Source of the DNA: Flavobacteriales bacterium 33_180_T64
GTDB lineage: Bacteria; Bacteroidota; Bacteroidia; Flavobacteriales; Flavobacteriaceae
DNA: 64,000 bases
Assembly: GCA_002162685.1 (NCBI GenBank)
Contig: MAAQ01000005.1
Coordinates: 62,001-126,000, forward strand
Reading direction: 5' to 3'
Of the stretch, positions 1 through 64,000 are shown in pieces. The notes under the pieces were generated by a model. The model made no database searches, had not been told where the DNA came from, and saw nothing but the letters and a program-made list of their open reading frames with translations. Numbering within the stretch: position 1 is the first letter of the stretch; the number at the start of each line of letters is the position of its first letter. A program made the translations under genes and the position numbers.

Positions 1-588
1 AAACAAATTTTATTAAGAATGGCTTGTGTAGCCTTTGCATTACTATCTAGTATAACATACGCACAAAACACAAATCCAGAAACAACAACACAAAGAGATG
101 GCTTCATCTTCGAGTTTAGTTTAGGTAGTGGGATTATCAGTTTAGAAGATAGTGCAGGTATTCAAACTTTCGATAAATCTCAAGGAACATTCAGTTTTCC
201 AGATTTAAAGCTTGGTTATATGTTAAATGAAAAACTTGCCATTATTGTCTCTATGCCAGGAAATATATACGAATTTCAGGATAATGACAGGCATTTTGGA
301 GGCTTTATACCATCTCTACAATATTGGGTAAAAGATCGTTGGTGGATTCATGGGGGAATTGGTTTAGCAATAGATTCGCCTGCACTATATGATATTGAAG
401 ACGATGTAAATGACGATTGGAACTTCGGTTGTGCTGTTATGGCAAGTACAGGTTACGAAATTTACAAAAAGAAGAACTTTGCGCTTAATGTTCAGTCTAA
501 ATTAGTTCTTGGTCGTGCGTTTTTAGATGGAGATGCGCATAGAGATGCACTAATCTTTAATGTAGGATTAGGGTTTAACTGGCTATAA
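1..588 (+). CDS. Outer-membrane beta-barrel protein, 5' end outside window
   Basis: The frame is open from base 1 and reads K-Q-I-L-L-R-M before a hydrophobic stretch ending in T-Y-A-Q. The ATG at 19 therefore probably lies inside a signal peptide whose start is to the left of the window. The mature part has alternating polar and aromatic strands and ends in F-N-W-L, an aromatic C-terminus typical of barrel proteins inserted by BAM. No enzyme motif is visible. The likely role is a small outer-membrane porin-like or structural barrel. The substrate is unknown. Only the family-level shape is supported. Confidence 0.6.
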   Translation, partial: KQILLRMACVAFALLSSITYAQNTNPETTTQRDGFIFEFSLGSGIISLEDSAGIQTFDKSQGTFSFPDLKLGYMLNEKLAIIVSMPGNIYEFQDNDRHFGGFIPSLQYWVKDRWWIHGGIGLAIDSPALYDIEDDVNDDWNFGCAVMASTGYEIYKKKNFALNVQSKLVLGRAFLDGDAHRDALIFNVGLGFNWL

Positions 589-632
589 GCTTTAATATTA
601 ATAATGAACAATATGGTAATGAATAAATATAA

Positions 633-809
633 TCGCCTAAAAACTTTACGAGCCTTACTTTGTTTTCTATTAGTTTAACTATAATTGGTAATCTTATAAC
701 AGGTTCTTTATTTGGTTGGATTTATTGGAAAATAGGCCTTATAATTGCAATAATAGCTCATATAACTTGGGACTTAGTTTTTCACGTTATAGGTTCACCA
801 TATATGTAA
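633..809 (+). pseudogene. C-terminal remnant of a CPBP-type intramembrane protease
   Basis: This frame has no start codon but encodes about 58 residues containing S-L-F-G-W-I-Y-W-K-I-G-L followed by I-A-H-I-T-W-D. That resembles the last helices of CPBP (Abi/CAAX-protease-like) membrane proteins, where a GW.YW..GL segment precedes an AH...D/N motif. The rest of the gene is missing upstream, where a TAA at 630-632 closes the frame. I read it as a decayed fragment between two other damaged or small genes. Family assignment rests on motif recall only. Confidence 0.45.
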
Positions 810-880
810 AATGTTCCGATTTCTAGACACGAACTTTTAAACCCCAAACAATTCCCAACTTTACCGCAAATAAAGTGATT

Positions 881-1189
881 ATGAAAACAGCAATTTATAC
901 ATCTTATGTTTCACCAGAAGTTATACAGGTAGTTGATAGCGAGAAGCCTTCACCAAAACCTAATGAATTTTTAGTACGAATTAAAGCATCATCCGCTAAT
1001 CGTGCCTATACAATGATGAGAGCAGGAACACCGAAATTCGGGAGGTTGTTTCTCGGTCTTTTCAAACCAAAGAATACGTCACTTGGCACAGGTTTTTCAG
1101 GAATCATTAATTTAGATAGTATTATCAGTGCCCATAAATACCTTGAAACAGACCCTAAAGTAGGTAACATCGTCATCATAAATCAATAA
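881..1189 (+). pseudogene. Zinc-type alcohol dehydrogenase/quinone oxidoreductase with internal deletion
   Basis: The ATG at 881 starts a 102-residue product that matches both ends of an MDR-type reductase but not the middle. Residues 1 to about 73 are the GroES-like N-terminus (MKTAIYTSY, KPNEFLVRIKASSANRAYTMM, LGTGFSG). From about residue 74 the text jumps to the usual C-terminus (ISAHKYLETDPKVGNIVI). Family members are about 320 residues, so roughly 220 residues, including the whole NAD(P)-binding fold, have been removed in frame near base 1100. It is unlikely to be an active enzyme. A GTG at 875 is an alternative start. Confidence 0.7.
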
Positions 1190-1218
1190 GAATTCATCAA
1201 TCAAAAAACGAACAGTGT

Positions 1219-2073
1219 ATGTTTTTCAAATCAAAAGAAGGAAAGGAAAAGATATTAAAGCTTTATAATCAAAAGCTTAATCAACTCAATATAGTCTATT
1301 CCGAAAAGCTATTAGAAACAAAGTTCGGCGCTACTAATATTATAATTACAGGAGAAACAAAACAGCCACCATTATTACTTATTCATGGTACAGGTGGTTG
1401 TGCACCATTGATTTTAGAATCATTCCCTAATTTATCATCTAAATACTGTGTTTATGCCATTGATGTGCTTGCTCAACCTAACAAAAGTGCAGAACAAAGG
1501 TTAGATATGAAATCTCTTGATTATGGAGAATGGTTGTTAGAAGTCATCATAAAATTAAGATTAAAAAACGTCACTTTAGTTGGGTTTTCCTTTGGCGGAT
1601 TAATTAGTTTAAAGGCGCTTGAGTTTAGTGAAATTCCAATAAAAGAAGTCTTCTTAATTGCGCCTGTTTATATTGTAAACGGAATCCCTATCCTAGGATT
1701 AGTTAAGATGTTTCTGCCTTTAAAAAAATTCATAAAAACTAATAATCAGCGTTACATTAAAAAAGTATTGAACGTACTCTTTACCGAATATGATAATTTT
1801 GAATTGGCATTTATGTCAGCTACTTTTCAGAATTGTAACATGGATTTTTCACCATTACCAACAATATCTAAAACAAGTGCACAAAATATAAGTACACCTA
1901 TAACAATTTTTGCAGCAGAAAAAGATATTATGTTTCCTGGAGGAAAAATGATAAAAAGAGCGAAAAAAATTCTTCCAACTGTAAAAGATGTAGTTTTACT
2001 TAAGGGTTCTAAACACGTGCCTAGTAATAAAGAGTTTAATGAGATAGAAGAGGAGATATTAAATAGCTTGTAA
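1219..2073 (+). CDS. Alpha/beta hydrolase
   Basis: A 284-residue soluble hydrolase. The oxyanion-loop motif LLIHGTGG is at residues 53-60, the nucleophile elbow GFSFGG has Ser124, and a plausible acid (Asp236 in AEKDIMF) and base (His266 in SKHVPS) complete the triad in the right order. This is the alpha/beta-hydrolase fold with a cap between about residues 150 and 215. The natural ester or amide substrate cannot be told. It follows the broken dehydrogenase by about 30 bases and may once have shared its transcript. No signal peptide is seen, so it is probably cytoplasmic. Confidence 0.8.
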   Translation: MFFKSKEGKEKILKLYNQKLNQLNIVYSEKLLETKFGATNIIITGETKQPPLLLIHGTGGCAPLILESFPNLSSKYCVYAIDVLAQPNKSAEQRLDMKSLDYGEWLLEVIIKLRLKNVTLVGFSFGGLISLKALEFSEIPIKEVFLIAPVYIVNGIPILGLVKMFLPLKKFIKTNNQRYIKKVLNVLFTEYDNFELAFMSATFQNCNMDFSPLPTISKTSAQNISTPITIFAAEKDIMFPGGKMIKRAKKILPTVKDVVLLKGSKHVPSNKEFNEIEEEILNSL

Positions 2074-2077
2074 ATTC

Positions 2078-2098
2078 CGATTAACGATTAACGATTAA
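2078..2098 (+). repeat. Three tandem copies of a 7-base unit
   Basis: The unit CGATTAA occurs three times in a row immediately after the hydrolase stop codon and just left of the first TTATGTAAAAT motif. It is short and may be chance, but it sits exactly at the border of the accessory island. Confidence 0.5.
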
Positions 2099-2114
2099 TT
2101 CTTATTTCATAGTA

Positions 2115-2125
2115 TTATGTAAAAT
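2115..2125 (+). other. XerD-arm-like motif at left edge of repeat A
   Basis: TTATGTAAAAT matches the XerD-binding half of bacterial dif sites (E. coli TTATGTTAAAT, B. subtilis TTATGTAAACT). The expected XerC half to its left is poor here, so this is only a half site. The same motif opens repeat B at 9814. Confidence 0.4.
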
Positions 2126-2144
2126 AGAATCTCTATTTTAAGTT

Positions 2145-2368
2145 GGCCTCATAAAATTTTGGTAAAACAATAGGTGAGTGGAGCGTATATATTTTAGACT
2201 ATACAAATGCAATTATCCTGAGAATGATTGTAATTGGATACAATACTTTACTAGAATTTAGTTTCAAATAGTATTTATCTATAAATGTCTACAAGACATT
2301 TCTTTAGCGCTAAATAGTCTAAAATATAGCGAATGAGCCGTTAATTGTTTCCAAAATTATGTGCAGCC
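2145..2368. repeat. Long imperfect palindrome inside repeat A
   Basis: The left arm (2145-2202) and the reverse complement of the right arm (2314-2368) both read GGC..CA.A.AATTTTGG, then AAACAAT, then TATATTTTAGACTAT, with an unpaired middle portion. A perfect 8 bp hairpin (AAATGTCT/AGACATTT, 2283-2301) lies in the loop. Folded single-stranded, this would be a large cruciform or hairpin. Repeat B keeps the arms while the loop differs. Confidence 0.65.
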
Positions 2369-2672
2369 TTGAATTTTTGTTTCTTTTGTTTCAAGACAAA
2401 AGACAATGAAACATTAAAAGAAAACTTCAATTAGAAGATTAAATTTAACAAGTGTATGGAAATTTGCTCGCAGAGAAATTTTATACTCTTGTGGTAAGTT
2501 GACGAGAATCGCTTAATTTTTTTTTTGACGTACATTTGTCGAATACGCGATTTTTAAAACATAGCAAAAAGTTAAGCTTTTATAATGCGCTGGCAAGCGG
2601 CTGGAAATTGCGTATAAAATAAATTACAATAGTAATTTGATTTTATCAAAGCAATAAGCGTTGGCAGCGGAT

Positions 2673-2701
2673 ATTTTACATAACGTCAAATTATAATACA
2701 T
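2673..2701 (-). other. dif-like site in repeat A
   Basis: Read on the minus strand it has left arm ATGTATTATAA, a 7-base centre, and right arm TTATGTAAAAT. The arrangement is that of a XerC/XerD core site, with one more centre base than chromosomal dif. The equivalent site in repeat B is at 10330-10358. Confidence 0.4.
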
Positions 2702-2788
2702 AATGTTTTATAAACTCTGCGAAGCAAACCGTTTCTAGTTTAATACCCAAGTTCTGAACATTCTTTATCAGACAAATGCTTCTGGGAT

Positions 2789-2817
2789 ATTTTACATAGT
2801 ATAGAATTATAGCTATC
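2789..2817 (-). other. dif-like site near right end of repeat A
   Basis: On the minus strand it reads GATAGCTATAA, 7-base centre, CTATGTAAAAT. Its counterpart in repeat B (10450-10478) has the identical left arm and the perfect right arm TTATGTAAAAT, while the centres differ. That is the pattern expected for recombination sites with conserved arms. Confidence 0.4.
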
Positions 2818-2918
2818 ATTTTTTTTAAAAATAGAATAATAAGTAATACATCATAATTTCGCCAGCGCGCCATCTGTGTTACAAATAGCTTCATCCACAG
2901 GATAAACCTATTTGTAAA

Positions 2919-2949
2919 ATGTATTATAATGTTCTGCGTTATGTAACCT
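2919..2949 (+). other. Divergent dif-like/inverted-repeat arm
   Basis: On the plus strand it has ATGTATTATAA, a 9-base centre, and TTATGTAACCT. Together with 2673-2701 it forms an inverted pair (CGTTATGTAA and ATGTATTATAA arms) about 270 bases apart. The centre is longer than in normal Xer sites, so it may be a remnant. Confidence 0.3.
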
Positions 2950-3140
2950 GAGCTTTGGTTAAAAGCGAAAGGTTCTTCTTCAGTTTCTTAAAAAAATTTA
3001 TTCTTAAAAGTTTCTTCTACAATGTTAATGGAACACTCTTTTTACGAAACGACGATAGGAGAGAAGTGGAATGTGTGTGGAATGGTTAAAATGTTAAAAA
3101 CTTAATTTTATTTATTATAGCCGTTTGACTACATTTAAAT

Positions 3141-5846
3141 ATGAAATATACCAATACAGAATTAGAAGAAAAGGCAAATAGTTTATTAAATAATGTTCTT
3201 TTAGAAATGTTCGCTCAAAACAATAAAATGATTGGGAAACATCCGAGTAAACTAAGCCATGAGATTGGAATTGATTATTTCTATGAGATTAGAGACAGGA
3301 CAACAGGTGAATCTCTCAATGTTGTATTTAATCAAAATAAAGGTACTGAGAATATTAATATTATAAAGGGAAAAGCTAATCCAGAAAAGGGAAATATTTC
3401 TTTTCAATTAAAGTTGAGACATGCAAAATATTTTTTGAATGAACTTAACAAGCCATTATTTTTTACTGTATGCGATTTAAAACTAATGAAAGTTTATTGG
3501 TATTGGATACAATTAGATAATTCAATTAAAGAGCGTATAGAAACACAATTAAAAACGAATAAGAGAACATTACAGATTTTCATACCTATTGCAAATGAAC
3601 TTAACTTAAATAATTTCGATAAATTCTATAAGGAATTAGAAAAAAGTGATAGAATTCAGACACATAAATTTTTAAAATCAAAACTATTAAATGATGACGA
3701 ATATGATTTTGAAGAAATAGAAAATTCTGAATTGCATATTATAGATAAAATAGCACAAAGTATTAAGAAGTTTGATGGACTTACAATTATACCAAAACAC
3801 GTTTTAAGGAGAATGTATCCTTTCAAAGGTACTAAAGACAAGACTTATTTTTTTAATGAAACATTACACACTGACAATGAACAATTTTACAATTTATTTG
3901 AAGCTTTAGAAAAACAGGATAACAATATAAGAGTTAAGGAAGAATTTGGAGAAAGCATTTCAATATTAAATTTCGAAGATAAATTAAAGGATATAATTGA
4001 TTTTCTACAAAGTAACCTTATTCAGCATTTAAAATGGAATGGTAAAGGTCATAAAGAACGTATATGTGCTCACAATCTTTATGATTATGATAATACTTGT
4101 GATTGTGAACGATGTAATTATAATAAGTTAAACTTCAAAAAAGCTGCTAATTTACTTAGTAAAAGAAAGGAAGATGATGATTCTATAGTTAAATTCAGGC
4201 AAGCTTACACTTATTATTTATTAGGTGATTTAAAAAATGCATTTTTATTATACAAGGAAGTTACTCAAGAAACAAAGAATAAGGATAATTCGATATTAAA
4301 CATATTATGTAAATACAATCTAATAAATTTAAAAAACTTAATAAAAAACAATTATTTTGAAGCAGATAGAAATGAAATTTTAATTGAATTAAAAAAAATC
4401 AATTTTGTTTATGATGAAATTTTAATTGAGCATAATTATTACAAACATGTATTTGACTGGATAAAAGAAAACCAATTCATAAATAATTCTATTTGGGAAA
4501 TTGATAGACAGTTTACTGAAATTCAAAATCACCATAGAAAAGATAAAAATGGAGGTTATTTCAGAGGACAACAAGCTAATAGCCTAAAGTTTGAGTTTTT
4601 AAGAGTTTCCTTTTTTATTGAGTATAACTTAATAATTTATGATGTTTTTAATGAATTTCAAATCCTTGTACATAAGTCACTAGAATCAATGTTTGCATTA
4701 TATAATATTTATAATCCAGACTCTACTAAATATGACAAATTTGAATTCACATTCCTTTATAATTGGTTAATGCATGGTGATTCCACAAAAGTTAATAGAC
4801 TGCTTTTAAAGTATGATATTCAACAAATTGAATTGAACGATGAACTGTTAGTTTTTAATCGTTTTAATGACAATTTGGATAACTTGATAATATCTATAAA
4901 ACGAATAAAGGAGAATAAGGAGAATTATCTTTTTAGAGATAAAGTAAAAAATATCATTCAAAATTTCGCTTATATCCTTTCTCGAATTAAAATGAGAAAG
5001 ACCAATTTTAACTTACTTCTTAAAAAATATATTGCTTTAATTACATTATTGGAAGACGATTACCTTGTTAGTTTGATAAAATTTGAGACTCTATTTCATT
5101 ATAGAAATGATATCAATCTAACGAATACAAAGAAAATCTTAAAATTACTAAGTGATTATGAACTATTTGATACACAATCATATAATAAAGGGTTTGAGTA
5201 TTATTTAACAATACAAGACTTTGAAAAAAAAGACAATAGATTAGTTGAAATTTTTTCCAAAATAGGTACAAGTTTAAACCAAGAAACAATTGAAAGTGAT
5301 TTTTATTCAAATTTCTCAAAATATCAAAATGTATTAGAAGTCTCTGAATTAAAAAAGGAGATTAAAAAGGTTATTCAAAAAGCAGCCATAAAGAGATTGG
5401 AAGATAATTTTGACTCTAAATATTATTATCGCCTTTCTATTTATGATATAATACCTTTTCATCAAGAGTTTTTTGATAAATTTTTTAATTCCATTAAAGA
5501 TTTAACAAATAAACCAACTGGGCATGAATTAATAACAGGAGCTACACAAAGAAAGAACTATGACTTGAATAATTTGATAAATTTAAGTTATAAGTACAAT
5601 ATACTCTTTACAAGCAGAATGAAAAAATTATCTAAATATGCTCATGAAAGTGATTATTACGATTGGCTTATGGATATAGAAGGATTTGATTATTTAAAGT
5701 TTAATCATTATTGGTTATTAGAATATAAAACTAAATACTATTTTGAAGAATTCAAAAAACATAAAAAGTTAAAAGAGGAAGTAAAATCAGCACTTGATAA
5801 AAATTATATAGAAGGCGTAGCGAAAATATATATTAATCATTTTTAG
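3141..5846 (+). CDS. DUF4365-like nuclease domain protein with Cys cluster and helical C-terminus
   Basis: A 901-residue protein. Residues 1-135 look like a DUF4365 (PD-(D/E)XK-type) domain: Glu22 in helix 1, GID with Asp45, the Q65-N-K67 core strand, then a segment HAKYFLNELNKPLFFTVCDLKLMKVYWYWI with the family's hydrophobic strand and yW motif. Residues 309-325 carry Cys309 and the cluster C320-D-C-E-R-C325, possibly a zinc site, followed by a TPR-like helix pair (RQAYTYYLLGDLKNAFLLYKEV). The remainder is long, lysine- and asparagine-rich, and helical. No P-loop was seen. It stands alone on the plus strand and converges, 10 bases apart, on the GNAT/DUF4297 pair, between repeats A and B. Anti-phage function is inferred from architecture and context, not shown. 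Confidence 0.6.
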   Translation: MKYTNTELEEKANSLLNNVLLEMFAQNNKMIGKHPSKLSHEIGIDYFYEIRDRTTGESLNVVFNQNKGTENINIIKGKANPEKGNISFQLKLRHAKYFLNELNKPLFFTVCDLKLMKVYWYWIQLDNSIKERIETQLKTNKRTLQIFIPIANELNLNNFDKFYKELEKSDRIQTHKFLKSKLLNDDEYDFEEIENSELHIIDKIAQSIKKFDGLTIIPKHVLRRMYPFKGTKDKTYFFNETLHTDNEQFYNLFEALEKQDNNIRVKEEFGESISILNFEDKLKDIIDFLQSNLIQHLKWNGKGHKERICAHNLYDYDNTCDCERCNYNKLNFKKAANLLSKRKEDDDSIVKFRQAYTYYLLGDLKNAFLLYKEVTQETKNKDNSILNILCKYNLINLKNLIKNNYFEADRNEILIELKKINFVYDEILIEHNYYKHVFDWIKENQFINNSIWEIDRQFTEIQNHHRKDKNGGYFRGQQANSLKFEFLRVSFFIEYNLIIYDVFNEFQILVHKSLESMFALYNIYNPDSTKYDKFEFTFLYNWLMHGDSTKVNRLLLKYDIQQIELNDELLVFNRFNDNLDNLIISIKRIKENKENYLFRDKVKNIIQNFAYILSRIKMRKTNFNLLLKKYIALITLLEDDYLVSLIKFETLFHYRNDINLTNTKKILKLLSDYELFDTQSYNKGFEYYLTIQDFEKKDNRLVEIFSKIGTSLNQETIESDFYSNFSKYQNVLEVSELKKEIKKVIQKAAIKRLEDNFDSKYYYRLSIYDIIPFHQEFFDKFFNSIKDLTNKPTGHELITGATQRKNYDLNNLINLSYKYNILFTSRMKKLSKYAHESDYYDWLMDIEGFDYLKFNHYWLLEYKTKYYFEEFKKHKKLKEEVKSALDKNYIEGVAKIYINHF

Positions 5847-5856
5847 ATTATATTTT

Positions 5857-6357
5857 CTATGAATTAATTCTTTCTAGTAGCATTAAGCATAATTTTTTAT
5901 TTGTCTTATTGCCTTTATATGTTTTTCCTATGATTTTAAAGCCTGTAGACTTTAATATATGAAGCATTGGATTATCTGTGTTTTCCTCTGTTGTTGCAAA
6001 AACATTATCATTTCTAACTTCATTTAATAAAAGACGTGTAATATATTTACCTATTCCAAGTTTACCATTATCATCTTCGATGTTTTCTTTATCTACGAAC
6101 AAGTAACCAATTTCGTAATTATAATTATCACTTAATTCTGGAACTTCTGCGTAATCAAATGGAGATTTATAAACCTGTTTTAATGCACCAATTGCAACTG
6201 GATTTCCATTAAGCTTAACTAAACAAATTCTATAACACCTAACAACTTTTCCAACAACAGTATCTATTTGACCTTGTTTATTTAATAATACCTCAAAATT
6301 TTTGACATTATCTTTTGAAAGTAGATTTGGTGCTTCAACCAGAAATTCAATTTTCAT
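5857..6357 (-). CDS. GNAT-family N-acetyltransferase in the nuclease cargo
   Basis: A 166-residue GNAT protein. The acetyl-CoA-binding core is visible: strand YEIGYLFV (residues 81-88), pyrophosphate loop GKLGIGKYI (about 98-106), then FATTEENTDNPMLHILKSTGFKIIGKTYKG, the usual beta5/alpha4 region ending in a C-terminal strand. It starts 13 bases after the stop of the 1088-residue nuclease-like gene on the same strand, so the two are almost surely co-transcribed. It might modify the partner protein, a tRNA or a small molecule. The substrate cannot be read from sequence. Its bond to a nuclease gene inside a repeat-bounded cargo is the interesting point. Confidence 0.75.
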   Translation of the reverse strand: MKIEFLVEAPNLLSKDNVKNFEVLLNKQGQIDTVVGKVVRCYRICLVKLNGNPVAIGALKQVYKSPFDYAEVPELSDNYNYEIGYLFVDKENIEDDNGKLGIGKYITRLLLNEVRNDNVFATTEENTDNPMLHILKSTGFKIIGKTYKGNKTNKKLCLMLLERINS

Positions 6358-6370
6358 ATTTAATTATAAA

Positions 6371-9300
6371 TTATAAATCTTTAAAAGGATTGTTCTCTCC
6401 AGAGCCATCTTCTATCATATTGAATCTTACATCTAAAAATTCTCGAATTGCTAAAAAATTAGGAAACCTAGAAGGATTAGCTAAACCAAAAGATTTAAGA
6501 ATCAATATTATTGTATTTTTTAGATTAAATTCAAACTCTAAACTTGTAAATGCTTCTAAAGGAAATTCTGCTTCAAAATCAGACTCATCAAGCTTTTTTA
6601 TCTCAAAAAATAATCTATCAAAATCTTCTTGAGTTGGGTTTGTTATTCCCCTTAATCTAAATTCTGTTTTATGTGTAAGAATAAAATTATTAATGGCTAG
6701 AAAAATATGCCAATCTTGCCAACCTTGACTTCTTAACTTTTTAATAAAAACTGGAAAATCAGGATTTTGTTTAAGTTTCGCAATTGTCAAATAGCTATTT
6801 TTATGAGAGTTTTTTAAACGTTGTTCTATCCTTTTTTTAGCTTCAACTTGATCATAAAGATTACTTAATGAATGTTTCCATTTCATGACCTTGTTGGTTT
6901 GTGGAAGGTTCATATCAGTTAAAGCAACAGGAGTGAAATTATCGCGTTGCATTAAGTCAAAATTTGTTTTACTATAAACTGTTCTATACATTCTTTGATA
7001 TAATCCTCCAATAAGTGTCTTTTTTGCCAAGTCCGATTCACTAAACAAAGTATCCAAAAGTTTATCAAAATCATCAAAGGGTAAAAGACTTAAATTACTT
7101 AGAATTCTTCCTATAGACTTAGTACAGGATGTAATGTTAAGAAGGGATTCTTCTCCTTGGGTATCTGTATGCTTAACCCAAGCTTTCCAAATAATTTCAT
7201 CATTAGATGGTTGTAGTTCAGGACCTTTAAATTCATTATCAATTTCGAGTTCTATACTTACACTTCCACGTATTAAGTGAAAATCATAATTTGAAAGAGC
7301 AATTTCAGCGAGAGTGATTTGAACAATTCCACAAAAATCTTCTGCTAGTGAAGCCATTTCATAATTATTCGCAAATGATATTTTCCATTCAATGCCTAAG
7401 GCATTAAAACGCACCAATCTTGTATGACCAACATCATTCAGAGGTTTATCGGTTAGAATTCGTTCTAAAACTGGAATCCAAGAATCATAAGTCGAGTTTG
7501 TTTCTTCTAGTTTTGCAATAGCTGGCTTTAAGAATTCATCACTTAAATCTTGTAAACCATCCATATTTCGACTAACCATATCGGTAAGTTCTGGCGACAT
7601 TTTTGGGGTTAAATGAAAAACCATTGCTAAATCTGCAAGAACTTTAAAAGGCATTTCATCGACATTTGGGTCTAGTGGTGTAGCTTTTAACTCATGTCGA
7701 GCATCTATATAATCCATAGATGAAACAATTGCATTCAACCAAGCACCTTGTTTAAAATCTGCATAGAACGCGATTCCTAAGGCATCTACAATTCTTTTAA
7801 GAAGTTTTCTGTCTCCATTATGCATACTAGCCCAGACTGCAGCTAGAGCATAATATTTAGCTGCTAAATTCATTCCAATACTTGAATATAACTGCGCAAT
7901 GTTAATTAATGACAATACATAACCTTCAAAACTTTCCTGAATATTAAATTTATCTTTTGCTTTGTGGAAACATTGTAATGCCCTTAAAGACAGTTTAGGA
8001 ACATTACTATTTAAATATTTTATTCCTCTTCCAAGTTCAGCTTTTGCTCCCATAAAACTACCGCCACGCGTTTCAACTATTGGATTTAGTTTTTCTGAAT
8101 AATCATTTATTCCGTCGATCAATTCAATGTTTGATTCTGCATCAGCTTCAATAAGCAATTCAATGTACTCATCTAACCGAGTACTTAATTGAGAAACATT
8201 ATAGTAATCTGCTTTATCCAATAATTTTAGAATATCCTTTAAAGGATTAAGTACCTCATTAATATTCTTATCTTGTTTATTCCTATTAGAATTAAGAAAT
8301 AGTAGGTGAGTAGCAAGGTTTTCAAGTAGGTGACATTTTTCATTGGGATTTGATTCTACTTTAATTTTAGCATTTAAAGTATTAAACATACTATCAAACC
8401 AACCCTGTACTTCTCGTCCATCTAGATTCGTTTTATCCATAAATCCAGCTGCAACAGCAATATTCATTAAACTTTGTGCATCTTCTAACTCTTTTCCAGT
8501 TTTAAAAACATCAAAATCCTTAAAATAAAGCCTGAAATATTCTTCTTCTCCTTTTAAATTTCCTTCTGGTATTTCTCGATAATTTATTGGACGCAAAAGC
8601 AACCATAAATATTCATAAATAGCTACTCTTTTAAAATTATCATCAATCTTTGGATTATCAATATAGAGTTTTAATAATTTGAGCCAATCTTCTTTATGCT
8701 TTGTTAAATATCTTGTTACTCTACAATGTCTGGTGGCATCAATAACTTCATAGAATTGACCAATAACAAAGTCGTTTATCTTCTCAGTATTTTCCCATCG
8801 CTCATATACTACCCAATACCATTTGTCTTGGTCATTTGATGACCTTAATAGAACATCATTTAGTTCATTTAATGTTAATTTCTTGTCTTCAATTTTAGTG
8901 TTGGTTGCCTTATTCCAAGCCAGCGTATGAAGTTCTCCAAAAATAGAAGGTAAGTTTTCCTTATTTATTTGAAAGGGCAACTTTAAAATGTCATCTTCAA
9001 TACTTTGTTTTAGTTGTGCAAACTCTATGTCTGGTTTAGTGTTATTAAATACCCATTTTATTTTTTTAATGAACTCAATCCAATCTGAATCTTGAAGATT
9101 TTTAAAAACATCAATAGCTTCTTTAACTAAGGAATTTTTATCATCCTCATCAATAGCTTTAGCTTGCTTTTCTATATATTGGGTAATTATCTCTTTAGCT
9201 TTGTCAGCACATTGTTTTGCCAATTCTTCACTTAAATCACCTTGATGTTTATTCCAGTTTTTAAGTAGTTCAGCATCATTATCACCACGTACATTTGCTA

Positions 9301-9637
9301 CTGATGAATTAGCTTCAAAAATGAATTCTTTTTCTAATAAAGCATAATCTGTTTTGACGTGAAGCATAAAAAAATGCGCTAAGCATTTCTGTATTTCTTC
9401 ATTACTAAATGAAAAATTTCGAGAATACAGTTTTATCTGTCTAAATTTTGTTGTTCCTGTTATCTCGTTCTTTTGAAATATATCTTCTTCAAAGTCACAA
9501 TAAATCTCATCGTTTACATCAAGTAATGAGTTTTTTATAAGTGTTTCTAAAGTTTTTAGAACTTGATAGTGATAACCTCTCAATGAAGCAGTTGCATCTG
9601 TGTTTTTCGAAAAGATATGTAGTTTAGAGATATTCAA
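6371..9637 (-). CDS. Large protein with DUF4297-like N-terminal nuclease and helical repeats
   Basis: A 1088-residue protein. The first 100 residues fit a DUF4297/Cap4-type PD-(D/E)XK endonuclease: RGYHYQ (20-25) then helix, acidic strand DFEEDI (48-53), core strand RQIK (66-69), and FSNEEIQKCLAHFF. The rest is long and alpha-helical with TPR-like stretches (about 540-650: NSNVPKLSLRALQCFHKAKD, AAKYYALAAVWASMHN). I found no Walker A motif, so it differs from STAND-NTPase fusions such as Avs1. It is first gene of a two-gene unit with the GNAT acetyltransferase. By architecture it is a sensor-plus-DNase candidate for anti-phage defence. This is inference. Confidence 0.6.
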   Translation of the reverse strand: MNISKLHIFSKNTDATASLRGYHYQVLKTLETLIKNSLLDVNDEIYCDFEEDIFQKNEITGTTKFRQIKLYSRNFSFSNEEIQKCLAHFFMLHVKTDYALLEKEFIFEANSSVANVRGDNDAELLKNWNKHQGDLSEELAKQCADKAKEIITQYIEKQAKAIDEDDKNSLVKEAIDVFKNLQDSDWIEFIKKIKWVFNNTKPDIEFAQLKQSIEDDILKLPFQINKENLPSIFGELHTLAWNKATNTKIEDKKLTLNELNDVLLRSSNDQDKWYWVVYERWENTEKINDFVIGQFYEVIDATRHCRVTRYLTKHKEDWLKLLKLYIDNPKIDDNFKRVAIYEYLWLLLRPINYREIPEGNLKGEEEYFRLYFKDFDVFKTGKELEDAQSLMNIAVAAGFMDKTNLDGREVQGWFDSMFNTLNAKIKVESNPNEKCHLLENLATHLLFLNSNRNKQDKNINEVLNPLKDILKLLDKADYYNVSQLSTRLDEYIELLIEADAESNIELIDGINDYSEKLNPIVETRGGSFMGAKAELGRGIKYLNSNVPKLSLRALQCFHKAKDKFNIQESFEGYVLSLINIAQLYSSIGMNLAAKYYALAAVWASMHNGDRKLLKRIVDALGIAFYADFKQGAWLNAIVSSMDYIDARHELKATPLDPNVDEMPFKVLADLAMVFHLTPKMSPELTDMVSRNMDGLQDLSDEFLKPAIAKLEETNSTYDSWIPVLERILTDKPLNDVGHTRLVRFNALGIEWKISFANNYEMASLAEDFCGIVQITLAEIALSNYDFHLIRGSVSIELEIDNEFKGPELQPSNDEIIWKAWVKHTDTQGEESLLNITSCTKSIGRILSNLSLLPFDDFDKLLDTLFSESDLAKKTLIGGLYQRMYRTVYSKTNFDLMQRDNFTPVALTDMNLPQTNKVMKWKHSLSNLYDQVEAKKRIEQRLKNSHKNSYLTIAKLKQNPDFPVFIKKLRSQGWQDWHIFLAINNFILTHKTEFRLRGITNPTQEDFDRLFFEIKKLDESDFEAEFPLEAFTSLEFEFNLKNTIILILKSFGLANPSRFPNFLAIREFLDVRFNMIEDGSGENNPFKDL

Positions 9638-9813
9638 AGACTGAATTTTTATGTTAATATATAATATAGTAAATGTATTATAATGTGAAGTAAATTAACA
9701 CATAATGTATCAATAAATTTTAAGGAAATGTTAAAGTAGGGCAGGAGAATTAGTTGAATAAAGCCATTATATTATTGCTTTTTTAATATAAATTAAACAT
9801 ATATAGTATTTTA

Positions 9814-9824
9814 TTATGTAAAAT
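9814..9824 (+). other. XerD-arm-like motif at left edge of repeat B
   Basis: TTATGTAAAAT, identical to 2115-2125 and followed by the same TAGAATCTC-type sequence. It is in direct orientation with that copy, so recombination between them would remove repeat A and the nuclease cargo (about 7.7 kb). Confidence 0.4.
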
Positions 9825-9844
9825 AGAATCTCGATGTTTAGCTC

Positions 9845-10026
9845 GGCCTCATAGAATTTTGGTCAAAACAATAGGAGAAACGAGCGTCAATATTTTAGGG
9901 GTTTAGTACTACAGTTTCTTAAGAGTTTCAATTAAACAAGGGATTTCAAAGCAATATTAATGAGTTACAATGTTTCCTAAAATATAGCGAATGAGCCGTT
10001 AATTGTTTCCAAAATTATATGCAGCC
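9845..10026. repeat. Long imperfect palindrome inside repeat B
   Basis: Arms 9845-9899 and 9976-10026 are complementary in the same blocks as in repeat A (GGC..CATA.AATTTTGG, AAACAAT, ATATTTTAGG). Loop length is about 75 bases against about 110 in copy A, and the innermost paired bases differ from copy A (TTTTAGG here, TTTTAGACTAT there). Arms are conserved and the loop is variable. Confidence 0.6.
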
Positions 10027-10329
10027 TTGAATTTTTGTTTCTTTTGTTTCAAGACAAAAGATAATGAATCATTAAAAAAAGGATTAATTGAAGTTCTAAA
10101 TATAACAAGTGCATAGAATTTTATTTTTCTTAAAATTTATGCTGTTGTGGCAATCCACGAGAATCGTCTAAAATTTTTTATAACTTACATTTTATCGAAT
10201 ACGCGATTTTTAATAAGAGCAAAAAGGTTAGCTTTTATTTTGGCGTTGGCAAGCGATGGATAATTGTGTGTAAAATAAATTGCCAGAGCAATTTGATTTT
10301 ATAAAACAATCGAGCGCTTGGTAGCGGCT

Positions 10330-10358
10330 ATTTTACATAACGGCTAATTATAGATACA
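10330..10358 (-). other. dif-like site in repeat B
   Basis: On the minus strand it reads TGTATCTATAA, a 7-base centre, TTATGTAAAAT. It occupies the same place as 2673-2701 in repeat A. Confidence 0.4.
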
Positions 10359-10449
10359 TAATGTTTTAAAAAACTCTGCGAAGCAAACCGCTTAATAGTT
10401 TAATGACCCAAATTCCAATTATTCTAATGGAATACAAAGCTGCTGGGAT

Positions 10450-10478
10450 ATTTTACATAATACTACATTATAGCTATC
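10450..10478 (-). other. dif-like site at right end of repeat B
   Basis: On the minus strand it reads GATAGCTATAA, a 7-base centre, TTATGTAAAAT. It lies only 37 bases from the plus-oriented dif-like site that begins the phage-like element, so two Xer-type motifs face each other here. Confidence 0.45.
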
Positions 10479-10515
10479 AAATGGACTTCTCTCTTAAATA
10501 ACCAAATGACAACAT

Positions 10516-10543
10516 TTGTACTATAATTTATAGTATGTAAGAT
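10516..10543 (+). other. Left dif-like attachment site of the phage-like element
   Basis: Left arm TTGTACTATAA, six-base centre TTTATA, right arm GTATGTAAGAT. The left arm and centre (17 bases) are identical to those at 17383-17399, and the right arm differs at two positions. The two sites are direct repeats that enclose the whole minus-strand phage gene block. The 11-6-11 layout equals chromosomal dif of E. coli and B. subtilis. Confidence 0.7.
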
Positions 10544-10686
10544 ATTACTACAGTTTGAAGAGGTATTCTAACAACAAATCTACGAATAATTTATAGTTAA
10601 ATAAAATCTTTTCGACGAACGGTAATGTTAATTTTTTGACGTATTATCTATTTAAAAGTTAACAAAACATGTAGTTTGTCGTAATA

Positions 10687-10715
10687 AAGTGCAGTTAAAC
10701 GAGTTAACTGCACTT
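10687..10715 (-). terminator. Intrinsic terminator at end of phage late genes
   Basis: A perfect 12 bp stem (AAGTGCAGTTAA with its complement) and a 5-base loop, 15 bases past the stop codon of the last phage gene. On the minus strand it is followed by TTTATTA. Confidence 0.8.
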
Positions 10716-10729
10716 GTATAAAACGTCAA

Positions 10730-11296
10730 TTATTTACAAACGAACGCTTGAACGATTCCATCGGCATCTGTAACTATCGCAATACCAGTCGATATAAATC
10801 TTGCTGATAAAACATCTAACTCTATTGGGTTGCATTGATTGTCAGTTACTAAATCACCAACAACAGGGTATTGACCGCTTCCACTATGAAACATCTCAAA
10901 AGTATAAGTTAACGTTAATTGAGCAAATGTAGCACAAGCATCGTTTAACTCTTCAGCAGCTAAAAAGGACGTACCAAGAACACAAGCATTTTCATTGCAA
11001 CTACATGGAGTATCACAACAAACAGGATTAACAAAACCCTCGTCAGCTATGACAATCACTCTACCCGCATGACCAAAATCATGCTCTTTTATCATATCAG
11101 GACGAATTGCATCAGTAGTACAAAAATACTGCTCTAAAGTACTAAGGACAGTGGAAACAACCTTACGACCATCATTCAGCAAAGATACTACAAAACCTTT
11201 TTCTTTAATACGAAAAGTAGTCTCTTTTAATCTGTCATCATAATCACCAACAACTGTTTTAAAATGGTTATGAAAGTTTATATATATTAATTCCAT
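10730..11296 (-). CDS. Phage-element protein, last gene, Cys-rich centre; function unknown
   Basis: A 188-residue protein I do not recognise. It has no signal peptide or membrane helix. A central run C-C-D-T-P-C-S-C-N-E-N-A-C gives five cysteines in 13 residues, unusual for a cytoplasmic protein, and the last third is beta-rich (LTLTYTFEMFHSGSG). It follows the membrane-anchored gene after 3 bases and ends at the element's terminator, so it belongs to the late transcript. A virion surface or spike protein is one possibility, offered only because of position and beta content. Confidence 0.6.
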   Translation of the reverse strand: MELIYINFHNHFKTVVGDYDDRLKETTFRIKEKGFVVSLLNDGRKVVSTVLSTLEQYFCTTDAIRPDMIKEHDFGHAGRVIVIADEGFVNPVCCDTPCSCNENACVLGTSFLAAEELNDACATFAQLTLTYTFEMFHSGSGQYPVVGDLVTDNQCNPIELDVLSARFISTGIAIVTDADGIVQAFVCK

Positions 11297-11299
11297 GAT

Positions 11300-11710
11300 C
11301 TATTTGATTATTAATAATTTGTAATATTCATCATCTAACAATTTTGCCAAGTCACTAGATAAAGATTTACCCTTAGCATAAACATCATGGTACAGTTTCG
11401 CAACTATATCAAATTGTTGTCTTGACATATCTTTAACCAAATCAAACACTACTTTGTCATTTTCTGTATAGCTTCTTGGGTCATACCATGCATAGGCAGT
11501 ACCTAAGTTATGTGCTATGTTTAAAGCCTTATCATTATAAAATGAATAATCACTTGTAGCAACGCCTATATTATCTAACACATCGTTACCATTGCCCGTT
11601 TGGTCTTTTGGCTTTCGCTTTAGGAATTTAAAAATTCCAAGCGATGCAGCTGCCAATATAATAATGATTATAAAGGCATACTTTTTTATAAATTTAAATA
11701 CTATTATCAT
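11300..11710 (-). CDS. Phage-element membrane-anchored protein
   Basis: A 136-residue protein with a short basic start (FKFIKK), one transmembrane helix (YAFIIIIILAAASLGIFKF, about residues 11-29), a basic stop (KRKPK) and a soluble, helix-forming remainder. It starts one base after the stop of the glucosaminidase-like gene. Single-span proteins of this kind occur in membrane-containing ssDNA phages, but I cannot assign a role. It has no recognised domain. Confidence 0.65.
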   Translation of the reverse strand: MIIVFKFIKKYAFIIIIILAAASLGIFKFLKRKPKDQTGNGNDVLDNIGVATSDYSFYNDKALNIAHNLGTAYAWYDPRSYTENDKVVFDLVKDMSRQQFDIVAKLYHDVYAKGKSLSSDLAKLLDDEYYKLLIIK

Positions 11711-11711
11711 T

Positions 11712-12188
11712 TTACTTTTTGTTTTGTTTAATTGCTTTAAAAATCATTACTCCCGAGAATATCAAAAAAAAAAATAATGCTATCATTACCCCATTAGTAA
11801 AAGGCATTTTAATTTTATTTGCAATAGCTTCCCACTTAGTTGAGTAGTTCGGGTCAGTAGCGTAATTACTAGCTACTGTTTCGAGAACATAAGCCGTATC
11901 ATTTGTATTAGAAATATTAAACTCTTTTTGACGTTCAAAATAGTCACGCACGCTGTTAAAATGATTTTTGAAAACCGCATGACCAAGATTAGAACCTTGA
12001 CTGTACGTTTTTCTTTTAGACGGGTGACGCATCCCAAATAGGTTTTTATTTTCTTTAAAAACGGGCGACGAGTAATTTCCTGTTTCATGGTAGGTTTGGG
12101 CGTAAAGTAGCTTAGTTGATACTTTGGTAAACCCATACATATTCTTTATAGCCCATATATAGAGCCAAATTTTCATTCTTAGCAACAT
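11712..12188 (-). CDS. Glucosaminidase-like cell-wall hydrolase with C-terminal membrane helix
   Basis: A 158-residue protein. The segment STKLLYAQTYHETGNYSSPV then ENKNLFGMRHPSKR matches the core of the glucosaminidase/lysozyme-subfamily fold, with the catalytic Glu in HETG and the N-L-F-G-M signature. A later SNYATDPNYSTKWEAIANK is also typical of the family. A hydrophobic helix near the C-terminus (GVMIALFFFLIFSGVMIF) would anchor it in a membrane. Probable role: peptidoglycan cleavage during phage entry or lysis. The ATG at 12176 (MKIWLYIW) is an equally good start. Confidence 0.75.
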   Translation of the reverse strand: MLLRMKIWLYIWAIKNMYGFTKVSTKLLYAQTYHETGNYSSPVFKENKNLFGMRHPSKRKTYSQGSNLGHAVFKNHFNSVRDYFERQKEFNISNTNDTAYVLETVASNYATDPNYSTKWEAIANKIKMPFTNGVMIALFFFLIFSGVMIFKAIKQNKK

Positions 12189-12192
12189 ATTA

Positions 12193-12330
12193 TTATTGTT
12201 TTACAGATTCATGTTTATCACTAGAGAAAGGCGTTAACTTATCGATAGCAAATTGAACTATCTCAACAGCTACAGCAATAATGCCAGCATATTTCACAGC
12301 GATTTTTAATAGACTTAATACTTTTTTCAT
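12193..12330 (-). CDS. 45-residue phage-element membrane peptide
   Basis: A short gene of ATG-start reading MKKVLSLLKIAVKYAG then IIAVAVEIVQFAIDK and a polar tail ending KHESVKQ. It has one hydrophobic helix with a basic N-terminus. It ends 4 bases before the glucosaminidase-like start and begins 18 bases after a terminator hairpin, so it is the first gene of the last late transcript. A holin-like or structural membrane peptide is possible. The function is unknown. Confidence 0.6.
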   Translation of the reverse strand: MKKVLSLLKIAVKYAGIIAVAVEIVQFAIDKLTPFSSDKHESVKQ

Positions 12331-12348
12331 GATTTTTTATAGTTATTA

Positions 12349-12371
12349 AAGGGCTTGTTTAACAAGCCCTT
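12349..12371 (-). terminator. Intrinsic terminator within phage gene block
   Basis: Perfect 11 bp inverted repeat AAGGGCTTGTT/AACAAGCCCTT around one base. On the minus strand it is followed by TTAATAA. It separates the capsid gene group from the lysis gene group. Confidence 0.6.
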
Positions 12372-12392
12372 ATAATTGATTAATTATGATAT

Positions 12393-12473
12393 TTACTTAT
12401 TTGATTTAAGGTATTGCAAGGCATAGGCTCGTAATAATAAATAAGCCCACGTAATGCACAATATTTGAAACAA
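12393..12473 (-). CDS. Possible 26-residue membrane peptide with TTG start
   Basis: A frame between the 132-residue gene and the terminator encodes FQILCITWAYLLLRAYALQY and then LKSNK, a plausible single membrane helix with a basic tail. There is no ATG. TTG at 12473 is the only common start. A second frame from an ATG at 12478 gives a less convincing peptide. Kept at low confidence because of the membrane-helix pattern and the tight gene packing around it. Confidence 0.3.
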   Translation of the reverse strand: MFQILCITWAYLLLRAYALQYLKSNK

Positions 12474-12481
12474 AGCATATT

Positions 12482-12880
12482 TTATTGCTTGAATGTACCG
12501 AAGTACCCAGTTACACGTTTACCGCTTGATGTTGTTCCTTTACCGTTTGGACTAATACACATACCTAGTTTAGAAAGTCCGATAACACGAGTTTTAACAT
12601 TCATACTACAAGGGATAATCATTTCAACACCAGTATTATGATACAACACTTTCGCAATCATCGTTTGATATTCATTTCCAGTAGTAGGTGATGTATATTT
12701 CGTTGAGCCCGAATAGGGAGATACAGTCGCAGTAATTAAACCTCTTGACTTTGAAGAGTTCCACGCACTTACAATAGTAGCACCTAAATAACCCTCGTTA
12801 CCTTTCTTTACGTTCTTAATCTTTGAGTAAGTCGCACCGCTTCGCTTCGCTTCTTTTTTGTTATTTCTATGATTTGCCAT
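12482..12880 (-). CDS. Basic phage-element protein, function unknown
   Basis: A 132-residue protein with a very basic start (HRNNKKEAKRSG, YSKIKNVKKG) and a Ser/Thr/Gly-rich beta-type body (TATVSPYSGSTKYTSPTTGNEYQT). No membrane helix or known domain. It overlaps the stop of the upstream membrane gene by one base (shared A of TAATG type), so it is co-translated with the candidate capsid group. A basic DNA-binding internal or minor structural protein would fit. This is inference. Confidence 0.6.
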   Translation of the reverse strand: MANHRNNKKEAKRSGATYSKIKNVKKGNEGYLGATIVSAWNSSKSRGLITATVSPYSGSTKYTSPTTGNEYQTMIAKVLYHNTGVEMIIPCSMNVKTRVIGLSKLGMCISPNGKGTTSSGKRVTGYFGTFKQ

Positions 12881-13290
12881 TATGCTAGACCTCCTTTAGT
12901 TTTACGTTTTCCTTTGAATAAAAATATTCCTGCAATTACAAGCACAACAGGTATTGCAACTTTCCACCAATTACGAGTTAACCAAGCTTTCACCTGTTTA
13001 TTCTGTAACTTTTTAGCAGCATCACTATCCTCTGTAAATTTCGCAACATGTGGTTCAAGTTGATTTCCAACTTGTGAACCTAAATTGAAACTTTTTGTTG
13101 ACTTAAAATTTTTGTACGCTTGCTCTTCAGCTTCTTTTGCTGCTCTCGCTTGAAATTGCTCTTCACGTTTTTGAAGCTGTGCACCACTTCCAAGAATACC
13201 GCCAGTTGCCTTGTTTGCAACGCCACGTATTAAATTCCCGAAGAAAGAACCGCCTCTTTTCTTTTTAAATAATTTACTAAAAAACCCCAT
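12880..13290 (-). CDS. Phage-element protein with C-terminal membrane helix
   Basis: A 136-residue protein that begins with a basic, glycine-rich segment (GFFSKLFKKKRGGSFFGNLIRGV, ATGGILGSG), continues with a charged helix (QKREEQFQARAAKEAEEQAY) and ends in a membrane helix (WWKVAIPVVLVIAGIFLF) plus KGKRKTKGG. The same design, with the helix at the C-terminus and a basic end, is found in the neighbour at 13293. I do not recognise the family. Likely a virion membrane or assembly protein. Confidence 0.65.
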   Translation of the reverse strand: MGFFSKLFKKKRGGSFFGNLIRGVANKATGGILGSGAQLQKREEQFQARAAKEAEEQAYKNFKSTKSFNLGSQVGNQLEPHVAKFTEDSDAAKKLQNKQVKAWLTRNWWKVAIPVVLVIAGIFLFKGKRKTKGGLA

Positions 13291-13292
13291 AT

Positions 13293-13742
13293 TTATGATA
13301 ATTTTGATTTTGATTTATTACTATTAAAAAACACGTACTTTACTGATACTACAATTACTAAAAGGGCTAAAACTGGTACGCCATATTTTAAAACCTTTGC
13401 TTTCCAACCAAAAGAAAAACCATTTCTTTTACTCTTGTTAATCTGCATTTCAATCTCTTTAGCTGCATTTTTAGTAGACGCTAAAGGCGTACTAATATTA
13501 GCTTTTCCAACTGTTTTAATTGGCAAGCTTTCAACATGTGGTAAAAGATTTTTTACTAGTGCAGGAGTAACCTTTCTAACTTGATGCCTAATTACTCTAG
13601 GTTCAGAGTATGTTGGGAAATTCAAGTCTATTTCACTCGTTCGAACTGGTCTTAAACCACCTCTTACATGAGTTACGTTTATCGAGCCCGATTTACTTTT
13701 TGGTAAATCAGGCTTGACAAATACTACTGGACGCAAACCCAT
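13293..13742 (-). CDS. Phage-element protein with C-terminal membrane helix
   Basis: A 149-residue protein. The soluble part contains two similar motifs, N-terminal MGLRPVVFVKPDLPKS and GGLRPVRTSEIDLNFP, perhaps a short internal repeat. A membrane helix follows near the end (YGVPVLALLVIVVSVKYVFF) and then a basic Lys/Ser tail. The start overlaps the stop of the candidate capsid gene by one base. Role unknown. It could link an internal membrane and the capsid shell. Confidence 0.65.
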   Translation of the reverse strand: MGLRPVVFVKPDLPKSKSGSINVTHVRGGLRPVRTSEIDLNFPTYSEPRVIRHQVRKVTPALVKNLLPHVESLPIKTVGKANISTPLASTKNAAKEIEMQINKSKRNGFSFGWKAKVLKYGVPVLALLVIVVSVKYVFFNSNKSKSKLS

Positions 13743-14458
13743 TAGAAACTAATTAAAGTTAGTTCAACAGTTCCAGTCGCTTTTTCAATATCTATTGATA
13801 AGACATCATCTAAAGGCAACATTAACACACTACCAGTATCGGTTGACACATTACCGCCAGCATCAGCAGAAATAACACCTTCAACATCAAAAGCAATTGC
13901 TTGCAACTCGATTAAAGAATATTTCGTGCGTACTCCGTTAGAAAAAGTAAACTCAATGTTTTGAACATTTTCAGAATCTAACATTAACAAATCACGCCCT
14001 TGAACGTTGTATGTTTTTTCGGTTTCATCTGACAAAATTGTCTTTCTAACTAAAGAACTAATACTTGTTGCAGCTTGTGGATATTCAAGACCATAAATCT
14101 CATAAGTCTGAGCAGATTTAATATCTGTTAATGATACTTTAATACTTTCGTCAGCACCTAAAACTATAGAGCCCTCTTGTGCAATTTCACAAAGTGCAGA
14201 CATACCAATTTTTGGCGTTGCACCTGTATTCGTTTGAATCAAAGAATGACCAAAAGTACCACCTAACACAAAATGTTTCAAGCTAATGTTCGAGCAAATC
14301 TCTGTGTTGTCACCGTTTGCGCCCTCAATGAAAATTGTAATTTTCTCATTGGTTAATTCATGTACTCCAAGAGTACTTCTTAATAGTAAACCTCCAATTG
14401 CTCGGGATATTCGTAATTCGCCCGTTTTGGTTTTACCTGTTCCGTTGTAAACTTCCAT
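13742..14458 (-). CDS. Candidate major capsid protein of the phage-like element
   Basis: A 238-residue protein that is almost wholly beta-strand in pattern (LGVHELTNEKITIFIEG, SIKVSLTDIKSAQTYEIYGL, TGTVELTLISF), with no signal peptide, cysteine-poor, slightly acidic. It is the largest structural-type gene of the block and begins a transcript right after a terminator, as a highly expressed capsid gene would. The jelly-roll suggestion comes from the strand pattern and from comparison in principle with FLiP-like phages. I have no direct homology evidence. Confidence 0.45.
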   Translation of the reverse strand: MEVYNGTGKTKTGELRISRAIGGLLLRSTLGVHELTNEKITIFIEGANGDNTEICSNISLKHFVLGGTFGHSLIQTNTGATPKIGMSALCEIAQEGSIVLGADESIKVSLTDIKSAQTYEIYGLEYPQAATSISSLVRKTILSDETEKTYNVQGRDLLMLDSENVQNIEFTFSNGVRTKYSLIELQAIAFDVEGVISADAGGNVSTDTGSVLMLPLDDVLSIDIEKATGTVELTLISF

Positions 14459-14498
14459 AATTTTAATTAAATGTTTTTAAATGTTGACACAAATAAAA

Positions 14499-14516
14499 GG
14501 GGGATTTTAAACCCCC
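14499..14516 (-). terminator. Intrinsic terminator between replication and capsid genes
   Basis: GGGGG and CCCCC arms around an eight-base AT loop, followed on the minus strand by TTTTATTTG. It lies in the 72-base gap between the HTH gene and the candidate capsid gene. Confidence 0.65.
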
Positions 14517-14530
14517 ATAATAGAAACGGG

Positions 14531-14761
14531 CTAATTCGGGTTGTTTTGGAATGTTTCACAAGCTTTTAAGATGCTTTTATCAGTTATATGAAGTAAATCA
14601 CATACAACATTCGCAGGTATATTGTCGAGCGTTGCAATATCAAAAATTGTTAAATAATTGCGCTTAGTTCCTAGAGCATCCAAATAAGCTTGGTAGTGTT
14701 TTGTTACGTTAGACACATTAATTCCAATGTAATTAGCTAACTGCTTTCGTGTTACTCTCAT
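14531..14761 (-). CDS. Small helix-turn-helix-type protein next to the replication initiator
   Basis: A 76-residue protein whose start MRVTRKQLANYIGINVSNVTKHYQ resembles a helix-turn-helix (LANYIG then a recognition helix). The rest is helical. Its start overlaps the Rep stop codon by four bases (ATGA type), so the two are translationally coupled. Likely a DNA-binding regulator or replication accessory protein of the element. No closer assignment is possible. Confidence 0.6.
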   Translation of the reverse strand: MRVTRKQLANYIGINVSNVTKHYQAYLDALGTKRNYLTIFDIATLDNIPANVVCDLLHITDKSILKACETFQNNPN

Positions 14762-15912
14762 ATTTCAGTTATTAAATCTTCGTTAAACTGACTACGATTA
14801 AATGATTTTATAAACTGTTTCTTTTCAAACTCATTAAGGTAAAAAGGCAGTTTTTTAGAAAACCAGTCCCATAGCCCGAAATCTGATAACATAATTTTCA
14901 TAGGTAATATATATTCAAGACGTTGACCCGTAGAAACGTAGGAGCGAAGCAATGATTTTACCATACGTTGCTGACCTATGAGAGTTTCTTTTATTACACG
15001 TTTGATTTTAGTAATTGTTTTAGAGACTAATTCTAAAGTATTTGCCACAGAATCCCAACATATAAAAGCAAAGTTTTGTTCCTGGTTAACTTGTGCCTTT
15101 TCAGTATTATGCTTTAACTCAAAATGATTTGAATTAGCAGTCTTTAAAAGATTGAAGAGTCCTTCATTACTAAAAATAGAATCAAGAGTTATTCCCTCTA
15201 GTTCCGATAAAAACTTATTGCTCAACTGGTACTCGTAACGCCAAACAGGGTTTGTTTCGTCGTTAGTAATACCCATATTAGACCAAGCATCTAAAATATA
15301 TGTTTTAAGATTCTTTTTACTTTCTAAAGTCTTGTTATAAATTCTCAAAAAACGTGACGAAGTTCTCGCACCAATGCGCACGCCTTGAAAAGTCATTTTA
15401 CCTTTTTTTGTTTGGCTGAAAATATTCACATCTTTCTCACGACCAGAAATCAAAACATCATTATTACAAATGTTACGCAATAGGGCAGTAACATTATGAT
15501 TTGATTCATTAAAATCTAGTGCAATATCAAGCCTATTGATATTTTTATACGTTAACCCCATTAATTCGGTCAATTCAATGAGTTGGTTTTTTATCGTAGA
15601 GAGGGAATTTGTGTAAAACAAATGATTAGATAACTTAAATTGACATAGATGTTCATCTATTATAGCACTTCGTGGACTGAATACCAACGTGCCGAACTCT
15701 TGACCTTTATAGTCTATAGTCACTCTTTTATCAAATACTTTAGTTCCGTAATCTTCAAAAGTTGCTTTAACGCCCTCGAAGTTAAAAACGGGCGACCCTG
15801 TAAAGTTTACGTTGATATAATCCATAAATAAAGCGTAATTCTTTACTTGCGTGAGTTGGTTCCCGTTATACTTATCGGGAACTTTGAGCCCTGTATTTAC
15901 TGTGTTTTTCAT
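14758..15912 (-). CDS. Rolling-circle replication initiator, Rep_trans type
   Basis: A 384-residue protein with the layout of the Rep_trans/replication-initiation-factor family of filamentous and other ssDNA phages. It has YALFMDYINVNF near residue 26-37, strand NRLDIALDF at 126-134, and the signature GVRIGARTSSRFLRIYNKTLE at 177-197, where Tyr192 and Lys194 sit in the R-I-Y-x-K-x-x-E motif expected to nick DNA. The family nicks one strand at a double-strand origin and covalently attaches through tyrosine. The hairpin-rich segment just upstream (15990-16071) is a natural origin candidate. There is no helicase domain. Confidence 0.75.
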   Translation of the reverse strand: MKNTVNTGLKVPDKYNGNQLTQVKNYALFMDYINVNFTGSPVFNFEGVKATFEDYGTKVFDKRVTIDYKGQEFGTLVFSPRSAIIDEHLCQFKLSNHLFYTNSLSTIKNQLIELTELMGLTYKNINRLDIALDFNESNHNVTALLRNICNNDVLISGREKDVNIFSQTKKGKMTFQGVRIGARTSSRFLRIYNKTLESKKNLKTYILDAWSNMGITNDETNPVWRYEYQLSNKFLSELEGITLDSIFSNEGLFNLLKTANSNHFELKHNTEKAQVNQEQNFAFICWDSVANTLELVSKTITKIKRVIKETLIGQQRMVKSLLRSYVSTGQRLEYILPMKIMLSDFGLWDWFSKKLPFYLNEFEKKQFIKSFNRSQFNEDLITEI

Positions 15913-15940
15913 TGTCGTATATTGTTTGCATATTAATTAA

Positions 15941-16153
15941 TTAGGCATTTTCAATGGTCTCGTTTCGATTAGCCCATTGAATACTATTTTCGGTTTCCAA
16001 CCGATAAGGATGCTTTTTGTCTCGCCAAAAAGAATCAAAAAGCGACCCGTTATCGAACGGGAGCGACGCTCTCTCTCGCCTCGTTTTAGTTCGAAAAAAC
16101 TGCTTTTTTCTCACGTCACTTCGTTGGCTCTTTAGCTTCAAGCCCAAAAACAA
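15941..16153 (-). CDS. Doubtful 70-residue ORF over the putative origin
   Basis: An open frame that overlaps the end of the 80-residue gene by 16 bases. The product is rich in Arg, Lys and Ser (KSQRSDVRKKQFF, RTKTRRERASLPF), with no recognisable fold, and the DNA beneath is full of hairpins. It could be a basic peptide, but the open frame may simply reflect structured origin DNA. A competing frame runs on the other strand. Confidence 0.25.
   Translation of the reverse strand: MFLGLKLKSQRSDVRKKQFFRTKTRRERASLPFDNGSLFDSFWRDKKHPYRLETENSIQWANRNETIENA
15990..16071. other. Hairpin cluster, putative replication origin of the ssDNA element
   Basis: Three hairpins lie within 82 bases upstream of the Rep gene. 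These are TCGGTT/AACCGA with a 3-base loop (15990-16004), CCCGTT/AACGGG with loop ATCG (16046-16061), and GAGCG/CGCTC around one base (16061-16071). Rep_trans-type initiators nick beside or within such structures. No nick site was identified. Confidence 0.45.
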
Positions 16154-16380
16154 AACATTATTAAGTTTAAAAAGAATAGTGCTAAAAGAGAAAAGACTGT
16201 CTTTCTATAAAAACTCAAATTACTATTGAGAGCGTCGTTGTCTCTTAAAAGCCTTTCATTTCTAAATTTTAGCATATTTATAGTGATTTGTGATATTGTT
16301 AAAGTATGTTTCCGTTCAAACTCTTGATTCACAATAGAATCAAGCATTTTTAGTATTTGTTCTGAATTGTTAAATCGCAT
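16138..16380 (-). CDS. Phage-element protein with coiled region and C-terminal membrane helix
   Basis: An 80-residue protein: a charged helical part (NSEQILKMLDSIVNQEFERK, FRNERLLRDNDALNSN) and a membrane helix at the end (VFSLLALFFLNLIMFCFWA). Its start overlaps the stop of the 60-residue gene by 11 bases. Early-region gene of unknown role. Confidence 0.5.
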   Translation of the reverse strand: MRFNNSEQILKMLDSIVNQEFERKHTLTISQITINMLKFRNERLLRDNDALNSNLSFYRKTVFSLLALFFLNLIMFCFWA

Positions 16381-16552
16381 GTTGTAAGGGTAAAAGGTCG
16401 TTTAATTCATTATTACAAAACTCATATTGACGCATTAAAGAATGCTTGTATTTTCTGTTTTTTCTACTGGATTGAATCTTATTATCAATCTGATTAAGGC
16501 GCTTAAATAAGTAGTTAATTTGTTCCGTTTCAGTAACTGGTATTAGTATCAT
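16370..16552 (-). CDS. 60-residue helical phage-element protein
   Basis: A short, charged, probably coiled-coil protein (VTETEQINYLFKRLNQIDNK, IQSSRKNRKYKHSLMRQYEF). It starts one base after the Cys/His-rich gene ends and overlaps the next gene. No known family. Kept because of the uninterrupted gene packing on this strand. Confidence 0.45.
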   Translation of the reverse strand: MILIPVTETEQINYLFKRLNQIDNKIQSSRKNRKYKHSLMRQYEFCNNELNDLLPLQHAI

Positions 16553-16553
16553 A

Positions 16554-16856
16554 TTAAAAGTGGTTTTTGTAAGTTTTATAAAATTCTTTGTGCCAATCTA
16601 AAAATCCTCTACGCTCGTTTTCTTCCATATGTTCAAGCGCACAATATCTTCTTAGGTGCATTAAATCGAGCTCTCGCTCGCTTGGAGTTCGTTTTCCCTC
16701 AAATGGGTTTACTGGTTCATCAAAACGATGATAATAGGTACAGCTTTTAATTTTCAAGAATTGACAGCCCCATAACTTGCAGTAAAATTTGGTATTAGTA
16801 GGCACGCCAGTTGCGTGGGCACATGTGCCACATCCTTTATAATTAGTATTTACCAT
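16554..16856 (-). CDS. Cys/His-rich small phage-element protein
   Basis: A 100-residue protein with Cys residues in GCGTCAHATG and FYCKLWGCQFLKIKSCTYYH, a spacing that suggests a small zinc-bound fold (two Cys-x2-Cys-like or Cys-x4-Cys pairs plus histidines). The rest is charged and helical, with aromatic residues at the end (FLDWHKEFYKTYKNHF). It may bind DNA or protein. No database family can be named. It starts 4 bases after the stop of the first gene of the block. Confidence 0.55.
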   Translation of the reverse strand: MVNTNYKGCGTCAHATGVPTNTKFYCKLWGCQFLKIKSCTYYHRFDEPVNPFEGKRTPSERELDLMHLRRYCALEHMEENERRGFLDWHKEFYKTYKNHF

Positions 16857-16860
16857 TGTT

Positions 16861-17265
16861 CTATATTAAGTCAGCCTTAATCAGATACAGAAATAAATCT
16901 TTGTTTGTTTTGGGTCTTTGAATGAAATATTCAAGATGATACACAGATGTACTTATATGCGGTATAGTCTTAGTTAAACGCATATAATTGTTGTGTAAAA
17001 ATGCAAACTCAATACTAATATAACGTTTGTTAACTTCATTTTTTAAAGAGCACATATTTGCATGCTTAGAAGCCGAAGTTTTATAATATCTTTGTGCAGT
17101 TCTTTGAAAAGTCAACATGTTTAACGTTTTACCGTATAAAGCATTTGCCTGTAATGTAGTCATTGGCTTGCGATTGCCATTTTTGGAAAGATTTCTTTTC
17201 CCGCTAGTTGGTAATGATGTTTGCCTAAAAGACAATTTTTTATTACCTTTGGTCTTGTAATTCAT
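16861..17265 (-). CDS. First gene of the phage-like element, basic protein of unknown function
   Basis: A 134-residue basic protein (NYKTKGNKKLSFRQTSLPTS, GKRNLSKNGNRKPMTTLQA) with no membrane helix or known motif. It is the promoter-proximal gene of the block, with a -7-type box about 60 bases upstream. Early position and charge would suit a nucleic-acid-binding or host-takeover protein. That is only a guess. Confidence 0.5.
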   Translation of the reverse strand: MNYKTKGNKKLSFRQTSLPTSGKRNLSKNGNRKPMTTLQANALYGKTLNMLTFQRTAQRYYKTSASKHANMCSLKNEVNKRYISIEFAFLHNNYMRLTKTIPHISTSVYHLEYFIQRPKTNKDLFLYLIKADLI

Positions 17266-17323
17266 AATATAAGTTTCGTGTTATTATGTCTTATGAGCTC
17301 CTCGATAGTCGTATATCGGTTTG

Positions 17324-17331
17324 CAAAAATA
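17324..17331 (-). promoter_or_regulatory. Candidate -7 box for the phage gene block
   Basis: On the minus strand TATTTTTG fits the Bacteroidota -7 consensus TAnnTTTG and would start a transcript about 50 bases before the first phage gene. No clear -33 TTG was found at the right distance. Confidence 0.35.
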
Positions 17332-17332
17332 C

Positions 17333-17360
17333 AAATCCTATCATTTCCGTGGTAGGATTT
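17333..17360. other. 11 bp hairpin beside the right dif-like site
   Basis: AAATCCTATCA pairs with TGGTAGGATTT (one wobble) around a six-base loop. A T-rich run follows on the plus strand. No plus-strand gene ends here, so it may shield the element from outside transcription, or be a minus-strand origin. Confidence 0.45.
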
Positions 17361-17382
17361 TTCTCTTTAAAACTGCATCATC

Positions 17383-17410
17383 TTGTACTATAATTTATAT
17401 TATGTAAAAT
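17383..17410 (+). other. Right dif-like attachment site of the phage-like element
   Basis: Left arm TTGTACTATAA, centre TTTATA, right arm TTATGTAAAAT. This is the best Xer site in the window: E. coli dif ends CATAA, TGTATA, TTATGTTAAAT, and B. subtilis dif ends in TTATGTAAACT. Either this site or 10516 may be the original chromosomal or residual dif, the other the phage-derived half. The stretch 17411-17691 to its right has no gene. It holds only a -7-type box before the lipase. Confidence 0.7.
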
Positions 17411-17656
17411 AAAAATAATTAAAGCTTCTTAGCCAGCCCTATGCTTTCAAATATTTTGTTTTAAAGATAAATCTTCTACTACACAGTTTACACTTGAATA
17501 GTATATAAAACATACTTCACTATTTACAGTATTAATAAGAACTAATAAAATTATATATGAATTAAGTTAAATGCATAAAAATAAATTATAAGATACTGAT
17601 AATGCGTGTTTTAAAAACCACGTAAATCTACCTGCACATCAAAGTCATCATCCAAT

Positions 17657-17664
17657 TATATTTG
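17657..17664 (+). promoter_or_regulatory. Candidate -7 box for the lipase gene
   Basis: TATATTTG fits TAnnTTTG, 28 bases before the lipase ATG. No convincing -33 element. Confidence 0.4.
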
Positions 17665-17691
17665 AGTACTCACCAAAAAATAGATTAAATT

Positions 17692-18615
17692 ATGACAACT
17701 GTAAATTTAAACTGTAAACTATTATGTGCTTCCGAAGCTGCATATTGTATTCAACCTGATAGTCATCCTGGGAAATATAACCCGTGTAAATCGGATCCTA
17801 GTATTACCAAAAACATCATTAATCAATATAATGCCGTTGGTTTTATTGAAGATCCTTATGTGTGTGTGTCATCACAAATAGAAGCTTGTCTTGTTGGAAA
17901 AACAGATTATGGTATTGTTGTCTCATTTAGAGGAACTTTACCTCCAGCTTGGAATCTACCTTCTATTTTTGATTGGATTGAAAATATATTTATGGCACCT
18001 CCTGTGTCAAGTCCTTATTTTACTGGGAAAGTACACAGTGGTTTCTTCTTGGCTGTAAAACTATTAGAAAGTCAAATTTTAGCTGCTGTGCATGCATTAG
18101 ATCCATCACATCGCTACCCTTTATATTTTACAGGTCACAGTAAAGGCGGCGGAATGGTGCCTATTGCTGCTATGTATTTTAGAAATAAATATAGCTGGCG
18201 TATTACGCAAACCATAAGAATTGCTGGTCCAAAACCTGGTGATCAAGAATTCGCAGATGGCTTTAACGCTGTATTTCCTGCAGATATAAATTATCAAAAT
18301 TATTTAGATATTGTGCCTTTATTACCACCTTCAAAATTGTTTGTTGATACACTCCTACTTATTCCTGATCTTCCTGAGTCTCTAAAGCATTTATTAAAAG
18401 ATGCTGCTTCATGGAATTATGTGAATGTTGGTATAGATGCTTATATTAATGAAGATGGTGTTGTTACAAGACCACCATTAATTGAAGAGCGTATAGGTGA
18501 AATCATGTGGAAACTCATAGAATTAGATGCAAGTGCTATTGCCGATGCACACCATGCAAGTTGTGGTTATCGTTATATGCAAGGTGTCTGTCAAGGTAAT
18601 GTGTGTAAATTCTAA
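17692..18615 (+). CDS. Class 3 lipase family protein
   Basis: A 307-residue alpha/beta hydrolase of the fungal-lipase-like class 3 family. The strand-turn-helix LYFTGHSKGG has nucleophile Ser150. YLDIVPLLPP has the family acid Asp, and DAHHASCGYRYM near the end carries the His. V-S-F-R-G-T earlier in the chain is the usual oxyanion/strand region. No classical signal peptide is evident, although the N-terminus and C-terminus are rich in Cys (six or more), which may hint at disulphides or thioester modification. Likely lipid or ester hydrolysis. It is the first ordinary gene right of the Xer-bounded island. Confidence 0.8.
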   Translation: MTTVNLNCKLLCASEAAYCIQPDSHPGKYNPCKSDPSITKNIINQYNAVGFIEDPYVCVSSQIEACLVGKTDYGIVVSFRGTLPPAWNLPSIFDWIENIFMAPPVSSPYFTGKVHSGFFLAVKLLESQILAAVHALDPSHRYPLYFTGHSKGGGMVPIAAMYFRNKYSWRITQTIRIAGPKPGDQEFADGFNAVFPADINYQNYLDIVPLLPPSKLFVDTLLLIPDLPESLKHLLKDAASWNYVNVGIDAYINEDGVVTRPPLIEERIGEIMWKLIELDASAIADAHHASCGYRYMQGVCQGNVCKF

Positions 18616-18642
18616 TAGACATTTAATAGTATATATAAAACA

Positions 18643-18676
18643 AAGCACCTTTCTGATTAATTTCAAAAAGGTGCTT
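18643..18676. terminator. Bidirectional terminator between lipase and metalloprotease
   Basis: AAGCACCTTT and AAAGGTGCTT form a 10 bp stem between two convergent genes, with T- and A-runs on the two sides. Confidence 0.75.
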
Positions 18677-18709
18677 ATCTTTTAACTGAACTATTGGTTG
18701 TATCGTTTC

Positions 18710-21184
18710 TTATTTCGGATCTAAAATCTCCTCGATACGTTTTACGATATCTCTATAATGATATTTGGTTACGGTATTTACACCTCGTGTTCCTGCTGCT
18801 GCAACCTGACGTTTTAATATATTTAATTCACCACGAACTAAAGCTCTAATATCAGATTGCGATACATTATAGTATTGTCTTGCACGTCTTGGATCAAGAT
18901 CTTCGGTCATTAAATAAGCCATACGGTCTACATAAGCACGTTGTAAATTACGACGGTAAACATCTACGTTTTTGGTTATATTCGCTTCACTCCAAACACC
19001 TTTTCTCAAAGCTTTCATCATTGACAGTGCACTATAATTTGTGTTGTCAAGTGCTTCGTGATCTATTAAACGTCCTAAGCGTTCAAAACTCAATAAACCG
19101 TTTAAATAGCGACTTTGTAAACGTCTGAAACGTTCTGTATATCCAGCATAGTCAATATTTTGTAACATGGTTTTATCTACCAACCACATTGGTGTTGTAA
19201 ATGCATTTTTATGCAGCCACTGCATCGATTCTTGCTGTTTTTGCTTCGGAACAGCTTGATAAGCAATACCACCTTGACTTGGTGTTATAAGATGCTCTTC
19301 TACACCTCCAACATTCTTTAAAACATGACCAATATAGCGATTATAACAGCCTAATAATTCACCATAAAGTTCTTCTAAATCGTCATAGTTATTCGTCTGA
19401 CTGCTTGTCCATTCTGGTAAATGTGCTGTGACATACTCAAGATTTTTAAGTGCATAGTCTGATGCTTTAATCGCATCATTACCAATATCTTCAGTTTGCG
19501 AATTAGGATCAAAACGACTGCTCTGTCTTCCAAAAGCATATCTAGAATCACTAGCTTTTTCCATAATCCATTGGTCTAAAGTTTGACGCTCCTCCTCTGC
19601 CGAATCTGCGCCAGGAATTGCACGATAACCCCAATTTATTGCATAATGGTCATACGGTCCGATTTGACGAACAAATCGAATATTCTCATCACCTGGTTGT
19701 GCGATATAATTGTAACGTGCATAATCCATAATTGTTGATGCAATACCAAATTCTTGTGTAAAAGCACCATTTCTATAGCTTTCTACATCATAAGCTTTAC
19801 TCGCACTCATATTATGTGGTAAACCTAAAGCGTGACCAACTTCATGAGCAATAACCATTTTCATCATCTCACCAATATCTTCCGCAGGTGTGTCTAAAGT
19901 TCGTGCTGAAGGATTTGCAGCGCCTGTTTCTAATAAATAGCGATTTCGGTACGAGCGTAAATGGTTGTGATACCAGATAATATCACTTTCAATAATCTCA
20001 CCACTTCTAGGATCTGAAACACTTGGTCCCATGGCATTTCTAGTTTCACTAGCAACATAACGCACTACAGAATACCGAATGTCTTCAGGACTAAAATCGG
20101 GATCTTCCTCTTTGGTCGGTGGATATTTCGCAATAATAGCATTCTTGAATCCAGCACTTTCAAATGGACCTTGCCATAACTCAATACCTTCTTTGATGTA
20201 TTTGCGTAAGCTCTCTGGTGTTGCAGGATCTAAATAGTAAACAATAGGCTTTACAGGTTCTACCAATTCTCCTCTTGCATAAGCTTCAGGGTCTTTTGGC
20301 TCTAATCGCCAGCGTCTGATATAAGTCTTTCTATCTGCTTTTAATTTATCACTTCCATAGTCTACCTGACTAAAAGAAAACCAGCCTACACGATCATCGG
20401 AAAAACGAGGTTCCATAGGTGTTTCAGGAAGTAATATCATCGATTGGTTCATTTGTAAACTAATTGTTTCAGCAGAACGTGTTGAAGGTGGTGCAGACGC
20501 ATTATAGGTCATATCTTGAACCACTTCTATATTCTGCGGAAAACTCTTCATGCCATTTATAAAACTACGAGAACCATCCAGATTACGAACTTTATAGGTT
20601 GTACGTAAGCGTCCTGATAAACCGCTAATTGCCTTGACATCAGTACTGTAAAATTTAGTTACATCTACTACAATTGCTGTCGAGTCTTTACTAAAAGCTG
20701 CGATATCAAAAGCATATAATGTAGGTTCGTAGTTATTAGATTTCACCGAAATACTAATAGGCAATTCTTCATCGGCTACGGCATTATACGAGCGCTCTTT
20801 AATTAAAATCTTGTCATCAAAACGTTCCCATGCAATTAAACGTTCAGCCATTTTTGATCCTGCATTTATATAACCTCCTCCTAAATTTGAAGGTAATTTT
20901 GCAATTCTACTTACCAATAGCATGTCTTTTCCTAAATGGTCATTAGGGATTTCAAAAAAGTACTTCGCTCCTACTTTATGCACTTTAAACAAACCATCGT
21001 CTGTTATGGCATCTTTAGTAATCACTTTATCGTAGTCTTTAATTTTGCCTTCCTTCTTTTTCGGGGCTGGTTTTACGACTTCCGTTTTTTGATTTTTTTT
21101 CTTTTTCCGCTTAGATTGCGCTTGGTGAGACATTGGTATCATACTAAAAAGTAATGTCAATGTAAACAGCAATGATTTTCTCAT
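18710..21184 (-). CDS. Secreted zinc metalloprotease, DUF5117/DUF4953 type
   Basis: An 824-residue protein starting with a signal peptide (LLFTLTLLFSMIPMSHQAQ). The metzincin-like zinc motif H447-E-V-G-H451-A-L-G-L-P-H457-N is followed downstream by STIMDYARYNY, the Met-turn. The N-terminal half (about 40-330) matches the DUF5117/5118 beta region, and the C-terminus the DUF4953 helical part. Such proteins are common and often multiple in Bacteroidota, located in the periplasm or outside, with unknown substrates. Monocistronic, convergent with the lipase. Confidence 0.85.
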   Translation of the reverse strand: MRKSLLFTLTLLFSMIPMSHQAQSKRKKKKNQKTEVVKPAPKKKEGKIKDYDKVITKDAITDDGLFKVHKVGAKYFFEIPNDHLGKDMLLVSRIAKLPSNLGGGYINAGSKMAERLIAWERFDDKILIKERSYNAVADEELPISISVKSNNYEPTLYAFDIAAFSKDSTAIVVDVTKFYSTDVKAISGLSGRLRTTYKVRNLDGSRSFINGMKSFPQNIEVVQDMTYNASAPPSTRSAETISLQMNQSMILLPETPMEPRFSDDRVGWFSFSQVDYGSDKLKADRKTYIRRWRLEPKDPEAYARGELVEPVKPIVYYLDPATPESLRKYIKEGIELWQGPFESAGFKNAIIAKYPPTKEEDPDFSPEDIRYSVVRYVASETRNAMGPSVSDPRSGEIIESDIIWYHNHLRSYRNRYLLETGAANPSARTLDTPAEDIGEMMKMVIAHEVGHALGLPHNMSASKAYDVESYRNGAFTQEFGIASTIMDYARYNYIAQPGDENIRFVRQIGPYDHYAINWGYRAIPGADSAEEERQTLDQWIMEKASDSRYAFGRQSSRFDPNSQTEDIGNDAIKASDYALKNLEYVTAHLPEWTSSQTNNYDDLEELYGELLGCYNRYIGHVLKNVGGVEEHLITPSQGGIAYQAVPKQKQQESMQWLHKNAFTTPMWLVDKTMLQNIDYAGYTERFRRLQSRYLNGLLSFERLGRLIDHEALDNTNYSALSMMKALRKGVWSEANITKNVDVYRRNLQRAYVDRMAYLMTEDLDPRRARQYYNVSQSDIRALVRGELNILKRQVAAAGTRGVNTVTKYHYRDIVKRIEEILDPK

Positions 21185-21376
21185 GGTTTTGATTGTTTGG
21201 TCTGATTATGCTTTAAAAATAATCATTGCAGCGTAGATTGAAATAGTTTTCACAAAATTTTAAGGACTTCTAATTTCAGTAGTTAACAATTAGTAGTTAA
21301 TAAAATTAAACGTTTAAAAAGTCCGTATCTAATTTCATATCGTAGATATAGTCATAACCCAAACGTAAAATCAATT

Positions 21377-22201
21377 ATGAAACGAATTTCAGTAATCTTA
21401 GTATCCGCATTATTTTTAACCGCTTGTGTGTCTAAAAAGAAATATCTAGCATTAGAACAAGATCATGGGGCGTTAAAAAGTGAATTAACGAAAACCAAAG
21501 TCGAAAACGAAACACTAGAAGCGAAGTTTGAAAGCATTCAAAAGCGTGTTGATAGTTATAATTCTAAAATAAATGAACTTACCAATGAAACTAATGCTAA
21601 ATTAGTATCTGTAGATGGTATTGTTATTTCTGAAAATCAAAAGCAAGCCATGCGCGAATCACTTAAAAGCGTACCTCCTGCCTATATGTCAACCGCTAAA
21701 ACATTGAAAGACTCAATGAATTTAGCATTACAGTTCAACTTAAAATCATCTATAGAAAATATTGAAGAAGATGAAGATATTGTCATTACTATTGAAGAAA
21801 CAGTAGTCATGATTTCTATCTCTGATAAGATGCTATTTAACTCTGGGAGTTATAAAATAAGTTCTAAAGCAGATGCTATTTTACAAAAGATTGCAAATGT
21901 TATAAATGCCGAAGAGAGTCTTGATGTTATGATTGAAGGGCATACAGATAACCAATTGATGAAGAGTAGTTCAGAAATTAAAGATAACTGGGATTTAAGT
22001 GTGCTTCGAGCAACATCTGTAGTTAAAAAATTGCAAAATGATTATAGTGTTTCACCTGAACAACTCATTGCTGCAGGACGTAGTTTTTACCAACCACTAA
22101 CAGATAATAATACGGCTGTAAACAGATCTAAAAACCGTAGAACACGTATCGTGATCTTACCTAATATAGATAAGTTTTTTGCTATGATGGCAACAAAATA
22201 A
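21377..22201 (+). CDS. OmpA-family peptidoglycan-binding lipoprotein
   Basis: A 274-residue lipoprotein: signal peptide with lipobox L-T-A-C (Cys17), a coiled coil (about 25-75, EQDHGALKSELTKTKVENET), a linker, and an OmpA C-terminal domain (about 145-265). The motif IEGHTDNQL, the NWDLSVLRATSVV helix and NRSKNRRTRIVI are the residues that hold the diaminopimelate of peptidoglycan. Role: tethering the outer membrane to the wall. Followed by an intrinsic terminator. Confidence 0.85.
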   Translation: MKRISVILVSALFLTACVSKKKYLALEQDHGALKSELTKTKVENETLEAKFESIQKRVDSYNSKINELTNETNAKLVSVDGIVISENQKQAMRESLKSVPPAYMSTAKTLKDSMNLALQFNLKSSIENIEEDEDIVITIEETVVMISISDKMLFNSGSYKISSKADAILQKIANVINAEESLDVMIEGHTDNQLMKSSSEIKDNWDLSVLRATSVVKKLQNDYSVSPEQLIAAGRSFYQPLTDNNTAVNRSKNRRTRIVILPNIDKFFAMMATK

Positions 22202-22249
22202 TAACGACTTAACTATAGCTAAATATTATGGTTGATTAATCCGCGAAAA

Positions 22250-22270
22250 GGCCGTAGTATTCTACGGTCT
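22250..22270 (+). terminator. Intrinsic terminator of the OmpA lipoprotein gene
   Basis: GGCCGTAG/CTACGGTC-type stem with loop TATT and a run of nine T. It lies inside the over-long reading of the next gene, which supports the downstream start at 22358. Confidence 0.8.
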
Positions 22271-22328
22271 TTTTTTTATGTTTTATTGTTATTTATCAGC
22301 ATTATAGTAGTCCTAACAAAATGTTTTA

Positions 22329-22336
22329 TATTTTTG
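22329..22336 (+). promoter_or_regulatory. Candidate -7 box of the haloperoxidase-like gene
   Basis: TATTTTTG fits TAnnTTTG and lies 21 bases before the ATG at 22358, after the upstream terminator. No clear -33 box. Confidence 0.4.
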
Positions 22337-22357
22337 AATACCTATGATATTAATGAC

Positions 22358-24532
22358 ATGAAAAAAATTACACTACTCCTACTTATTCTATTTACAACAG
22401 TATCAAACGCACAACACTCAGTAGCAAGAGATTGGAACGAAATGACGCTCACTGCAATTCGAGCCGATTTTGCGAGACCAACAGTCCATGCACGTAATTT
22501 ATTTCACTCGTCTGTGCTAATGTATGATGCTTGGGCTATTTTCGACTCCCAAGCGACAACGGTATTTCTAGGCAAAAATTTTGGTGGCTATAACTGTCCC
22601 TTTAATGGTATTGAGACACCAGCAAATATTGATGATGCGAGACATGAAATTATTAGTTATGCTGTGTATAGACTTCTCAACCATAGGTTTGAGAACTCAC
22701 CAGGTGGTACTGATTTACTTACTGAATTTAATACCCTATTTACGTCGTATGGCTATGATCCTAATGATACATCTATAGATTATAGTACAAATTCGTATGC
22801 TGCTTTAGGGAATTATATGGCCAGTGAAATGATAGCCTTTGGTTTACAAGATAATTCTAATGAACAAATTGGTTATACTAATGTGCTGTATACACCTTCC
22901 AATCCGGCATTAATATTAGAAAACTATTATGAAACCAATGATATTGATCCAGATAGATGGCAACCATTAGCGTTTGATGTGTTTGTTGATCAAAGTGGCA
23001 TTGAATATCCAGTTGATACTCCTGATTTTTTAAGTCCTGAATGGGGAAGTGTAACGCCTTTTTCGTTATCAACAGATGATTTACAAATCTTAAACAATGG
23101 CTTTGATAGTTATGTTTATAATGATCCTGGAGCTCCTATATACATTCAAAATTCTAATGAAGATGGAATTAGCGATCCTTATAAATGGCATTTTGCTTTG
23201 GTTGCATCATGGTCATCACATTTAGATCCTAACGATCCAACAATGATTGATATCTCACCGGCTTCTATTGGAAATTTTGATTTTGCTAATTTCCCTGAAA
23301 CATTTGAAGAATATCAAGCCTTTTACGATTTTACTAATGGTGGTGATGCTAGTACAGGCCATGCTTTAAATCCAAAAACAGGATCACCTTACGTTCCTCA
23401 ACTAGTGAAACGTTCTGATTATGCTAGAGTTCTAGCCGAATTTTGGGCAGATGGTCCAGATTCAGAAACGCCTCCTGGACATTGGTTTACAATTCTAAAT
23501 TATGTGAGTGATCATCCTGCGGTTGTAAAACAAATTGCTGGAATAGGCCCAATTGCAAGTGACTTAGAATGGGATGTAAAAGCCTATTTATCACTTGGTG
23601 GCGCTATGCATGACTCTGCTGTAGATATTTGGGGAATTAAAGGCTATTATGATTATTTGAGACCTATTTCTGCAATTCGGTATATGGCTGGAAAAGGCCA
23701 AAGTACCAATGCGAGTTTACCTAGTTATGATCCACATGGTTTGCCTCTTATTCCTGGACTTATAGAACTTATAACTGACACAGACCCTTTAAGTGGTGAT
23801 AGTAATGAAAATGTAGATCGCATAAAGATTATGGCTTGGAAAGGGCCCGATTTTATTGCCGATCCATTAACAGATACTGCTGGTGTAGATTGGATTATTG
23901 GCACCCATTGGTGGCCTTATCAACGCGGGACTTTCGTAACACCTCCTTTTGCAGGTTACTTATCTGGACATTCCACGTTTTCTCGTGCTGCAGCTGAAAT
24001 TTTAACACGACTTACAGGCGATCCATTTTTCCCTGATGGTATGGGAATCTTTGATATTGAGCAAAATAATTTTCTAGTATTTGAAGTTGGTCCAACAGAA
24101 AATTTAACCTTGCAATGGGCAACCTATCGTGATGCTTCAGACCAAACTAGTTTATCGCGTATTTGGGGAGGTATCCACCCTCCTATTGATGATATTGAAG
24201 GTCGTATTATTGGTGATAAAATTGGTAATGATGCGTTTAATTTGGCGATTCAGTATTTTGATAATACATTGAGTACAGCTACTTCTGAATTGGACAACGA
24301 CATTGTTCTATATCCTATTCCTTTTAAAAACCAGTTGCATATCAATACTAATGATATACAGTATAATACAGTAGATTTATTTAGTATAGATGGTAAATTA
24401 GTAATAAGTTACCTTCTAGAAAGTGGTCTTAATACTATAGATACAAAGGCATTAAACACAGGGATTTATTTTGCAAAATTTAAGAATCAAAATGATGCGA
24501 ATACAATTATTAAAAAAATTGTTAAATACTAG
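22358..24532 (+). CDS. Secreted vanadium-haloperoxidase-like PAP2 enzyme with T9SS sorting tail
   Basis: The start at 22358 gives a clean signal peptide (KKITLLLLILFTTVSNAQ). An upstream in-frame start would cross a terminator. The 724-residue product has the vanadate-binding motifs in order: K-G-Y-Y-D-Y-L-R-P, L-S-G-H-S-T-F and R-I-W-G-G-I-H-P-P-I-D-D. The last 75 residues (LYPIPFKNQLHINT, YFAKFKNQNDANTIIKKIVKY) are a type A sorting domain for the type IX secretion system. It may be a bromo- or iodoperoxidase or an acid phosphatase. Halide specificity cannot be read. Extracellular or surface-bound. Confidence 0.8.
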   Translation: MKKITLLLLILFTTVSNAQHSVARDWNEMTLTAIRADFARPTVHARNLFHSSVLMYDAWAIFDSQATTVFLGKNFGGYNCPFNGIETPANIDDARHEIISYAVYRLLNHRFENSPGGTDLLTEFNTLFTSYGYDPNDTSIDYSTNSYAALGNYMASEMIAFGLQDNSNEQIGYTNVLYTPSNPALILENYYETNDIDPDRWQPLAFDVFVDQSGIEYPVDTPDFLSPEWGSVTPFSLSTDDLQILNNGFDSYVYNDPGAPIYIQNSNEDGISDPYKWHFALVASWSSHLDPNDPTMIDISPASIGNFDFANFPETFEEYQAFYDFTNGGDASTGHALNPKTGSPYVPQLVKRSDYARVLAEFWADGPDSETPPGHWFTILNYVSDHPAVVKQIAGIGPIASDLEWDVKAYLSLGGAMHDSAVDIWGIKGYYDYLRPISAIRYMAGKGQSTNASLPSYDPHGLPLIPGLIELITDTDPLSGDSNENVDRIKIMAWKGPDFIADPLTDTAGVDWIIGTHWWPYQRGTFVTPPFAGYLSGHSTFSRAAAEILTRLTGDPFFPDGMGIFDIEQNNFLVFEVGPTENLTLQWATYRDASDQTSLSRIWGGIHPPIDDIEGRIIGDKIGNDAFNLAIQYFDNTLSTATSELDNDIVLYPIPFKNQLHINTNDIQYNTVDLFSIDGKLVISYLLESGLNTIDTKALNTGIYFAKFKNQNDANTIIKKIVKY

Positions 24533-24579
24533 TCTTATTAGGAGACATAAGCTAATTTTGCATCATAAAATTTAACGCC

Positions 24580-24873
24580 ATGATATCACTATTAAATAGC
24601 TTTAGAATTGTCGCATTATTAGAAGGCATATCTTATATTTTATTATTATTTATAGCAACACCACTAAGACACTTTGCTAACGAGCCTATGTATGTGAAAT
24701 TGTTAGGGATGCCACATGGAATATTATTTTTAATCTATATCGTTCTTGCAATAGTGGTTGGTCAATCCTTACAATGGGAAAAGAAAACATTAGCTATTGT
24801 TTTAATCGCTTCAGTACTTCCTTTTGGGACCTTTTATATTGAAAAAAAATATTTAAAAAATAAAGCCTCATGA
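24580..24873 (+). CDS. DUF3817 small membrane protein
   Basis: A 97-residue integral membrane protein with three helices. The conserved start SFRIVALLEGISYILLLFIA, the K-x-LGMPHGILF motif and a basic end fit DUF3817, a family of unknown function found in many bacteria. Its stop overlaps the start of the MscS gene by four bases (ATGA), so both are made from one transcript. Nothing shows a functional link to osmotic response beyond this coupling. Confidence 0.8.
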   Translation: MISLLNSFRIVALLEGISYILLLFIATPLRHFANEPMYVKLLGMPHGILFLIYIVLAIVVGQSLQWEKKTLAIVLIASVLPFGTFYIEKKYLKNKAS

Positions 24874-26108
24874 TGGATTTTCACCATGTATTATATGATT
24901 ATCTAATTTCGGTTGGCATGACAGATACGTCGTCTAAGTATCTTAATATGTTAGCATTACTTATTGCATTGCTTATTATTTGCTTCCTAATTGATTTTTT
25001 AATCCGGAAAATATTGGTGAGTACATTTAATAGATTCGCAAGTCGTTCGAAATCAAATTTTGATGATATTCTCGTAAAGAATAAAGTCCCAAGAAATATC
25101 GCTCATATTATTCCTTTACTAATTGCTATAGAGTTTATTCCAACGGTATTTTTTGATTTTCAGTATATAGAAAATATCATAGAAAAAGGACTTAAGGTTT
25201 TTGGTATTATCTTAACTCTTTGGATTGTAAGTAGCTTTTTAAACACCGTAAAAGATTATTTTAAAACATTAGCTCGTTTTAAAGACAAACCTATTGATAG
25301 CTACATCCAAGTCTTCATGATTTTTGCATGGCTATTAGGATTGTTTTCTGCGTTTGCAATAGTTACTGGCATTTCTTTTATGGAGTTTATCACTACTATA
25401 GGAGCAGCTTCAGCAGTCATTATTTTAGTATTTAGAGATACTATTCTTGGTTTTGTTGCGAGTATCCAAGTGTCTATAAATGATATGGTACGTATTGGTG
25501 ATTGGATTACTTTCGAGAAATATGGAGCCGATGGTGATGTGACCGAAATAAATTTGGCCACTGTAAAAGTTCAAAATTTTGATAAAACAATTACCACAAT
25601 TCCTACCTATGCATTAATATCAGACTCCTTTAAGAATTGGCGAGGGATGAGTCAATCTGGTGGTCGACGTATAAAACGCTCTATTATAATAAAGGCAGGA
25701 AGCATTAAGTATCTCGATGATAAAAGTATTGAACAATTAAAAGGAATCGAATTGATTAGTACTTATATAACGCAACGTCAAAAAGAAATTAACCAATTTA
25801 ATAACGATAATAAGGTCAATAAATCTGTCTTAATTAACGGACGAAACCTAACTAACCTTGGTGTATTCAGAAAATATATTCAAACTTATATTGAAAACCA
25901 TTCTGCAATCAATAAGGAAATGACAATTATGACACGTCAGTTAGCACCAACACCACAAGGTTTACCTTTAGAAATTTATTGTTTTAGTAATGACAAACGA
26001 TGGGAGAATTATGAATTTATCCTTTCAGATATTTTTGATCATGCCTTGGCTGCTGTTCCGTATTTTGATCTAGAAATTTATGAGCTTTCTACACCTATAA
26101 TAACATAA
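24870..26108 (+). CDS. MscS-family mechanosensitive ion channel
   Basis: A 412-residue protein with four or five membrane helices in the first 200 residues. The pore-lining helix and beta domain are recognisable: FITTIGAASAVIILVFRDTILGF, then NDMVRIGDWITFEKYGADGDVTEINLATVKVQNFDKTITTIPTYALI, which is the conserved MscS core (GDWI, G.V..I.L..T.I...D). The C-terminal cytoplasmic vestibule follows. Role: release of solutes under osmotic downshock, inner membrane. Co-translated with the DUF3817 gene. Confidence 0.85.
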   Translation: MMDFHHVLYDYLISVGMTDTSSKYLNMLALLIALLIICFLIDFLIRKILVSTFNRFASRSKSNFDDILVKNKVPRNIAHIIPLLIAIEFIPTVFFDFQYIENIIEKGLKVFGIILTLWIVSSFLNTVKDYFKTLARFKDKPIDSYIQVFMIFAWLLGLFSAFAIVTGISFMEFITTIGAASAVIILVFRDTILGFVASIQVSINDMVRIGDWITFEKYGADGDVTEINLATVKVQNFDKTITTIPTYALISDSFKNWRGMSQSGGRRIKRSIIIKAGSIKYLDDKSIEQLKGIELISTYITQRQKEINQFNNDNKVNKSVLINGRNLTNLGVFRKYIQTYIENHSAINKEMTIMTRQLAPTPQGLPLEIYCFSNDKRWENYEFILSDIFDHALAAVPYFDLEIYELSTPIIT

Positions 26109-26115
26109 GTAGTTA

Positions 26116-26505
26116 TTAGTCTTTTAAGCGGTCTTTTATAAATTCTACTTTTGTTTTTCCGTGTGGCGCTGGCTTACCATTTTCTCCTAGATTAACCATA
26201 ATAATATTATCAACCGTAAGTATCGTTTCTCTAGTCATTTTGTTTCGAACTTCACATTTCATAGTTAAAGACGAACGACCAAACTTAATAACTTCTATAC
26301 CTATTTCAATAATATCGCCTTGTCGTGCAGAAGCCATAAAATTGATTTCAGATATATATTTGGTCACAATTTTATTGTTTTCTAATTGTATCACAGTATA
26401 CAAGGCAACTTCTTCATCTATCCATGCTAAAAGTTGACCTCCAAATAAGGTTTGATTAGGATTTAAATCTTCTGGCTTTACCCATTTACGTGTGTGGAAT
26501 CTCAT
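26116..26505 (-). CDS. Acyl-CoA thioesterase, hotdog fold
   Basis: A 129-residue protein of the YciA/ACOT type. NQTLFGGQLLAWIDEEVALYTV contains the catalytic-helix motif with the acidic residue, and FMASARQGDIIEIGIEVIKFGRSSLTM is the second half of the hotdog. It hydrolyses acyl-CoA thioesters in the cytoplasm, and chain-length preference cannot be told. It converges on the MscS gene with 7 bases between stops. Confidence 0.8.
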   Translation of the reverse strand: MRFHTRKWVKPEDLNPNQTLFGGQLLAWIDEEVALYTVIQLENNKIVTKYISEINFMASARQGDIIEIGIEVIKFGRSSLTMKCEVRNKMTRETILTVDNIIMVNLGENGKPAPHGKTKVEFIKDRLKD

Positions 26506-26580
26506 ATTACAATAAGTATTTTTTGCAGGTATTTATTTCATCTTTTAATAAGAGTACTAATAAAGACATGTAATCGTCTA

Positions 26581-27204
26581 TTAAAAATCAATAGCTTTTA
26601 ATTTCTTTTTTAAAGCTTTATTTTTTCCGCCAACAATAAGGTATGCATGCGAAGAACGCGTAAAACCACCTGACCAATGAGTTGATGTATAATTTAATAT
26701 TTCAATACCATAATCGTTATCATATCTCTTATCTATTCTACAGTTAGCACAATTATAAATACCATCATAAGAATAACGTTTATATTGATATCCAGAATTT
26801 TTACTCTTTCTAACCACTTTCATGTCAACATAATTATACGTATCCAAAACAGTAAATTCGACAAAGGTCATGCCAACATAAACGTATGTGCAAATCCCTT
26901 TAGTAAATTTTAGGATTACTTTAAATTCACTCGTATCATTATTGCCTTTTGGCACGTAGGTTATAAATTTGTTCTTATTTTTATAAGCACAAGCCCAACT
27001 CTTTCCTATTTTTTTTGAAACATTAAAGCATTCTTCATATGGAGTACCTAAGTATCCAAGAAACTCATTGTATTCATAGAAAGTTACATGTGTCTTATCG
27101 TATTTTTCTTGAGCATGTCCTTGTGAAAAACTAAGAAAAAGGATTGTAATAAACAGCAAATGAAAAAAAACATTTCCTGAATAATTGATTTTAAGGGCTT
27201 TCAT
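26581..27204 (-). CDS. Exported protein of unknown function
   Basis: A 207-residue protein with a signal peptide (FFHLLFITILFLSFSQGHAQ) and a beta-rich mature chain containing six or so cysteines (ECFN, WACAY, GICTYV, YNCANCRI), enough for disulphides in the periplasm. No domain is recognised. It has about 75 bases to the thioesterase and 160 to the DUF72 gene, so it is probably transcribed alone. Confidence 0.55.
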   Translation of the reverse strand: MKALKINYSGNVFFHLLFITILFLSFSQGHAQEKYDKTHVTFYEYNEFLGYLGTPYEECFNVSKKIGKSWACAYKNKNKFITYVPKGNNDTSEFKVILKFTKGICTYVYVGMTFVEFTVLDTYNYVDMKVVRKSKNSGYQYKRYSYDGIYNCANCRIDKRYDNDYGIEILNYTSTHWSGGFTRSSHAYLIVGGKNKALKKKLKAIDF

Positions 27205-27364
27205 AGGGTAGATTGATTCTCGTTAATGATTATATTACTTCTATATAAAGCAAGCAACTAATACTGATGTTGACGAATATAATTAATTTTTATAAAATAT
27301 GAACTCATCATAAACATCCATTTTAATATGAAGTATAGTTTTTCTTTTTATTCTTTATCAAAAC

Positions 27365-28267
27365 TTAAAAGCTTTTAAATAAATTTGGTTGTGAATTTTC
27401 ATCTTCATTTGGAACTTTCAAATTATACTCCAATTCAGAATTTAGTTTTTTAATAAAATAAGCCGCTAATAAAGGAGATTCTTTTTCAATGTTTTGATGA
27501 ATAAAGAAATCAATCTCTTTAACCCCTTGCGCCTTCCATTCTTTTATTCTAACAACCCAATCATCTAATCGTGCATAATCGCTTTCATGGTTGGCACCAA
27601 CATAACGAACAAAAGCTGTTGCATTCGTTAGTCTCATATGCATTAAATCTCTTCTTCCGGCTGTATCAACAATAACATTCGATATATTATTTTGCTCTAA
27701 TAAATCATATAACTGATTCGCAACGGCTTCATCATTATACCAATTAGTATGTCTAAATTCTATAGCCAGATCAATTTCTTTAGGCCACTGCTCTACAAAA
27801 TGCACAACCCGATTAAAATCTTTAGGCGCAAAATTCGAATGCATTTGTAGAAAAATGGTTCCTAGTTTTTCTTTTAAATGAATGGCATTAGTCAAATAAT
27901 CATCAACAACTGCATTTACTTCGTTTAAACGTTTCCAGTGGCTAATCTCTTGATTTAACTTCGGAAAAAACTTAAACCCATCTGGCGTTTTATCGTACCA
28001 TTTTGAAAATTGTTCAGCAGAAAAAATTCTGTAAAAAGTAGCATTAAGTTCAATTGAATTAAACTGATTAGAATAATACCCCAATTCATCTTTAGTTCCT
28101 CTAGGATAAAATCCTTTTAAATCTGCTTTATTCCATTTAGCACATCCAACATAAATTTCTGGAATGTTATCATCTTTCACTTTTTCTAAAACACGAGCAG
28201 TATCGATATGATCTTGCGGTAAGCTTAAATCTACATCTTTAGGATTATCTACACGTCCAAATTTCAT
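27365..28267 (-). CDS. DUF72 (YecE-like) protein
   Basis: A 300-residue TIM-barrel-like protein of the DUF72 family. Recognisable segments are YVGCAKWNKADLKGFYPRG, YSNQFNSIELNATFYR (E.N.TFY signature), FKFFPKLNQEISHWKRL, LGTIFLQMHSNF, and LAIEFRHTNWYND. The family is widespread and its function is not settled. Start chosen at the ATG with N-terminal KFGRVDNPKDVDLSLP. A -7-type box precedes it. Confidence 0.8.
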   Translation of the reverse strand: MKFGRVDNPKDVDLSLPQDHIDTARVLEKVKDDNIPEIYVGCAKWNKADLKGFYPRGTKDELGYYSNQFNSIELNATFYRIFSAEQFSKWYDKTPDGFKFFPKLNQEISHWKRLNEVNAVVDDYLTNAIHLKEKLGTIFLQMHSNFAPKDFNRVVHFVEQWPKEIDLAIEFRHTNWYNDEAVANQLYDLLEQNNISNVIVDTAGRRDLMHMRLTNATAFVRYVGANHESDYARLDDWVVRIKEWKAQGVKEIDFFIHQNIEKESPLLAAYFIKKLNSELEYNLKVPNEDENSQPNLFKSF

Positions 28268-28280
28268 GGTTTAGTTTTTA

Positions 28281-28288
28281 TCAAAGGT
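28281..28288 (-). promoter_or_regulatory. Candidate -7 box of the DUF72 gene
   Basis: On the minus strand TACCTTTG fits TAnnTTTG, 13 bases before the ATG. No matching -33 TTG was seen. Confidence 0.35.
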
Positions 28289-28407
28289 AAAAGAATATAA
28301 AACGTGATGGCGCTATATCACATTAGAAAATTCAATGAAATTATTGGACTTTCAAATAGAATTATAAGAATAACAAAATTTTAACAATACGGATTCAAAA
28401 AAATGTT

Positions 28408-28415
28408 TAATTTTG
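28408..28415 (+). promoter_or_regulatory. Candidate -7 box of the TetR gene
   Basis: TAATTTTG overlaps the first four bases of the operator palindrome, so repressor binding would block RNA polymerase. Confidence 0.45.
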
Positions 28416-28431
28416 AAACGTTCATTTCAAA
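28412..28431. promoter_or_regulatory. TetR operator 1, in front of the regulator gene
   Basis: Palindrome TTTGAAA, six bases, TTTCAAA. The same palindrome, with slightly longer arms, precedes the SDR gene at 29034. The two copies in front of adjacent regulator and target genes mark it as the TetR binding site. Confidence 0.7.
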
Positions 28432-28436
28432 TAGAT

Positions 28437-29018
28437 ATGCCGAAAGTAGAAACATTTAATCGAGAATTAGTTATTAAGCACGCTACAGGAGTCTTTCATG
28501 ATAAAGGCTATAATGCGGCTTCAATGCAAGATTTAGTAGATGCAACAGGATTAAATAGATCAAGTATATATAATTCATTTGGTTCTAAATTAGATTTGTT
28601 TTTATTGTGCTTAAAATCTTATCAATATGGTTTTCATAAAAAAACAACAGCGGTTTTATTAGATGCAGATAATGCAATTAATGCAATTGAGTCATTGTTT
28701 TATATGTATATGGATATCATGTTAAAAGATAATAACGATAGAGGTTGCCTAATAACCAACTGTGTATCTGAAATGGCTAATCATGATGAGAAAATCACTT
28801 CTTTTTTAAAGCAAAATCAAAGTAGTATGCTTGATTTTATGGAAGCTTTAGTAAAAAAGGGACAGCTTAATAATAATATCAACACTAATAAAACAGCAAA
28901 TGAATATGCCTTGTACTTATTTAGTTCTTTACAAGGGTTTAGAATGACTGGAATTTTAGTTCAAAATAAAAAACATTTAACTAGTATTATAAAAACGATA
29001 TTACAAACATTAAATTAA
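28437..29018 (+). CDS. TetR/AcrR-family transcriptional regulator
   Basis: A 193-residue regulator from the ATG at 28437. The longer reading from a TTG at 28413 would start inside the operator, so I reject it. The N-terminal helix-turn-helix spans about residues 20-50 (SMQDLVDATGLNRSSIYNSFGSK, a near-consensus TetR HTH). The C-terminal ligand domain is helical (DNAINAIESLFYMYMDIM; RGCLITNCVSEMAN). It resembles regulators of SDR or multidrug genes that respond to electrophiles. It probably represses itself and the following SDR gene. Confidence 0.85.
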   Translation: MPKVETFNRELVIKHATGVFHDKGYNAASMQDLVDATGLNRSSIYNSFGSKLDLFLLCLKSYQYGFHKKTTAVLLDADNAINAIESLFYMYMDIMLKDNNDRGCLITNCVSEMANHDEKITSFLKQNQSSMLDFMEALVKKGQLNNNINTNKTANEYALYLFSSLQGFRMTGILVQNKKHLTSIIKTILQTLN

Positions 29019-29033
29019 TTTTTTTTAACTCAA

Positions 29034-29053
29034 TTTGAAACGATTGTTTCAAA
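29034..29053. promoter_or_regulatory. TetR operator 2, in front of the SDR gene
   Basis: TTTGAAAC, four bases, GTTTCAAA: an 8+8 palindrome 14 bases before the SDR ATG. Stronger match than operator 1. Confidence 0.7.
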
Positions 29054-29067
29054 TAAAAACAAACAAC

Positions 29068-29817
29068 ATGAATAAATTACATAACAAAGTCGCTGTAATA
29101 ACTGGCGCAAATAGTGGAATTGGTTTAGCTACAGCTAAATTATATTTAAAAGAAGGTGCTAAAGTCGTTTTAGCAGGGAGACGTCAAGAAGCATTAGATC
29201 AAATTGCTAATGAACTTGAAGGTGAATTTATCACAGTAAAAGCAGATGTATCAATAGCTGATGATAATAAGAGATTAATACAAGAAGCTACTGCAGCATT
29301 TGGATCAATAGATATTTTATTTCTAAATGCAGGAATAGCTCCTGTTGCACCAACAACAGATATTACAGAAGCACATTATGATGAGATTTTTAATACCAAT
29401 GTAAAAGGACCAATTTTAGCAACAAAAGAAGCATTACCACATTTAAATGATGGTGGAACAATATTGTTTACGAGTTCTATTGTAAACCAAAAAGGATTTG
29501 ATGGTTTAGGTGTGTACTCTGCTAGTAAAGGCGCACTCAGATCTTTTGCACGAGTACTAACTTCTGAAGTGAAATCAAGAGGTATTAGAGTTAACTCTAT
29601 AGCGCCAGGGCCAATAGATACACCTATTTATGGAAAAATGGGACTTCCCGAAGCAGTTGTTGAAGAAATGGGGAAAGGTTTTGCTCAACAAGTCCCTTTA
29701 GCACGTTTTGGAACTTCTGAAGAAATTGCAAAAACAGCCTTGTTTTTAGCATCAGAAGACGCCTCTTATATTAATGGTATCGAACTTGAAGTAGATGGCG
29801 GTTTAAGCCAGATATAA
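29068..29817 (+). CDS. Short-chain dehydrogenase/reductase under TetR control
   Basis: A 249-residue classical SDR from the ATG at 29068. The earlier TTG at 29035 lies inside the operator. Residues: T12-G-x3-G-x-G nucleotide loop, Asn-Ala-Gly at 87-89, Ser136/137, and Y150-S-A-S-K154. Followed by VNSIAPGPIDTPI and the C-terminal YINGIELEVDGG. It reduces a carbonyl with NAD(P)H. The substrate is unknown, perhaps a toxic aldehyde or quinone since it is TetR-regulated. Ends before a strong terminator. Confidence 0.85.
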   Translation: MNKLHNKVAVITGANSGIGLATAKLYLKEGAKVVLAGRRQEALDQIANELEGEFITVKADVSIADDNKRLIQEATAAFGSIDILFLNAGIAPVAPTTDITEAHYDEIFNTNVKGPILATKEALPHLNDGGTILFTSSIVNQKGFDGLGVYSASKGALRSFARVLTSEVKSRGIRVNSIAPGPIDTPIYGKMGLPEAVVEEMGKGFAQQVPLARFGTSEEIAKTALFLASEDASYINGIELEVDGGLSQI

Positions 29818-29837
29818 ATTATAAATAGTTCATAATC

Positions 29838-29871
29838 AAAAAGGCATAATGATTTCTCATTATGCCTTTTT
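29838..29871. terminator. Strong intrinsic terminator after the SDR gene
   Basis: Fifteen-base perfect stem AAAAAGGCATAATGA/TCATTATGCCTTTTT with loop TTTC and T-run. Confidence 0.9.
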
Positions 29872-29952
29872 GTTAATAACAACGTTGACAACATATAAAA
29901 CACACAAAAAATCGCTTTTACTTTATGTCTATATTTAGTAAAATTTAAAGCC

Positions 29953-30369
29953 ATGAATGATCGATCTACGAACCTTAAATCAATACGTCCTACCATCGTT
30001 TCTGCTCAAGTAAATGATACGATGACTTCAGATGAATGCTTTCAAAATGCAACTTTGAGGCCCATTATTAAAATGCAAAACCATTTGTTGATTGTAGTTT
30101 TTAAAAACTATATCGTTAAACGAAAAAATGTGTTTTATGAGTTATCATTACCAAAACAATTGGCTTATATTGAAAATGCTATCCAAAAAGATATGAAGTT
30201 TCGAAATTCTTTAAAAGGAATGATTATTGGTCAATTTACTGTAGAAGAATACGAAGCTTATATTCAAAACTCTTCGGCATTAAATAAACGTATGATGAGT
30301 ATTGTTAAAGAGCGTTTGCTGAGTAACATTCAATTATTCTCTCAGTCCTTATTTGCTAAAGCGATCTAA
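29953..30369 (+). CDS. Conserved flavobacterial protein of unknown function
   Basis: A 138-residue soluble protein with an N-terminal polar part (DRSTNLKSIRPTIVSAQVND, SDECFQNATLRPII), a hydrophobic strand (LLIVVFKNYI) and a helical C-terminus (YIENAIQKDMKFRNSLKGMI, LNKRMMSIVKERLL). I recall very similar proteins throughout Flavobacteriaceae, sometimes loosely labelled glyoxalase, but I see no glyoxalase motif. It converges on the DUF2461 gene with only 3 bases between stops. Confidence 0.65.
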   Translation: MNDRSTNLKSIRPTIVSAQVNDTMTSDECFQNATLRPIIKMQNHLLIVVFKNYIVKRKNVFYELSLPKQLAYIENAIQKDMKFRNSLKGMIIGQFTVEEYEAYIQNSSALNKRMMSIVKERLLSNIQLFSQSLFAKAI

Positions 30370-30372
30370 AAA

Positions 30373-31053
30373 CTAAATGATAGATTCTCCATTTAGATTT
30401 GAAGTAAGGACATCACTCATATAATCAAAAAAGGGTCTAACTGTTTTAAATGAGGCATTAACATCATCAATAAAGTTATCACTTACAACGGCTTTGTCTG
30501 TATACTTTTTAGTGAAAATATACTGCTTCTTTCTAATTAAATCAATTGCCGGATGCGTTTTGTCAAAATCTCTTGGTGCAGTTTTTAATTCATCTCCAAC
30601 AAAATCTCCCCAAACAGATTTAAATTTATGATCAGTAACAATACCTCGAATTTCGTTATCATCTTGTTCAAACTCACGACGTATTCTTAATAAATCATCT
30701 TTATTGGGCTCCCAAAATCCTGTCGCAATAAAGGATTCATTATTTGGTTGTATATGAACATAGTAACCACCTCTTAGTTCTGGTTTTTTTCTATGGAAAG
30801 AACCACCAAAATGTGTTTTATAGGGTAATTTGTTTTTTGAAAAACGGACATCCCTATAAATTCTGAATAATTTAAAATTATCAACGACATCATGATTATT
30901 TAAGGATTCATAAATATATTTATAAGCTTCTTTCGCTTTTGCTTCATTACTTTTAAATTCTTTTTTATGCTCGTTAAACCAATCTCTATCATTATTCTTT
31001 TCTAATTGATTAAAAAAATCTAGAATCTCTTTTGAGAATTTTGGGTTTGCCAT
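30373..31053 (-). CDS. DUF2461 family protein
   Basis: A 226-residue protein of the DUF2461 (TIGR02453-like) family: FFNQLEKNNDRDWFNEHKKEF near the N-terminus, then FRIYRDVRFSKNKLPYKTHFG and GGYYVHIQPNNESFIATGFWEP, ordered as in the family. The function is not known. The many conserved aromatic and basic residues suggest ligand binding. Single gene. Confidence 0.85.
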   Translation of the reverse strand: MANPKFSKEILDFFNQLEKNNDRDWFNEHKKEFKSNEAKAKEAYKYIYESLNNHDVVDNFKLFRIYRDVRFSKNKLPYKTHFGGSFHRKKPELRGGYYVHIQPNNESFIATGFWEPNKDDLLRIRREFEQDDNEIRGIVTDHKFKSVWGDFVGDELKTAPRDFDKTHPAIDLIRKKQYIFTKKYTDKAVVSDNFIDDVNASFKTVRPFFDYMSDVLTSNLNGESII

Positions 31054-31196
31054 TTTTATGTTTTTTTTCAGTTTAAAAATACAAAAAAAGTTCAGATTAT
31101 ACGTGACAAGTAAATTAGAATAGAAAACAAATTGGGTGATTTTTTTTAATCTATAGTAGATCTCTATATTTCAATTACTTTTAACTATCTAAAAGC

Positions 31197-31228
31197 TTGA
31201 TTTAAAGCATTTACTATATTTACTTTTG
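31197..31228 (+). promoter_or_regulatory. Promoter of the 74-residue gene
   Basis: TTG at 31197, 21 bases, then TACTTTTG (31221-31228), fitting the Bacteroidota -33/-7 pattern. Transcription would start near 31235, leaving a leader of nearly 70 bases. Confidence 0.5.
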
Positions 31229-31302
31229 AAAAATAAATAAATCACTTGCATATTGCTATTTTTTTTACTAATATGCGTGACTATTACTACAAATAACTAT
31301 AC

Positions 31303-31527
31303 ATGGGAAGACCTCCAACAAGACCGATAAAATTCAGAGATGGATTTTATCTAGAAATTCGAAATAAAGGTAAAAATACTGGAATTAAACTACACAGAGA
31401 CACTAAAGAACAAATGATGAGAACCATCAAAGAATACGAGCATTCTAAAGATGTTCTTATTTTAGGTGAATCTAAAAATGGAAAATGGGTTAACAAAACT
31501 CCAATACTTCATGTAGTGGAAGAATAG
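31303..31527 (+). CDS. Small conserved protein of unknown function
   Basis: A 74-residue basic protein (MGRPPTRPIKFRDGFYLEIR, KGKNTGIKLHRDTKEQMMRT). It looks like a compact alpha/beta protein with a nucleic-acid-type charge. I recall near-identical ORFs in other flavobacteria, yet no function. It has its own promoter and terminator. It might be an RNA- or DNA-binding regulator, but no motif proves it. Confidence 0.65.
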   Translation: MGRPPTRPIKFRDGFYLEIRNKGKNTGIKLHRDTKEQMMRTIKEYEHSKDVLILGESKNGKWVNKTPILHVVEE

Positions 31528-31553
31528 ATTCTTACAAACTTTAAGTATTAAAG

Positions 31554-31589
31554 ACTCAATTTGATTTTATGTAAAACATAAGATTGAGT
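31554..31589 (+). terminator. Intrinsic terminator of the 74-residue gene
   Basis: CTCAAT pairs with ATTGAG and TTATG with CATAA around a 5-base loop, then GAGTTTTTTG. Confidence 0.7.
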
Positions 31590-31658
31590 TGAGTTTTTTG
31601 ATTTTATCGCATTAATTTTTATAAATTGTTGCGTTTAACTAACTAAAATCAATGTATT

Positions 31659-32081
31659 ATGTCAGATTTATCAAACAATAAACCACCTGTATGGTTTTGG
31701 ATTGTTGCAGTTGTAGCTTTATTTTGGAATGGTATGGGCGTCCTTGCTTATTTAGGCCAAGCATTCTTAACAGATGAGATTATAGCAGAACTTCCAGTAG
31801 AACAACAAGCTGAACTTTTAGTAGAATATCCTACTTGGTACACTACTGCTTTTGCTTTAGCTGTATTTTGTGGTGCTTTAGGCTGCCTAGCTTTATTAAT
31901 AAGAAAAAAATGGGCGACCATTTTATTTGTTGTTTCGCTTATAGCAGCTACAGTTCAACATGTTTATTTATTTATGACCGTTGAAGGTATGAGCTTGATT
32001 ATGCCAATAATGATTATTGTTGTTGGTCTCGCATTAATATGGTTTGCTAGGATGTCAACATCAAAAGGATGGATAAAATAA
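31659..32081 (+). CDS. Four-helix membrane protein of unknown function
   Basis: A 140-residue protein with four predicted membrane helices: VWFWIVAVVALFWNGMGVLA, WYTTAFALAVFCGALGCLAL, WATILFVVSLIAATVQHVYL and LIMPIMIIVVGLALIWF. I recognise it only as a common Flavobacteriia membrane protein. No pore, transport or enzyme motif is visible. It ends before a terminator and precedes the symporter gene. Confidence 0.65.
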   Translation: MSDLSNNKPPVWFWIVAVVALFWNGMGVLAYLGQAFLTDEIIAELPVEQQAELLVEYPTWYTTAFALAVFCGALGCLALLIRKKWATILFVVSLIAATVQHVYLFMTVEGMSLIMPIMIIVVGLALIWFARMSTSKGWIK

Positions 32082-32108
32082 CGATTTAATCGATCATTTT
32101 TATCTAGA

Positions 32109-32138
32109 AAAGGTATTAGTAAGCATTCTAATACCTTT
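32109..32138 (+). terminator. Intrinsic terminator before the symporter gene
   Basis: AAAGGTATTAG/CTAATACCTTT stem, 8-base loop, T-run. It isolates the symporter from the gene upstream. Confidence 0.85.
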
Positions 32139-32157
32139 TTTATTTCAATATAAATAT

Positions 32158-32165
32158 TAGATTTG
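32158..32165 (+). promoter_or_regulatory. Candidate -7 box of the symporter gene
   Basis: TAGATTTG fits TAnnTTTG, 25 bases before the ATG and after the terminator. No clear -33 element. Confidence 0.45.
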
Positions 32166-32190
32166 TTACTCTAACTCCACAATCACAATT

Positions 32191-33918
32191 ATGTCTATTT
32201 CAACTCTCGATTGGATTATTATTATATTCTTTTTAATGCTTTTTGCAGGCATTGGTATTTACGTCTCAAAACAAGCAGGTAAAGATTCTAAAGCCTTTTT
32301 TCTTTCAGGTCGAAATATGCCTTGGTGGCTCCTTGGTGTAAGCATGGTAGCGACCACGTTTGCTGCAGATACGCCAAATTTTGTTGCAGGAGTAATACGT
32401 GAAGATGGTGTTTTTGGGAATTGGATTTGGTGGAGTTTTTTACTCACAGGAATGCTAACTGTTTTTTTCTATGCAAAACTTTGGAGGAAAAGTGGAATTA
32501 CGACCGATTTAGAGTTTTATGAATTGCGCTACAGCGGAAAAAGTGCGGCATTTCTTCGTGGTTTTCGCGCTATATATCTTGGTGTATTTTTTAATGTTGT
32601 GATTATGGCTAATGTGTGTTTAGCTGCAATAAAAATTGGACATGTTATGTTTGGGTTTACAACTTTTCAAACCTTATTTATAGCATCTATCGTTACCGTT
32701 ATTTATTCAGCATTAGGCGGGCTTAAAGGTGTGCTTATAACCGATTTTGTGCAATTTATAATAGCTATGGTTGGAAGTATTTGGGCAACAATACATATTG
32801 TAAATATGCCAGAAATAGGCGGAATAAAAAAATTACTCTCAACACCAGAAGTCGCTTCAAAAACAGCGATGCTACCCGATTTCTCTAATCCTGAACTATT
32901 AATTCCTTTATTAATAATCCCGCTTGCGGTTCAATGGTGGAGTGTTTGGTATCCAGGTGCAGAGCCTGGTGGAGGTGGTTATATTGCACAGCGAATGCTA
33001 GCAGCTAAAGATGAAAAACATGCAACTTGGGCTGTCCTATTTTTTAACTTTGCACATTATGCATTGCGACCTTGGCCATGGATTATTATAGGGCTAGCTT
33101 CAATTATAATTTATCCAAATCTTGATAGTTTACAAGCTGCATTTCCAAACCTAGAAGCTTCATTTGTAAAAAATGACCTCTCCTATCCTGCTATGCTTAC
33201 TTTTCTACCTGCTGGTTTATTAGGTATCGTAATTACATCACTAATTGCAGCGTTTATGAGTACAATATCTACGCACTTAAATTGGGGGAGTTCTTATATC
33301 GTAAATGATTTTTATGCACGTTTTATTAGAAAAAAAGCATCTGGAAAAGAACAAGTTTTAGTTGGCAGAATATCAACCGTAGTTATGATGTTACTTGCAG
33401 CATTATTGGCAACCGTTCTAGAAGAAGCTCGTGATGCCTTTAATTTGATGCTACAAATTGGAGCCGGAACAGGATTACTATTTATTTTACGTTGGTTCTG
33501 GAGTCGTATTAACCCATATAGTGAAATAGCAGCAATGCTTATTTCTTTTGGAATAGCACTATTTTTCTTTATTAATGGAAAAATGGATACACCAATGACA
33601 ACACTTGCTGGTCACTGGCAATTAGTATTTGGTGTTGTAGTAACTACAATTGGCTGGGTTGTTGTCACATTACTTACAAAACCAACTGATGAGAATACCC
33701 TAAACTCATTTAATAGTTTAATCTTTGGAGATGACTCTAAATTTAAAGGTTTCGGAATGAAAATTTTGGGCTTTTTCTGTGGTGTAATTGGTGTGTACTG
33801 CACCCTTTTTGCTATAGGAAATTTTATCTACGGAAAAATGACTTTAGCATTTGGATTAGTTGCTATTACTATTGTTTGTGGAGTTGTTGTTGCCAAATCA
33901 CTTAAAATTACTAAATAG
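32191..33918 (+). CDS. Sodium:solute symporter, SSS family
   Basis: A 575-residue transporter with about 13 membrane helices. SSS hallmarks: [32 protein letters not shown] (GR.MPWW and the following helix), [20 protein letters not shown] (the GG.KAV..TD..Q motif) and [25 protein letters not shown]. Substrate unknown. The relatives include sugar and vitamin carriers. It lies tail to tail with the sugar-metabolism genes and overlaps mgsA by 8 bases at the 3' ends. Confidence 0.85.
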
Positions 33919-34273
33919 CTTTAACCAATAATTCGGCAGTTGATGGATTAGTAGCAAGTGGCACATCATGAACATCACATAAGCGTAATAACATCAATAC
34001 ATCTGGCTCATGTGGATGTTTTGCTAATGGATCTCTAAAAAACAACACCATATCACATTTACCTTCTGCTACTCGAGCTGCAATTTGCGCATCTCCTCCT
34101 AATGGACCAGACAGTAAGCTTTTAACTTCAAATCCTGCTTTTTTAGCTTTCTCACCTGTAGTTCCTGTAGAGACAAGTCTAATGTTTTTTTGTTGTAAAA
34201 CATCTTTATGCGCATTTAAAAACTGAACCATTTCAGCTTTTTTTCCATCATGAGCAATAATTGCTATTTCCAT
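33911..34273 (-). CDS. mgsA: Methylglyoxal synthase
   Basis: A 120-residue enzyme that converts dihydroxyacetone phosphate to methylglyoxal and phosphate. The family's phosphate and catalytic motifs are clear: IAHDGKK at the start, [16 protein letters not shown] with the catalytic Asp, FFRDPL, and the C-terminal [18 protein letters not shown]. Shorter than the 152-residue E. coli enzyme at both ends. It follows the BadF-type kinase by only 4 bases, so both are co-transcribed. Confidence 0.9.
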
Positions 34274-34277
34274 AGTA

Positions 34278-35138
34278 TTAGAGTTGATTTGTGTGATATG
34301 TCACTAAACCTTCTATTGGACGCCTTTCAAAATTACCAATAGTAAACCCGAGTTCATCAGCAACTTCACGAATTTCAGTTTCAGCAAAAAAGGCTATAGA
34401 TCCTGCAAAATGAACAGGTACCGTTTTTAATTCTTCTTTATACTGAAAGATCATGTTGTTTACGAACATACGAATTCCTTTCTTAATCAATTCTGTTATA
34501 TAATTTGAATCTTTATTCAAAAACATAAACTCTGCAAAATTTGCCAAATAGGCATTTGGATTTGGTTGCTTATAAAGATTGTATTTAATATAATCGGCTT
34601 CCAGATTGTATTTATGCTCAAAAGCAATTTTAATATCTTCTGGCATTTGATTATAATAATAGTCTTTTACAAGCTCTTTTCCGTAATAATTACCAGAAGC
34701 ATCATCCATGAGTGTATACCCTAATGACAGGACACGTTGGTGCAACCTTTGTCCATCAAAATAACTGCAATTTGATCCCGTTCCCATAATGCACACAACT
34801 GCAGCCTCATCGTTACGATTAATCGTTGCTCTAACAGCTGCCATAGTATCTTCTTGAACATCTATTTCTGCATTAATAAAAATAGACTCTAAAAGACCTG
34901 TAAGCATTAGCTTAGGTTTTTTTGTACCACAGCCAGCACCATAGAAAAACACATGAGTTACCTCATGGTTAAACTGCATTAGGTCATCACTATTTCTAAT
35001 GATTTTTTTTAGTTTTTTTTCTTTTAGAATTGCAGGATTGAGTCCTTTAGTTCTAATTTTTTCTTGGAGTTGTTCTCCGTTATTGTCAACGACAATCCAA
35101 TCGCATTTAGTAGAGCCACTATCAGTGATTAAAATCAT
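34278..35138 (-). CDS. BadF/BadG-type sugar kinase (N-acetylglucosamine kinase-like)
   Basis: A 286-residue ASKHA-fold kinase. [13 protein letters not shown] is the phosphate-1 loop, [14 protein letters not shown] the phosphate-2 region and [13 protein letters not shown] the adenosine part. The family includes bacterial and eukaryotic N-acetylglucosamine kinases. It starts 60 bases after the gapA stop, with a terminator hairpin in that gap. Confidence 0.85.
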
Positions 35139-35156
35139 GAGCTTTGTATAAAAATT

Positions 35157-35189
35157 AAATCCGCAGCTAAAAAGTGTAACTACGGATTT
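35157..35189 (-). terminator. Intrinsic terminator after gapA
   Basis: AAATCCG/CGGATTT stem extended by partial pairing, followed on the minus strand by AATTTTTA. May reduce read-through into the kinase gene. Confidence 0.65.
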
Positions 35190-35198
35190 AAATGAATA

Positions 35199-36203
<1,005 letters not shown>

Positions 36204-36251
36204 TTATTTATTTATTTCTATTATATTATTATTCAGTTGTTATTTTTGGAA

Positions 36252-37238
36252 TTATGTTGACATAATATCAGATACGCGTAATAATTCCATATTTATTACA
36301 GATTTCCCTTTTACTGCTTTATCTAAAGGTGTTAATGCGATTTTATCATTAACAAGTCCAACCATTAAATTGGTTTTATCATCTAATAAACTTTCAACGG
36401 CTTTCACTCCCATTCTACTTGCTAATACACGATCGAAACATGAAGGAGCTCCTCCTCTTTGCATGTGTCCTAAAACTGAGACACGCACTTCATATTCAGC
36501 CATATGTTCTTCAACATAATCTTTAAGTTCAAATACACTTTTTCCAATTTTATCTCCTTCAGCAACGACAACAATACTTGAAGATTTCCCAGAACGCTTA
36601 CTTCTACGTAACGATTCTAACAAACGATCTAAACCTAAATTTTCCTCAGGAATTAAAATTTCTTCAGCTCCAGCACCTACACCTACATTAAGAGCGATAT
36701 GACCTGCATCACGTCCCATAACTTCTATAAAGAATAAGCGGTTATGTGAACTTGCCGTATCTCTAATTTTATCAATCACCTCTACTACTGTGTTTAATGC
36801 GGTATCATAACCAAGAGTATGTGTTGTTCCGAAGATATCATTATCAATAGTTCCTGGGATTCCTATAACAGGAAAATCAAATTCCTGATTAAAAACTAGA
36901 GCTCCAGTAAAGGTGCCATCGCCACCTATGGTTACAAGTGCATCAATATTAGCTTCTTTGAGCTTATGATAAGCTTGTTGACGTCCTTCTGGTGTTCTAA
37001 ATATTTTAGAACGTGCCGATTTTAAAACAGTACCACCTTTATTAATGATTCCTTTTACACTTCGAGCATCCATTGATTTAAAATCGCCTTCTATCATTCC
37101 TTCATAACCTCTGTAAATACCTACGCATTCAATATTATGAAATGCACAAGTTCTCACTACAGATCTTATAGCAGCATTCATTCCTGGAGAATCTCCTCCT
37201 GAAGTCATTACACCTACTTTTTTTATCTTTTTTGACAT
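36252..37238 (-). CDS. pfkA: ATP-dependent 6-phosphofructokinase
   Basis: A 328-residue enzyme with GVMTSGGDSPGMNAAIRSVV, the ATP loop GGDGTFTGA, PGTIDNDIFGT with the catalytic Asp, and the VLGHMQRGGAPSCFDR segment of the fructose 6-phosphate site. The GGDGT with Gly rather than Asp at the second family position is consistent with ATP use. Phosphorylates fructose 6-phosphate. It lies 51 bases upstream of gapA on the same strand, so both are probably in one transcript. Confidence 0.95.
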   Translation of the reverse strand: MSKKIKKVGVMTSGGDSPGMNAAIRSVVRTCAFHNIECVGIYRGYEGMIEGDFKSMDARSVKGIINKGGTVLKSARSKIFRTPEGRQQAYHKLKEANIDALVTIGGDGTFTGALVFNQEFDFPVIGIPGTIDNDIFGTTHTLGYDTALNTVVEVIDKIRDTASSHNRLFFIEVMGRDAGHIALNVGVGAGAEEILIPEENLGLDRLLESLRRSKRSGKSSSIVVVAEGDKIGKSVFELKDYVEEHMAEYEVRVSVLGHMQRGGAPSCFDRVLASRMGVKAVESLLDDKTNLMVGLVNDKIALTPLDKAVKGKSVINMELLRVSDIMST

Positions 37239-37375
37239 GTTTTTTATGTTTCAAAAAGTAAAGCTAGTAAACATAAACTAAAATAAAAATGGAATTTGAC
37301 TTTATTTAACAGGACTACAAAAACTCAAACGTTTTCGTTAATAAAAAAAAGTATTTTTGTTAAAAAAGAATAGAA

Positions 37376-40300
37376 TTAATTGCTTTTTAGTGCTTTTTCT
37401 GACTTGATATTTATGAAATCTGGAGTGAGCTTTTCTTTATTTTCTTTCTTTTCATCTTCTTTTTTTTCTTTTTCTTTTTTATTCTTACCTGTGAAGATAA
37501 TTTGAAGTAATTCTTTAAATGTATCAAATTCTACATTATAAGTTAAACCTGCTCCTTGAGTATAACCAATTTCTTCTCCGAAATTTCTAATGCTATTTTC
37601 TCTATTAAAAAATGTAGCTTTAAGTGTTCCATCTTCATTTAATAATACATCAATTTGAACATCTCCAGCAATAACAGTTTGATTTACGCCTCCTATTGGG
37701 ACACCAACTTTGCCATTTATCAGCACACGATCACTAATTTTTGTGCTTAATGTTAATCCTAAGCGATCATCTGTTTGATAATCGGTTGTTTGTTCTCCTA
37801 CTTGGTAATCAAAATTAACTTGCAACTTATCATTTCCTGTAGACAGCAAACTATTAATTAGTGCATTCACTTTATCTGAAACGGTTCCATAAGCTTGTTG
37901 ACCTAAACCAATGTCACTTTGAAACGATCCAGTAACTAATAAAAAAGTACCTTGAGTAAATCGACTTTCTTTAGTTTCTAAGCGGTAATCTAACTCAGAT
38001 TTAATTGTTGAATTTACTGTTGGAAAATTAAAAGTAAAATCAGACTCTGGCTGTTCAAGTTGTCCTAACAAATTAATTTCAACTTCAATAGGGATGCTTT
38101 TATTTATTGGATTGTCTAATAATACTGATGGATTGGCTTCAGTTTTATAAATCGCTTTTAAATCTATATTTGCCTTAAGTGGATCGCCTTCCCATCGTAT
38201 ACTTCCACCTGGCTCAACATCCAATTTTTTTTGTACGAATCCACCATAAGCAAAGTTATAAGTCCCTTCTACAATTGAAAAATCACCAAACATTTTGAAC
38301 TTTCCGTTGGTATTAATATCAAACAATAAATTACCATTACCTTTTCCTTGAATAGTACTTCCTTGGTTTTTATCAATTAGAATTTCAATATCTGCATAAG
38401 GATTAACAAATAGATTAAATTCTAATTCTAAGCCTTTTATTTCTGTGTTATTTACAACTTCTCCTTTTAGTCGTGCTGCTTTTTCTTCTGGTGTAACAAT
38501 ATGTATGTATGAGTTTTCACCATACGTTTCATAATCACTTAATGGGATTTTAAAAACTGTTCCTTTAGCTGTACTACCATTAAACTCAATTTTAAGTCCA
38601 TCTGTAGGACCTGAAATATCGGCTTTACCATTAACGAAAGCTGTACCATAATACAATTCATCTTCATCAGCTTCAGTATTTAACACTAACAAACGATCCG
38701 TTTCTATGACTAAGCCTAACTTCCAGCCTGAAAAATTTTGATGACCAATAAAGCCATTTAAAGTGGCTTTAGAGAAATATTCAGAGTCGGTGATTTCAAC
38801 ATCTTGAAAAATAAATTTTTGCGATTCTAATTTTACATGAGAATCAAAGTCAAAACTATAATCTACATTAAGATATGGTATTTTTAATCCAGCATTATCT
38901 AGAAGTAAATCTCCATTAAACTGAGGATCATTTAAACGTCCTGAAACTTTTGCATTACCAGTAACCAATCCTCTAATATTTGTGATAACACCATCTCCAA
39001 AAGGATCTAATGGGTCTAATAAAAATTCTTCAAAGACAACATCTAAATTAATGCTGTTTGAATCTACATCAATATTACCCTTAGCATCTAGAGATTTAAG
39101 ATTGTCATTTTTAAGCGTTACATCAACCGTGTAGTTGGTAAGTGATTGATTTCCTTTTATACGAGCGTTAAGCTCTCCTAATTCATAATCATTAGCTCTT
39201 AAATCACTTATAATAACATTAGAATTTGGTAGATATACACCATCTTTTTGAAGTATTTTTAACTCTCCATTGACACGTCCATCTAACGATAAGCTCTCAA
39301 TTCTTGGTGTTATTTTTGTAAGATCAACATCTGTAAAGTCTAATTTCAAATCTTTATAGTTGTCATTTTGAACAGTACCAGACAGTTTTATTTGTTCATC
39401 AAAATGACTCATAACCATTTGACTAATATCAAAGGTTTTAAAATCTCTCGTGAAGACTACTTTATTGAGTTTATTCTTCTCTTCATTAATGGTCCATGTA
39501 TTTCCTTTGAACGTTATATCAGATTTTCTAAAACCTACTACAGATTTGTTATTTTGATCAATAGTGTAAAACATGTTTAAGTCAAAATTATCAGCGTTTT
39601 GCTTTCCTCCATTAAACTCCGACTTAATAAATAAGGTGTCTCGTTGTGTTACATTTATTAAATTAAATTTAGACACATCGTAAAACTTCGTGCTCAATGT
39701 ATCAATCTCTATATAAGTATTAAATAATGGATTACTATTATCTATTAAAACCGTAATATCATTAGCGAAATAATCAAGTAGTTTTATTTGAGGTGAATTG
39801 AATGTTAAGTTAAACTGCTTTTCATCGGTTTCAATTCTTCCTTTCACCTTTGTATTAGGGCCTAATTCTAAATCATGGTAAAAAACTTCTACAATTTTAT
39901 TATAAATTTTGAAATCAAACTCTATGTATTGATCGGTTTCGATTTTATTAGGAATAAAATTGGTATAAATACTTCCTACTGAATTCTCGACAAGCTTTCC
40001 AATATCTTTAAACATAAAATCACCACTCATGGTCCCTTGAATGATATCAGGCGAATTTATTGTGAGAATACGTTTTTGTCTTTCAAATGTGGATTCTATT
40101 TTAAAATCCTTAAAATAATACTCCCCATTCTCATTAAAATATGTTGTATTTTTAAAATTTAAAGTTCCAATAGCATCATCAACAGAAGACGCTTTCATTG
40201 ATGTTGTTACATTTCCTCTAAATATAGAAGTACTATCTTTTGTAATAAAATTAAGCGCTCTTAGGTTAGCATATTCAACATTGGCATTAAAATCAAATGT

Positions 40301-41776
40301 TTTAATCGTTTTTGATAAATCGGCAAGACCGTTAAATTTAAATTTAAAATTTTTATCCTTTGATTCTAATAAGCCATTAAAAATTTGATTTCCTAATGTC
40401 CCTGAAATTTCAACATCTTGATAATTATAATGATTATATTCAATATGAAATATTTGTCCTGAAACTTTACTACTTAAATTTTCCATAGTAAACCCTTTTC
40501 CATCAACATCTAAATCGAAAGATGTCGTTTTTACTAGAGGATCATTTAATAACGTTCCTAAATCAAAAGCATCAAAAACAATATTTCCTTCATAATCTGC
40601 ATTATCAATATCATCTACATGAGTCATTTTTATATCAGATACAATAAGTCCCAATTGTGTATTAATTTTAAAATCGGTATCAATTGTAGTCTCTGTAATA
40701 AATGACGTGCCAGTAATTGTAAAATTGCCAAGCTTGGAAAACACAGTAGGGATAGATTTTCCCAGTATATTTGGTAGCAATGCTCTTAAATCGTAATAAT
40801 TTGAAGATAAGTTATCAAATTTACCATTCATTGAAAAGTCACCTTTCGTTCTACTAAACAAGTTTTTAAAGTTTAAATCGCCATAAATTTTGGTTGTCCC
40901 GCCTGTATTGAGCTGAAGGTTTTCTGCATTTAAATCATTTAAAGTTCCGGTAAGGTTTACGTTTATATTTGCTTTTTGATTGACACCAAACTCATTGTAG
41001 AATACATTAAGCTCGTTTAAAGACACATCAGAATCTCTAAAATGAGCAGTAACTTTAACTTTATCTTCAAAATCCTTGAAATCTTCTCGATTGTAATCAA
41101 ATCGAAGATTTCCTTTAAGAATTGATTTTTCAGTTTTAATACTCAAATTATCAAAAGTCATTTGTGTCAAAGTGTATTCAAAATCGGTCATTAAGTTTTC
41201 AACATGAGCTCCTCTACTATCTTTAAATGCTAATGTATTAATTCGGGTTTTCACATCACTACCAGCAATTACAAAATTGGTAGCATTAATATTTAAATCA
41301 TAAAACTCTAGGACTTTAGTATGTACTCTATTTTCGTCTAGAAGTCGAAATGTGCCATCGTAAATAGAAACATCACTTGATGATAAAAGAAATTCACTCT
41401 TCGTTTGTCGCGGGTTATCTTTATCAAATTTTGCTACAAAAATATCAAGATTAGTGTCAGTATCACCTTTGTATGTTTTTACATTGAACACCAAATCCAT
41501 GATATCAATATCACCAAAATTAAGTTTACCATTAGAGAGGTTCCCGTAGTTTAGAATAGAGGTATTCAACTCTTCAATAGCAATAAGGGTGTCTTTTTTA
41601 TAATCTTCTATATAGATCTCTTTAAGTTCTACGTCACCATTAAATTGAAGTCCGACTTTCCCAATATTGATGTTTGTGCCAAAGTCGTCATTAATTCTAT
41701 TCGTTACATATTTCCCTAAACTAGTTTGTACAGCAGGAATAGATAATACCAACACCAAAATGATGAACAATAGCAA
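37376..41776 (-). CDS. TamB/DUF490-type envelope assembly protein
   Basis: A 1466-residue protein beginning with a membrane anchor (LLFIILVLVLSIPAVQTSLG) then long beta-helix-like repeats and a C-terminal DUF490 domain (about 1050-1410: YTFNFP..STIKSELDYRL, FLLVTGSF, LSTKISDRVLINGKVGVPIG). It would span the periplasm, carrying lipid or barrel proteins. The coding frame runs about 19 codons further upstream (E-R-I-K-K-F-L-K-I-V-S-K) to a TAA at 41834 without ATG. I list the TTG at 41776. The basic codons before it suggest the real start is further up and non-ATG. Divergent from tsaD. Confidence 0.8.
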   Translation of the reverse strand: MLLFIILVLVLSIPAVQTSLGKYVTNRINDDFGTNINIGKVGLQFNGDVELKEIYIEDYKKDTLIAIEELNTSILNYGNLSNGKLNFGDIDIMDLVFNVKTYKGDTDTNLDIFVAKFDKDNPRQTKSEFLLSSSDVSIYDGTFRLLDENRVHTKVLEFYDLNINATNFVIAGSDVKTRINTLAFKDSRGAHVENLMTDFEYTLTQMTFDNLSIKTEKSILKGNLRFDYNREDFKDFEDKVKVTAHFRDSDVSLNELNVFYNEFGVNQKANINVNLTGTLNDLNAENLQLNTGGTTKIYGDLNFKNLFSRTKGDFSMNGKFDNLSSNYYDLRALLPNILGKSIPTVFSKLGNFTITGTSFITETTIDTDFKINTQLGLIVSDIKMTHVDDIDNADYEGNIVFDAFDLGTLLNDPLVKTTSFDLDVDGKGFTMENLSSKVSGQIFHIEYNHYNYQDVEISGTLGNQIFNGLLESKDKNFKFKFNGLADLSKTIKTFDFNANVEYANLRALNFITKDSTSIFRGNVTTSMKASSVDDAIGTLNFKNTTYFNENGEYYFKDFKIESTFERQKRILTINSPDIIQGTMSGDFMFKDIGKLVENSVGSIYTNFIPNKIETDQYIEFDFKIYNKIVEVFYHDLELGPNTKVKGRIETDEKQFNLTFNSPQIKLLDYFANDITVLIDNSNPLFNTYIEIDTLSTKFYDVSKFNLINVTQRDTLFIKSEFNGGKQNADNFDLNMFYTIDQNNKSVVGFRKSDITFKGNTWTINEEKNKLNKVVFTRDFKTFDISQMVMSHFDEQIKLSGTVQNDNYKDLKLDFTDVDLTKITPRIESLSLDGRVNGELKILQKDGVYLPNSNVIISDLRANDYELGELNARIKGNQSLTNYTVDVTLKNDNLKSLDAKGNIDVDSNSINLDVVFEEFLLDPLDPFGDGVITNIRGLVTGNAKVSGRLNDPQFNGDLLLDNAGLKIPYLNVDYSFDFDSHVKLESQKFIFQDVEITDSEYFSKATLNGFIGHQNFSGWKLGLVIETDRLLVLNTEADEDELYYGTAFVNGKADISGPTDGLKIEFNGSTAKGTVFKIPLSDYETYGENSYIHIVTPEEKAARLKGEVVNNTEIKGLELEFNLFVNPYADIEILIDKNQGSTIQGKGNGNLLFDINTNGKFKMFGDFSIVEGTYNFAYGGFVQKKLDVEPGGSIRWEGDPLKANIDLKAIYKTEANPSVLLDNPINKSIPIEVEINLLGQLEQPESDFTFNFPTVNSTIKSELDYRLETKESRFTQGTFLLVTGSFQSDIGLGQQAYGTVSDKVNALINSLLSTGNDKLQVNFDYQVGEQTTDYQTDDRLGLTLSTKISDRVLINGKVGVPIGGVNQTVIAGDVQIDVLLNEDGTLKATFFNRENSIRNFGEEIGYTQGAGLTYNVEFDTFKELLQIIFTGKNKKEKEKKEDEKKENKEKLTPDFINIKSEKALKSN

Positions 41777-41816
41777 AATAATTGCTAATATTTTAGATAC
41801 TATTTTTAAGAATTTC

Positions 41817-41844
41817 TTGATACGCTCTGAAAGTTATAACTTTG
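41817..41844 (+). promoter_or_regulatory. Promoter of tsaD
   Basis: TTG (41817-41819), 17 bases, TAACTTTG (41837-41844): a good -33/-7 pair. Transcript would start near 41851, some 30 bases before the ATG. It overlaps the uncertain 5' end of the tamB-like gene. Confidence 0.6.
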
Positions 41845-41882
41845 ACATCAAAATTAACAATTATTGTGCCTAATTTGTATTA

Positions 41883-42905
41883 ATGAGTTCACAAAATATA
41901 TATATTCTCGCTATTGAATCCTCATGTGATGATACAGCAGCTGCTGTTATGCATAACGGTAAGGTTTTAAGCAACATTGTAGCGAGTCAAAAAATACATG
42001 AAGAATATGGTGGTGTTGTACCAGAATTAGCTTCTAGAGCACACCAACAAAACATTGTTCCTGTTGTAGATCAAGCGATTAAAAAATCTGGAATTAACAA
42101 ATCACAACTTACTGCAATTGCATTTACGCGTGGACCTGGCTTAATGGGGTCTTTATTGGTTGGTACTTCGTTTGCAAAATCTATGGCTTATGGCTTGAAT
42201 ATCCCTTTAATAGATGTTAATCATATGCAAGCTCATATTTTGGCTCATTTTATTGAAGAAGAAGACTTTAAAAAGCCAGAATTTCCGTTTTTAGCCATGA
42301 CCATTTCTGGTGGACACACGCAGATTGTTAAAGTAAGTTCTCATTTTGAAATGGAAGTTATAGGGGAAACTATTGATGATGCTGTAGGAGAAGCTTTTGA
42401 TAAAAGTGGGAAGATTTTAGGTTTAGGCTATCCTGCTGGACCAGAAATTGATAGAAGAGCAAAACTAGGAAACCCTAAAGCATTTGCATTTACTAAACCT
42501 AGAGTTGCAGGATTAAATTTTAGTTTCTCAGGTTTAAAAACGGCTATTCTTTATTTTATTCAGAAACAAGTTAAAGCAAATCCTAATTTTATAAAGGAGA
42601 ACTTAAATGATATTTGCGCTTCAATTCAATATACGATTATCGGAATTTTAATAGACAAGCTAAAATTGGCAACCAAACAAACAAACATCAATGATATTGC
42701 TATTGGTGGAGGCGTTTCGGCAAATACAGGTATCCGACAAGCATTAAAAAATGGTGAACAAAAATTTGGATGGACTACATATATTCCAAAGTTTGAATAC
42801 ACAACAGACAATGCTGCTATGATTGCTATTGTAGGACATCTTAAGTATTTAGAAGGAGATTATGCCAACCAGAGTGTTATGGCTTCTGCACGATTGAAAA
42901 TTTAA
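41883..42905 (+). CDS. tsaD: tRNA N6-threonylcarbamoyladenosine transferase subunit
   Basis: A 340-residue ASKHA enzyme that attaches threonylcarbamoyl to A37 of ANN-decoding tRNAs. The ESSCDDTAAAV start, the metal-binding NHMQAHILAHF (H-x3-H), GGHTQIVKV and the C-terminal GGVSANTGIR with TTDNAAMIA are all present. Complete length. It is followed after 3 bases by a TfoX-domain gene. Confidence 0.95.
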   Translation: MSSQNIYILAIESSCDDTAAAVMHNGKVLSNIVASQKIHEEYGGVVPELASRAHQQNIVPVVDQAIKKSGINKSQLTAIAFTRGPGLMGSLLVGTSFAKSMAYGLNIPLIDVNHMQAHILAHFIEEEDFKKPEFPFLAMTISGGHTQIVKVSSHFEMEVIGETIDDAVGEAFDKSGKILGLGYPAGPEIDRRAKLGNPKAFAFTKPRVAGLNFSFSGLKTAILYFIQKQVKANPNFIKENLNDICASIQYTIIGILIDKLKLATKQTNINDIAIGGGVSANTGIRQALKNGEQKFGWTTYIPKFEYTTDNAAMIAIVGHLKYLEGDYANQSVMASARLKI

Positions 42906-42908
42906 AGC

Positions 42909-43235
42909 ATGGCATACAACGAACAACTCGCAACTAGAATTAGAACTCAGCTCAAATTATTTCCTGAGGAATTTACCGAAAAGAAAATGTTTGGAGGTTT
43001 ATCATTTTTATTTCAAGGCAAAATGACTGTTGGTATTGTAAAAGAAGATTTGGCAGTTAGAATACTATCTGATAAAATGGAGATCGAATTAGCTAAATCA
43101 ACAGTTAGACCAATGAATTTTACCAAGCGACCAATGAAAGAATTTGTATATGTGTCTCAAAATGGTTTTAAAACTGAAAGCGAATTATTGCACTATATCG
43201 AATTAGGTTTGGAACATGCTAAAAGCAAATTGTAG
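42909..43235 (+). CDS. TfoX N-terminal domain protein
   Basis: A 108-residue protein consisting of only the TfoX_N domain: KKMFGGLSFLFQGKMTVGIVKEDLAVRI and RPMNFTKRPMKEFVYV. In gammaproteobacteria the two-domain TfoX controls competence. In Bacteroidota the lone domain has no established role, so I claim only the fold. Co-transcribed with tsaD. Confidence 0.85.
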   Translation: MAYNEQLATRIRTQLKLFPEEFTEKKMFGGLSFLFQGKMTVGIVKEDLAVRILSDKMEIELAKSTVRPMNFTKRPMKEFVYVSQNGFKTESELLHYIELGLEHAKSKL

Positions 43236-43262
43236 ATGAACACCTAGAACAAAAGCATAATA

Positions 43263-44045
43263 TCACTCAAACTCAACACGATTCAAAATCAAACCAGAAG
43301 CAGGTGCTATAAAATCCATAACATCTGTACTTTCATGTTTTAGGGAATTTTCAATATACTCTAAGGTTACTTCTCCTCTACCTAATTTAATAAGAGCTCC
43401 CATCATAAGGCGAATTTGATTTCGTCCAAACCCTTTTCCTTTTACAATAAGAGTATACGTATGCTTCGGGAAGAAGTTAGCTGTAAATAGAATATTTTCA
43501 GTTAAGAGACATTGCTTAACTTCTCTAGTGTAGAGGCCTTTATCTGTTGCTCTAAAGCAATAAGGTTTAAAATTATGTGTGCCTTCAAATAATTGCGCGC
43601 CTTGTTTCATGATGTCAATATCTAGGTCATCTAGAATTGTTGTCATTAATGGAGCGCAAAACGGATGACATTTTTGTCCGTAAGCAAATAAATACACATA
43701 TTCTTTGATTTTAGAATGCTGAATGATATTAAATTTTTCATCAACCTCTTCAATTGCAAGCGCTCTTAAATCTTGTGGAAGATTATGATTAAACAAGTCT
43801 AAAAATACTGATTCGTCTTCAATTTTTTCATAAATAAACAACTCAAAAGCTGTTTCATTTGCCGAAACCATAGCATCAGTACGACCAGAGCCTAAGGTTT
43901 TAAATTGGATTCCATCTAGAATAAAATTCAAGGTTCTGTCAATCATTAAATGAATGGTTTTCAACTTAGGTTGCTTTTGCCAACCATGAAAACGGTAACC
44001 TAAATATTGAATCTTTATTAAATAGTAATAACGCTTATTAAACAT
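43263..44045 (-). CDS. TruA-type tRNA pseudouridine synthase, divergent
   Basis: A 260-residue protein of the TruA fold (FHGWQKQPKLKTIHLMIDRTLNF; ENILFTANFFPKHTYTLIVKGKGFGRNQIRLMMGAL). The catalytic motif, usually GRTDxGVHA, reads GSGRTDAMVSANE: the catalytic Asp is kept while Gly-Val-His is changed. It may be a second, divergent TruA-like enzyme, or one with another tRNA position as target. Start from the ATG before NKRYYYLIKIQYLGYRFHG. Confidence 0.75.
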   Translation of the reverse strand: MFNKRYYYLIKIQYLGYRFHGWQKQPKLKTIHLMIDRTLNFILDGIQFKTLGSGRTDAMVSANETAFELFIYEKIEDESVFLDLFNHNLPQDLRALAIEEVDEKFNIIQHSKIKEYVYLFAYGQKCHPFCAPLMTTILDDLDIDIMKQGAQLFEGTHNFKPYCFRATDKGLYTREVKQCLLTENILFTANFFPKHTYTLIVKGKGFGRNQIRLMMGALIKLGRGEVTLEYIENSLKHESTDVMDFIAPASGLILNRVEFE

Positions 44046-44170
44046 AAAGGCAAGAACGTTATTTTTAAGAGTTTTTACAAAATTTTTGAAGGGTTTGTTA
44101 GTGGTTGTTATTTATTAGAGTGATGCAAAATCTATTAGTAAAAAAATATTCATTTGTCACTTCATTATAG

Positions 44171-44314
44171 TATCACTTCTTAATTGCATTGGGTTTTGTA
44201 ATTTGGTTTTTTGTATTTCTATGCTTCCATTTCAATATGGGTTATTTAAAAGATAGATGGCCTAAAGGTTATAAAGCATTTATTCCTACTATTGACAAAA
44301 TCAATAGTGCTTAA
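44171..44314 (+). pseudogene. Possible remnant or very small membrane protein
   Basis: In the 590-base gap between the truA-like gene and hisIE one frame reads LIALGFVIWFFVFLCFHFNM followed by GYLKDRWPKGYKAFIPTIDK, a membrane helix and basic tail that look protein-like. It has a TAG just upstream and no ATG before the helix (TTG at 44189). I read it as the tail of a lost gene or an unannotated short membrane protein. The rest of the gap (44046-44170, 44315-44635) shows nothing I can name. Confidence 0.3.
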
Positions 44315-44635
44315 TTTATGTGATTTAAACATCTGACAAATAGTAACTTATAATACATTATTAAAATGTTTGCTTTTAGACAAAATAATACAGGCTATGA
44401 ATTTTATTCTTACATTTAATATCCATGGGTTGGATGACTAAAAACAATCAACATGACATAAATATGATGATCTCACATAAAAATTAGCTTTAAAATTAAA
44501 CATCAAATTACTATCATTAATGGACAATTAATAAGCCAATGACGAGTGTCATGATGCTTGGAATTAATGCTCAAAAGAAAGGCGTAACGAATAAAACATG
44601 CAATCAATATCATCACAATCAGTAATGACTCGCTT

Positions 44636-45235
44636 TTATTTCTTTTCTCTTCCTTTTAAGACATTAACAACGTCTTTCAGCTTAAAGCCTTTTGCTTGTA
44701 GCAGAATCAAATAATGAAATAATAAATCGGCACTTTCATCTAAAAACAATGCATCATCACTGTCTTTAGCTTCAATAATGACTTCGACAGCTTCCTCTCC
44801 CACTTTTTGAGCAATTTTATTAATCCCTTTCGCAAATAATGATGTTACATACGAGGTGTCTTCTGCGTCATCATTTTTTCTAGCCTCGATTACAGTTTCT
44901 AATTTTGAAAGAAATCCGAAATTCTGCACATTATTCTCATTCCAGCATGTATCAGATCCTTTATGACATGTTGGTCCTTTTGGATTCACCTGAATTAAAA
45001 GTGTATCACTATCACAATCTAATTTAATATCAATTAAACAGAGCACATGTCCACTCTCTTCTCCTTTTGTCCATAACCGTCGCTTTGTTCTAGAAAAGAA
45101 AGTCACTTGTTTTGTTTGAATAGTCTTTTGCAGTGCCTCGTCATTCATATAACCTAGCATCAATACTTTTTTTGTTGATACGTCTTGAATTATTGCAGGT
45201 ACAAGTCCGTTATTTTTATTATAATCTATAGTCAT
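44636..45235 (-). CDS. hisIE: Phosphoribosyl-AMP cyclohydrolase / phosphoribosyl-ATP pyrophosphatase
   Basis: A 199-residue fusion for steps two and three of histidine synthesis. HisI (about 1-110): MLGYMNDEALQKT, FFSRTKRRLWTKGE, and the metal-binding CDSDTLL and CHKGSDTCW. HisE (about 115-199): VGEEAVEVIIEAK and ADLLFHYLILL. Last gene of the his operon. Confidence 0.95.
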   Translation of the reverse strand: MTIDYNKNNGLVPAIIQDVSTKKVLMLGYMNDEALQKTIQTKQVTFFSRTKRRLWTKGEESGHVLCLIDIKLDCDSDTLLIQVNPKGPTCHKGSDTCWNENNVQNFGFLSKLETVIEARKNDDAEDTSYVTSLFAKGINKIAQKVGEEAVEVIIEAKDSDDALFLDESADLLFHYLILLQAKGFKLKDVVNVLKGREKK

Positions 45236-45278
45236 GTTTAATACTTATAAGTTACTGAAACATATTCAGTATGACGAT

Positions 45279-46034
45279 CTAAAATCGGACTTCTATGTTA
45301 TTATTTTTTAATTCTTTTTTTAAATCTAAAATCTCTATTTCACCAAAATGAAAAACACTGGCAGCAATTGCTGCGTCTGCTTTTCCTTCTTTAAATACAT
45401 CTATAAAATGTTGAGCATTTCCTGCGCCACCAGAAGCAATAATTGGAATGTTTAGAGTTTCTGAAAGCTTAGCTAAAGCATCATTTGCGAAACCCGTTTT
45501 TGTTCCATCATTATTCATTGATGTAAATAAGATTTCTCCAGCACCTCGTCCCTCTACTTCTTCTGCCCAATCAAATAAATTCATTTGTGTTGGTATCGTT
45601 CCTCCTGCTAAATGCACTGTCCATTCGCCTTCGATTTGTTTTGCATCTATAGCTATAACCACACACTGATTTCCAAACTTATCAGACAATTCATTAATCA
45701 AATCTGGCCTTTTAATAGCACTCGAATTAATAGAAACCTTATCTGCACCACAATGCAACAAGTCGTCTACATCTGCAATTGAAGAAATTCCGCCACCAAC
45801 TGTAAAGGGGATATTAATGTGCTGGGCAATATTTGCAACCATATTACGCATCGTTTTACGACCTTCTATAGTTGCTGAAATGTCTAAAAACACCAATTCA
45901 TCTGCACCAAATTTAGCATATCGCCTTGCCAACTCTACTGGATCACCAGCATCACGTAATTCGACAAAATTGACACCTTTTACAGTTCTTCCGTTTTTAA
46001 TGTCTAGGCATGGTATTATCCGTTTTGTTAGCAT
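45279..46034 (-). CDS. hisF: Imidazole glycerol phosphate synthase, cyclase subunit
   Basis: A 251-residue TIM barrel. [16 protein letters not shown] carries the first catalytic Asp and VVIAIDAKQ the second. [17 protein letters not shown] and IIASGGAG are the phosphate loops. Works with HisH to make imidazole glycerol phosphate and AICAR. It begins 3 bases after hisA ends. Confidence 0.95.
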
Positions 46035-46037
46035 AAT

Positions 46038-46754
46038 CTATAAATATATTTCTAAGTCTCTTAATAAAATATTCCCTTCGTATAGCGCTTTTCCAACAAT
46101 AACGCCTTCGCAACCCAAATCTTCTAAAGCATTTAAATCAGCTATAGATGTTACGCCTCCAGAAGCTATAAGCCTTATGTCATTTGTTTTATTGATAATC
46201 CGTTTATACAAATCAAATGACGGGCCTTCAAGCATTCCGTCTTTTTCTATATCAGTGCAAATCACATACTTTACACCTTTTTTTTCGTATGATTTTATAA
46301 ATGGGATTACATTTAAATCACTTTCTTCTTGCCAACCACTAACTACAATTTTCTCATTATTGCAATCTGCTCCAAGCATGATTTTTATCCTTCCATATTT
46401 TGAAATCCAGCTTTCAAAAATTTCAGGTTCCTTTACAGCAATACTTCCTCCTGTGATTTGTTTAGCTCCAGAATTAAAAGCGATATGTAAATCTTCATTA
46501 GACTTTAAACCGCCTCCAAAATCTATCTTCAAATTGGTTTTAGAAGCAATTTGTTCTAGAATTTTATAGTTAACAATATGTTTTGCTTTTGCACCATCTA
46601 AATCAACTAAATGTAAATACCGAATTCCGTAATTCTCAAACTCTTTAGCTATTTCAACTGGATTTTCATTGTATATTTTTTTAGTGTTATAATCTCCTTT
46701 TGTTAGACGAACACATTTGCCGTCAATAATATCTATTGCTGGTATAATTCTCAT
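46038..46754 (-). CDS. hisA: ProFAR isomerase
   Basis: A 238-residue TIM barrel with [20 protein letters not shown] (catalytic Asp) and [16 protein letters not shown] (second Asp), then IASGGVTS. Converts ProFAR to PRFAR. Its start overlaps the hisH stop by 4 bases, so translation is coupled. Confidence 0.95.
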
Positions 46755-47332
46755 AGTTCTAAAAAATTTTTTAAAATTTGCTCTCCTGCTACACTACTCT
46801 TTTCTGGGTGAAATTGCACACCATAAAAGTTGTCTTTTTTTAATGCCGAAGCATACAAATATTCATAGTTAGCAGTGGCGATCATCGCTTCACAATATGC
46901 TGCATAATAACTATGAACAAAATACATAAACTCTAAATCTTTAATATTTTTAAACAAATCTGATTTTAAATCTGTAATTGTATTCCAGCCCATTTGAGGA
47001 ACTTTTACACCAGTCTTAAAACGTTTCACATCAACATCAAAAATCTCTAGCCCTTTTGTATTTCCTTCTTCAGTATAATTACACATTAATTGCATTCCTA
47101 AACAAATACCTAAAACGGGTTGCTTTAATTCAGGAATTACTTGGTCAAGCCCACTCTCTTTTAGCATTGTCATGGCAGAGCTTGCTTCACCAACACCAGG
47201 AAAAATAATCTTATCTGCTGTTTTCAAAATTTCTATATTTCTTGAGTGCACAGCATCCACACCGAGTCTTTTGAATGCAAACTGGATACTTTTAATATTT
47301 CCTGCGCCATAATCAACAATAACTACATTCAT
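46751..47332 (-). CDS. hisH: Imidazole glycerol phosphate synthase, glutaminase subunit
   Basis: A 193-residue class I glutamine amidotransferase. [12 protein letters not shown] holds the catalytic Cys, and [11 protein letters not shown] the His and Glu. Supplies ammonia to HisF. Start overlaps the hisB stop. Confidence 0.95.
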
Positions 47333-48465
47333 TACAATAACCCTTTAGTTGATGGTAAAATCATTTTCTCTACATCTCGTTTTATAGCCATTTTAATTGC
47401 TTTAGCAAAGGCTTTAAAAATCGCTTCAATTTTATGATGCTCATTAGTCCCTTCAGCTTTTATATTTAAATTACATTTTGCACCATCGGTAAATGATTTA
47501 AAAAAGTGGAGAAACATCTCTGTAGGCATTTTACCTACCTTTTCACGCTTAAAATTGGCTTTCCAAACTAACCAATTTCTTCCACCAAAATCTATTGCTA
47601 CTTGGGCAAAGCAATCATCCATTGGTAATGAAAACCCGTAACGTTCGATACCTAATTTATGCCCTAAAGTTGTTGCAAATATTTCACCTAATGCAATTGC
47701 AGTGTCTTCAATAGTATGATGTTCATCAACATCCAAATCGCCATCAACTTTAATATTTAAATCTAATTGTCCATGACGAGCTATTTGATCTAGCATATGG
47801 TCAAAAAATGCAATTCCTGTATTGATATCACTTAAACCTGTTCCGTCTAAGTTTAGATCAATTTTAATTTTAGTTTCATTTGTATTTCGCTCTAGATTTC
47901 CAGTTCGAGAAATTACTTTTAAAAACGAATATATCTCTTCCCAGTCATTACTCTCAAAAGCAATAAACTCACTTAAAGCAGTACGTTCTACCATAATTTC
48001 ATTAACTCCTAAATTGGGGTTATCATTAATAAAAATACCTTTTGATCCTAAATTTTTGGCTAGTTCAATATCGGTTAGACGATCACCAATAACAAAAGAA
48101 TTTGCTAAATCATAATCTGCTGAGAAATAGTTACTCAATAATCCTGTATTTGGTTTGCGTGTTGACGCATTGTCTTTCGCAAAAGTTTTATCTATAAACT
48201 GCTCTTTAAAAACAACACCTTCAGACTCAAACGTTTTTAATATAAAATTGTGGACCGGCCAAAAGGTAGCCTCCGGGTAAGTATTAGTACCTAATCCGTC
48301 TTGATTGGTAATCATTACGATTTCAAAATCTAATTCTTTTGCTATTTTACTTAAATATTGAAATACCTTAGGGTAGAATTCCAATTTTTCAAATGAATCA
48401 ATTTGCTTATCTACTGGTTCTTTTATAAGAGTGCCATCTCTATCTATAAATAATACGCGTTTCAT
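47332..48465 (-). CDS. hisB: Bifunctional histidinol-phosphatase / imidazole glycerol phosphate dehydratase
   Basis: A fused enzyme for two steps. The N-terminal HAD phosphatase begins [16 protein letters not shown], has [12 protein letters not shown] and the [13 protein letters not shown] motif. The C-terminal dehydratase (from about 190) has the His/Glu metal motifs [13 protein letters not shown] and [16 protein letters not shown] use the ATG at 48465. A start five codons earlier (48480) would overlap hisC by 8 bases. Confidence 0.95.
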
Positions 48466-48472
48466 AATTGAT

Positions 48473-49519
48473 TTATTCAAGTGTTTTTAAAGTCGTAATT
48501 AATTTTATATTTTCTATTTGTGAACCTACAGTAAATCGCAAACAATTTTCACATAGTGGCAATGCTGTTCTATTTCTTACAACGATTCCTCTTGCTAATA
48601 ATTCTGAATATCTCCTATTAGCATCATCGACTTTTACTAAAATAAAATTAGCATCAGAAGGAAATATTTTTTCTACAAATGAAACTGTTTTTAATTCTGA
48701 ATTTAACCAGTCGCGTTGTTGCAATATCTTTTGAATTTCTTCAGAAACTCCGTCTATATTTAACAATCGCTCTAAGCCTTTCTGTTGTGTTAACCCATTT
48801 ACATTATAAGGGGCTTTAATTTTATTTAAAATTGAAATAATAGTCTTAGATGCATAACATATACCTAGTCTAATCCCAGCCATTCCGTAGGCTTTAGAGA
48901 GTGTTTGCGTTACAATTAAATTTGGAAAATCATGTATTCGATCTAACCAGCTTTCTTCAATTGAAAAATCTATATAAGCTTCATCTATGATTACGATTCC
49001 TTTAAAATTTGAAACTAAATGTTCTATGTTTTTTGCTTTAAAACTATTTGCAGTTGGGTTGTTTGGAGAGCATAAAAATAACAGTTTAGTATGGGTGTTT
49101 ACTGCGTTTAAAATCTCATCAATTTTAAGTTCAAAATCAGAGCGCAATTCAACTTTAATAATATCTATAGCATTAATATTTGCCAATACTTCATACATAC
49201 CATAAGTTGGTGGCAATGTGATAATACTATCTTGATTAGGCTCACAAAACGCTCTGAAAATTAAGTCCAAAACTTCATCACTTCCATTCCCTAGAAGTAT
49301 TTGATCTACATCTACTCCTTTACACTTGCTTAGTTGTGTCTTAATTCGCTTTTGTTGCGGATCTGGATATCGATTGATACCATTCTCAAACGGATTTTCA
49401 TTTGCATCTAGAAACACCATATCTTCTGCAATGGGTTTATACTCGTCTCTTGCAGATGAATATGGTTTCAAATTTTGAATATTAACTCTCACCATTTTAT
49501 TTATATTAAATGCTACCAT
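48473..49519 (-). CDS. hisC: Histidinol-phosphate aminotransferase
   Basis: A 348-residue PLP enzyme of fold type [16 protein letters not shown] binds the cofactor phosphate, [11 protein letters not shown] the pyridine Asp and Tyr, and [18 protein letters not shown] has the Schiff-base Lys. The ATG at 49495 ([10 protein letters not shown]) is a possible alternative start. The listed start overlaps the hisD stop by one base. Confidence 0.95.
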
Positions 49520-50802
49520 TATTGTAAATCTTTTAATCGTAAGGTTACTGCGTTTTTGTGTGCTTGTAAGCCTTCAGCTTCAGCCATGAGTTCTATTGTG
49601 TTTCCTATTTCTAAAATACCTTCAATTGATATCTTCTGAAATGTGATACTCTTAGTGAAGCTATCTAAATTTACTCCAGAATATGCTTTGCTAAATCCAT
49701 TTGTAGGTAAGGTGTGATTGGTCCCTGAAGCATAGTCGCCAGCACTTTCGGGTGTGTAATTTCCTATAAAAACAGAACCTGCATTCATAATATTATCAAC
49801 ATAGAAATCATTATTTTTTGTACATATAATGAAATGTTCTGGAGCATATTCATTGATAAGTTCTAAAGCAATATCATCTGTTTCTAGATAAATTAATTTT
49901 GAATTGTCAATGGCTTTTTTAATAATTTCTTGTCTAGACAATTTCTGGATTTGTTTCCCAATTTCATCAGAAACGTTTTTAATTAATTGTTTTGAAGTTG
50001 TGACTAATATGACTTGACTATCAGCTCCATGTTCTGCTTGACTTAATAAGTCTGAAGCCACATAGCTTGCATTCGCTGTATCATCAGCTACGACTAATAA
50101 TTCACTTGGACCTGCTGGCATATCTATAGCGACACCAAATTTTGTTGCCAATTGTTTTGCAGCCATCACATATTGATTTCCTGGTCCAAAAATTTTATAT
50201 ACTTGTGGGATATCACTAGTCCCAAAAGTCAATCCTGCTATGGCCTGAATACCTCCTACTTTAATAATTTTTGTAACACCACAAAGCTGAGCAGCATATA
50301 AAATTTCATTGGCAATATTTCCGTCTTCATTTGGAGGAGAACACAGCAAAACCTCTTTACATCCTGCAATTTGAGCAGGAATAGCAAGCATTAAAACCGT
50401 TGAAAACAAAGGCGCTGTACCACTAGGGATATAGAGTCCTATGTTTTGAATTGGTCGCTTTTCTTGCCAACAAACAACCCCTTTAGATGTTTGTACACTA
50501 ACACGTTTCGTCTTTTGTGCTGAATGAAAAACTTCAATGTTGTGTTTTGCTTTTTGTATTGCTCTTTTTAATGGATTTGGAATTGAATTTGAAGCCTTTG
50601 TAATTTCTTCCAGAGTAACTATTGGTGAGCTTAATTTCGCTCCATCAAATAACTCCGTATACTTTGAGATGGCTTTATCTCCATTACGTTGAACATCATC
50701 AAAGATTTGATTTACTGTGTTTTCAATATTCTCTAAAGCCTGAGTTGGTCGTTTTAAAATCTTAGACCAATCTGCTCTATTTGGATTCTCTATTGTTTTC
50801 AT
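49519..50802 (-). CDS. hisD: Histidinol dehydrogenase
   Basis: A 427-residue zinc enzyme for the last two steps. GPGNQYVMAAKQLATKFGVAIDMPAGPSELLVVAD and LLSQAEHGADSQ are the signature segments. EHFIICTKN and NHTLPTNG come later with further zinc/substrate residues. Start overlaps the hisG stop by one base. Confidence 0.95.
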   Translation of the reverse strand: MKTIENPNRADWSKILKRPTQALENIENTVNQIFDDVQRNGDKAISKYTELFDGAKLSSPIVTLEEITKASNSIPNPLKRAIQKAKHNIEVFHSAQKTKRVSVQTSKGVVCWQEKRPIQNIGLYIPSGTAPLFSTVLMLAIPAQIAGCKEVLLCSPPNEDGNIANEILYAAQLCGVTKIIKVGGIQAIAGLTFGTSDIPQVYKIFGPGNQYVMAAKQLATKFGVAIDMPAGPSELLVVADDTANASYVASDLLSQAEHGADSQVILVTTSKQLIKNVSDEIGKQIQKLSRQEIIKKAIDNSKLIYLETDDIALELINEYAPEHFIICTKNNDFYVDNIMNAGSVFIGNYTPESAGDYASGTNHTLPTNGFSKAYSGVNLDSFTKSITFQKISIEGILEIGNTIELMAEAEGLQAHKNAVTLRLKDLQ

Positions 50803-51659
50803 TATAATATCATGTTTTCAATTGGACAAACTAGAATTCCTTCTGCTCCATTTTGTTTAAGCTCATCAATAACTTCCCAAAATTGATTCTTGTTAATTAC
50901 AGAGTGTAGCGAACTCCATCCTTCTTTAGAGAGCGGCAAAATTGTTGGACTATTCATTCCTGGAAGAATAGTCACCAGTTTATCTAACTTATTATTTGGT
51001 GCATTTAGAAGTACATATTTGTTTTGTCTTGCATATAAAACAGACTGCAATCTAAACTGAAGTTTCTTTATTTTTTTTTGATTTTCAGAGGAAATTAACG
51101 GTGAAACTGCTAAAACTGCTTCTGATTTCAATAAAACTTCAACCTCTTTTAAGCCGTTTTTAAATAATGTACTCCCACTAGAAACGATATCTACAATGGC
51201 ATCTGCTAATCCAATATTTGGTGCAATTTCTACTGAACCATTAATAATATGAAGATTCGCTTTCACATTATTTTTTTTCAAAAATCGGGAAACTGTATTT
51301 GGATAAGATGTTGCGATACGTTTTCCATTTAGATCCTGAATAGAATTATAAGTTTCTGATTTTGGTACAGCGATGGAGACTTTGCAAGAAGAAAAACCAA
51401 GTTTTTCAATGATAGAAATATTGCTTCCTTTTTCAATTAAAACATTCTCTCCAATAATGGCTGCATCTACGACTCCATCTTTTAAATACTGAGGAATATC
51501 ACTATTTCTAAGATAAAACACTTCTAATGGAAAATTCTTAGCTAAAGCTTTAAGTTGGTCTCTCCCATTATCAATCGAGACTCCAATATCTTTTATGATT
51601 CTCATAGAATCATCATGAAGTCTTCCTGATTTTTGTACTGCAATTTTTAATTTACTCAT
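50802..51659 (-). CDS. hisG: ATP phosphoribosyltransferase, long form
   Basis: A 285-residue HisG-L with catalytic and C-terminal regulatory domains. Start KLKIAVQKSGRLHDDS, YPNTVSRFLKKNN, ADAIVDIVSSGSTLFKNGL (PRPP loop), and a C-terminal ACT-like segment (NKLDKLVTILPGMNSPTILPL, ENMIL). It makes phosphoribosyl-ATP and is normally inhibited by histidine. First gene of the his operon, after the leader attenuator. Confidence 0.95.
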   Translation of the reverse strand: MSKLKIAVQKSGRLHDDSMRIIKDIGVSIDNGRDQLKALAKNFPLEVFYLRNSDIPQYLKDGVVDAAIIGENVLIEKGSNISIIEKLGFSSCKVSIAVPKSETYNSIQDLNGKRIATSYPNTVSRFLKKNNVKANLHIINGSVEIAPNIGLADAIVDIVSSGSTLFKNGLKEVEVLLKSEAVLAVSPLISSENQKKIKKLQFRLQSVLYARQNKYVLLNAPNNKLDKLVTILPGMNSPTILPLSKEGWSSLHSVINKNQFWEVIDELKQNGAEGILVCPIENMIL

Positions 51660-51719
51660 TTTGGCTTTATTTATTATTTGCCTGAGTAAATCGCTATTGG
51701 GAAATGTTATAAAAACAAA

Positions 51720-51746
51720 AAACCGCTTGATTTACTCAAACGGTTT
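51720..51746 (-). terminator. his attenuator terminator
   Basis: On the minus strand AAACCGTTTGA pairs with TCAAGCGGTTT (one wobble) around GTAAA, then TTTGTTTTT. It lies between the His-rich leader peptide and hisG, exactly where a transcription attenuator belongs. Confidence 0.85.
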
Positions 51747-51776
51747 AAAAATATGTTGATGTTATTCAATACATTC

Positions 51777-51830
51777 TCAGCTCGCGTGAGTGCAAGTATG
51801 AAAATGATGATGTAATTGAATAAAAGTCAT
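51777..51830 (-). CDS. hisL: His-rich leader peptide of the histidine operon
   Basis: A 17-residue ORF, MTFIQLHHHFHTCTHAS, with five His codons (three in a row at 7-9, then 11 and 15). It ends 31 bases before the terminator hairpin. The layout of leader peptide, pausing codons, terminator and hisG is that of enterobacterial his attenuation: shortage of charged tRNA-His would stall the ribosome and favour an antiterminator. The exact antiterminator pairs were not worked out. The gene name is by analogy with enterics. Confidence 0.8.
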   Translation of the reverse strand: MTFIQLHHHFHTCTHAS

Positions 51831-51857
51831 TTGTTCTTTTTATGTTTACAAATATTT

Positions 51858-51865
51858 CAAATTTA
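51858..51865 (-). promoter_or_regulatory. Candidate -7 box of the his operon
   Basis: On the minus strand TAAATTTG fits TAnnTTTG and would start RNA about 20 bases before the leader peptide ATG. A TTG (51890-51892) lies 24 bases further up, slightly too far for a normal -33. Confidence 0.4.
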
Positions 51866-51930
51866 AATTCATAATTCCTAATTTTTAATCAAGAATTAAT
51901 AATTTATAAAAATGTAAGTAGCTTATTGAC

Positions 51931-52743
51931 TTACTGATTTCCTAAAATGATAGGCAAACCTGAATCTCCTGAGCCGATAACAATGACTTTACTGTTTGGT
52001 GATTCTGCTAATTTAATTGTTGCTTCAATACCTTTATCTTGAAGGATTTTATCTGTTAAAGAAGCGCTTAATATTTTATTTGCATCTGCTTTACCTTGCG
52101 CTTCAATAATTACTTTTTGAGCTTCTTTTGCCGCTGTAACTAATCTAAATTCATATTCTAAAGACTCTTGTTCTTGCTTTAATTTACGTTCAATTGCTTG
52201 CTTAATTGTTGGGGGTAAAGTGACATCTCTAATTAAAATATCATTTAATTGAATGTATTGATCTATTACAATTTTTCTTGTTTCAACAATTATTTCTTCC
52301 TGGATAACATCTCTTTTACTAGAATATAATTGTTCAGGTGTATAACGACCTACAACACTTCTAGCCGCACTACGAATTGCTGGTTGCAAAACTCGAGATC
52401 TATAATCAATTCCTTTTTCTTTATGCAATCTACTTAAGTTTTTATAGTCAGGCTGATAAAGTACAGAGGCATCTAATTTGATATCTAAGCCATTAGAAGA
52501 CAATACTGACATTGTTTCAGGCATTTCTTGTTGTCTAACCTCATATTCAATAACACTATTCCAGGGTGCAACAAAATTCACACCTTCACCTAAAGGCTCT
52601 CCATTAGGGTCTACTCCACCTCCTAATTTATATAAAACTCCTGCGTGACCAGAATCTATTGTTACTACTGATTTGAATAATGTAATTAATAATAGCGCCA
52701 ATACAATTATTGTAAAAAGGCCTGCTTTTGGTAGCTTTTCCAT
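51931..52743 (-). CDS. SPFH/prohibitin-family membrane protein
   Basis: From the ATG at 52743 a 270-residue protein with one N-terminal membrane helix (AGLFTIIVLALLLITLFKS) and the SPFH domain (VTIDSGHAGVLYKLGGGVD; VRQQEMPETMSVLSSNGL). A coiled C-terminal part follows (KQAIERKLKQEQESLEYEFR, AAKEAQKVIIEAQGKADANKI). It forms membrane-associated oligomers that influence protease or membrane organisation. An earlier start at 52782 would overlap the VWA-like gene. Confidence 0.85.
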   Translation of the reverse strand: MEKLPKAGLFTIIVLALLLITLFKSVVTIDSGHAGVLYKLGGGVDPNGEPLGEGVNFVAPWNSVIEYEVRQQEMPETMSVLSSNGLDIKLDASVLYQPDYKNLSRLHKEKGIDYRSRVLQPAIRSAARSVVGRYTPEQLYSSKRDVIQEEIIVETRKIVIDQYIQLNDILIRDVTLPPTIKQAIERKLKQEQESLEYEFRLVTAAKEAQKVIIEAQGKADANKILSASLTDKILQDKGIEATIKLAESPNSKVIVIGSGDSGLPIILGNQ

Positions 52744-52768
52744 GTTTTTAAATTTTAAATTTTTTATT

Positions 52769-54802
52769 TTAAATAAGTCCATTATATTTTCTCATAAACC
52801 ACTCAGCTGCAAGGCTAAGCGCAATGAGAGCGAGAAGATATTCCCATTCTATCAAAGGTACGACTTTTTTAGTGCTTTTTTGAATCGTTGTAAATCTAGA
52901 ATCGTTTAATAAATCATTAACTACAGTTGATGTATTATCTATAAAATAAGACTTCCCATTGCTGTTAGTCGCTAGACTTTGTAGTTTTGTTACATTTGCA
53001 TTTAAAAACTGATGTTCAACATTATAATCTAGTATTTTGAGCTCTCCTGATTTAGAAATATTCTCATTATTTACTTTTACTATAAATGTATAATCTCCAG
53101 CCTCTAAGCCATTTAAATCGACTTCATAATTAGCATTTTTAAGTACAAAGGGAATTGTTTTTTCTGTAGCTGTATTTTTATTTTTAAGTGTAATATTTAA
53201 GTTAGAATTATTTTCAAACTCATAATTTTTATTAAAAAACTGTGCTGTAATTCTCAAATTATCATTACCATTATAAAATGATTCGTAGTTTACATTTAGT
53301 CGCGTTCTACGTTTGTTTGTACTTAAGTACTGAACTAGCTTTCCTATAAAATTATCAAACGTATGAAATGAATTTTCATCAATATAAACCTGAGCTCTCC
53401 ATTTCCAAATCCCTTCTCCTAGAATTAAAGCCTCTCTTCTATCATTAATTTCAAATGTCGCAACTAACGGTTCGTCAATTTGCGTCCCATTAATTGTTTT
53501 ATAGAGAATAGTTTCAAAAGGAATTGTAAATGAAGTTTCGCCAAACTCTGCTCTTAAGGGCGGAAACTCTCCAAAGTTTAAATTATCAACTATGAATGTT
53601 GCATAATTTTGATTTAAAGTGGGTTGGTATTCTTCGGATTGATTTGTGAGTTGTTGCTTATAATTACTTTGCAATTGATTTAATAAAGACCAATTGGTTT
53701 TAGTACCAGTAATTACTATTTTGTTAAGCTTTAATTTATCTATTTCATTAAATAAAGACCTGAAGTTATTAGTTAGCTGATACATCACAACTAATTGAAA
53801 ATCATTTGATTTGTCTAAAAATTCTATTGTGGATAGGATCTCCGCTTTTCGTTGTTCGTTGCTCTCTATTGATTTTTTAAGTGCTCCCAAATCTGGATGT
53901 AAAATATCAGAAACTATAGCGACATTTGTTTTTTGATCAATAACTTCTACAGCAAAACTCTTGGTATTATTAATTCTGTTTTTTTCATTTTCTAAAGGAA
54001 CAACTTGCACGTTATAACTTGCAACACCTACTCTATTTGCTGGTAATGTTAAATTAATAATTTGTGAGGTTATTGTCTCACTAAACGTAATAGGTTTAGA
54101 AAACACAGTTGTTGTTCCTGAAGTAATCTTTAATTGCGTATTAACAGTAGAGTTTCCGTTGTATGTAGCAATAACTTCAACTGGAAATTTATTTTTTAAA
54201 TAGGCATAGCGATTGACATTTAATTGTTGAATTTTAACATCTACATATGTCGTTGTGTCTCCTAAAACAACTGGAAATATAGGCTGTTTATAACGTTTAG
54301 TCATATATGCATAATCATTACCGTAAGTTTGATTTCCATCGGAAATTAGAAGCGTTGGAGAAATGGAGCTATTATAAACTTCTGATAAACGTTCGAACAC
54401 TAACGCTAGGTTAGATTGTTTCTCATCAAATGACAGAGAATCACTTAGGTTAAAGCCTTTTCCGAAGCTATAAAATTCCAAGTTAAAATTATCATTTAAA
54501 GCTTCATTTGTTTTTAATGAATTAATAAATGAGTTTGCCTTTAGAGATTGGTTGAGATAATTAATCGATTCTGAATTATCTACTGCAATAACTAGGTTGG
54601 GCTTTTCATTGTAATAGGTGATTTTATCAAACTTAGGGTTAATTAACAACATGAATATAGAAAACAAAGTCACAAATCGCAAAGTAGTGAGCAGCCAAGA
54701 ACGCTTGCGTTTAATTTTTGCTTTATAAGCATACTGAAAAAGCGCTAGTAATAGCGCTATGATTCCAGATATGATAATGTATGTGATTGTTTCTGTTTGC
54801 AA
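52769..54802 (-). CDS. Membrane protein with VWA-like domain
   Basis: A 677-residue protein. Two membrane helices at the N-terminus (ITYIIISGIIALLLALFQYA; LRFVTLFSIFMLLI), then a VWA-like domain with a MIDAS-type loop AVDNSESI (D-x-S-x-S) and LLISDGNQTYGND, long beta regions, and a last membrane helix (WEYLLALIALSLAAEWFM). Resembles BatA/BatB-like or glutamine-amidotransferase-like VWA membrane proteins of Bacteroidota, but the role is unknown. Co-transcribed with the SPFH gene. Confidence 0.75.
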   Translation of the reverse strand: MQTETITYIIISGIIALLLALFQYAYKAKIKRKRSWLLTTLRFVTLFSIFMLLINPKFDKITYYNEKPNLVIAVDNSESINYLNQSLKANSFINSLKTNEALNDNFNLEFYSFGKGFNLSDSLSFDEKQSNLALVFERLSEVYNSSISPTLLISDGNQTYGNDYAYMTKRYKQPIFPVVLGDTTTYVDVKIQQLNVNRYAYLKNKFPVEVIATYNGNSTVNTQLKITSGTTTVFSKPITFSETITSQIINLTLPANRVGVASYNVQVVPLENEKNRINNTKSFAVEVIDQKTNVAIVSDILHPDLGALKKSIESNEQRKAEILSTIEFLDKSNDFQLVVMYQLTNNFRSLFNEIDKLKLNKIVITGTKTNWSLLNQLQSNYKQQLTNQSEEYQPTLNQNYATFIVDNLNFGEFPPLRAEFGETSFTIPFETILYKTINGTQIDEPLVATFEINDRREALILGEGIWKWRAQVYIDENSFHTFDNFIGKLVQYLSTNKRRTRLNVNYESFYNGNDNLRITAQFFNKNYEFENNSNLNITLKNKNTATEKTIPFVLKNANYEVDLNGLEAGDYTFIVKVNNENISKSGELKILDYNVEHQFLNANVTKLQSLATNSNGKSYFIDNTSTVVNDLLNDSRFTTIQKSTKKVVPLIEWEYLLALIALSLAAEWFMRKYNGLI

Positions 54803-54817
54803 TTAACACAATTTATA

Positions 54818-55564
54818 TTAAGTCAACATTCCGCCGTCAACGTTTAATGTCTGCCCAGTAACATAAGCGCTCATATCGCTAGCTAAAAAGACGCAAGCAT
54901 TTGCAATATCTTCAGGAGTTCCACCTCGTTTTAATGGGATTGCTTTACGCCATCCTTTAACGGTATCCTCATCTAATTTAGCAGTCATTTCGGTTTCAAT
55001 AAAACCAGGAGCAATCACATTACTTCTAATGTTTCTAGATCCTAATTCAAGCGCAACAGATTTTGAAAACCCAATAATACCTGCTTTTGAAGCTGCATAA
55101 TTGGTTTGACCTGCGTTACCTTTTACACCTACAACAGAACTCATATTAATAATAGACCCTTTGCGTTGTTTTAACATTGTACGTTGAACAGCCTTAGTCA
55201 TATTAAACACAGACTTAAGATTCACTTCAATCACCTTATCAAAATCATCTTCTCCCATTCTCATAAGAAGGTTGTCTTTTGTGATTCCTGCATTATTAAT
55301 AAGTATATCAATGCTACCAAATTCTTCTAGAACATCTTCGGCAAGTTTTTGAGCATCTTCAAAATTAGCAGCATTACTTTGATAGCCTTTAGCTTTAATT
55401 CCTTTATTATTTAATTCTTTTTCTAGTACGTTTGCTGCTTCTACAGAAGCGCTATATGTAAAGGCAACATTTGCTCCATGTTGCGCGAAAATTTCTGCAA
55501 TACCTCTACCAATACCTCTACTAGCACCAGTGATAATTGCTGTTTTTCCTTCAAGTAATCTCAT
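54818..55564 (-). CDS. fabG: 3-oxoacyl-[acyl-carrier-protein] reductase
   Basis: A 248-residue SDR: TGASRGIGRGIAEIF at 12-26, NNAGI, the SSVVGVKGNAGQTNYAASKAG segment with Ser, Tyr and Lys, and the C-terminal YVTGQTLNVDGGM. This chain length and the NNAGIT/GNAGQ.NY sequence are those of FabG in fatty acid synthesis. It has its own -7-type box, after the sucD terminator. Confidence 0.9.
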   Translation of the reverse strand: MRLLEGKTAIITGASRGIGRGIAEIFAQHGANVAFTYSASVEAANVLEKELNNKGIKAKGYQSNAANFEDAQKLAEDVLEEFGSIDILINNAGITKDNLLMRMGEDDFDKVIEVNLKSVFNMTKAVQRTMLKQRKGSIINMSSVVGVKGNAGQTNYAASKAGIIGFSKSVALELGSRNIRSNVIAPGFIETEMTAKLDEDTVKGWRKAIPLKRGGTPEDIANACVFLASDMSAYVTGQTLNVDGGMLT

Positions 55565-55589
55565 TTTTTAATATTTAATAGTTGGTATT

Positions 55590-55597
55590 CAAATATA
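55590..55597 (-). promoter_or_regulatory. Candidate -7 box of fabG
   Basis: On the minus strand TATATTTG, 26 bases before the fabG ATG. A TTG 14 bases upstream is a bit close for a -33 element. Confidence 0.45.
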
Positions 55598-55621
55598 GCA
55601 ATTACAAGTTGCAAGAAATAA

Positions 55622-55651
55622 AAAAACCTCACAAAATGTTGTGAGGTTTTT
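55622..55651 (-). terminator. Intrinsic terminator of sucD
   Basis: AAAAACCTCACAA/TTGTGAGGTTTTT, 13 bp stem with loop AATG and T-run on the minus strand. Confidence 0.9.
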
Positions 55652-55669
55652 AACAATATTATTAGTGTC

Positions 55670-56542
55670 TTATCCAATAACTTCAGCTACTTTTTTTCCT
55701 ATTTCTGCAGGAGATTCAACAACGTGAATTCCACACTCTCTCATAATAGCTTTTTTTGCTTGAGCAGTATCGTCACTTCCTCCTACAATTGCACCTGCAT
55801 GTCCCATTGTTCGTCCAGCTGGAGCTGTTTCACCAGCAATAAATCCAATAACTGGTTTTTTACTTCCACTGTTTTGGTACCACTTAGCTGCATCAGCTTC
55901 TAGTTGCCCACCAATTTCGCCAATCATAACAACACATTCCGTTTCTGGATCGTTTATTAATAACTCAACAGCTTCTTTAGTAGTTGTACCTATAATTGGA
56001 TCTCCACCTATACCTATTGCAGTTGTAATCCCTAGACCTTGCTTAACAACCTGATCTGCTGCTTCATAAGTTAATGTTCCTGATTTAGAGACAATACCAA
56101 CATTTCCTTTTTTGAAAACAAAACCTGGCATAATACCAACTTTAGCTTCTCCTGGAGTAATCACTCCTGGGCAGTTAGGACCTACTAATCTACAGTCTCT
56201 ATCTTTAATATAAGCTGAGGCTTTAATCATATCTGCAACAGGAATTCCTTCAGTAATTGTTATAATTACTTTAATTCCTGCATCAGCAGCTTCCATAATG
56301 GCATCTGCAGCGAAAGCAGGAGGAACAAAAATAATAGTTGTGTCTGCTCCTACAGCTGTAACAGCTTCGGCTACCGTATTGAAAACAGGTTTATCTAAAT
56401 GTGTTTGTCCTCCTTTACCAGGTGTAACTCCACCAACAACATTTGTTCCATACTCAATCATTTGACCTGCATGAAATGTACCTTCACTTCCAGTAAAACC
56501 TTGTACAATTATTTTTGAATCTTTATTAACTAAAACGCTCAT
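55670..56542 (-). CDS. sucD: Succinyl-CoA synthetase, alpha subunit
   Basis: From the ATG at 56542, 290 residues: [23 protein letters not shown] (CoA-binding), [20 protein letters not shown], and [13 protein letters not shown] with the phosphohistidine. Interconverts succinyl-CoA and succinate with ATP formation. The longer reading from 56581 adds residues not usual at the N-terminus. The beta subunit is not in this window. Confidence 0.95.
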
Positions 56543-56628
56543 TTGTGTTTGTTTTGTTTGATTTGTGTTTTTTAAATGCAAAATTTGTTATGCAAAAGTA
56601 GGTTTTTGAATATAATTTATAAACCTTT

Positions 56629-57033
56629 TTAAACTTTTATTTCAGCATAAGAATTTAAACTATCAGAACTATTATCTAGCTGCTGACTTATTTCAAATCC
56701 TTTATATAATTTCCCGTCTTTTATTTCCCAAATAGAAATAAAGTGCGCTAAAGGCTCGTCTTTTTCTGGACGTTCAATTGTGGTTACATATACAGTATAT
56801 CTAGCGGTTATAATTCCGTCATCGTCAAGTAAGTGACTTAATCTGTATTTAAAAGAATGAAAAGATTTTTTCACTCCCGTTAACATATTATCTAACCCTG
56901 TATAATCCAAAACAGTATAACCCTTTGTACTATGCCATTTTAGACTACACTCTTTATGAAAAAAATTTAAGATGTTTTCATCTTTAGCTAAATCTAATTC
57001 ATAAAATGCTTTAACAATTTCTTTTGCTGACAT
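56629..57033 (-). CDS. NTF2-like (SnoaL-type) protein
   Basis: A 134-residue protein with the cone-shaped NTF2-like pattern: KEIVKAFYELDLAKDENILNFFHKECSLKWHSTKG, YTGLDNMLTGVKKSFHSFKYRLSHLL and HFISIWEIKDGKLYKGFEI. Whether it is an enzyme or a binding protein is not clear. It abuts the second LpxD-like gene (stop to start within one base), so it belongs to the lipid A operon transcript. Confidence 0.75.
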   Translation of the reverse strand: MSAKEIVKAFYELDLAKDENILNFFHKECSLKWHSTKGYTVLDYTGLDNMLTGVKKSFHSFKYRLSHLLDDDGIITARYTVYVTTIERPEKDEPLAHFISIWEIKDGKLYKGFEISQQLDNSSDSLNSYAEIKV

Positions 57034-57969
57034 TTATTTATTTTTTAATTTTTCAATAAGTTCAGGGATTTTTCTAATATATGCCATTTCTTTAAATTTC
57101 TCTCTTGCTTCAAAAGCAGGAGATCCAAAATACGTTTTATTTTTGTCAGTAGAATGTCCTAAACCTGACTGAGCGTATATTTCGGTTCCTTTAGCAATTG
57201 TAATTCCACTTTTTACACCAACTTGTCCCCAAAGCGTGACTTCATCTTCTATTACAACACAACCGGCAATTCCTGTTTGTGATGCAATTAAACACTTTTT
57301 ACCAATAATGGTATCATGTCCTACTTGTATTTGGTTATCTAATTTTGAACCTTCTCCAATAGTCGTATCACCAGTAACTCCTCTATCGATTGTACAAAGT
57401 GCTCCAATATCTACATTGTTTTTTATAACAACTCGACCTCCAGATTTTAATTGATCAAATCCTTCAGGGCGATTTTTATAATAAAATGCACTTGCTCCTA
57501 AAATTGTACCAGCATGTATAATTACATTATCACCAATAACAGTATCATCATAGATACTCACATTAGAATGAATAATACAATTATCACCAATAATTACATT
57601 ATTACCAATAAAACAATTGGGTTGCACAACTGAATTTACACCAATTTTAGCAGATGTCGCAATGGCAACATTAGACGATTGAAATGGCTTAAAATGACTA
57701 GTTAATTTATTAAAATCCCGAAATGGATCATCACTTAGTAATAGTGCTTTTCCTTCTGGGCAATCTACTTTTTTGTTTATAAGAACTACTGTTGCAGCAG
57801 ATTCTAATGCTTTGTCATAATATTTTGGGTGATCCACAAAAACGATATCTCCAGGTTCGACTACATGGATCTCATTCATTCCAAAAACAGGAAAATCATC
57901 TGCTCCAATATATTCAGAAGAAATAATACTTGCGATATCTTTTAATGTATGCTGCTTAGGAAACTTCAT
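57034..57969 (-). CDS. LpxD-like acyltransferase, second paralogue
   Basis: A 311-residue left-handed beta-helix protein with an LpxD-type N-terminal domain (LKDIASIISSEYIGADDF..VFGMNEIHVVEPGDIVFVDHPKYYDKA) and hexapeptide repeats (NVIIGDNCIIHSNVSIYDDTVIG). It keeps the catalytic-type His (NQIQVGHDTIIG) and IASQTGIAGCVVIED. It differs from the lpxD at 60812 and is joined to efp with no gap. Two LpxD-type genes occur in many Bacteroidota. The substrate of this one is unknown. Confidence 0.8.
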   Translation of the reverse strand: MKFPKQHTLKDIASIISSEYIGADDFPVFGMNEIHVVEPGDIVFVDHPKYYDKALESAATVVLINKKVDCPEGKALLLSDDPFRDFNKLTSHFKPFQSSNVAIATSAKIGVNSVVQPNCFIGNNVIIGDNCIIHSNVSIYDDTVIGDNVIIHAGTILGASAFYYKNRPEGFDQLKSGGRVVIKNNVDIGALCTIDRGVTGDTTIGEGSKLDNQIQVGHDTIIGKKCLIASQTGIAGCVVIEDEVTLWGQVGVKSGITIAKGTEIYAQSGLGHSTDKNKTYFGSPAFEAREKFKEMAYIRKIPELIEKLKNK

Positions 57970-58536
57970 TTATACTTTTATACGTTCTTTATATGTTCCT
58001 TTTGCCGTTTCAACCTTAATTTTATCGCCTTCATTTATAAATAAAGGCACATTAACAATAGCTCCCGTTTCTACAGTAGCAGGTTTGGTTGCATTTGTTG
58101 CTGTATTCCCTTTAATTCCAGGTTCGGTTGCGGTAACTTCTAAAATTACACTTGCAGGCATATCGACTGAAAGTGGCATACCATCTTCTGAATTCATAAG
58201 AATAGTTACAACTTGACTTTCTTTCATTAAATCTGGAGAATCTAAAGATGCTTTCTGTAATTCAATTTGAGTATAGTCCTCAGTATTCATAAAATGATAG
58301 GTTTCACCTTCATTATATAAGTACTGAAATTTATGAGTTTCGACACGAACATCGTCTAATTTATGTCCTGCTGAAAACGTATTATCTAAAACTTTTCCTG
58401 ATGTAACACTTTTCATTTTTGTTCTAACAAACGCTGGGCCTTTACCTGGTTTTACGTGTAAAAACTCTATAATTTTATAGATATCATGATTGTATCTAAT
58501 ACATAATCCGTTTCTTATATCTGATGTACTTGCCAT
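57970..58536 (-). CDS. efp: Elongation factor P
   Basis: A 188-residue protein: ASTSDIRNGLCIRYNHDIYKIIEFLHVKPGKGPAFVRTKMKSV (KOW-like N-domain with Lys at the tip, which is modified in many bacteria), then the OB domains and NVPLFINEGDKIKVETAKGTYKERI. Relieves stalling at polyproline. It sits between lpxA and the second lpxD-like gene, an arrangement typical of Bacteroidota. Confidence 0.95.
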   Translation of the reverse strand: MASTSDIRNGLCIRYNHDIYKIIEFLHVKPGKGPAFVRTKMKSVTSGKVLDNTFSAGHKLDDVRVETHKFQYLYNEGETYHFMNTEDYTQIELQKASLDSPDLMKESQVVTILMNSEDGMPLSVDMPASVILEVTATEPGIKGNTATNATKPATVETGAIVNVPLFINEGDKIKVETAKGTYKERIKV

Positions 58537-58558
58537 AATAATTAGTCTTATATTTTAA

Positions 58559-59344
58559 TTAATTTGATTTGAAATACCCTTTCATAATTCCACGATGAGA
58601 GTTTTTGATAAATTGCAAAATTTCATCTCGTTCTGGAGTTGCTTCCATTTCGGCTTCAATTAAATCTGAAGCTTGGGTATTATTATAATTTTTTTGATAT
58701 AACATTCTGTATATATCTTGAATCTCTCTGATTTTTTCTGTTGAAATTCCGCGTCGACGTAATCCAACCGAGTTTATCCCAACATAAGATAAAGGTTCTC
58801 GTCCAGCTTTAACAAAAGGAGGCACATCTTTTCTTACTAAAGATCCTCCTGTAACGAAGGCATGATTCCCTATAGAACAAAACTGATGTACAGCTGTCAT
58901 ACCTGCTAAAACCACATAGTCACCAACATTAATATGACCTGCAAGCGTACTGTTATTAGAAAATATACAATTATTTCCAACAACACAATCATGAGCTATG
59001 TGACAATAAGCCATTATTAAACAGTTATCGCCAATAACAGTTTTCATTCTATCTGTAGTTCCTCTATTAATTGTAACACATTCTCTAATAGTAACATTAT
59101 CTCCTATTATTGTAAGTGTATCTTCATCATCATATTTTAAATCTTGCGGTACAGCAGAAATAACTGAACCAGGAAAAATATTACAGTTTTTCCCAATACG
59201 TGCCCCTTCCATAATAGTCACGTTACTTCCAATCCAAGTTCCTTCTCCAATAGTTACATTACTATAAATAGTTGTAAAAGGTTCAATTACTACATTCTTT
59301 GCAATTTTTGCTCCAGGATGTACGTATGCTAAAGGTTGATTCAT
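58559..59344 (-). CDS. lpxA: UDP-N-acetylglucosamine acyltransferase
   Basis: A 261-residue hexapeptide-repeat protein: YVHPGAKIAKNVVIEPFTTIYSNVTIG, catalytic His in MAYCHIAHDCVVGNN, GLRRRGISTEKIREIQDIYRMLY at the C-terminus. First step of lipid A synthesis. Between lpxC/fabZ and efp. Confidence 0.95.
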   Translation of the reverse strand: MNQPLAYVHPGAKIAKNVVIEPFTTIYSNVTIGEGTWIGSNVTIMEGARIGKNCNIFPGSVISAVPQDLKYDDEDTLTIIGDNVTIRECVTINRGTTDRMKTVIGDNCLIMAYCHIAHDCVVGNNCIFSNNSTLAGHINVGDYVVLAGMTAVHQFCSIGNHAFVTGGSLVRKDVPPFVKAGREPLSYVGINSVGLRRRGISTEKIREIQDIYRMLYQKNYNNTQASDLIEAEMEATPERDEILQFIKNSHRGIMKGYFKSN

Positions 59345-59418
59345 TTCTTCGTTTTTATTTTTTTACTAAAGTGAAATGTGTTCGTTATAAAACCGATTTT
59401 AGATTTACTAAAATGTTG

Positions 59419-60825
59419 TTATTTTATTTTTGAAATTTGCGCCATCAATTCTGCTTCTGCACAAAGTTTACCATTGGCATAGGCATATCCTTGCATGTGA
59501 CATATCCCACGACGTATCGGTGTAATTAAATCACACTTAAAAATTAAGGTATCTCCAGGGACTACTTTTTTCTTGAATTTCACTTTATCAATTTTCATGA
59601 AAAAGGTTAAATAATTCTCTGGATCTGGAACAGTACTAAGCACTAATATTCCTCCTGTTTGAGCCATAGCTTCAACGATTAAAACTCCAGGCATTACAGG
59701 TGCTCCAGGGAAATGACCTTTAAAGAACTCTTCATTCATGGTCACATTTTTCATTCCTATTACTCCAGTATCTGTTAATTCGAAAATCTTATCTAATAAT
59801 AAAAAAGGCTGTCTATGTGGTAGCATATCCATAATTTGCATCACATCCATTAACGGCTCTTGATTCAAATCTATATTCGGAACATTGTTACGACGTTCAT
59901 TTTTAATAATTTTTGATAGTTTCTTTGCAAACTGTGTATTTATATAATGTCCAGGTTTATTTGCAATAATTTTTCCTTTAATTCGAGTTCCTACTAAAGC
60001 TAAATCACCAATAACATCTAACAACTTATGTCTTGCTGCTTCATTTGGATGGTGTAATGTTAGATTATCTAAAACCCCATTAGGCTTTACTGCAATAGAC
60101 TCTTTTTTAAAGGCTATCCTAAGTTTTTCCATTGTTTCTTGTGACAATTCTTCGTCAACATAAACAATTGCATTGTTAAGATCTCCTCCTTTTATAAGTC
60201 CGTTATCTAACAACATTTCTATTTCATGTAAAAAACTAAATGTTCTAGAATCTGAAATATCCTTTTTAAAATCTGAAATATGATTTAAGGTTGCGTTTTG
60301 AGTTCCTAAAACTTTAGTCCCAAAATCAACCATTGTAGTAATCTGATATTCTTTAGCTGGCATGACGATAATTTCACTTCCAGATTCTTCATCTAAATAT
60401 GAGATTACATCTGAAACAACATATTCTTCTCTAAAGTCATCTTGCTCTATAACACCAGATTTCTCAAGTGCTTCAACAAAAAACTTAGACGAACCGTCCA
60501 TAATTGGAGGTTCTGAAGCGTTTAATTCTATAATTACATTATCTATATCCAAACCAACTAATGCTGCTAACACATGCTCTGAAGTTTGAATGGTAACTCC
60601 ATTTTTCTCCAAACATGTACCTCGTTGTGTATTGGTAACATAATTTGCATCTGCTTTAATAACTGGGGAACCTTCAAGATCTATTCTTTTGAATGAAAAC
60701 CCATTATTTACTGGAGCAGGACAAAATGTTAGAATTACGTCTTTTCCTGTATGTAAACCAACACCTTTAAGAGAAATTTCTTTCCCTATTGTTTTTTGTT
60801 TAACGTCTGTTTTAATTATTGCCAT
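59419..60825 (-). CDS. lpxC/fabZ: Bifunctional LpxC deacetylase / FabZ dehydratase
   Basis: A 468-residue fusion characteristic of Bacteroidota. LpxC part (about 1-305): [13 protein letters not shown], zinc His in [44 protein letters not shown] (zinc His and Asp). FabZ part (about 325-468): [35 protein letters not shown] with the catalytic His and Glu. The fusion ties lipid A commitment to acyl chain dehydration. Start overlaps the lpxD stop by 14 bases. Confidence 0.95.
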
Positions 60826-61840
60826 TTACTTTCTTTTCTAAATCCTTTATTGTTTTAACAATCTTAGGTAAATTTTTAAAATACACATATGATTTATTCC
60901 AATCTCCATATGAAAATGATGGTGATCCTTGGAGTATTTCATTATCTTTTACATGTCTTCCAATACCTGATTGTGCTTGTACTTTTACATTATTACCAAT
61001 TGTGATATGACCAGCAATACCTACTTGGCCTCCAATTTGGCAATTTTCACCAATTTTGGTAGAACCTGCTATTCCTGTTTGAGCAGCAATGACAGTGTTT
61101 TTTCCAATTTCAACATTATGTGCTATTTGTATTTGATTATCCAATTTTACACCGCTTCTAATCACTGTAGATCCTAATGTTGCTCTATCTATTGTAGTTG
61201 CTGCTCCAATATCGACATGGTCTTCAATAATCACGTTTCCTATTTGTGGTACTTTACTATATTCACCATTTTCATCTGGCACAAATCCAAAACCATCTGC
61301 TCCTATAATCACTCCTGAATTAATAACACAAGAATTACCAATAATACATTCTGAATAAATCTTAGCTCCAGAAAACACAAGTGTGTGGTCTCCAATAGTA
61401 ACATTATCACCTATATAAGTATTAGGAAAAATCTTTACATTTTTACCAATAGTTACATTATCTCCTATATAACTAAATGCTCCAACATATATATCGTCAC
61501 TTACAATTGCTGATTCTGAAATAAATGATGGGTGTTCAATACCTTGCTTATTGAGTTTAACCTGATTGTAATATTCTAAAAGTTTTGAAAATGACTTATA
61601 GGCATCATCTACTTTTATAAGCGTTGTTTCAATATCATTTTCTGGTTCAAATGTTTTATTTACAATAGTAATTGACGCTTTTGTAGAATAGATATGAGAC
61701 GTATACTTAGGGTTTGCCAGAAAGGTTAAGGAGCCTTCTGTACCTTCTTCAATTTTTGAAAGTTTAGAAACTTCTACCTCAGGATTCCCTACGATATCAC
61801 CTTCTAAAATTCCAGCTATTTGTTCTGCTGTAAAGTTCAT
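60812..61840 (-). CDS. lpxD: UDP-3-O-acylglucosamine N-acyltransferase
   Basis: A 342-residue protein. N-terminal LpxD domain ([31 protein letters not shown]), then the left-handed beta-helix ([20 protein letters not shown]) with the catalytic His in [15 protein letters not shown] and a helical C-terminus ending in DLEKKVNGN. Third step of lipid A synthesis. Start chosen at the first ATG. It overlaps lpxC/fabZ. Confidence 0.95.
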
Positions 61841-61871
61841 CTTCGCAAAAATAGGAAAAATGTGTTAAAGT

Positions 61872-63092
61872 CTATTTAGGATAACAGATATAATATTTTG
61901 TAACTGGTTTTGATAAAGCTTTGATGCTAAATTGATCTGACGCTTTAGTGATATCAACCACTTTTCCAGATTTTTGTAAAATCTTGATATTCTGCTTTTT
62001 TGATTGATAGGCTTGATTTGAAATTTCATCAATAAAGACAAAGTATTCGGCGTCTTTTTTAGAGATATTATAGCGTTCAGTAAGCGCAATAATATGGTTG
62101 TCTAATGTTGATTTTTTTATTGGTTTATTCTTTAATTTTATTTTTAAGAGTTCTCTATTAATAATCATATCACAAAGATTTTTTAAAATAAAATCATCGT
62201 GATATTGCCATTCTTTCATTGCTAAAACAATATCTGTGTCATCTAAACGAGAAAAGGTTTCCAAAGTATGGTCATCAAAGTTTTCTATTGAAATTTCATT
62301 TTTCAGAAAATAAGTCAATGCATTACTAGCATTCAAATCAATGCCCAAACTTGATAATTCTTTTGCGCGTTTTAATACACGAGTTAATAATTGTTCAGCA
62401 ACTATCCCTGTTTTATGAAGATATACTTGCCAATACATAAAACGACGAGCAACCAAAAACTTCTCAACACTATATATTCCTTTTTCTTCAACAACCAATT
62501 TATCATCTACAACATTAAGCATGGTTATTAAGCGTTCACTATTTATATTTCCTTCAGCTACTCCTGTATAAAAACTATCACGTTTTAAATAATCGGCTCT
62601 ATCCATATCAAATTGACTCGAAATCAATTCGCATAAAAACGGTCTGTGATATTTGCCTTCAAAAATTTGAATGGCTAGCGTTAAACTTCCGTTAAATTCT
62701 TTATTGAGTTTCTGCATAAAATACATCGAAATCTCTTCATGAGAGACTCCGTTTACGATACTATGCTCCATCGCATGAGAGAATGGACCATGGCCTATAT
62801 CATGCAATAAGATAGCTGCATAGAGTGCTTTTTCTTCATCATCAGAAATACTAACCTCCTTAAAACGAAGCACATTCACTGCTTTCTGCATTAAGTACAT
62901 ACAACCAATTGCATGGTGAAAACGAGTATGATGAGCTCCAGGGTATACGAGATACGATAGCCCCATTTGTGTAATTCGACGAAGACGCTGAAAATATTTA
63001 TGTTCGATTAAATCGAAAATAAGCGAGTTCGGAATAGTAATAAATCCGTAAATTGGGTCGTTAAAGATTTTAAGTTTGTTGCTTGTCATCAA
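61872..63092 (-). CDS. HD-domain phosphohydrolase
   Basis: A 406-residue HD-superfamily protein: GAHHTRFHHAIGCMYLM, AAILLHDIGHGPFSHAMEH (HD motif), SSQFDMDRADYLKRDSFYTGVAEG. This is the pattern of dNTPase-like HD proteins found next to lpxD and porX in many Bacteroidota. Deoxynucleoside triphosphatase activity is likely but not proven. First gene of the minus-strand lipid A transcript. Only 36 bases separate its start from porX. Confidence 0.85.
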   Translation of the reverse strand: MMTSNKLKIFNDPIYGFITIPNSLIFDLIEHKYFQRLRRITQMGLSYLVYPGAHHTRFHHAIGCMYLMQKAVNVLRFKEVSISDDEEKALYAAILLHDIGHGPFSHAMEHSIVNGVSHEEISMYFMQKLNKEFNGSLTLAIQIFEGKYHRPFLCELISSQFDMDRADYLKRDSFYTGVAEGNINSERLITMLNVVDDKLVVEEKGIYSVEKFLVARRFMYWQVYLHKTGIVAEQLLTRVLKRAKELSSLGIDLNASNALTYFLKNEISIENFDDHTLETFSRLDDTDIVLAMKEWQYHDDFILKNLCDMIINRELLKIKLKNKPIKKSTLDNHIIALTERYNISKKDAEYFVFIDEISNQAYQSKKQNIKILQKSGKVVDITKASDQFSIKALSKPVTKYYICYPK

Positions 63093-63119
63093 ACGTTAAG
63101 CTTTTACATTAATTTTAAA

Positions 63120-63127
63120 CAAATATA
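63120..63127 (-). promoter_or_regulatory. Candidate -7 box of the HD gene
   Basis: On the minus strand TATATTTG, 27 bases before the HD gene ATG, in the short gap to porX. No matching -33 box. Confidence 0.35.
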
Positions 63128-63128
63128 C

Positions 63129-64000
63129 ATGAACACTATAAATATTCTTTGGGTTGACGACGAAATCGATCTTTTAAAACCACATATCATCTTTTTAGAA
63201 CAAAAACAATACAAGGTAACAACCTGTCAAAGTGGTACCGAAGCTATAGAAATTATTGATGACACTAATTTTGATATTGTGTTTTTAGATGAAAACATGC
63301 CAGGGTTAACAGGCTTAGAGACACTACACGAGATTAAAGAACGTCGTGCCAATCTTCCAGTAGTAATGATTACCAAAAGTGAGGAAGAATATATTATGGA
63401 AGAAGCTATTGGTAATAAAATTGCCGATTATTTAATAAAGCCAGTAAATCCTAATCAGATTTTATTGAGTTTAAAGAAAAATTTGGACCACTCAAGACTC
63501 ATTTCAGAAAAGACAACCTCTAACTATCAACAAGAATTTAGAAAGATTGCCATGGACTTATCAATGGTTAATAGTTTTGAAGAATGGAGTGATCTCTACC
63601 AAAAATTAGTGTATTGGGAATTACAATTAGAAGATATTGAAGATGTTGGGATGACTGAAATTTTAGAATCTCAAAAAAATGAAGCCAATGTTCAATTTGG
63701 TAAATTTATTGATAAAAATTATTCTACTTGGTTTGACCATAATGCTGATGCACCAATGCTATCACATAACTTATTTAAAGATAAAGTTGTACCTGAGTTG
63801 AGCAAAGAGCAACCTACACTTTTAATTGTGATAGATAATTTACGTTATGACCAATGGAAAGCCTTTGAGCCTATTGTCAATAACTATTATAAAAAAGCAT
63901 CTGAAGTTCCTTTTTATAGCATACTTCCAACTGCAACTCAATATGCAAGAAATGCTATTTTTTCTGGATTAATGCCTATAGATATGGAAAAACTACATCC
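63129..64000 (+). CDS. porX: PorX-type response regulator with PglZ domain, 3' end outside window
   Basis: Starts at the ATG at 63129 and runs off the window. The receiver domain is clear (ILWVDDEIDLL with acidic pair D10-D11, phosphoacceptor Asp54 in FLDENMPG, IKPVNP). A helical linker and the start of an alkaline-phosphatase-fold PglZ domain follow (TLLIVIDNLRYDQW, ILPTATQYARNAIFSGLMP). This architecture is PorX, which with the PorY kinase controls the type IX secretion system. Convincing indicator of Bacteroidota. Confidence 0.9.
   Translation, partial: MNTINILWVDDEIDLLKPHIIFLEQKQYKVTTCQSGTEAIEIIDDTNFDIVFLDENMPGLTGLETLHEIKERRANLPVVMITKSEEEYIMEEAIGNKIADYLIKPVNPNQILLSLKKNLDHSRLISEKTTSNYQQEFRKIAMDLSMVNSFEEWSDLYQKLVYWELQLEDIEDVGMTEILESQKNEANVQFGKFIDKNYSTWFDHNADAPMLSHNLFKDKVVPELSKEQPTLLIVIDNLRYDQWKAFEPIVNNYYKKASEVPFYSILPTATQYARNAIFSGLMPIDMEKLH

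Follow-up and report, generated by a model that had tools for sequence, protein, structure and literature searches.

A putative dif-bounded cassette in a Flavobacteriaceae genome encodes two predicted nuclease-sensor proteins, one with a DSR2-like body

The window, the whole stretch of 64,000 nucleotides analysed here (G000:C3:62001-126000, from a 3.75 Mb genome), contains three genes between long direct repeats (Table 1). The first encodes a DUF4365-type protein and is convergent with a gene pair that encodes a GNAT-type and a Cap4-type (DUF4297-type) protein. A sequence-only reading had reported these three genes between direct repeats, and both parts are confirmed, the open reading frames being present and the repeats about 82% alike. 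Its description of the two large proteins as facing each other around the GNAT gene is loosely right, since it is the DUF4365 gene that is convergent with the GNAT gene and the third gene together. As it also stated, the interval holds no other genes; the sole further open reading frame of at least 80 AAs between the repeats (6315-6632, + strand, 105 AAs) is antisense to the GNAT and Cap4-type genes. The repeats align in two pieces, 2113-2197 with 9812-9898 (85%, 87 columns) and 2319-2818 with 9977-10479 (82%, 514 columns; E 2.7e-123 in a search of the same genome). Open reading frame and Pfam scans found no recombinase gene among the three genes of the interval. Toward the right side of the window the GC skew drops below zero, which fits a replication terminus but is confounded by gene strand.

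Table 1. Coordinates of the features at the locus (window positions)
Feature	Position	Strand	Basis and remarks
Block A, left copy; inverted dif-like sites at about 2673-2699 and 2789-2817	2112..2818	+	Repeat alignment, genus comparison
Block B, repeat starting at dif*, runs into first cargo gene	2917..3114	+	Genus repeat matches
dif*, modified dif with 9-nt spacer, putative left end of cassette	2921..2947	+	Site scan, alignment to relatives
901-AA protein, DUF4365 nuclease-type domain (about 1-160) and DSR2-like MID-CTD body (about 186-901)	3141..5846	+	ORF call, Pfam, profile
166-AA GNAT-type protein	5857..6357	-	ORF call; 13 bp downstream of Cap4-type gene
1088-AA protein, TTG start, Cap4/DUF4297-type nuclease domain (about 1-206) and body	6371..9637	-	ORF call, alignment, profiles
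Block A, right copy; inverted dif-like sites at 10330-10358 and 10450-10478	9812..10479	+	Repeat alignment
dif-like site, 2 mismatches relative to intact copy; putative right cassette end and left prophage end	10516..10543	+	Site scan
Intact dif, far prophage end	17383..17410	+	Site scan

To the right of the repeats lies a 28-mer that resembles E. coli dif and is taken to be dif-like on that ground. If 3 mismatches at most are allowed, 21 of the 23 genus genomes contain it, as a single copy in each except that of the window, which has two. These two copies bound a small prophage (10516-17410), and 6 of its 10 scanned proteins strongly match phage families, for example a replication initiator, an endolysin and virion proteins. 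The window repeat is also matched in 21 of the 23 genus genomes, and the left copy of block A is 89% identical, over its larger part, to the dif flank of genome G680. The region was read in 11 genus genomes with repeat matches, the window's own included; pieces of block A lie left of dif and within about 0.9 kb of it in 10 of them, and inverted dif-like sites are present in 6. G682 has a short block A piece on the other side of dif, and its array is also on the opposite side and in reversed orientation. Because the repeats match 21 of the 23 genomes and adjoin dif in the 11 regions, transposon or island ends were rejected as their identity, and they are instead copies of the dif flank; the long direct repeats of the sequence-only reading are thus real, but they are not the ends of a transposon.

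The site dif* aligns with the position of dif in G679 and has similar arms, with a spacer of 9 nt as against 6. Its exact pattern occurs at 10 sites in 8 of the 23 genomes, all within 14.2 kb of dif, 8 of them oriented as dif and 2, both in G682, in the opposite orientation. Block B gave 31 matches, of which 21 reach the block start and were kept; one is dif itself, leaving 20 to be scored. A dif-like site that was equalled by at most 1 of 200 shuffles stands at 14 of these 20 starts, and the other 6 are without a good dif-like site. The region of G680 has what looks like the unoccupied arrangement, in which the hydrolase gene (window 1219-2073) is followed by block A and then dif. We read the interval as a cassette whose ends would be dif on the right and dif* on the left.

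An alternative to placement by XerCD is that the repeats beside dif have another origin and that genes enter and leave by homologous recombination between them. Such recombination would find enough substrate in blocks A and B, which are long, directly oriented and common to several genomes, and the dif* spacer of 9-10 nt is unlike that of dif. Against this explanation, which we consider possible but rather doubtful, stand the dif-like arms at 14 of 20 block-B starts, each outdoing at least 199 of 200 shuffles, the alignment of dif* with dif in G679 and the presence, at this very place, of a prophage with a dif copy at either end.

The genes beside dif vary within the genus. The cargo of G695 is one 1033-AA protein with SIR2_2 and nSTAND NTPase domains, that of G696 comprises DUF6932, HTH and ParA/TPR proteins with PADLOC matches to PDC-M63A, RmrA (weak) and PDC-M28B, and that of G697 is two genes without matches; the remaining seven regions carry, as judged by eye, transport, metabolic or other genes. 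Defence-type cargo is thus found in 3 of the 11 regions, counting the window's own. Because other genus genomes carry different cargo there, the locus appears to be a dif-adjacent cassette hotspot.

The first protein of the cassette contains DUF4365 (PF14280, E 1.9e-7, exceeding the Pfam cut-off), as the sequence-only reading had it; Pfam found no SIR2 domain in it, and PADLOC gave no match. A profile of eight bodies of this family was compared with DSR2 and a 51%-identical Priestia relative, and it matches the non-SIR2 body of DSR2 (residues about 302-1000) at 98.1% (E 1.3e-13, 639 columns, 18% identity in the profile alignment). Controls gave 0.07% for the reversed template, 0.38% for the best of 20 column shuffles and 0.2% for the body of the Cap4-type protein, to which the DUF4365-protein body is thus unrelated. 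The C-terminal part alone matches DSR2 at 97.7%, the remaining part alone at 94.0% and the DUF4365-type rows alone at 72.6%. The window sequence by itself gives 74.9% and other single members 6.4-93.9%; since single sequences score lower and are widely spread, the DSR2 case rests on the family profile. An earlier profile built from 4 rows had matched PDB entries 8ygo and 8ygk weakly over the full length (E 5.3 and 6.5), and the matched region is that same part of DSR2. By family profile, then, the body of the DUF4365 protein is homologous to the MID-CTD body of DSR2.

The N-termini joined to DSR2-like bodies differ among the eight proteins. Three have DUF4365 by Pfam (the window, G045 and G564), and the N-terminus of the G084 protein is similar by eye; G085 has PIN_12 (E 7.7e-13) and G494 a PIN-like N-terminus by eye; of the two copies in G532, the second has MmeI_N (E 6.7e-6) and the first a restriction-type motif by eye. 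The window protein would accordingly be classed as a member of an effector-swapped DSR2-like family. It has matches in 4 of 299 genomes of the bacterial family (its own, G045, G085 and G084) and, in a 345-genome sample of the phylum, in its own, G494, G532 and G564; a plasmid search gave no match. Ten neighbouring proteins were scanned around the relatives in G084, G045, G532 and G494 (G085 and G564 were left out), and 5 of the 10 have PADLOC matches at E 1e-4 or better. They are LmuA (2.5e-137) and LmuB (5.8e-228) directly upstream of the G084 relative, an Aga nuclease in G532, and a methylase and a UvrD-like helicase in G494; the G045 neighbour has no match at that threshold. Structure prediction for the two large proteins gave mean pLDDT values of 33.7 and 33.2, so that neither fold gains support from a model.

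The whole 1088-AA protein has no match to any Pfam family, including PF14130 (Cap4_nuclease, the family formerly named DUF4297), and none by PADLOC or NCBIfam. Its N-terminal 220 AAs alone reach 20 bits against PF14130 (E 0.00085; cut-off 26.2), and PF14130 is found in 7 of 8 aligned Cap4-type N-termini (best E 1.6e-9), with E50, D52, Q67 and K69 invariant in all 8; the earlier assignment to DUF4297 is supported across the aligned N-termini, of which the window's own stays below the cut-off. Both large proteins consist of a nuclease-type domain and a long body, as first read, and Pfam found no NTPase or cyclase family in either. The nearest named relative of the 1088-AA protein is that of Tenacibaculum aquimarinum (82%), and the Hymenobacter and Fibrella relatives, both scanned, match LmuA models of Lamassu. 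Matches were found in 4 of the 299 family genomes (its own, G097, G010 and, N-terminal only, G138) and in its own and G390 of a 395-genome phylum sample. The body is common to Bradyrhizobium, Streptomyces and Mycobacterium plasmid proteins (tblastn, 20-23% identity), which a profile of the Cap4-type body matches at 100% (E 3.3e-67; reversed, 0.18%); these proteins are without the Cap4 N-terminus, two of them having by eye a restriction-type N-terminus without Pfam support, and a Shedu gene adjoins the Mycobacterium gene. A DUF6088/AbiEii pair precedes the Cap4-type gene in G097, and in Fibrella annotated AbiEi/AbiEii genes precede it, with CBASS genes about 7 kb upstream. Comparison of the Cap4-type family with solved structures gave one chance match or none.

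The GNAT-type gene is present in 2 of the 299 family genomes, that of the window and G097, next to a Cap4-type gene in both; between the two the 1088-AA protein is 67% and the GNAT protein 63% identical. The 166-AA window protein has no Pfam match and its 63%-identical relative falls just under the Acetyltransf_1 cut-off (E 0.0014, 19.4 bits; cut-off 20.7); the GNAT identity first proposed is a putative one. GNAT-like proteins are also found in 10 plasmid records, two of which were inspected; the gene lies near restriction endonuclease and toxin-antitoxin genes on a Salinivibrio plasmid and among plasmid genes on one Aeromonas plasmid, neither context being informative.

The GNAT protein is an occasional partner of the Cap4-type gene. 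The two might instead be an addiction (toxin-antitoxin-like) pair that maintains the cassette and has no part in phage defence, for which one can cite the position of the GNAT gene directly after the nuclease gene in both GNAT-bearing genomes, a ParD/ParE pair enclosed by two dif*-type sites to the left in the same array, and the TTG start of the window gene and all 3 of its closest relatives, which hints at low expression. Full-length Cap4-type relatives without an adjacent GNAT gene exist in T. aquimarinum, in G010, on two Hymenobacter plasmids and on a Fibrella plasmid, so that the GNAT protein is no needed antidote, and we judge an addiction pair improbable.

Co-occurrence was tested in the 299 family genomes, the phylum samples of 395 and 345 genomes having been drawn separately and being no test of it. 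Matches to the DUF4365-type (G045, G084, G085) and Cap4-type (G010, G097, G138) proteins overlap in the window's genome alone. Because the gene pair is shared by that genome alone of 299, the two large proteins look like independent nuclease-sensor proteins and not parts of one module. That all three genes are a single defence module, with both nucleases and the GNAT protein acting jointly, is disfavoured and very improbable. The genes do share one interval between two repeats, and a Cap4-type nuclease gene stands immediately before the DUF4365-like/DSR2-like gene of G084; that nuclease gene, though, is the LmuA of a Lamassu pair, the first and third genes of the cassette lie on opposite strands, and the relatives of their products each sit in other neighbourhoods. 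The single anti-phage module of the sequence-only reading is consequently not supported, and the absence of conserved linkage, which that reading had named as its refutation, applies to the first and third genes; what survives of it is the adjacency of the Cap4-type and GNAT genes in both GNAT-bearing genomes and a link to defence through relatives near known defence genes. A phage origin was also considered and rejected: pattern-based scans gave no viral-contig relative of either large protein or the GNAT protein, and the two large proteins have no relative in phage records.

We therefore favour, with moderate confidence, the reading that two nuclease-sensor proteins, one of them effector-swapped and DSR2-like, lie inside a dif-bounded cassette; the DSR2 homology and the position at dif are its firmest parts. 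On this reading dif, where chromosome dimers are resolved, has taken up the interval as a cassette, probably through host XerC/XerD, whose action would leave an ordinary dif at the right end and a modified one at the left. Its cargo is probably two independent single-protein defence systems of the abortive-infection type. In the DUF4365 protein, a phage protein would bind the C-terminal sensor, the body would shift and the nuclease would be released; the trigger in DSR2 is the tail tube protein, and a putative phage protein would take that role here. The Cap4-type protein may work likewise, though its sensor body is unrelated, and the GNAT protein would be a non-obligatory partner that perhaps holds it in check or modulates it.

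A broader proposal, to which we give slightly less than an even chance, is that in this genus an integron-like array that has no integrase of its own has its open end at dif. Xer would add cassettes at dif, with phage-triggered nucleases, SIR2-STAND proteins, toxin-antitoxin pairs, metabolic genes and small prophages as cargo; the left-site spacer of 9-10 nt instead of 6 would lock each cassette in; and the DSR2-like sensor family, which swaps SIR2, DUF4365, PIN and restriction-type nucleases as effectors, would travel inside. If these readings are correct, the phage-sensing part of DSR2 is portable, evolution having combined it with nucleases and not just with an NADase, and one could predict how a group of unnamed proteins is organised and perhaps what triggers them. 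The exchangeable genes of the genus, defence genes among them, would then have one predictable place beside dif, and Xer-driven cassette capture would be open to direct testing.

In the open-licence literature we found no earlier report on DUF4297 with an acetyltransferase against phage, on a Cap4 nuclease with TPR in defence, joining DSR2 to DUF4365 or PIN-domain nucleases, or on dif/Xer in Tenacibaculum, and none evidently on defence cassettes at dif with XerC. In DSR2 the tail tube protein is recognised by the CTD, and the MID connects this domain to SIR2, a plan of N-terminal effector, MID and C-terminal sensor like that of the DUF4365 protein (PMC10981675). The bodies that follow the effector are homologous by profile, whereas the effector here is a DUF4365 nuclease-type domain and not the SIR2 NADase of DSR2, and identity is low. 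CBASS Cap4 has a SAVED domain and a cyclase partner, and Avs1 a STAND NTPase. The 1088-AA protein shares the N-terminal Cap4-type nuclease domain with Cap4 of CBASS, LmuA and Avs1, and two relatives match LmuA; unlike these it has a body of about 870 AAs without known relatives, Pfam and PADLOC detect neither a SAVED nor a cyclase family among the three cassette proteins, Pfam finds no STAND NTPase family in the 1088-AA protein itself, and the three-gene cassette has no LmuB (SMC-type ATPase) partner. DUF4365 is a defence nuclease in short Argonaute systems with DUF4365-APAZ (PMC10810196). The DUF4365 domain is common to both, but no APAZ or Argonaute family is present in the cassette. Xer-dependent elements include recombinase-free cargo bounded by dif-like sites and small prophages at dif. 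Acinetobacter pdif modules, dif-integrated phages and other IMEX are examples (PMC7399989, PMC5357621, PMC9966536). Our locus resembles these elements in its small prophage at dif and in a cassette that ends at dif-like sites (dif right, dif* left) and has no recombinase of its own; it differs from them in being a chromosomal array beside dif itself, with defence cargo, conserved flank blocks A and B and a left site with a 9-10 nt spacer, at which XerCD would probably be the agent.

The Cap4-type gene of the window opens with TTG, as it does in its three closest relatives, and three Cytophagia relatives start with ATG. On both Hymenobacter plasmids a protein of unknown kind, 416 amino acids long, is encoded directly upstream of the Cap4-type gene, and is possibly a different partner that replaces the GNAT protein there. 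Relatives of the DUF4365 protein with a DSR2-like body also lie beside other defence genes: in genome G084 a Lamassu LmuA-LmuB pair is followed directly by a DSR2-like protein whose N-terminus is DUF4365-like, and in G532 a tandem of two DSR2-like proteins, with N-termini unlike each other, is followed by an Aga nuclease.

In the genome of the window itself, left of the window, is a ParD/ParE toxin-antitoxin pair, and directly left of this pair is a dif*-type site of the same array. A 9.2 kb contig of this genome carries pieces of the dif-associated repeats, blocks B and A, flanking other genes (an oxidoreductase, an MFS protein and a sigma factor, assigned by eye), and is perhaps another cassette. 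In G682 (L079) the array is on the opposite side of dif and runs the other way, which looks like an inversion of dif at its own position.

Locations of the features
Feature	Location	Carrier
Cap4-type start codon	9635-9637; L026, L027, L028	window; other loci
416-aa protein gene	L033:6734-7984; L034:6728-7978	Hymenobacter plasmids
LmuA-LmuB, DSR2-like	L032:2656-8423	G084
DSR2-like tandem, Aga	L050:2117-8668	G532
ParD/ParE	54675-55423 (L015)	G000:C3
Block B and A pieces	2665-8924 (L017)	G000:C17
Prophage	10516-17410	window

The two dif copies are the ends of a small prophage, six of whose ten proteins have phage-family matches (replication initiator, endolysin and virion proteins); it resembles the small ssDNA phages of Flavobacteria.
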